Source of the DNA: a virus
Virus record (IMG/VR): IMGVR_UViG_3300030390_000115
Span: 3,860 to 26,315 of that record
DNA: 22,456 bases
Direction: 5' to 3' (one strand)
Part shown: positions 1-22,456 of the stretch, one piece after another
How the letters are laid out: each line of letters starts with the position of its first letter
How positions within the stretch are numbered: position 1 is the first letter of the stretch
The notes under the pieces: generated by a model
What the model saw: only the letters and a program-made list of their open reading frames with translations
What the model was told of the DNA's origin: nothing
Database searches by the model: none
Translations under genes and position numbers: made by a program

Positions 1-357
1 CCTGCTGAGTCAGTAATTGTTGCTGCTGGTGCGGAAATTATGAAGTCTTTTACTGCAAGTTGTACTTGTAATATTGACTTTGGTGGTGGAGATGACATCA
101 TTGACGGTGCTGCACTTGATGCTGCCGCTGGTACATACCTTGCAAAAGGTAGTAACGGTGAAGCTAACATTGTAAACACTGGTGCTGCATCTACTTTTGC
201 TGCAGAATCACTTGCATGTGTTGGTGCTGCAGATACCATTGATGTAACAATCGCTGGTGCTGCCGCTGCAACTGGACGCTTACGTGTCTATGCAGTAGTT
301 GCAGATGTTTCTGCCGCAATGACAGAAGCTGCAGTCGCACAACGTGACTTGCTGTAA
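1..357 (+). CDS. Small structural (head-associated?) phage protein, 5' end outside window
   Basis: The reading frame is open from base 1 and ends at TAA 355-357, giving 118 visible residues. An internal ATG at 40 is unlikely to be the true start, because the upstream codons continue in the same Ala/Val-rich style and no Shine-Dalgarno sequence lies in front of it. The protein is rich in Ala, Gly, Thr and Asp with alternating hydrophobics, as expected of a beta-structured virion protein, and ends in a short helical tail (AAVAQRDLL). It has no signal peptide or membrane segment. It lies just before the connector genes, where tailed phages usually carry the capsid gene and small head or decoration proteins, so a head-associated role is inferred from position only. 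I do not recognise a named family. Confidence 0.6.
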   Translation, partial: PAESVIVAAGAEIMKSFTASCTCNIDFGGGDDIIDGAALDAAAGTYLAKGSNGEANIVNTGAASTFAAESLACVGAADTIDVTIAGAAAATGRLRVYAVVADVSAAMTEAAVAQRDLL

Positions 358-375
358 CATACGGTACTAATCTTT

Positions 376-398
376 GGGGCTGGCATTGCGCTGGCCCC
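376..398 (+). other. Intergenic stem-loop (possible attenuator or processing site)
   Basis: The 65-base gap between the first gene and the 309-aa gene holds a 9-bp stem (GGGGCTGGC pairing with GCTGGCCCC, two G-U wobbles) with loop ATTGC. No U-run follows, so it is not a canonical rho-independent terminator. Behind a presumed head gene it could lower read-through into the tail genes or protect the 3' end of an upstream mRNA. The structure is read directly from the bases; the role is inferred. Confidence 0.45.
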
Positions 399-422
399 AT
401 TGCTACACTCTAAGGAAACTTA

Positions 423-1352
423 ATGGCTCTTACATTTCTTACATTAGCAAACGATGTTATTACTCGTATGAATGAAGTATCACTTACTTCTGCTACATTT
501 GCAGATGCTAGGGGCGTACAGATACAATGTAAAAATGCAGTTAATGAAGCAATAAGACATATTAATCAAAAAGAATTTGGTTATCCATTTAACCATGCAA
601 GTAATAGTTCTACACTAGTTCCCGGTACTTCAAGATATACAGTTCCTACTAGCACTAAACATATTGACTACAATACAGCTAGAATAAAAAAAGATGCCGA
701 TCTTAATACATCAGGTGGTAACCTTGCAAAATTAGATTATAATGAATACATAAACAAAGAGTTTGCAAATCAAGAAGATGAAGTAGAGGCAACTACATTA
801 AATGGTTCTTTAACTGATAGTGCAACTACAATTACTGTAGTAAGTACATCGGGCTTTGATACTTCTGGTACTCTCTTTATACTTGGTGAACAAATATTAT
901 ATACAGGAGTTACGTCTACTACATTTACAGGATGTACTAGAGCTTCTAATAGCACTACAGCCGCTGCACATGCGTCAGGTGTACAGGTAGCATCCTTTAC
1001 AAACGGTGGTGTACCTCAGTTTATTGTACGTACACTAGATAATAACTACCTACTGTATCCACTTCCTGATAAACAATACACATTGGCATTTGATTACTTT
1101 ACATTTCCAAATGATTTAACTGCACATGATGACACTACAACTATACCTGAAAGATTTTTACCTGTAATTGTAGATGGTGCTACGGCATTTGTATATCAGT
1201 ATCGTGGTGAAATGCAACAGTATCAATTAAACTTTGAAAGGTTTGAGGACGGTATTAAAAATATACAGAGCTTACTTATTAACAAATATGAATATGTTAG
1301 GTCAACAGTTATAAATAGACCTAGTAAATACAATGTTGGAATTACTTTTTAA
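423..1352 (+). CDS. Head-tail connector / tail tubular protein A-like
   Basis: A 309-residue protein, preceded by AAGGA six bases before ATG. Residues 1-120 and 192-309 look like the two halves of the podovirus adaptor family that sits under the portal (T7 gp11/P22 gp4-type role): a helical start with a conserved-looking NEAIRHINQKEFGYPF segment, then a C-terminal part containing LLYPLPD and FDYFTFP and helices with ERFLPVIVDGATAFVYQYRG. Between them, residues about 122-191 form a beta-rich insertion (TITVVSTSGF, ILGEQILYTGV, TFTGCTRA) that also occurs in the next protein. That insertion explains why the protein is longer than typical adaptors of about 200 residues. Its stop overlaps the next start (TAATG), implying translational coupling. 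The family call rests on remembered patterns and gene order. Confidence 0.6.
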   Translation: MALTFLTLANDVITRMNEVSLTSATFADARGVQIQCKNAVNEAIRHINQKEFGYPFNHASNSSTLVPGTSRYTVPTSTKHIDYNTARIKKDADLNTSGGNLAKLDYNEYINKEFANQEDEVEATTLNGSLTDSATTITVVSTSGFDTSGTLFILGEQILYTGVTSTTFTGCTRASNSTTAAAHASGVQVASFTNGGVPQFIVRTLDNNYLLYPLPDKQYTLAFDYFTFPNDLTAHDDTTTIPERFLPVIVDGATAFVYQYRGEMQQYQLNFERFEDGIKNIQSLLINKYEYVRSTVINRPSKYNVGITF

Positions 1353-3097
1353 TGCCCGATATTTCTCAGGTACAACCAGCCGCATTTAACTGTGAAGGTG
1401 GACTAGTATTAAACCGTTCTAGTTTTTTAATGAAACCGGGTGAGGCTTTAGTATTAGAAAACTTTGAGCCTGACGTTGAGGGTGGCTACAGAAGAATGAA
1501 TGGCTATCGTAAATTTGTCAATCAGATAGTACCACAAACATCTGCATCTTCTGAAAAAATAATAGGCGTTGCAAACTTTACAAATAAAGTAATAGCTTGC
1601 AGAGGTGAAAAAATATTTAGTGCTGCATCTACTGAGTTAGCTGTAGCTATTACTGCAAATGAAACTATGTCAGGTTCTGGTGTAATTAAAGTTGACTCTG
1701 TGCTTGGGTTTGCCTCTAGTGGTACAATACAAATTGATAGTGAAATATTTACATATACAGGAGTTAGTCTTACTGTATCGCCTAATCAATTTACTGGTGT
1801 AACTAGAGCAACTTCTAGTACAGGTGCAGCACTTCATCTTGGTAATATAACGGTTTCTAGTACTTGGACAGAAATAGATACAGGAAGAACTAACGCAGCT
1901 AAGTATAGAATAGAACGATTTAATTATAACGGTACAGATAAAATTATATTTGTAGATGAGGTAAATGCCCCTGTAATATTTGATAGTTCTTTTAATGCAA
2001 CAGATGTTACTACAACTTCAGTTGTAGGTTCTAAATTTGTAGCGTCATTTAAAGATCATATGTTTTATGCAGGTAAGTCTACTACACCACAAGAAGTAGT
2101 ATTTAGTGTACCTTTTGATGAAGACAACTTTGGCAGTGGTGCAGGAAGTATTAAAGTAGACGATACTATTACAGGACTTAAAGTATTTCGAGATAGTTTA
2201 TTTATATTTTGTGAGAATAGAATATTTAAATTGACAGGAGTTAGTGAGTCTACCTTTGTAATGACACCAGTTACAAGAAACATTGGTTGTATTAACGGAG
2301 ATACAATACAAGAATTTGCAGGTGACTTAGTATTCCTTGGACCTGATGGACTACGTACTGTAGCTGCGACTGCAAAGATTGGCGATACTGCACTTGGTAC
2401 AATAAGTAAAAACGTACAGTCTATATTTGATGCAAACATTATTGACTCAGCGTCATTTCAAAGTGTAGTAATAGCCGACAAGACACAGTACAGAATATTT
2501 TTTACTAAAGATGGTCAAGCAGAAAGTATTACAAGAGGTCTTACTTGTGTTATGAAAGAAGACGGTTATGAATTTTCTGAAATAAGAGGAATAAAACCTA
2601 CAGCTACAGATACACGTGTAGATGCAGGAGATGTTATAGTATTACATGGTGATTCAAGTGGGTTTATACAACGACAAGAAAAAGGAAATACTTTTGATGG
2701 TACTCCCATACTAGGTAAGTACAGAAGTTCTGACTTATCTTTTGGTGACACTGGCATTAGAAAACACATGCAGCGAGTTATTATTAACTATAAGCCTGAG
2801 TCAGCTATTGCCGCTGAACTACTAGTACGATACGACAATGAAAACTCTGACTCAACTAGACCTAATCCGTATACACTAGACTCATCTGAAGTAGCTGCAC
2901 AGTTTGGTACTGCCGTATTTAGTACAGTAGGTGGTGCGGTAAGGTTTGTTTTTGGTGGACCATCACAGCCACTTATTAGACAGCCAGTAGAAGGATCAGG
3001 TTTTTCTGTTGTACTTAGGATAAATGACAATGGGGAATCTGCCCCGTATTCACTTAAAGGTTTTCAGTTAGAATATCAATTAGGAGCAAGACGTTAA
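1352..3097 (+). CDS. Tail nozzle / stabilisation protein (gp12/gp10-like role)
   Basis: A 581-residue protein with no membrane segment, rich in beta-strand patterns throughout. The N-terminal signature GGLVLNRSSFLMKPGEA followed by LENFEPDVEGGYRRMNGY is one I associate with marine phage tail-tube or stabilisation proteins. Residues about 101-170 carry the same inserted module as the preceding connector (VIKVDSVLGFASSGTIQI, then EIFTYTGV and FTGVTRATSS). Later repeated blade-like stretches (KVFRDSLFIFCENRIFKLTG, FAGDLVFLGPDGLRTV) suggest a beta-propeller, as in P22 gp10 or T7 gp12. The start overlaps the upstream stop (TAATG) with only a weak Shine-Dalgarno sequence, so expression is probably coupled. 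Position directly after the adaptor fits a tail tube or nozzle that closes the head. The exact family is uncertain. Confidence 0.55.
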   Translation: MPDISQVQPAAFNCEGGLVLNRSSFLMKPGEALVLENFEPDVEGGYRRMNGYRKFVNQIVPQTSASSEKIIGVANFTNKVIACRGEKIFSAASTELAVAITANETMSGSGVIKVDSVLGFASSGTIQIDSEIFTYTGVSLTVSPNQFTGVTRATSSTGAALHLGNITVSSTWTEIDTGRTNAAKYRIERFNYNGTDKIIFVDEVNAPVIFDSSFNATDVTTTSVVGSKFVASFKDHMFYAGKSTTPQEVVFSVPFDEDNFGSGAGSIKVDDTITGLKVFRDSLFIFCENRIFKLTGVSESTFVMTPVTRNIGCINGDTIQEFAGDLVFLGPDGLRTVAATAKIGDTALGTISKNVQSIFDANIIDSASFQSVVIADKTQYRIFFTKDGQAESITRGLTCVMKEDGYEFSEIRGIKPTATDTRVDAGDVIVLHGDSSGFIQRQEKGNTFDGTPILGKYRSSDLSFGDTGIRKHMQRVIINYKPESAIAAELLVRYDNENSDSTRPNPYTLDSSEVAAQFGTAVFSTVGGAVRFVFGGPSQPLIRQPVEGSGFSVVLRINDNGESAPYSLKGFQLEYQLGARR

Positions 3098-5542
3098 ATG
3101 GGTGCTACATACACAAGACAATCAACCTTTACAGATGGAGATGTTATTACATCTGCTTTGTTTAACGATGAGTACGATCAGTTATTAGCTGCATTTGCTT
3201 CTAGTACAGGACACACACACGATGGGACTGCCGCTGAAGGTGGTCCAATAAGTAAACTATTAGCTGACACTATTACAATAGGTACAGGTGCAGGTGATAT
3301 ATCTCTTGTGTTTGATGGGGCAGATAGTGACGGTACGTTAAAGTGGATGGAAGATGAAGACTACTTTGAGTTTTCTGATGATATACTTATTGCTACTACT
3401 GAGAAGTTACAGTTTCGTGATACTGCTATATACATTAACTCATCTGCTGATGGTCAACTTGATCTCGTAGCTGATACAGAAATACAAATTGCAGCTACTA
3501 CGATTGACATGAATGGTGCAGTAGATATATCTGGCAACCTTGATATAGGTGGTAATCTTGCAGTTACAGGTACTACTACATTTAATGGTGGTACACTCAC
3601 ACTTGGATCAGACGCAAGTGACAATGTTGTGTTTGGTTCAGATGTAAACTCTAGCATTATTCCTAATACAGATTCTACATTTGACCTTGGTTCGTCAACT
3701 CAAGAGTGGCGTGATTTATTTATAGATGGTACAGCACACATAGATACTCTTGATGTAGATGAAAATGCTACAGTAGCAGGTACGCTAGGTGTTACAGGAG
3801 TATTAACTACTACAGCTACACAGGTAGCAACTGGTGGAATTACAAGTGGTTCAAATATTGTTTCTGACACAGATAGCACTGACGATCTTGGTACAACAAG
3901 TGTTCGCTGGGCTAACTTGTTTGTTGATGGTATTACCGCAACTGATCAAATAACAGCTACTGGATTTACTGGTACACTAGACGGTATTCTTGGGTCTGGT
4001 GCCGCCGCCGCTGCAACTGTAACATCTCTTAATACAAGTGGTGTTGTTAACTTAAACCTTACTACCGACTCAACTAGCTCAACTTCAGGTGCTTTAATTG
4101 TTGATGGTGGTGTTGGTATAGCTAAGAAGTTATTTGTTGGTACAGACCTAGACGTTAATGGTACAACCAACCTAGACGTAGTAGACATAGACGGTGCTGT
4201 TAACATGGCAACGACTGCATTAGTTACAGGTGTTTTAACTACAACTGCAGCTACTGTCTTTAACGGAGGGTTTGCATCTAATGCTGATTCTACAATGGGT
4301 ACAGATAAAAAGTTAATTTTCCGTGATTCTGCAATACACATTAGTTCAACTGCTGATGGTGATATGAGCATTGCTGCCGATGATGAAATAGACTTAACTT
4401 CAACATTGATTGATATTAACGGCAATGTAGAAATTAGTGGTACTACTACGCAGACAGGTGTAATTACAGCTAACGCTGGTGTAGTCGTAGATGAGATGAC
4501 CCTTGATGCTGATACACTCACAGCTACTGATGACTTTATACTAGACGTAGCAGGTGATGTAGAAATTAATGCAGATGGTGGTACTATTACCTTTAAGGAT
4601 GCTAGTAGTTCACTAGGTACAATTACTTCTAGTGGTTACTCAGGTACTGCTGCAGTTGCTACTACTGTTACAATAACTGATAATGAAAACACTAATGAGA
4701 ATAATGCAATCATCTTTGCTGCAGGGGCAGATCAAGATGGTGGTAATATTGGTTTAGAGTCTGATGGAACTTTAACTTATAATCCTAGTACAGGAACTTT
4801 AAGTGCAACTAATATTTCTGTAACTGGTACACTTAGTACTGTAGACTCAGTTACAATGAGTGCTAACAATGCTGTTGTATTTGAAGGTGCTACTGCTGAT
4901 GCTCACGAAACTACACTTACAGTTGTAGACCCTACAGCAGATAGAACAATTACTTTACCTAACCAATCTGGTACTGTGCCTGTACTAGCAGTAGCAAGTA
5001 ACACTGCAGTCACAAGTACACCAGAAGAACTAAACGTATTAGATGGCATTACTGCAGTTGTAGGTGAACTAAACGCACTAGACATTGGTAGCACTGCTGT
5101 TGGTACTGCTGTAGCATCTAAGGCTGTTATACTAGACTCAAATAAAGACTACACAGGTATTCGTAACCTTACTATAACTGGTGAGTTAGATGCAGCCACT
5201 TTAGATATTAGTGGTGCTATTGATGTTGCAGGTACTGCTAACTTAGATGTGGTAGATATTGATGGCGCAGTGGATATGGCGTCTACATTACAAGTAGATG
5301 GCGTAGCTACCTTTACAGCTATTCCAATAGCTAATGCAGGTATATCTGTAAAGAATGGAGCTACCTCTGCTGGATTTGTATCATTCTTTGAAGACTCAGA
5401 TAACGGAAGCAACTCAGTAAAACTAATAGGACCAGCATCTACTGCAGATGTAACCTTGACTTTACCTGCAGTTACAGGTACAATAGCAACTGTTGCAGCA
5501 GCAATAGACGAAGCCACAGCCCTTGCCATTGCGCTTGGTTGA
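3098..5542 (+). CDS. Large repeat-rich tail fibre / appendage protein
   Basis: An 814-residue, very Thr/Asp/Gly/Val-rich protein. Residues 1-60 form a head of the type FTDGDVITSALFNDEYDQLL then GHTHDG, common at the start of marine phage fibre genes and probably the virion attachment part. The rest is a beta-structured shaft of recurring modules: a segment of FRD(T/S)AI type at residues 104-148 and again at 406-450; units resembling DSTFDLGSSTQEWRDLFIDG at about 184-211 and 255-280; VTGVLTTTA units; and PEELNVLDGI/GELNALDIG units near the C-terminus. The end (TLTLPAVTGTIATVAAA) is a widespread fibre terminus. ATG directly follows the previous stop (TAAATG), with AGGAG upstream. It probably forms a trimeric fibre contacting the host surface; the receptor is unknown. 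Confidence 0.7.
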   Translation: MGATYTRQSTFTDGDVITSALFNDEYDQLLAAFASSTGHTHDGTAAEGGPISKLLADTITIGTGAGDISLVFDGADSDGTLKWMEDEDYFEFSDDILIATTEKLQFRDTAIYINSSADGQLDLVADTEIQIAATTIDMNGAVDISGNLDIGGNLAVTGTTTFNGGTLTLGSDASDNVVFGSDVNSSIIPNTDSTFDLGSSTQEWRDLFIDGTAHIDTLDVDENATVAGTLGVTGVLTTTATQVATGGITSGSNIVSDTDSTDDLGTTSVRWANLFVDGITATDQITATGFTGTLDGILGSGAAAAATVTSLNTSGVVNLNLTTDSTSSTSGALIVDGGVGIAKKLFVGTDLDVNGTTNLDVVDIDGAVNMATTALVTGVLTTTAATVFNGGFASNADSTMGTDKKLIFRDSAIHISSTADGDMSIAADDEIDLTSTLIDINGNVEISGTTTQTGVITANAGVVVDEMTLDADTLTATDDFILDVAGDVEINADGGTITFKDASSSLGTITSSGYSGTAAVATTVTITDNENTNENNAIIFAAGADQDGGNIGLESDGTLTYNPSTGTLSATNISVTGTLSTVDSVTMSANNAVVFEGATADAHETTLTVVDPTADRTITLPNQSGTVPVLAVASNTAVTSTPEELNVLDGITAVVGELNALDIGSTAVGTAVASKAVILDSNKDYTGIRNLTITGELDAATLDISGAIDVAGTANLDVVDIDGAVDMASTLQVDGVATFTAIPIANAGISVKNGATSAGFVSFFEDSDNGSNSVKLIGPASTADVTLTLPAVTGTIATVAAAIDEATALAIALG
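3407..4447 (+). repeat. Internal duplicated fibre module in the 814-aa gene
   Basis: Residues 104-148 (bases 3407-3541) and 406-450 (bases 4313-4447) are two copies of one 45-residue module. Both begin L-x-FRD(T/S)AI-x-I, continue with (S/T)ADG and end in a DI-x-G-x-V-(D/E)-ISG pattern. The copies have diverged at many third positions, so the duplication is not recent. They bracket other repeat units and show that the shaft grew by module duplication. Confidence 0.7.
5456..5484 (+). promoter_or_regulatory. Possible sigma70 promoter inside the end of the fibre gene (weak)
   Basis: TTGACT (5456-5461), a 17-base spacer and TACAAT (5479-5484) match the sigma70 hexamers at five of six positions each and would start transcripts near 5491, ahead of the 118-aa gene at 5557. 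However, the same bases encode the common fibre-end peptide LTLPAVTGTIAT, so the match may be chance. Confidence 0.22.
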
Positions 5543-5556
5543 TATAGGAGAAAACA

Positions 5557-5913
5557 ATGGCTAATACATTTAAAACAATTACAAGAGATGTAGCACCAAA
5601 TGCTGCAGGTACACCTGAAGTATTATACACTGTGCAAAGTAGTACTAGGATTGTTATCTTAGGACTAACACTGGCTAACGTACACACAGCACAAGTTACT
5701 GCTTCTGTTACTTTAGTGAGTACAGTTACACAGACATCTCAGACACAAAACACTACAGCGCACTTAATTAAAGATGCAGCTATACCAGTGGGTTCTACGC
5801 TGGCTGTTCTTGACGGTAAAATCGTAGCTAATGCAGGTGACGTTATTAAGGTTGACTGTTCAGTTGCAGACAAAGTTTCGGTGATAATGAGCTATATGGA
5901 GATTGACAGCTAA
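5557..5913 (+). CDS. Small virion structural protein, fibre-associated
   Basis: A 118-residue protein with a good ribosome site (AGGAG, six bases before ATG). The sequence alternates hydrophobic and polar residues and is Thr/Val-rich (ILGLTLANVH, TASVTLVSTV, GDVIKVDCSV), indicating a single compact beta-sandwich. It has no signal peptide or membrane segment. Small proteins of this kind (starting MANTFK and ending with a predicted strand such as SVIMSYMEI) recur among marine phage fibre genes, but I know no assigned function. It sits between two fibre genes and its stop overlaps the next start (TAATG), so it is probably made together with the 427-aa fibre and could be a fibre cap, adaptor or decoration protein. 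The placement is inference. Confidence 0.6.
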   Translation: MANTFKTITRDVAPNAAGTPEVLYTVQSSTRIVILGLTLANVHTAQVTASVTLVSTVTQTSQTQNTTAHLIKDAAIPVGSTLAVLDGKIVANAGDVIKVDCSVADKVSVIMSYMEIDS

Positions 5914-5929
5914 TGGCAGGATATATAGG
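5910..5929 (+). repeat. Duplicated gene-start sequence, copy 1
   Basis: CTAATGGCAGG, followed after the next base by TAT-x-TAGG, spans the stop/start junction and first codons of the 427-aa fibre. The same sequence recurs at 8847-8866 at the start of the 699-aa fibre. It encodes the shared MAGY(I/L)G anchor and may be a point at which fibre genes recombine. Confidence 0.6.
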
Positions 5930-7196
5930 CACACAGGCTGTAAGTGTAAACACTACGTCAGCTACTATCTCTGATGATCTAGCAGTAGGTGATGATGCAA
6001 CTATTGCTGGTACTCTTGGTGTAACAGGCGTTTTGACCACCACGGCTGCAACTGTGTTTAACGGTGGGTTTGCTGCTAACGATGGTTCTACAATTACAAC
6101 TGCTGATAACAGTGTACAGCTTACACTTATTTCTACTGATGCTGATGCTGGTAGTGGGCCAATCATGAACTTCTATCGTAACTCTTCAAGTCCTGCTGAT
6201 GGAGACTCTATTGGAGTTTTTGAATTCATAGGAAGAAATGATAATAGTCAAGATGTAACAGCCATTCAAATAGAAACAAAAATGACGGATGTTTCTGATG
6301 GGGATGAAGATGCTTCTTTCTCAATGGGAATTAGAAGGGCAGGAGCTTTTATAGATGCCCTATCTTTTGACCCAACTGAAACAGTATTTAATGATACTGG
6401 TGCTAACGTAGACTTCCGTGTTGAAGGTGACACAGATCAACACGCCTTATTTGTTGAAGGTGAAACAGATAGAGTAAGTATTGGTTCTAATGACCCACCG
6501 ATGAAACTAACAGTGCGAAACGGTTCTGCTAATAGCGATATAGTTAAGTTTACAGGAGATGGCACAGGTGCTGGATTAACTATTTCAACAGCAGCAACCA
6601 CAAGAGCAGATGACACGGTTATCTTCAAAGCCTCTGACGCATTTGGTGAGCTTTCCTTTGTATCAGATAATACTGAAGTCCTTAGATTAAACAAAGATAA
6701 TCAAGCAACACTAACCAACGGCCTCACACTCACAGACGGAAACCTAGTAGTCGCAAACGGTCACGGCATTGATTTTGGTGCACAGACAGACGCTAATAGT
6801 GTATCAGGTACAACTGTTGGTGCTGAATTGCTAGATCACTATGAAGAAGGTACTTGGACTCCTGCACTTCTTGATGGTACTTCAGTTACTGTTAATGATG
6901 CTCATTACACAAGAATTGGTCGTGTAGTGCATATAGGAATGTCTATAGTTGGTGCAAGTAATAGCAGTTCTAATGCTATACTATTCACAGGATTACCTTT
7001 TGGTGTAATCAATGGAAATGACCAAGCGTTTGGACTAACAGTAGCTAACACTAGTGTGGGTACAGATAACATATACTTTGCTTTTCTTAGAAATACCTCC
7101 CAAATAGGCTGTGGAACAAACGCAAATACGGATATTGCAACCAGCGTTCTTTCAACAAAAAAACTTTGTATGTCAGGATATTATTTTGTTGCATAA
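5913..7196 (+). CDS. Tail fibre with C-terminal receptor-binding-type module
   Basis: A 427-residue protein that starts at the overlapping TAATG. Residues 1-10 (MAGYIGTQAV) form a short anchor also seen at the start of the 699-aa fibre. Residues about 20-65 repeat a shaft unit of the 814-aa fibre (GTLGVTGVLTTTAATVFNGG). Residues about 66-270 are a beta-rich shaft (VEGDTDQHALFVEGETDRVS, SDNTEVLRLNKDNQATLTNG). From about 285 the C-terminal module begins with VGAELLDHYEEGTWTPAL, a pattern common at the tips of marine phage fibres, and continues as a compact beta domain (HYTRIGRVVHIGMSIVG, ILFTGLPFGV) to the end. Bases about 6140-6760 use GGA/GGG glycine codons much more than the GGT-rich flanks, suggesting that the middle was acquired separately. 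Host-receptor binding is likely but the ligand is unknown. Confidence 0.65.
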   Translation: MAGYIGTQAVSVNTTSATISDDLAVGDDATIAGTLGVTGVLTTTAATVFNGGFAANDGSTITTADNSVQLTLISTDADAGSGPIMNFYRNSSSPADGDSIGVFEFIGRNDNSQDVTAIQIETKMTDVSDGDEDASFSMGIRRAGAFIDALSFDPTETVFNDTGANVDFRVEGDTDQHALFVEGETDRVSIGSNDPPMKLTVRNGSANSDIVKFTGDGTGAGLTISTAATTRADDTVIFKASDAFGELSFVSDNTEVLRLNKDNQATLTNGLTLTDGNLVVANGHGIDFGAQTDANSVSGTTVGAELLDHYEEGTWTPALLDGTSVTVNDAHYTRIGRVVHIGMSIVGASNSSSNAILFTGLPFGVINGNDQAFGLTVANTSVGTDNIYFAFLRNTSQIGCGTNANTDIATSVLSTKKLCMSGYYFVA

Positions 7197-7203
7197 CAAA
7201 TTA

Positions 7204-7223
7204 TCTGTAGTGGATTCTACAGA
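7204..7223 (+). other. Intergenic stem-loop before the 103-aa gene
   Basis: In the 56-base gap after the 427-aa fibre gene, TCTGTAG (7204-7210) and CTACAGA (7217-7223) form a perfect 7-bp stem with a 6-base loop. No U-tract follows, so it is not a classical terminator. It may be an RNA-processing or pausing element. The pairing is seen directly; the function is unknown. Confidence 0.35.
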
Positions 7224-7252
7224 CAGACAGTCCAAACCATAAGGAGATAAAC

Positions 7253-7564
7253 ATGGCAAGTGGCGATATAACTAAAGAAACAGAGTACGACAAGATAGAG
7301 GTTGTACAGTCTTGGAGCATACAAGTTCGCAAGGCTACTAAGATCATGGAAGAACAGGCAGACGGTTCTAAGACAGAACTTAGTCGTGCGTATCACAGAC
7401 ACGTTCTACAACCTTTTAACTCAGTCAAAGCTGACGATAATAGCTGGACACACACAGCCACAGACATCTCAGGTGAAGCTGCAAGTGTACAGGCTATAGC
7501 TACAGCCGCTTGGACTGACGATGTTAAAGCTGCGTATAAAGCAATGCGTGAAGCACAAGGATAA
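7253..7564 (+). CDS. Small hypothetical protein in fibre cassette
   Basis: A 103-residue soluble protein with an excellent ribosome site (AAGGAG, six bases before ATG). The N-terminal half looks like beta strands (KIEVVQSWSIQVRKATKIME) and the middle contains SRAYHRHVLQPF. The last 30 residues are predicted helical and Ala-rich (AIATAAWTDDVKAAYKAMRE). It has no membrane segment or signal. The strand-then-helix plan, with a helical tail rich in Trp/Ala/Lys, resembles that of the 131-aa protein at 10953, although the sequences do not align clearly. Its position between two fibre genes and its strong translation signal suggest a virion or fibre-assembly protein. I do not recognise a characterised family. 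Confidence 0.6.
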   Translation: MASGDITKETEYDKIEVVQSWSIQVRKATKIMEEQADGSKTELSRAYHRHVLQPFNSVKADDNSWTHTATDISGEAASVQAIATAAWTDDVKAAYKAMREAQG

Positions 7565-7570
7565 ACAAAC

Positions 7571-8668
7571 ATGACCAAAGCTAGAACTAACGCCTCTGCA
7601 TCACCAGCCGTAGGTCGTAACATGGTAATCAATGGTGCAATGAATGTGGCCCAGAGAAGTGCATCAGTGACAGGCTTGGGTGCAGCTTCTGGGTATTTTA
7701 CTTTAGATCGTTTTCAGATGAGTACAGATACTGGTGGTAATGCTACTGCAGGTAGATACACAATGACACAAACAGCAGATGGCCCTAATGGTATATCAGC
7801 TAATTGTTTAAAATTAGATTGTACAACAGCAGATACATCTATTGCTGCAGGTGAGCTACTTGCAATAGTTCAAAAGTTTGAAGGTCAAAACGTACAACGT
7901 ATAGGTAAGGGTATAGCTGGAGCAAAACAAATTACTGCAAGTTTTTACGTTAAAGGTAATGCTGCTGCAAATTATATGTTAGAAATAAAAGATACAGATA
8001 ATGGTAGAATAAATAGTAAACTATTTGCAGTTACTACAGATTGGAATCGTATAGAAGTAACTATACCTGCAGATGTAGACGATGGCTCTAGTGCTTTAAA
8101 CGATGATAATGCAACAAGTTTAGAGTTTAGAATATGGTTACATGCAGGTTCTAACTATACAAGTGGTACAGCATCTAATGTATGGGCAAATCAAACACAG
8201 GCTAATCGTGCTGCTGGAATAAGTAGTTTTTTTGACGCTACCACACGTACATTCTTCCTTACAGGCGTACAGTTGGAAGTAGGTCCAGTAGCTACAGAGT
8301 TTGAGCAAGAAGATTTTGGTGTTACGTTAGCTAAGTGTCAGAGGTACTTTTTCAAAGTTGAAGGAGCAAACGGCGATAGAGTGGGTATTGGTGGTTATGC
8401 AGTAGGTGCTAGTGAAGCAAGATTTGATTTTGTTATGCCAGTAAGTATGAGGGCTATTCCAACATTATCTGGCTCTGGCAATGCTCAGTTTGACGCTGCT
8501 GCTGATAGTGCTGATTTTGCCATTACTGATATGGTAATAGATGAAGCGCCAACTGGTATAGTTAGTAGCGTTGGATTACAAATAGCTTCGGGTAGTATGA
8601 CTGCTGGTCAGTCTGGTGGATTACGTTTTAGAAGTACTGGTACTTTAACCCTTACAGCGGAGCTTTAA
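7571..8668 (+). CDS. Tail fibre / carbohydrate-binding-type receptor protein
   Basis: A 365-residue protein with AAGGA nine bases before ATG. It has the layout of a widespread phage fibre type: an N-terminal NMVINGAMNVAQRS motif, an aromatic FTLDRFQMS turn, and a jelly-roll-like middle (about 60-240) with ITASFYVKGNAAANYMLEI, WNRIEVTIPAD and the strand FFLTGVQLEVGPVATEFE. From about 255, KCQRYFFKVEG leads into a C-terminal beta domain. The middle resembles carbohydrate-binding modules, so the protein probably binds surface glycans of the host. No catalytic residues for glycan cleavage are apparent. It lies between two small genes, and the following 59-aa gene begins two bases after its stop, suggesting joint translation. 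Confidence 0.7.
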   Translation: MTKARTNASASPAVGRNMVINGAMNVAQRSASVTGLGAASGYFTLDRFQMSTDTGGNATAGRYTMTQTADGPNGISANCLKLDCTTADTSIAAGELLAIVQKFEGQNVQRIGKGIAGAKQITASFYVKGNAAANYMLEIKDTDNGRINSKLFAVTTDWNRIEVTIPADVDDGSSALNDDNATSLEFRIWLHAGSNYTSGTASNVWANQTQANRAAGISSFFDATTRTFFLTGVQLEVGPVATEFEQEDFGVTLAKCQRYFFKVEGANGDRVGIGGYAVGASEARFDFVMPVSMRAIPTLSGSGNAQFDAAADSADFAITDMVIDEAPTGIVSSVGLQIASGSMTAGQSGGLRFRSTGTLTLTAEL

Positions 8669-8670
8669 CT

Positions 8671-8850
8671 ATGACTTATACATCATATCAATTTTATCCA
8701 GACTCACCATCAACAGGTGCAATTAGTTGTGTTAAAGGAACAGATTCTGATGGTAAAAAACATTGCATACCATTCAGTGATGGCAACACAGACTATCAAG
8801 AGTATCTTGAGTGGGTAGCTAAAGGCAACACAGCAGAGGATGCAGACTAA
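8671..8850 (+). CDS. 59-aa small protein in fibre cassette
   Basis: A short gene of 59 codons plus stop. ATG 8671 has CGGAG eight bases upstream, within the end of the preceding gene, and the TAA overlaps the next ATG (TAATG at 8848-8852), filling the gap between the 365-aa and 699-aa genes exactly. Both junctions support it as real. The protein starts MTYTSYQFYPDSPSTGAISC and ends with an acidic segment, TDYQEYLEWVAKGNTAEDAD, of a type I recall from small proteins in marine phage fibre regions. It has two cysteines (20 and 32) and no membrane segment. The function is unknown; a fibre adaptor or assembly partner is possible. Confidence 0.7.
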   Translation: MTYTSYQFYPDSPSTGAISCVKGTDSDGKKHCIPFSDGNTDYQEYLEWVAKGNTAEDAD

Positions 8851-8866
8851 TGGCAGGTTATTTAGG
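8847..8866 (+). repeat. Duplicated gene-start sequence, copy 2
   Basis: This is the second copy of CTAATGGCAGG followed after one base by TAT-x-TAGG, here at the start of the 699-aa fibre (copy 1 at 5910-5929). The match covers the stop codon of the upstream gene, the start codon and the first codons; the proteins then diverge. Confidence 0.6.
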
Positions 8867-10949
8867 ATCAGTACCAGTACCACAGGCTACGCAGCACAGA
8901 GAGAGCTTTACCTGTACTGAAGGACAGACTACGTTTAACACTGCAGGTTACACACCTCAGTTTGTGGATGTGTACCTCAATGGTTCTCACCTAAGTCCTG
9001 CTGACTTCACAGCTAGTAATGGTAGTGATGTCGTATTAGGTGTAGCTGCCAGTGCAGACGATGTGTGTGACATCATAAGTTATACACCATTTGAGGTAGC
9101 TAACCAGACGTTTACGGGTGACTTTAAAGTAGATGGTACTACATTTAATGTTGACAGCACTAATAATCGCATCGGTATTGGTACTGCAAGTCCTGCTACT
9201 GTTTTGCATATAGAAGGAACTGATGCACAAGACGTAGATTTAAGAAGAACAGGAACTCTGTCTAATAATAATAGAATAGGGCAAATTATGTTTAGGAATG
9301 ATGCTGATAGTGTAGCATCAGTTAATGCCTTTAGAGAATCTGCAGAGGATGATGCATATTTAACTTTAAACACACAACCATCTGGGGGTTCTTTATCAGA
9401 AAGACTCCGCATATCATCTACTGGCACAGTTCTCGTTGCAACTGGTTCTGACCTTGTTACAAACTCAGCCAGTGGAACCACAAATACTCGTATCGGAACA
9501 AACGCAGGAGACAGCATCGTTGCCTCTAACGCAGGGGTAAACAATGTTCTAATCGGAGTAAACGCAGGTACGGCACTAGATTCAGGTGACTCAAATATTG
9601 CCATTGGCTATCATGCATTAAAAACAGAAGATGATCATGGAGGCAATATTGCTATTGGGTCAGAGGCTCTACAAACTTTAGACGTAGGGGCTGATGGATT
9701 TAACATAGCCATTGGAAATAATGCTGGAAACGATCTCCAAACAGGACTGCGTAATGTAATTATTGGAACCAGTGCAGCAGAAGAAGCAACCACCATGGAT
9801 GACTGCGTATTTATTGGTCATAATGCTGGTGGCGATGGAGTTGTATCAGGAAACGGAAACGTTGGCATTGGTAAGGACGCAGGGGCTTCACTTGTTGCTG
9901 GACATTCAAATGTCATACTAGGTAGAGATGCAGGGCAAGCCTCAAGCACGGCATTTCAAAACGTCTTTATTGGCGAGGATGCAGGGTTCACAAATGTTGG
10001 TGGAGACACAAATACATTTGTGGGGTCGGATTGTGGATACTTAAATACAGGGGATGGAAACACCTATATAGGCAAGAACTCTGGCGAAGCTATGACCACT
10101 GGGTCTGAAAATACAATTATTGGCTCCTACAACGGAAACCAAGATAGCTTGGACATTCGCACCGCAAGCAATCGTGTTGCAATATCAGATGGTGATGGCA
10201 ATATTTGTTTATATGGAGACAATAACTCCCAAGCATTTTTTGGTGATATGGACTTAGATACTGATGGAGCTAACTTAAATGTAAATGCTACTGGCAGTTC
10301 AATGGCAGGGAATTTTTACCAAGATAATAATAATGACATTGTTCTTGTTAAAATGAGACACGCTTTTGCCACGGGTAGTCAAAAAGCAACCATGATTCAA
10401 TTTCAACAAGATAACGGCAATGAAGACGGTAGTATTAAAACTAGTGGAAGTGCAACAGAGTACAATACTTCATCAGATTACCGCCTAAAAGAAAACGTAG
10501 ATTACTCATGGGATGCAACAACTCGCCTCAAAAAACTTAAACCAGTTAGATTTAACTTTATATTAGACGAGACAAATACTTTAGTAGATGGTTTTCTAGC
10601 GCATGAAGCAGCGGAAGCTGTACCAGCGGCTGTTGATGGTGTAAAAGATGCTACTCATGTTGTTGCAAATGTTGTGTTGTCTGCAAGTGATGAAGTTATT
10701 TCTCAAGGAGTAACAAAAGAATCTTGGACAAAAAGAAAAGCAGATATTCTTTACACAGAAAATGATATTATTCCTGACGGTAAGTCTGTTGGTGATGTTA
10801 GGAAAGTTGCAAAATTTCCTTCAGACAGTACATGGGTTGCAACTCGCACTCTCCCAAAACACCAACAAATAGACCACTCTAAAATTGTGCCTTTGTTGGT
10901 TAAAACAATACTCGAATTAGAAGCTCGTATAACAGCATTAGAAGGATAA
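8850..10949 (+). CDS. Tail fibre/spike with beta-roll repeats and S74 self-cleaving chaperone
   Basis: A 699-residue protein with a clear modular plan. Residues 1-10 (MAGYLGSVPV) are a short anchor; about 15-85 form a beta adaptor domain (GYTPQFVDVYLNGSHLSPAD); about 90-200 a shaft (IGIGTASPATVLHIEG). Residues 213-429 hold thirteen (V/I)xIGxxAG-type units, mostly 17 residues apart, typical of left-handed beta-roll heads of trimeric adhesins. From 538 comes the intramolecular chaperone (peptidase S74, endosialidase type): S541-S542-D-Y-R-L-K-E-N, where Ser542 is the probable self-cleavage nucleophile. The remaining 158 residues end in a coiled coil (IVPLLVKTILELEARITALE). In this family the chaperone drives trimer folding and is cut off. 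Bases about 9470-10250 use more GGA/GGG glycine codons than the flanks, pointing to a transferred repeat module. Confidence 0.85.
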   Translation: MAGYLGSVPVPQATQHRESFTCTEGQTTFNTAGYTPQFVDVYLNGSHLSPADFTASNGSDVVLGVAASADDVCDIISYTPFEVANQTFTGDFKVDGTTFNVDSTNNRIGIGTASPATVLHIEGTDAQDVDLRRTGTLSNNNRIGQIMFRNDADSVASVNAFRESAEDDAYLTLNTQPSGGSLSERLRISSTGTVLVATGSDLVTNSASGTTNTRIGTNAGDSIVASNAGVNNVLIGVNAGTALDSGDSNIAIGYHALKTEDDHGGNIAIGSEALQTLDVGADGFNIAIGNNAGNDLQTGLRNVIIGTSAAEEATTMDDCVFIGHNAGGDGVVSGNGNVGIGKDAGASLVAGHSNVILGRDAGQASSTAFQNVFIGEDAGFTNVGGDTNTFVGSDCGYLNTGDGNTYIGKNSGEAMTTGSENTIIGSYNGNQDSLDIRTASNRVAISDGDGNICLYGDNNSQAFFGDMDLDTDGANLNVNATGSSMAGNFYQDNNNDIVLVKMRHAFATGSQKATMIQFQQDNGNEDGSIKTSGSATEYNTSSDYRLKENVDYSWDATTRLKKLKPVRFNFILDETNTLVDGFLAHEAAEAVPAAVDGVKDATHVVANVVLSASDEVISQGVTKESWTKRKADILYTENDIIPDGKSVGDVRKVAKFPSDSTWVATRTLPKHQQIDHSKIVPLLVKTILELEARITALEG
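9483..10133 (+). repeat. Thirteen 17-residue beta-roll repeats
   Basis: Residues about 212-428 of the 699-aa fibre repeat a core of (V/I)-x-I-G-x-x-A-G, with the core starting near residues 213, 233, 250, 267, 286, 303, 320, 338, 355, 372, 389, 406 and 422. Spacing is 16-20 residues and usually 17. Asn often precedes the core. The pattern fits one turn of a left-handed beta-roll per repeat, as in YadA-like heads. Confidence 0.8.
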
Positions 10950-10952
10950 GAT

Positions 10953-11348
10953 ATGGCAATTACATTCACATGGTCTGTAAAAGAAATGCACAAAGTCACT
11001 GCAACAGGTGCAGTATATAGGGTTGATTGGTCTTGCAGTGGCGTAGATGCTGACACTGAGGTAAGCCACAGTCGGTCAGGGTCATACAATCATACAACTT
11101 CAGTTACTACTGAGGTTGTTTCTACTAGCAAGCATAACGTAGAGACAACTCAATCAATCACAAAGGTTTCCAATGCCACACCTGACCATACTGCATCAGG
11201 GTTCACACCATACGCAGACTTAACTAAAGCAGATGTGCTAGCTTGGTGTAAGGCTGACGGTGTAGGCACAGAGAATGAAGCTCTTATAACAAAGTCAATC
11301 AACACTAAGATAGCTGCTCAAGCAAACTCCACAGGACTACCTTGGTAA
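10953..11348 (+). CDS. Small virion-associated protein, marine phage family
   Basis: A 131-residue soluble protein with AAGGA seven bases before ATG 10953. Residues 1-70 are beta-rich (ITFTWSVKEMHKV, AVYRVDWSCSG), with Trp/Tyr in alternate positions. The C-terminal half holds GFTPYADLTKADVLAWCKAD, then a helix, and ends AAQANSTGLPW. I recall this plan, with the FTPYADLT and ...PW terminus, from uncharacterised proteins near marine phage fibre genes. It follows the S74 fibre by three bases and its stop overlaps the next start (TAATG). It could be a fibre or assembly component; no enzymatic motif is visible. Confidence 0.65.
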   Translation: MAITFTWSVKEMHKVTATGAVYRVDWSCSGVDADTEVSHSRSGSYNHTTSVTTEVVSTSKHNVETTQSITKVSNATPDHTASGFTPYADLTKADVLAWCKADGVGTENEALITKSINTKIAAQANSTGLPW

Positions 11349-11617
11349 TGGCTGACGGATGGCATCTCTCTAAGTCTGTACCTGCTACATTTGTACTAGC
11401 TATCGTTGTACAAACTGTAGGTCTTGTATGGTATATGTCATCACTAGATGCAAATGTAACAACCAATGCCCGTGAGATAGCTAGGCATGAGATACGAATC
11501 AATGAAATAGAAAAGACAGCACAACTACAAGCTGTAATGCTAGGACGCATTGATGAAAACATAAAGGCAATAAGAGATGCAGTAGATAAGATGCAAGTTA
11601 TTAACTCTGCTAGATAA
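11348..11617 (+). CDS. Small membrane protein with one TM helix and coiled coil
   Basis: An 89-residue protein starting at the ATG that overlaps the upstream TAA; a TTG six bases earlier in frame is not needed. A short N-terminal stretch (MADGWHLSKS) is followed by one hydrophobic helix, VPATFVLAIVVQTVGLVWYM (residues 11-30). A highly charged region of about 55 residues with heptad-like spacing follows (REIARHEIRINEIEKTAQLQ, GRIDENIKAIRDAVDKM) and should form a coiled coil. One TM plus coiled coil, N-in/C-out, is the layout of inner-membrane spanins. Similar short proteins are also annotated as holin-like in phages of marine bacteria. Lying between virion and lysis-type genes, it is a candidate lysis or virion-membrane protein. 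Confidence 0.6.
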   Translation: MADGWHLSKSVPATFVLAIVVQTVGLVWYMSSLDANVTTNAREIARHEIRINEIEKTAQLQAVMLGRIDENIKAIRDAVDKMQVINSAR

Positions 11618-11631
11618 TAAGGTAGTTTAAT

Positions 11632-12102
11632 ATGGATCCTTTTACAGCAATGGCTGCAGCTACAACTGCGTTCAAAGGAATAAAGAAGGCCGTTGAGGTA
11701 GGTAAAGACATCTCATCTATAGGTAGCACACTATCTACTTGGTCTAAAGCAGTAAGTGACATGGACTTTCTTGATGAGAAGGCTAAGAAGCCTCCGATGT
11801 ACAAGATGTTTACTAACAATCAAGCTAATGCTTTAGACATATGGACAAAGAAACAGAAGCTCAAGGAGATGAGGACAGAACTAAAGGAGTATATCTCTTT
11901 TGTTTATGGACCATCAGCTTGGAAAGAGATAGTAAAGATAGAAGCAGAGCAACGTAAAGCACAACGTGATGCAGTATACGCCAAGCAAGAGTTTATAGAT
12001 AGTTGTATTAATGGTGTACTAATAACTATAATGGTACTGGCAGGTATAGGTGCAACAATTGTTTTACTATATGTAATAGGTTCGCAGCAAGGCAAATGGT
12101 AA
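11632..12102 (+). CDS. Tail-anchored membrane protein, marine phage family
   Basis: A 156-residue protein with AAGG nine bases before ATG. Residues 1-45 are a helical, Ala/Ile-rich start (MDPFTAMAAATTAFKGIKKA) with an amphipathic character. Residues 57-120 form charged helices (WTKKQKLKEMRTELKEYI, then YGPSAWKEIVKIEAEQRK). Residues 127-149 make a clear transmembrane helix near the C-terminus (NGVLITIMVLAGIGATIVLL), leaving a seven-residue tail. Proteins with this plan, including the Trp-containing middle motif, occur widely in marine phages, but I know of no assigned function. As it follows another single-TM protein, the pair might act in lysis or at the host membrane during DNA entry. The membrane segment is seen directly; the role is inferred. 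Confidence 0.6.
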   Translation: MDPFTAMAAATTAFKGIKKAVEVGKDISSIGSTLSTWSKAVSDMDFLDEKAKKPPMYKMFTNNQANALDIWTKKQKLKEMRTELKEYISFVYGPSAWKEIVKIEAEQRKAQRDAVYAKQEFIDSCINGVLITIMVLAGIGATIVLLYVIGSQQGKW

Positions 12103-12122
12103 CAACTGTAACAATAAGTTAC

Positions 12123-12150
12123 TTGACAATAAAAACATAACGAGTATACT
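12123..12150 (+). promoter_or_regulatory. Near-consensus sigma70 promoter before the internal-protein cluster
   Basis: TTGACA (12123-12128, perfect -35), a 16-base AT-rich spacer and TATACT (12145-12150, five of six -10) lie in one of the few intergenic gaps. Transcription would begin near 12157, giving a leader of about 27 bases to ATG 12184. A small inverted repeat, GTAAC-AATAA-GTTAC (12108-12122), abuts the -35 box. Use by host RNA polymerase is inferred from the hexamers. Confidence 0.6.
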
Positions 12151-12170
12151 TTGTCGTATGACAATAAAAA
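12124..12170 (+). repeat. 12-base direct repeat flanking promoter
   Basis: TGACAATAAAAA occurs at 12124-12135, overlapping the -35 box, and again at 12159-12170 in the predicted leader, 35 bases apart. It could be a pair of binding sites for a phage regulator or a chance repeat in AT-rich DNA. Confidence 0.4.
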
Positions 12171-12183
12171 GAAAGATAAAAGA

Positions 12184-14196
12184 ATGATGCAGTTTCAAGG
12201 ATTTAAACCAGAAGCACAAAAGCGTATTGCTGGTAAACTAGGTTACACTGGTGACATGTCTGACTTTGATGGGTACTTAGAACAGAACCCAGATGCAAAG
12301 CAACAGATGGACATGTATAATCAACAAGCTGTAAAGATGATGCAAGGTGGTATGGTACGTAAACAGTTTGCTCCCGGTGGTGTTGTACCTCAAATTAAAA
12401 AAGATACTATTGATCGTATGGCTACAGGTGCTGTACCTGCAGGTGCAGAAGTTAAAGGCGTAGGTATAGATGAAGATAATTTAAAAGATACATTTATTTC
12501 TACATCTCAACAGAATCAAGGTATTAGAGATGCATCTGGTAATGTTGTTGGTGGAACTATAACACAACAACAACAACTTACACCCGGACAAGTAGCAGAA
12601 AGGATGCGAACAGATGGTGGTGGTGCAACAGCATCAGTAGTAGAGGGAGTACGTGGTACTGCCCCTACTGTAGCACAGGCATCTGATACAGATACGGATG
12701 CAACAGATGCTAATTTAATTAATACAGATGATCTTCGTATGGCACAAGACGATGTAAAAGAAGATGTATTAGATAAACAAAAAACAGCTAAACTTACAAC
12801 TACAAAAGATTCAGACTCTATGCTTAGAGCTTCGCAGTCTGAAAAAGATTTATTAGGTAATGTTAAAACTAGTGTATCTAATTTAGATGCTGCGCAAGGT
12901 AGTGCAATAAAAGTTAACTCACCTGCCGCACGACAGATACAAGACGGAGAAATAATTGACGGAGTAGCGGATGCAGAAAAGGCAGCTAAGTTTACTGAAC
13001 AGATACAAGCTGCAGAATCTACTCCTTCTAAACAAGCTACAGTAAAAGGGCAGCTTGAAGGTTTGATGCAAGACTTTGAAGGTGGTGAAACACCTGCATG
13101 GGCTGCAGGAGCCATGAGAGCCGCTACAACAGCTATGGCACAACGTGGGCTAGGTGCAAGTAGCATGGCAGGACAGGCTCTTATACAGGCCGCTATGGAG
13201 TCCTCACTGCCTATTGCTATGGCTGATGCTCAGACTGTTGCAGGGTTTGAAATGGCTAACCTTAGTAATAGACAACAAAGGTCTATGCTTGCTGCACAAC
13301 AACGTGCTACATTTATGGGGCAAGAGTTTGATCAAGACTTCCAATCACGTGTAGCTAACTCTGCAAGAATTGGTGACATAGCTAACATGAACTTTACTGC
13401 AGATCAACAAATTGCATTAGAGAATAGTCGTGCAGCAAATACAATGGAACTTGCAAATACATCTAACAAGCAAGCCCTTGTAATGGGTGAAGCTGCAGCA
13501 CTTGCAAACTTAGATATGGCTAATCTTAGTAACAGACAACAAGCTGCAGTACAAAATGCTCAAACTTTTTTGTCTACAGATATGGCTAACTTATCTAATG
13601 AACAACAAGTTGAATTGTTTAAAGGTCAGACACGTTCACAGTCATTGTTTAGTGATCAAGCTGCAGAAAATGCAGCACTACAATTTAATGCTACAAGTAA
13701 AAACCAAACGGATCAATTCTTTTCTAATCTAAAAGTTCAGAACAATCAATTTAATACAGCACAAGATAATGCAATGCGACAGTTTAATGCTGGCGATGAA
13801 AGTGCAATGAGTAAATTTAATGCAGAGGTAGCTAATCAACGTGATCAGTTTAATGCAACTAATTCTTTAGTAGTAGCACAAGCTAATGCAGGATGGCGTA
13901 GAGAAATTGCAACTGCAGAAACTGCAACTATAAATAGAGTTAATGAAATTAATGCAGCTAATGTACTTGCCACTTCTAATCAAGGATACGCTAACCTTTG
14001 GCAAGAGCATGGTGATCTTATGGAGTGGGCGTGGACTTCTGCAGAAGGTGAACGTGACAGACAAAATGCTGTAACACTTAGTCACTTAGCTGCAGGTAGA
14101 GAAAGAACACAAGCAGAGTACGAAGCTGACCTTGCTTCCTCTAGCGCAATAGGCGACTTTGTAGGTAAGTTGTTACTTGGAAGTTTTGGATTTTAA
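12184..14196 (+). CDS. Candidate internal virion (DNA-ejection) protein with hendecad repeats
   Basis: The start chosen is ATG 12184 (670 aa). A TTG at 12151 would extend it by 11 residues but lies at the predicted promoter start point, so it would not be transcribed from that promoter. The Shine-Dalgarno sequence is weak at both. The protein begins MMQFQGFKPEAQKRIAGKLG, then Met/Gln-rich sequence with GGMVRKQFAPGG. A polar, probably disordered stretch (about 65-290) leads to a hydrophobic Ala/Met-rich segment (AAGAMRAATTAMAQRGLGAS, MAGQALIQAAMESSLPIAMA). Bases 13246-13905 encode ten 22-residue helical repeats (MANLSNRQQ and QFNA units), and the end has Trp-rich WAWTSAEGER and GKLLLGSFGF. Long amphipathic 11-residue repeats fit a protein that inserts in or spans membranes during DNA entry. 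Families like this occur in marine phages without assigned function. Confidence 0.65.
   Translation: MMQFQGFKPEAQKRIAGKLGYTGDMSDFDGYLEQNPDAKQQMDMYNQQAVKMMQGGMVRKQFAPGGVVPQIKKDTIDRMATGAVPAGAEVKGVGIDEDNLKDTFISTSQQNQGIRDASGNVVGGTITQQQQLTPGQVAERMRTDGGGATASVVEGVRGTAPTVAQASDTDTDATDANLINTDDLRMAQDDVKEDVLDKQKTAKLTTTKDSDSMLRASQSEKDLLGNVKTSVSNLDAAQGSAIKVNSPAARQIQDGEIIDGVADAEKAAKFTEQIQAAESTPSKQATVKGQLEGLMQDFEGGETPAWAAGAMRAATTAMAQRGLGASSMAGQALIQAAMESSLPIAMADAQTVAGFEMANLSNRQQRSMLAAQQRATFMGQEFDQDFQSRVANSARIGDIANMNFTADQQIALENSRAANTMELANTSNKQALVMGEAAALANLDMANLSNRQQAAVQNAQTFLSTDMANLSNEQQVELFKGQTRSQSLFSDQAAENAALQFNATSKNQTDQFFSNLKVQNNQFNTAQDNAMRQFNAGDESAMSKFNAEVANQRDQFNATNSLVVAQANAGWRREIATAETATINRVNEINAANVLATSNQGYANLWQEHGDLMEWAWTSAEGERDRQNAVTLSHLAAGRERTQAEYEADLASSSAIGDFVGKLLLGSFGF
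13246..13905 (+). repeat. 22-residue (2 x 11) helical repeats in the 670-aa protein
   Basis: From FEMANLSNRQQ onward the protein can be written in rows of 22 residues with good register: rows starting FEMANLSNRQQ, LDMANLSNRQQ and TDMANLSNEQQ are 88 and 22 residues apart. In the last four rows an 11-residue unit shows: ALQFNATSKNQ, TDQFFSNLKVQ, NNQFNTAQDNA, MRQFNAGDESA, MSKFNAEVANQ, RDQFNATNSLV. Position 4 is nearly always Phe and position 5 mostly Asn. An 11-residue period gives almost exactly three helix turns. Confidence 0.8.
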
Positions 14197-14215
14197 ATTA
14201 GTATAGGAGAATAAC

Positions 14216-14416
14216 ATGTCGTTACAAGGACAGGCAAGAACAGCTTACAAAAATTATATGGATAAAGTTATGACTAATACTTCTAGGGTAGAAGAACCTA
14301 CATCTGGTGGTTTGATGGATAGAAATAGACCAGTAGAAGAAGATACAAAAACAGATTATTTGTTAGATCAATTTAAACAATTACAAAAAATGAGAGCAGG
14401 TTTAAGAAATGGCTAA
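14216..14416 (+). CDS. Small charged protein of internal-protein cluster
   Basis: A 66-residue protein with a good ribosome site (AGGAG, seven bases before ATG). It is highly charged and probably helical at both ends (QARTAYKNYMDKVM; TDYLLDQFKQLQKMRAGLRN) with a Pro/Gly-containing acidic linker between (EEPTSGGLMDRNRPVEED). It has no membrane segment. Its last eight bases overlap the start of the next gene (ATGGCTAA), indicating coupling to the 168-aa protein. It sits among large putative internal virion proteins and could be a small assembly or scaffold partner. I do not recognise a family. Confidence 0.55.
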   Translation: MSLQGQARTAYKNYMDKVMTNTSRVEEPTSGGLMDRNRPVEEDTKTDYLLDQFKQLQKMRAGLRNG

Positions 14417-14915
14417 TACACTTTTTGATGCCCCAGTGCCGGGACAGTCTTTAACTGCAGAGTTTGGTGCAAGACCTTGGCAACAACCTGCACAGTACTC
14501 TACTGTAGAAGATGCATTTGAATATTATGCAACAAAAATTACTGACCCTAAAGTAAATGAGTCTTTACTAGATGCACTTGAGATGGGTACTCCTGTGTCC
14601 TCTATATCTGAGATACTTGTACAAAGTGGTGCAATGGAAGGTAAACACACAATAGATGTATCTATTCTTTTGTTACCTGTTATAATGGAATTAATTGCCT
14701 ACGTAGCCGATGAATCAGAAATTGAATATAACATGGGATTGACTTCTTCTCTTGAGCAAGATAAAATATCAGAAAGCAAAATAGCATTGTCTGTTAATAA
14801 ACTAAAAAAGAAAATGCCAGAAAATAATATAGAAGAACCAGAACCTACTATTGAATCTGAACCTATGTCAGAAGAAAGTATAGAACCATCTGGCCTTATG
14901 TCGAGGAGAATGTAA
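14409..14915 (+). CDS. 168-aa protein of internal-protein cluster, acidic tail
   Basis: The start overlaps the upstream gene by eight bases; an AGG lies upstream. Residues 1-35 contain FDAPVPGQSLTAEFGARPW, a motif I associate with uncharacterised structural-region proteins of marine phages. Residues 40-115 are mostly helical with one hydrophobic stretch, IDVSILLLPVIMELIAYVA (about 82-100), that could be a buried or membrane-contacting helix. The C-terminal 45 residues are low-complexity, Glu/Ser/Pro-rich and acidic (EEPEPTIESEPMSEESIEPS), ending in basic SRRM. It precedes the 395-aa gene with a TAATG overlap and a strong GAGGAG. The role is unknown, probably virion assembly or part of the ejection complex. 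Confidence 0.6.
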   Translation: MANTLFDAPVPGQSLTAEFGARPWQQPAQYSTVEDAFEYYATKITDPKVNESLLDALEMGTPVSSISEILVQSGAMEGKHTIDVSILLLPVIMELIAYVADESEIEYNMGLTSSLEQDKISESKIALSVNKLKKKMPENNIEEPEPTIESEPMSEESIEPSGLMSRRM

Positions 14916-16102
14916 TGGCAATTAATATAGGAGCATTTTTAGGTGGTATGGCTGGTGCTGGTAGCCAAATACTAGATGAACGTAGGGCGCAAAAACAAAA
15001 AGATTTAGATACAAAAGAAGCACAGCAGTGGGAAATTGCACGTGAGGGAAGACAAAATGCTGAGTACAGAAAAAGATTACGGGAAACAAATATAAAAGAA
15101 ACAGATCAGTTTACTTCTCAACTTGCGTCTTTTAATTTTACTCCAGCAAATATAACTGCCATTGCTGCAGGTGGTGCAGAAAATGTAAAGACATGGGTAG
15201 ATATTGCACTGCAACATAAAAAAAGTGGTAAAGATTTTGACATTAATCTACTTGTTAATAATAAAGTAGCCACAGATGTAGGTACAATAGCTGAAGCAAC
15301 TAATGATGTAGCAGACGCTAATCAAATAACACCAACATCTAATCAATTGTTTGCATCTATATATGAAGAAGTTGCTCCTGAGTTTAAAGATTTAAATAAT
15401 GCATATGGTTATTATCAGAATAAAGCAAATAATACTACAGGAAAAATTCAAGAAGGCTACCAAAAACAAGCAGATGATGCACTTAATTCATTAAAGGATA
15501 AAGCAGATAAATTACAAAATGATACTGGTGAAAAATCTAGTCCATTTTCAAAACCAAATATTGTTGCAATGTCAAAAGATAATAGAGAAACTGCATTGAT
15601 AGCTGCTAGAATAGGATATAATAGAGCAGAGGAACGTTTTATACGTAAAAATGGAGATGAGGGTAGATATAATATTGGTATTCTAAATGGTCTTACGATA
15701 GATGAAGCAACTAATAAATCATCAGATGGAGGGGTACATTCTAATATGTGGCAAAGTAGTACTGCTGCTAAAAGAGATGCTGCATTTAGAGGTTTAAAAA
15801 ATCATGCAGCCTTACAGTTAACTACATATTTAAATGATCCTGATGCTGGGGGTATGCTTTTAACGGCAGAAGACTTATATGAAAATGTTGCAGATGCTAA
15901 ACGTAATGACGGGTTTTTTACTACAGATGAAGTAGAACAATTATTTTCTAGGAATTTGTTACGTCTAGGTTCTGTTTACAGATATATAGCATCAAACGGT
16001 AAACAAGTAATTGCAGTATACACAGGAGATATTGGAAACATGGTTGAAGATGTTGATGGTCAACTACAATCAAATCCTGTTTACGAATACTATACAAACT
16101 AG
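14915..16102 (+). CDS. 395-aa candidate internal virion protein
   Basis: The ATG overlaps the upstream stop and has GAGGAG six bases before it, the best ribosome site of the cluster. Residues 1-25 begin with a short Gly/Ala-rich hydrophobic stretch (INIGAFLGGMAGAGSQIL) then switch to a long charged helix (DERRAQKQKDLDTKEAQQWE), a plan seen in phage internal and membrane-acting proteins. The middle (about 60-290) is mixed helical with Asn/Lys-rich linkers (NKANNTTGKIQ). The last 60 residues look more folded (RLGSVYRYIASNGKQVIAVY). No enzyme motif is visible and there is no lysozyme-like catalytic pattern. Its place between the 670-aa and 1246-aa proteins matches the middle member of an ejection-protein set such as T7 gp14-gp15-gp16, but this is analogy by position only. 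Confidence 0.6.
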   Translation: MAINIGAFLGGMAGAGSQILDERRAQKQKDLDTKEAQQWEIAREGRQNAEYRKRLRETNIKETDQFTSQLASFNFTPANITAIAAGGAENVKTWVDIALQHKKSGKDFDINLLVNNKVATDVGTIAEATNDVADANQITPTSNQLFASIYEEVAPEFKDLNNAYGYYQNKANNTTGKIQEGYQKQADDALNSLKDKADKLQNDTGEKSSPFSKPNIVAMSKDNRETALIAARIGYNRAEERFIRKNGDEGRYNIGILNGLTIDEATNKSSDGGVHSNMWQSSTAAKRDAAFRGLKNHAALQLTTYLNDPDAGGMLLTAEDLYENVADAKRNDGFFTTDEVEQLFSRNLLRLGSVYRYIASNGKQVIAVYTGDIGNMVEDVDGQLQSNPVYEYYTN

Positions 16103-16117
16103 GATATATAATATACA

Positions 16118-19100
16118 ATGGCTGATCCAGTATTATTAAATACATCAAATTTAAAACCTATGTTTAAAGTTGCAGAGGAAGAAGATAGTAATACTAATAA
16201 CAATATAAATAATATTAATACTATTTCAAACTCTAACTTAAATACATCAACTTTAAAACCTATGTTTAAAATTACAGAGGAAGAGGAAGTAGATGACAGT
16301 AGGTGGGAAACAGACCCTACTACAAATATTAATTTAAACCCTATAAATCTTAGCGGTCAAACATCTTCTGCTTTAGGTAAGATACCTACATCAACTCCAA
16401 TGATTGCAGAAGAAATTGATTCTAGAATACAAATAAAATTTGAGGAACAGAGGGATGCCACAAATGCTAGGATAGCAGAAAGTGAGTATGCTAAAATTGT
16501 ATCTGAAGAACACGCAATACAACTTAAAGAAAGATTAGCAGAACTAAAAAGCCGTAACATGACGGTAGAAGAAGCTAGAGAAAAAGCAGCTATGAGAGGG
16601 CCAGATGCTTTAGCTAACTTTGAATCTAACTTTGCCTCTCCAGAAGTTGTAGGAGAACAGAAAAGAAAAGAAAGTGAAGAGTGGTCTGAGACTGCAAGAG
16701 ATCGGTTAGTTGCAAGATTAAATAGTCCTAACATGATTACTAGTGGAATTACAGATCAGTTACTTGATGGACCACTTACTCTCTCTGAAATAAACACATT
16801 AGTAATGACGGATGAATTTCTTAATCCAGCAACTTCTCTTGTTGAGATACCAGTACACTACGCTAACTTTCAAGAAGCTCTAAAGGAAGGACGTTATTGG
16901 GCAGCTTCAGGAAACCTTGCAATGATTGGTATAGAAGCAGCTTCTGCAACTGTAGTGTTAAAGCCTATAAATAAAGGAATAACAGCAACATGGAAATTAG
17001 CAGGTGGAGGAAAACAAAAAGGCTATGATGCAGTACAGTTAGCAATAAAAAATGAAACAGAATTATACGACAAAATTACTGCAGCAAATAAAGTAATTGC
17101 AGATGCTAATGCAGAAATGCGTTCTGACTATATTATAGAATATGAAAGAAGAATAAATTCTATAAGAAAAGACGCAGGTGAACCTCCTATCTCTATATCT
17201 AAACAAGATGAAACCACAGGTCTGTTTAGTATTGATACTGAAAAAACTAGAGAACAAGGTTCTATGATTGTAACGGATGCTTACAGAACCTCAGATAGAA
17301 CAGACGCTGCAGGTCAAAATTTAGATAAGATGGACCTAGAAAATCTAGGCATGGGTACAGATAATATAGCTATTCCTATATTAAAACCAGAAAAGCTAGA
17401 TGCATTAATAGCAATTGCCACTACATTAAAAAAAGAAAATCCAAACTCTTTTAAACGATCAAAGGGAAAAACACTAATAGATAATCTTTTTGAGTTAACA
17501 GTTGATAAAGATTTACTTGCTAGTGATGAACTTCTTGATATGTTAAACAAACATGGAATGTCTTATGAAGAATACATATTAGGTGTAGTAGGTTCTGGCT
17601 CTGAAGCAGGTAGACTTCTTCAGAAGTTAAGTCAGGTAGGTCGTGCTAGACCTAAATCGTTAACGGACATGCGTCAAAATCAAAAACTTGCTACAGAAAA
17701 AAGCATACGTAGTATATTTGAAAGTACTGTTATACGTGTAGAGGGTGCTAGAAGAGGTATACTTGTATCATCATGGGCAACTACTGCCAGAAACATAACT
17801 AGTGCTGCAATAGTACAACCCATGCACAGTATTGCTAACCTTGCAGATGCTGTATTAATAGCAGGAAGGAGCAAAGATAATGTTTCAGGTTCTGTTCTAT
17901 CGGGACTGTATACCTTGGGTAGTAAAAGTACATGGAAAGGTTCTTTTTCAAATTTAATTTACATATTTAAAGATCAGGAATATGCAAAGGAAATGACGGA
18001 GTATATACTTAAGTATCCCGAACTGTCTGGGCAATACAAAAAAATGTTTGATGGTATAGGTGAAATACAAACTAATCTTGGCAGGGGTCAAGCAACTACT
18101 AGGACAGGAAAAATTCTTGATGGTAGTATGAGTAAGATAGAAGATGGTGTGCAGTTTTTAAACATTCCTAATAGGTGGCAAGATCACGTTATGCGAAGGG
18201 GAACTTTTGTAGCTGAGTTAGAAAGAAGATTTAAACTAGAATACGGACAAGACTTACAACAATTAATAAAAGAGGGTAAGATACAAGAAATACTTAATGA
18301 CACTTCTAATATTAGACCTGATGGTGCGCCTTCATTCTTAACGTTAGTAGAAGAGGCAACAAAAAAATCAATGGACCTTACTTTTGCAGGTACTCCTAAT
18401 AACAAAGTGTTAGAGAACATAAGTAATACAATTGTAAAGTCTGGTGTAGGAACAATGTTTGTACCCTTTCCTAGATTTGTAATGACTAGCCTTGAGTGGA
18501 TGGGTGATCATACTACAGGTGCATTTCAAGTACCTTTAAGAAAAGCACTATTAAAAAGTAGAAATGCCGATTTGCCAGAGAAAATGCAAAAAGATTTTAT
18601 TGAATTATCTCCTGTACAGTTTAATAAAAAATATAAAAAAACTAAGGATCAAGTTCGTAAAGAAGCAGGGTCTTATACCACTAGAGATAGAGAACAGATT
18701 ACTAGAAACTTAGTTGGTTGGGCTGCTATAGCAGGGATATATCAATTAAGAGATACAGAGGGTATGTCCTCAGACTATAAAAGATTTACACTTAAGTCCG
18801 AAAATGAAAATGGAGAGGTTACTACAGAAGACTTAGATGTAACTGCACAGTATCCAATGCGACAAATGAGTTGGATTGCAGAGTATCTTAGAAGAAGTAA
18901 TATTGTAGGGGATGGTACTCTTGGTTCTTGGGCAGGTTTTAATTTTAAAGAAGTATTAGAAACCTTTACAGGTATACAGGCAAGAACCGGCACAACTAAT
19001 ATTTGGGTTGAGGAAATTCAAAATTTTATAGGTGGTATGAAAGCAGAAGATAAAGAAAATACTGCATCTTTTGATAAGATATTTGGTAGATTCATAGGAC

Positions 19101-19858
19101 AGTATGCTGCTTCAGCATTTGTACCAATGACGCAGATTGTTACTGCCCAACGTGCTATGGGAATACGTAGTGAAGAAATGAAAGACCACGCAGATTTGTA
19201 TGCACCTAGTACTAATTTGGAAGGTCAGTTTAGTTCTAACATGAGTAGATCATTCTTTCAAAATGAATTATTTATTGCTCCATCTACTATAAATGCCCTT
19301 AATGAAAGAGAAACATTAGCAAAAGAAAATCCAAAAAGAATTAAACAAGGCATGAAGTTATTTTTTGGTTTAAACTACTACGAAAGTGATCCATCTGACA
19401 TAGACTTCTTAAAAGAAATAGGTTGGACTGATCCTACATATTCTCTAGGTAGTAGAAAAAAAGAAAAGTCTGCTAAAAATTATGTGAACAGAGAGTTAAG
19501 TAAAATTTTACCTGACATGGTAGGCACTGCTAAAAGAGAAGCAAGACTTGTAGCAAAAAAATGGAAAACTAATCCTTACTTACAAAAGACATACAAAACA
19601 GAAAGAGCAGCCTTTAATACTGTAGCAAGACAATACATAAAGGATCAGTTTAATAACTTTAAAACAGAGATAAGCAAAGAGGCAGACTTAGAAGTTAATG
19701 AACTAGCTCTTGTTCTTAGAAAGTATAAAGCTATGAGTGATACAAGTTCAGAGGCGGCGCTCCTTGAATTTCGTAAACAAGAAAAAAGAGAGCCTGTATG
19801 GAGTAACATTGACGACTTAGAGGACTTAATTTTTTATGGTAGAAACATAGAGAAATAA
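16118..19858 (+). CDS. Giant internal virion protein, candidate DNA-ejection component
   Basis: A 1246-residue protein and the largest in the window. ATG 16118 has only a weak AGGA 13 bases upstream. Residues 7-23 and 41-57 are two copies of LNTSxLKPMFK(V/I)xEEE joined by an Asn-rich linker. Residues 100-175 form a charged coiled coil (SEEHAIQLKERLAELKSRN). About 265-300 is a hydrophobic Ala/Ile-rich segment. Residues near 541-585 hold GARRGILVSSWATTARNIT then QPMHSIANLADAVLIAG, and near 775 FVPFPRFVMTSLEWMGDHTT; both are patterns I recall from giant proteins of marine phages. The C-terminus is charged and helical. I see no transglycosylase or protease motif. Size, late position and association with helical-repeat proteins suggest an ejectosome component comparable in role to T7 gp16. 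It ends immediately before the terminator. Confidence 0.65.
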   Translation: MADPVLLNTSNLKPMFKVAEEEDSNTNNNINNINTISNSNLNTSTLKPMFKITEEEEVDDSRWETDPTTNINLNPINLSGQTSSALGKIPTSTPMIAEEIDSRIQIKFEEQRDATNARIAESEYAKIVSEEHAIQLKERLAELKSRNMTVEEAREKAAMRGPDALANFESNFASPEVVGEQKRKESEEWSETARDRLVARLNSPNMITSGITDQLLDGPLTLSEINTLVMTDEFLNPATSLVEIPVHYANFQEALKEGRYWAASGNLAMIGIEAASATVVLKPINKGITATWKLAGGGKQKGYDAVQLAIKNETELYDKITAANKVIADANAEMRSDYIIEYERRINSIRKDAGEPPISISKQDETTGLFSIDTEKTREQGSMIVTDAYRTSDRTDAAGQNLDKMDLENLGMGTDNIAIPILKPEKLDALIAIATTLKKENPNSFKRSKGKTLIDNLFELTVDKDLLASDELLDMLNKHGMSYEEYILGVVGSGSEAGRLLQKLSQVGRARPKSLTDMRQNQKLATEKSIRSIFESTVIRVEGARRGILVSSWATTARNITSAAIVQPMHSIANLADAVLIAGRSKDNVSGSVLSGLYTLGSKSTWKGSFSNLIYIFKDQEYAKEMTEYILKYPELSGQYKKMFDGIGEIQTNLGRGQATTRTGKILDGSMSKIEDGVQFLNIPNRWQDHVMRRGTFVAELERRFKLEYGQDLQQLIKEGKIQEILNDTSNIRPDGAPSFLTLVEEATKKSMDLTFAGTPNNKVLENISNTIVKSGVGTMFVPFPRFVMTSLEWMGDHTTGAFQVPLRKALLKSRNADLPEKMQKDFIELSPVQFNKKYKKTKDQVRKEAGSYTTRDREQITRNLVGWAAIAGIYQLRDTEGMSSDYKRFTLKSENENGEVTTEDLDVTAQYPMRQMSWIAEYLRRSNIVGDGTLGSWAGFNFKEVLETFTGIQARTGTTNIWVEEIQNFIGGMKAEDKENTASFDKIFGRFIGQYAASAFVPMTQIVTAQRAMGIRSEEMKDHADLYAPSTNLEGQFSSNMSRSFFQNELFIAPSTINALNERETLAKENPKRIKQGMKLFFGLNYYESDPSDIDFLKEIGWTDPTYSLGSRKKEKSAKNYVNRELSKILPDMVGTAKREARLVAKKWKTNPYLQKTYKTERAAFNTVARQYIKDQFNNFKTEISKEADLEVNELALVLRKYKAMSDTSSEAALLEFRKQEKREPVWSNIDDLEDLIFYGRNIEK
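16136..16287 (+). repeat. Two near-identical ~50-base repeats at the start of the 1246-aa gene
   Basis: Bases from about 16136 and from about 16238 are two copies of one sequence, 102 bases apart. Both read TTAAATACATCAA, a short difference, then TTTAAAACCTATGTTTAAA, and end in CAGAGGAAGA. They encode LNTS(N/T)LKPMFK(V/I)xEEE twice. The AT-rich spacer encodes a run of Asn, Ile and Ser. High identity at third positions suggests a recent duplication or strong constraint. Confidence 0.8.
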
Positions 19859-19861
19859 ATA

Positions 19862-19888
19862 AGGGGGCAATTAAGCCCCCTCTTTTTT
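19862..19888 (+). terminator. Rho-independent terminator between convergent modules
   Basis: AGGGGGC (19862-19868), loop AATTAA and GCCCCCT (19875-19881) form a perfect GC-rich 7-bp stem followed by C and six Ts (19883-19888), four bases after the stop of the 1246-aa gene. On the minus strand the same stem is followed by TATTTATT, so it may also stop transcripts from the mazG side, less efficiently. It lies where the two gene clusters converge. Confidence 0.9.
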
Positions 19889-19910
19889 GTCTATCGTTAA
19901 CTTAGTTACA

Positions 19911-20240
19911 CTATCGTTTGTCTCCACTACCGCCTAGTACACCTGCATCTTTTCTTGCTGATAGTTTTACTTCGTTCTGTGCAGCTATCATACCAAGTGT
20001 AAGGTTAAGATCAGTAGCAAGTTGGGCACAGTACCACAGTACATCACCTATCTCACTAGCTATTTGTTCTCGCCAATCTTCTGGCTTATTCTCTATGCCA
20101 TCACGTATAAGTTTCTTTACTTTGTTAGCTACCTCACCTGCCTCACCTGCAAGTCCTAATGCAGGGTACAATATACGATGCTCCTCTGGATAAATTGCAG
20201 TCCTAGATGCGTTACGTTGATAGGCATTAAAGTCTGACAT
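19911..20240 (-). CDS. mazG: MazG-like nucleoside triphosphate pyrophosphohydrolase
   Basis: A 109-residue protein. The start chosen is the internal ATG at 20240: it has AAGGAG nine bases upstream and begins two bases past the upstream stop. A longer frame to 20288 would overlap the previous gene by 47 bases. The all-alpha MazG motifs are present: GLAGEAGEVANKVKK (the E-x-x-E metal ligands) and EIGDVLWYCAQLA (E and D of the second metal-binding motif). The C-terminal GVLGGSGDKR is typical of the small single-domain MazG-like group. Such enzymes hydrolyse NTPs or dNTPs to NMP and pyrophosphate. Phage versions have been proposed to clean the dNTP pool or alter host alarmone signalling, though the substrate here is unknown. 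It is last in the minus-strand operon with ribonucleotide reductase, consistent with nucleotide metabolism. Confidence 0.85.
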   Translation of the reverse strand: MSDFNAYQRNASRTAIYPEEHRILYPALGLAGEAGEVANKVKKLIRDGIENKPEDWREQIASEIGDVLWYCAQLATDLNLTLGMIAAQNEVKLSARKDAGVLGGSGDKR

Positions 20241-20241
20241 A

Positions 20242-20484
20242 CTATACTTCTCCTTTAGAAATTTCTCTGCTTCTTGCTCTAGCTTCATTGTCCTTCACCC
20301 GTTTTAAGTTATCAAAGTAGGCTTTATTAAAACCTCTATTCCATTCACGATACTGCATAGTATCCTGATGAAAGGGATTACCTAATCGGTTATACCTAAA
20401 CCCATCGTAACCCATACTGTGTTGTACTCTTAGGGGTGCATCATATTTCCCCAAACCACGTGATGCTCTACTCTTTTTTATCAT
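20242..20484 (-). CDS. 80-aa basic protein resembling ribosome modulation factor
   Basis: A strongly basic 80-residue protein. AAGGAG lies eight bases before ATG and overlaps the upstream stop. Residues about 22-58 (H-x-x-GYDGF, then GNPFHQDTMQYREWNRGFNK) resemble the core of ribosome modulation factor: H-x-x-G-Y, a (C/N)-P-(Y/F) turn, about 10 polar residues, then W-x-x-G-(W/F)-x-x-A. RMF (55 aa in E. coli) dimerises 70S ribosomes in stationary phase; related small proteins are encoded by many phages with unclear roles. The N-terminal 20 residues (KKSRASRGLGKYD) and the C-terminal helix with Arg/Lys/Glu are extensions. The resemblance was made by eye against the remembered E. coli sequence. 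If wrong, this is an uncharacterised small basic protein, possibly nucleic-acid binding. It ends one base before mazG. Confidence 0.55.
   Translation of the reverse strand: MIKKSRASRGLGKYDAPLRVQHSMGYDGFRYNRLGNPFHQDTMQYREWNRGFNKAYFDNLKRVKDNEARARSREISKGEV
20250..20255 (-). promoter_or_regulatory. Shine-Dalgarno that fixes the mazG start
   Basis: On the minus strand, AAGGAG lies nine bases before ATG 20240 and within the last codons (Lys-Gly-Glu-Val-stop) of the 80-aa gene. No comparable site precedes the longer candidate start at 20288. Confidence 0.75.
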
Positions 20485-20496
20485 AGGATGATCTCC

Positions 20497-20937
20497 TTAT
20501 GCTACGTTGATTAACTCTGCTTCTACATAGGGTACATGATAGAATTGTTCGCCCCTTCGTATGTTTCTGCCACTTGCTTCTTTTAACTTATCGTCTGTAA
20601 GCTGTGTGCTATCTATGCACCATGCTTGTTTCATGTCATCACGAAAGACATAGAACTTTAGATTGCCTGTGTGCTTACTCAGCAATTTCTTTTTACGTTC
20701 TGGTATGCGTATCTCTGTCCAGTGTGTAGGCCAATCACCTTTCCATGCAGTTTTTACTTCAGCTTCATTGAAGTATGTTTCACCATCCTTTTGTGTAACT
20801 AAGTCTGCTGCATATGACTCTTTGTCATTCACAAGGATATGTCCCTCACTTTCTAAGTGACTAGTTAATGTATCTTTTGCAATGCCATCGTACTTGCCGT
20901 ATAGATTGTGAGAGAATGGTTTTCTGTATGCAGCCAT
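20497..20937 (-). CDS. PD-(D/E)XK nuclease-like protein
   Basis: A 146-residue soluble protein with CGGAG eight bases before ATG. The middle carries a PD-(D/E)XK-type arrangement: Asp45 in SYAADLV, then 14 residues later Glu60-Val-Lys62 in FNEAEVKTAW, with Asp45, Glu60 and Lys62 as candidate metal/catalytic residues. A helix (KDTLTSHLESEGHILVN) precedes the core and strands such as LKFYVFRD and AWCID follow, as expected for the fold. Phage enzymes of this class act as Holliday junction resolvases (T7 gp3 type), restriction-like or host-DNA-degrading nucleases; the sequence does not say which. In a ribonucleotide reductase operon, degradation of host DNA to feed nucleotide supply, or DNA branch resolution before packaging, are both plausible. 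Confidence 0.6.
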   Translation of the reverse strand: MAAYRKPFSHNLYGKYDGIAKDTLTSHLESEGHILVNDKESYAADLVTQKDGETYFNEAEVKTAWKGDWPTHWTEIRIPERKKKLLSKHTGNLKFYVFRDDMKQAWCIDSTQLTDDKLKEASGRNIRRGEQFYHVPYVEAELINVA

Positions 20938-20942
20938 GTGTC

Positions 20943-21143
20943 TTACTCCGATTCTGTTTTAGTTGTTAAGTCTTCTTTTAGTTTAGCTATTAGCATTTCT
21001 GCTGTAGTCTTTATGCTTTGCAGTTGATAAGTTAACTGTGTTTGCACATTATTATTATAGTTAACTTCTGCCAGAATGTTCTTCTGCAAATCTGTGAAGT
21101 CATCTGACTCATATTCTTTATCGTCTAACGTTACTTTTACCAT
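20943..21143 (-). CDS. 66-aa small protein (DUF6447-like)
   Basis: A 66-residue acidic protein with AAGGAG seven bases before ATG. Residues 1-15 look like a beta hairpin (VKVTLDDKEYESDDF), followed by one long amphipathic helix (DLQKNILAEVNYNNNVQTQL; TAEMLIAKLKEDL). The short lead of K-x-x-L-D-D-K-E-Y then a helix matches a family of small marine phage proteins (the DUF6447 type) that I recall mainly from cyanophages. The function is not known. It lies directly downstream of ribonucleotide reductase and its last codons include the Shine-Dalgarno sequence of the nuclease gene, so it belongs to the same operon. Helix-only topology suggests a protein-binding partner or small inhibitor, but nothing more specific can be read. 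Confidence 0.6.
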   Translation of the reverse strand: MVKVTLDDKEYESDDFTDLQKNILAEVNYNNNVQTQLTYQLQSIKTTAEMLIAKLKEDLTTKTESE

Positions 21144-21160
21144 TACTATACTCCTTTTGT

Positions 21161-22456
21161 TTAAGAGATGTCAACCATCTCACACGAATCACCACTACAT
21201 GCTAACGTCTGCATTGCATTGGTGTTGTCATCCTTCTCATGTTCGGATAACCCCGCCCAATCAATCTTCTTAGGCATAGACTTTAATAACACATTGTATG
21301 TATCCTTGTCTACCTCTTGATAGGGTGCTTGCTGGTAACTATGATCTGAGTGTGGCAAGAATGACACACCTGACATTTCATCAAAGTGTTCGTATACAAA
21401 CGCACCTACTGCCATCCACTCACTGTCCCGTACTGTGCATGTAATACTAGGTTTGTGTTCACACCAATGTCTCTGATACATAAGCCACATTTCTAGCTGC
21501 TCAATTGCAGTCATGTCATTACGTGTGACAGAGTTTCTAGGTGACTTGATAGGAAAGCTAAACACTGTAGTAGTGTCAGGCTTCATTGCACATGCCTCAT
21601 GTGGGACACCCTGATCTTTCATAAACTGTGTCAGCCCATCTTTGTTATCGCCACGCACAGTTCTAATGTAGTGATTGCTATGCCTCGCATGTATGCCAGA
21701 GGCACTGTCTACTAGTTGTGATACGGTTCCTGACGGTTTAACACAGCTAATAGCTGCAGATACAGGTATGTCTAGCACTTCTGCCCACTCTTTGTTTGTT
21801 TTAACTGCAACCTGTTTAAGATGCTCAAGTGTTTTTGACAGACCTTTGTTCTTAGATGTCATCAATGGATTGTCCATCAATCCTGTTAGTGACACACCAA
21901 GTAGACGTTCCTCATCTGTGTTGTTCTGCCATACCTTACGTAGATATGGGAACTTAGTAAGGCTAGACTGTATTGTACCAAGGATAGTAGCTATGCGTAC
22001 TTTGTCTGACAAAGACTCAAGATCATCTGTTGCCCGTACAACTACTTCCGTTAAGTTACAAAATTGATATGGGCGTAAGATAATCTCGCTGCATGGGTTA
22101 GTACCAAACTCATAGTTAGGATCACGCCTACCATTCTTAACTGCCTGTTTCTTAGATGCCTCACGGTTAAAGATACCACGCTCACCTGACTTACTTTCTA
22201 CTAAGGACAACCACTCACGCATGAATGTCTCCATGTCGGGCTTCTCTGTATAACACACTGAGTTGTTAGCTAACGCACGATGCGCTGCAGTTTCCCACCA
22301 CTGACCTGATTTAGCATGACGCATACGATCATCAGATAGATTACTTAAAGAGATCATGGCACTACGGCGTACACCACCAACAACTACGATCTGACCTATG
22401 AAGCACATAAGATCGTGACACTCCATACTGGATAGCTTACGTCCTTGTGCAGCCTT
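21161..22456 (-). CDS. nrdJ: Class II (B12-dependent) ribonucleotide reductase, C-terminal part
   Basis: The frame is open to the window edge, so the N-terminal portion lies outside; 431 residues are visible (the first ATG at 22426 is internal). The family reduces ribonucleotides to deoxyribonucleotides using adenosylcobalamin and thioredoxin. Diagnostic features of the monomeric RTPR type are present: CFIGQIVVVGGVRRSAMISL; the active-site loop GTNPCSEI, with Cys and Glu two apart (C408/E410 of the Lactobacillus enzyme) and a second Cys exactly 11 residues on in QFCNLTEV (C419 equivalent); CVKPSGTVSQLVDSASGIH; and the C-terminal redox pair C-S-G-D-S-C (C731/C736 spacing). All visible catalytic residues are intact. 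It is the first visible gene of the minus-strand operon and supplies dNTPs for phage replication; the host must be able to obtain cobalamin. Confidence 0.92.
   Translation of the reverse strand, partial: KAAQGRKLSSMECHDLMCFIGQIVVVGGVRRSAMISLSNLSDDRMRHAKSGQWWETAAHRALANNSVCYTEKPDMETFMREWLSLVESKSGERGIFNREASKKQAVKNGRRDPNYEFGTNPCSEIILRPYQFCNLTEVVVRATDDLESLSDKVRIATILGTIQSSLTKFPYLRKVWQNNTDEERLLGVSLTGLMDNPLMTSKNKGLSKTLEHLKQVAVKTNKEWAEVLDIPVSAAISCVKPSGTVSQLVDSASGIHARHSNHYIRTVRGDNKDGLTQFMKDQGVPHEACAMKPDTTTVFSFPIKSPRNSVTRNDMTAIEQLEMWLMYQRHWCEHKPSITCTVRDSEWMAVGAFVYEHFDEMSGVSFLPHSDHSYQQAPYQEVDKDTYNVLLKSMPKKIDWAGLSEHEKDDNTNAMQTLACSGDSCEMVDIS

Follow-up and report, generated by a model that had tools for sequence, protein, structure and literature searches.

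Hendecad arrays of quantised length in a putative ejection protein of HMO-2011-type phages

The viral DNA analysed here encodes a protein with a long array of 11-residue (hendecad) repeats, and this feature is real, conserved and quantised: the length of the array is fixed within a lineage and changes between lineages in whole hendecads. We infer an internal protein of the virion that is ejected and whose copies assemble by means of the repeats. More precisely, we give a probability of about one half to the reading that it is encoded by the first gene of the internal (ejection) cassette of HMO-2011-type podophages, and that it forms a helical rod which is ejected and assembles for DNA delivery. 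The window, i.e. the whole stretch of 22,456 nucleotides that was analysed (positions 3,860 to 26,315 of record IMGVR_UViG_3300030390_000115), belongs to a 26.3 kb virus record of the HMO-2011 type. By tblastn, the array protein matched gp25 of Puniceispirillum phage HMO-2011 and gp35 of Roseobacter phage CRP-1 at 50-52% with 97% query coverage, and the gene order around its gene is that of HMO-2011.

Tail-fibre genes lie upstream of the array gene, between the nozzle gene and the array protein. The latter is followed by four more genes on the same strand and then by a converging block in which a MazG-like gene and a ribonucleotide reductase are encoded. The features of the window relevant here are the following.

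423-1352: SU10-type adaptor (Pfam, E = 6.8e-15).
1352-3097: tail/nozzle protein (phrog_5107; also weak internal-virion-protein and Hc3 matches).
3098-5542 and 5913-7196: fibre-like genes with near-identical segments in common (AGTLGVTGVLTTTA... and TTAATVFNGGFA).
8850-10949: tail-fibre-like protein of 699 aa, whose C-terminal end is an S74-like chaperone segment (SDYRLKENV...).
11632-12102: cassette-side protein of 156 aa with one strongly hydrophobic helix (KD 2.56).
12151..14196, + strand: array protein, an ORF of 681 aa from TTG, homologue of HMO-2011 gp25 (YP_008320287.1, 'hypothetical').
14216..14416, + strand: cassette gene 2, 66 aa.
14409..14915, + strand: cassette gene 3, 168 aa (FDAPVPGQSLT...), with a hydrophobic helix at residues 82-100 (KD 2.14).
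14915..16102, + strand: cassette gene 4, 395 aa, of a length that varies by lineage.
16118..19858, + strand: cassette gene 5, 1246 aa, the last gene of the cassette.

The near-identical segments suggest recombination between the neighbouring fibre genes. The 168-aa cassette protein has 191 distinct relatives in the fetched loci. For the array protein itself, the likely start is the ATG at 12184, because the start of most relatives aligns with M12. Its parts, numbered on the 681-aa ORF, are as follows.

12193..12345, + strand: small helical domain at the N-terminus, residues 15-65, modelled with more confidence than the rest of the protein (pLDDT about 70-89).
13036..13248, + strand: conserved 'head' module preceding the array, residues 296-366.
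13201..13647, + strand: N-array, residues ~351-499, made of 22-residue (2 x 11) units of the MANLSNRQQ type.
13648..13680, + strand: hinge motif FSDQAAENAAL between the sub-arrays, residues 500-510.
13663..13893, + strand: C-array, residues 505-581, made of 11-residue QFNA units.
13894..14070, + strand: C-terminal cap, residues 582-640 (WRREIATA...AYANLW...MEWAW), used as an anchor in the length test.
14131..14193, + strand: Gly/Ala-rich hydrophobic C-terminus, residues 661-681 (KD 1.12).

The head module carries the motifs VKGQL..L..F, PAWAAGAMR, RGLGASSMAGQA and PIA..DA. Direct homologues, at 25-64% identity, were found in CRP, HTVC, phiM6, CHOED, MQM1 and Slicky01 phages as well as in HMO-2011 gp25; they differ from the window protein in array length and in C-terminal additions, and in nothing essential. 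Nearly all are annotated 'hypothetical', although the ctYwJ313 homologue (locus L166, 7047-9638) has been mis-named 'huntingtin' and Aeromonas phage 1233 (OR359403.1, 60761-61675) has the homologous stretch without an annotated gene. A C-terminal extension (KFCWVAREVYGEGDPRW...) present in HMO-2011 gp25 (locus L082) and in several relatives of more than 700 aa is absent from the window protein, as is an S74 domain, and neither PHROGs nor Pfam gave a match to the window protein. When bacterial genomes were scanned for relatives, only scattered contigs were recovered, mostly in metagenome bins; these are probably viral contigs binned with bacteria, and we therefore draw no host inference from them.

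The repeat was first noticed at 13246-13905 (residues 366-585) in an initial annotation made from the sequence alone, which described a long array held in an 11/22-residue register. That description was borne out, and the register is stronger than could be seen at that stage. MANLSNRQQ is indeed found twice, at residues 368 and 456, and is followed by MANLSNEQQ at 478, giving the reported spacings of 88 and 22, and QFN(A/T)-type units follow one another every 11 residues from residue 512 to 569. The annotation had also suggested a comparison with shuffled sequence. In a BLOSUM62 autocorrelation of residues 366-585 against 2000 shuffles, with a 99% null maximum over all lags of 3.96, the z-scores reached 7.9 at lag 22, 5.6 at lag 44, 4.8 at lag 33, 4.7 at lag 66, 4.2 at lag 88 and 4.1 at lag 11. 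Lag 55 fell just below the all-lag threshold, so that the multiples of 11 up to 66 other than this one, plus 88, are significant. There was no heptad signal in the same residues, lags 7 and 18 not being raised, and the same autocorrelation detected no 11-residue period in the 395- and 1246-aa proteins encoded downstream in the window. A profile built only from relatives with other array lengths found the same register in the window protein from residue ~351 to ~603, the C-array register going on weakly to the latter (13959); the array is thus slightly longer than first noted, extending over about 13201-13959.

Relatives were collected from viral contigs, phage records and genome contigs, and array length was taken as the distance from the proline of the PIA motif (residue 354) to the tryptophan of the WRR motif (residue 582). 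Among 212 proteins (91 at <80% identity), a count that leaves out 12 further proteins lacking an anchor motif, we found 17 distinct array lengths: 151, 162, 173, 184, 228, 239, 250, 272, 305, 316, 338, 415, 426, 448, 536, 756 and 866 residues. With these strict anchors, all 17 are equal to 8 modulo 11. As controls, the lengths from the start to PIA (121 distinct values) and from WRR to the stop (43 distinct values) were spread over all eleven remainders. The nominal chance of such agreement was 2e-16 for the 16 lengths known when it was computed, which is an upper bound on the surprise since shared ancestry makes the lengths non-independent. When the arrays were split at the hinge, the N-array spanned 60-764 residues and the C-array 70, 81, 92, 103, 114 or 125, each sub-array stepping by 11 in nearly every length class in which the hinge was cleanly located (in two classes the search for it landed elsewhere). 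Five off-grid lengths obtained with a loose N-terminal anchor were artefacts: three resulted from a wrong upstream P.WA anchor and the other two, in phiM6 and CRP-738, from a one-residue gap before the array. Off-grid values from a loose C-terminal anchor were likewise false, and all lengths agree under the strict anchors.

In the pooled residue composition of 84 non-redundant arrays, each hendecad has one position at which Asn makes up 64-83%. In the C-array the position before it is Phe (67%) and the one after it Ala (66%), so that each hendecad has one Phe and one Asn, while two Gln positions (47-51%) and three apolar positions are prominent in the N-array. If the helix makes three turns per 11 residues, the apolar positions of the N-array fall on two opposite faces and those of the C-array on one narrow stripe. 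For large apolar residues, 98 degrees is the strongest harmonic only in the C-array and is near the minimum in the N-array; Kyte-Doolittle power over the array peaks at 131 and 163 degrees, not at 98. A single amphipathic face at ~98 degrees per residue is thus not confirmed for the array as a whole, and the likeness to apolipoproteins raised initially fits the C-array at best. Two-faced helices would be expected, for instance, in helical sheets or barrels, where each helix touches a neighbour on either side. The Ala/Met-rich stretch just before the array, described initially as a hydrophobic segment, is not predicted to be a membrane helix (best 19-residue KD mean 0.91).

The helical nature of the array is supported, at low confidence, by two AlphaFold2 models, one of the full protein (44 sequences, pTM 0.25) and one of residues 292-681 (89 sequences, pTM 0.27). 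Both are all-helical, without strands, and have helices of up to 163 residues (485-647); the pLDDT of the array is mostly 45-75, and at such pTM values the packing of the helices is not predicted. A PDB sequence search with the family profile returned nothing, and a PDB fold search gave two matches (best E 6.8) that are meaningless with the model used. Four significant matches were obtained in a fold search of viral models, three of them to nameless proteins, one of which has the length of the CHOED protein, and one to an uncultured phage protein.

Four indirect lines of evidence favour an internal, ejected protein. In the phages examined (HMO-2011, CRP-1, CRP-738, HTVC103P, phiM6, CHOED, MQM1 and Slicky01) the cassette is conserved in its arrangement: the array gene comes first, small genes follow, the next gene encodes ~400-800 aa, and the final one >800 aa. 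In the last-gene family, one member has a match to phrog_6651 'internal virion protein' that is limited to 58 residues (E = 6.8e-6). The array proteins of CRP-738, CRP-3, CRP-235 and CRP-212 end in an S74 domain that closely resembles the one at the C-terminus of proteins annotated for DNA ejection in Salmonella phage 7-11, Pseudoalteromonas phage H6/1 and Vibrio phage 199E37-1. In H6/1 and 199E37-1, another part of this S74-bearing protein also matches the P22 gp7 family, and its gene comes first among three ejection genes. Pseudoalteromonas phage Y3 has a remote relative (locus L265, 11509-13068) that keeps the head module but contains a different, non-hendecad helical region; a few genes further downstream, Y3 encodes a 3421-aa 'DdrB-like' protein. 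The ejection role for which the protein was originally put forward is thus indirectly supported by its position in the cassette, by an S74 domain common to annotated ejection proteins and by one weak internal-virion-protein match; we found no virion proteomics of the HMO-2011-type group in the papers searched. From this context, a role in DNA delivery is the likeliest reading.

Under this reading, the rod would run from a variable N-terminus through the head module, N-array, hinge, C-array and cap to the glycine-rich hydrophobic end, with an S74 domain added at its end in some lineages. The protein would be present in the virion, packed in the head, and ejected ahead of the DNA. Several copies could then associate via hendecad seams into a multi-helix rod or tube that aids DNA delivery, the N-array helices being able to contact neighbours on two sides. 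Eleven residues correspond to three helical turns. We propose that lengths step by 11 because one unit more or less would keep both ends of the rod in rotational register with the supercoil.

The steps could also be the mere by-product of unequal recombination in a neutral spacer, a loose helix without length-dependent function. Recombination between units adds whole units, and unequal recombination between repeats could by itself favour whole-unit steps. Moreover, the two longest members, L239 (317-5755, array of 866 aa) and L189 (1317-6353, 756), have a super-period of 55 residues (five hendecads) and in-phase duplications of 220 and 330 residues, the best copies of which are about 70% DNA-identical over 132 nt, so segmental duplication in phase does happen. 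However, neither the window gene nor that of L239 has detectable tandem repeats in the DNA of its array; the periodicity is thus one of protein sequence, and slippage at the DNA level was rejected as the source of the 11-residue steps in these two genes. Units are also conserved in place, those at the same position in different phages being 70.5% identical as against 20.1% for different units of one protein and 10.1% for shuffled ones, and 43 arrays that are mutually <80% identical all have 228 residues without any indel. This speaks for selection on length and phase, the lack of small indels arguing for the latter, and makes a neutral spacer rather improbable. The length data bear equally on the straight trans-envelope channel of fixed length that follows from the initial annotation, in which each helix crosses the whole envelope. 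A 228-aa array as one helix would measure ~34 nm, which is about the thickness of the Gram-negative envelope, and long helices are predicted. However, arrays in related phages vary 5.7-fold, from 151 to 866 residues. Unless folded back in hairpins, the longest would reach about 130 nm, several times the width of any envelope. One straight rod spanning the envelope is therefore unlikely for the whole family, and we regard such a channel as most improbable.

An external fibre is possible, if unlikely; the array would then be a trimeric right-handed coiled-coil stalk and S74 its trimerisation chaperone. The array gene comes just after the tail-fibre genes, one subgroup has a C-terminal S74 that matches mainly tail fibres (the domain is commoner there than in ejection proteins), and the core-position Asn and unit-wise length variation of the array are usual in trimeric stalks. 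However, S74 is missing from most members and the CRP-738 copy matches ejection proteins too, the window has a separate S74-type fibre gene (8850-10949), the genes directly downstream of the array gene form an internal-protein-like cassette, and the N-array has two apolar faces rather than one. The array may instead act as a ruler of the tape-measure kind, in which the hendecad count would determine how long an internal core, an extended tail or a trans-envelope conduit becomes, with the Phe or Asn residues at their regular spacing being read by bound partners. The single Phe in each C-array hendecad and the fixed, quantised lengths are consistent with this, as some tape-measure proteins of long-tailed phages have a variable number of 11-aa repeats with Trp/Phe markers (PMC3271669). 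However, HMO-2011-type phages are described as short-tailed (PMC9038755). MQM1 is referred to as a podophage. Each of the four near-complete records checked (arrays of 228, 272, 316 and 426 residues) has a nozzle homologue, while the 27-kb fragments holding the two longest arrays, which are incomplete, gave no nozzle match. The array protein matched no tape-measure family in PHROGs or Pfam. At a rise of 1.5 A per residue, one straight helix would span 23 nm (151 aa) to 130 nm (866 aa), and to our knowledge nothing in this range is known in a podovirus. Such a ruler is distinctly unlikely. A tape measure without a tail, i.e. an ejectable ruler whose hendecad count would set the length of the DNA-delivery assembly in 11-residue steps over the 5.7-fold range, seems doubtful.

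A rod whose length changes by just three helical turns per step provides a natural length series. Cultured phages have arrays of 151 (phiM6), 162 (CRP-738), 173 (CHOED), 184 (MQM1 and Slicky01), 228 (HMO-2011 and CRP-1) and 316 residues (HTVC103P), so array length can be compared with core or conduit size by direct measurement. The strength of the finding is that a mechanical question becomes measurable in cultured phages, for a protein annotated 'hypothetical' in a group described as among the most abundant of marine viruses (PMC9038755).

The genome paper on HMO-2011-type phages reports core genes of unknown function (PMC9038755); by term search we found no description of the array there, nor did we find one in other published work. 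Published ejection proteins differ in size between phages, and the review of them does not mention hendecads (PMC8954989). The array protein resembles T7 gp14, gp15 and gp16 in its predicted helicity and in belonging to a cassette downstream of the nozzle that has a >1000-aa protein last. In contrast, there is no profile similarity to these proteins (hhalign probabilities of 0.2-1.1%) and none of them has an 11-residue period; the same autocorrelation found none in P22 gp20, to which no similarity was detected either. An architecture unlike T7 gp15/gp16, as initially suggested, thus holds in the narrow sense that neither the three T7 proteins nor P22 gp20 showed any detected similarity to the array protein.

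With the P22 gp7 class (phrog_598) and Salmonella phage 7-11 gp020 (phrog_4287), the array protein shares its probable place as first gene of an ejection cassette, a Gly-rich hydrophobic C-terminus and, in some members of both groups, S74. However, no homology is detectable outside S74, and the gp7-class proteins inspected are without a long array. A likeness of the head module to P22 gp7 was rejected (hhalign score of 10.5 against up to 18.8 for column-shuffled controls), and one to 7-11 gp020 seen by eye (TVKxQ...L..D, then GxxGSSxAGxA) was not significant.

Tape-measure proteins differ from the array protein in that the array phages are short-tailed with a nozzle and have no long tail, in that the array protein has a second sub-array of 22-residue Asn/Gln units, and in the neighbourhood of the gene. 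Yet the array protein is, like them, the probable product of a late virion gene, both have a variable number of 11-residue repeats and an aromatic marker at a fixed position, and both show segmental duplications in multiples of 11, as reported for tape-measure proteins by Belcaid et al. 2011 (PMC3271669). The tape-measure 11-residue repeat is therefore the nearest precedent, the likeness being one of pattern and not of sequence.
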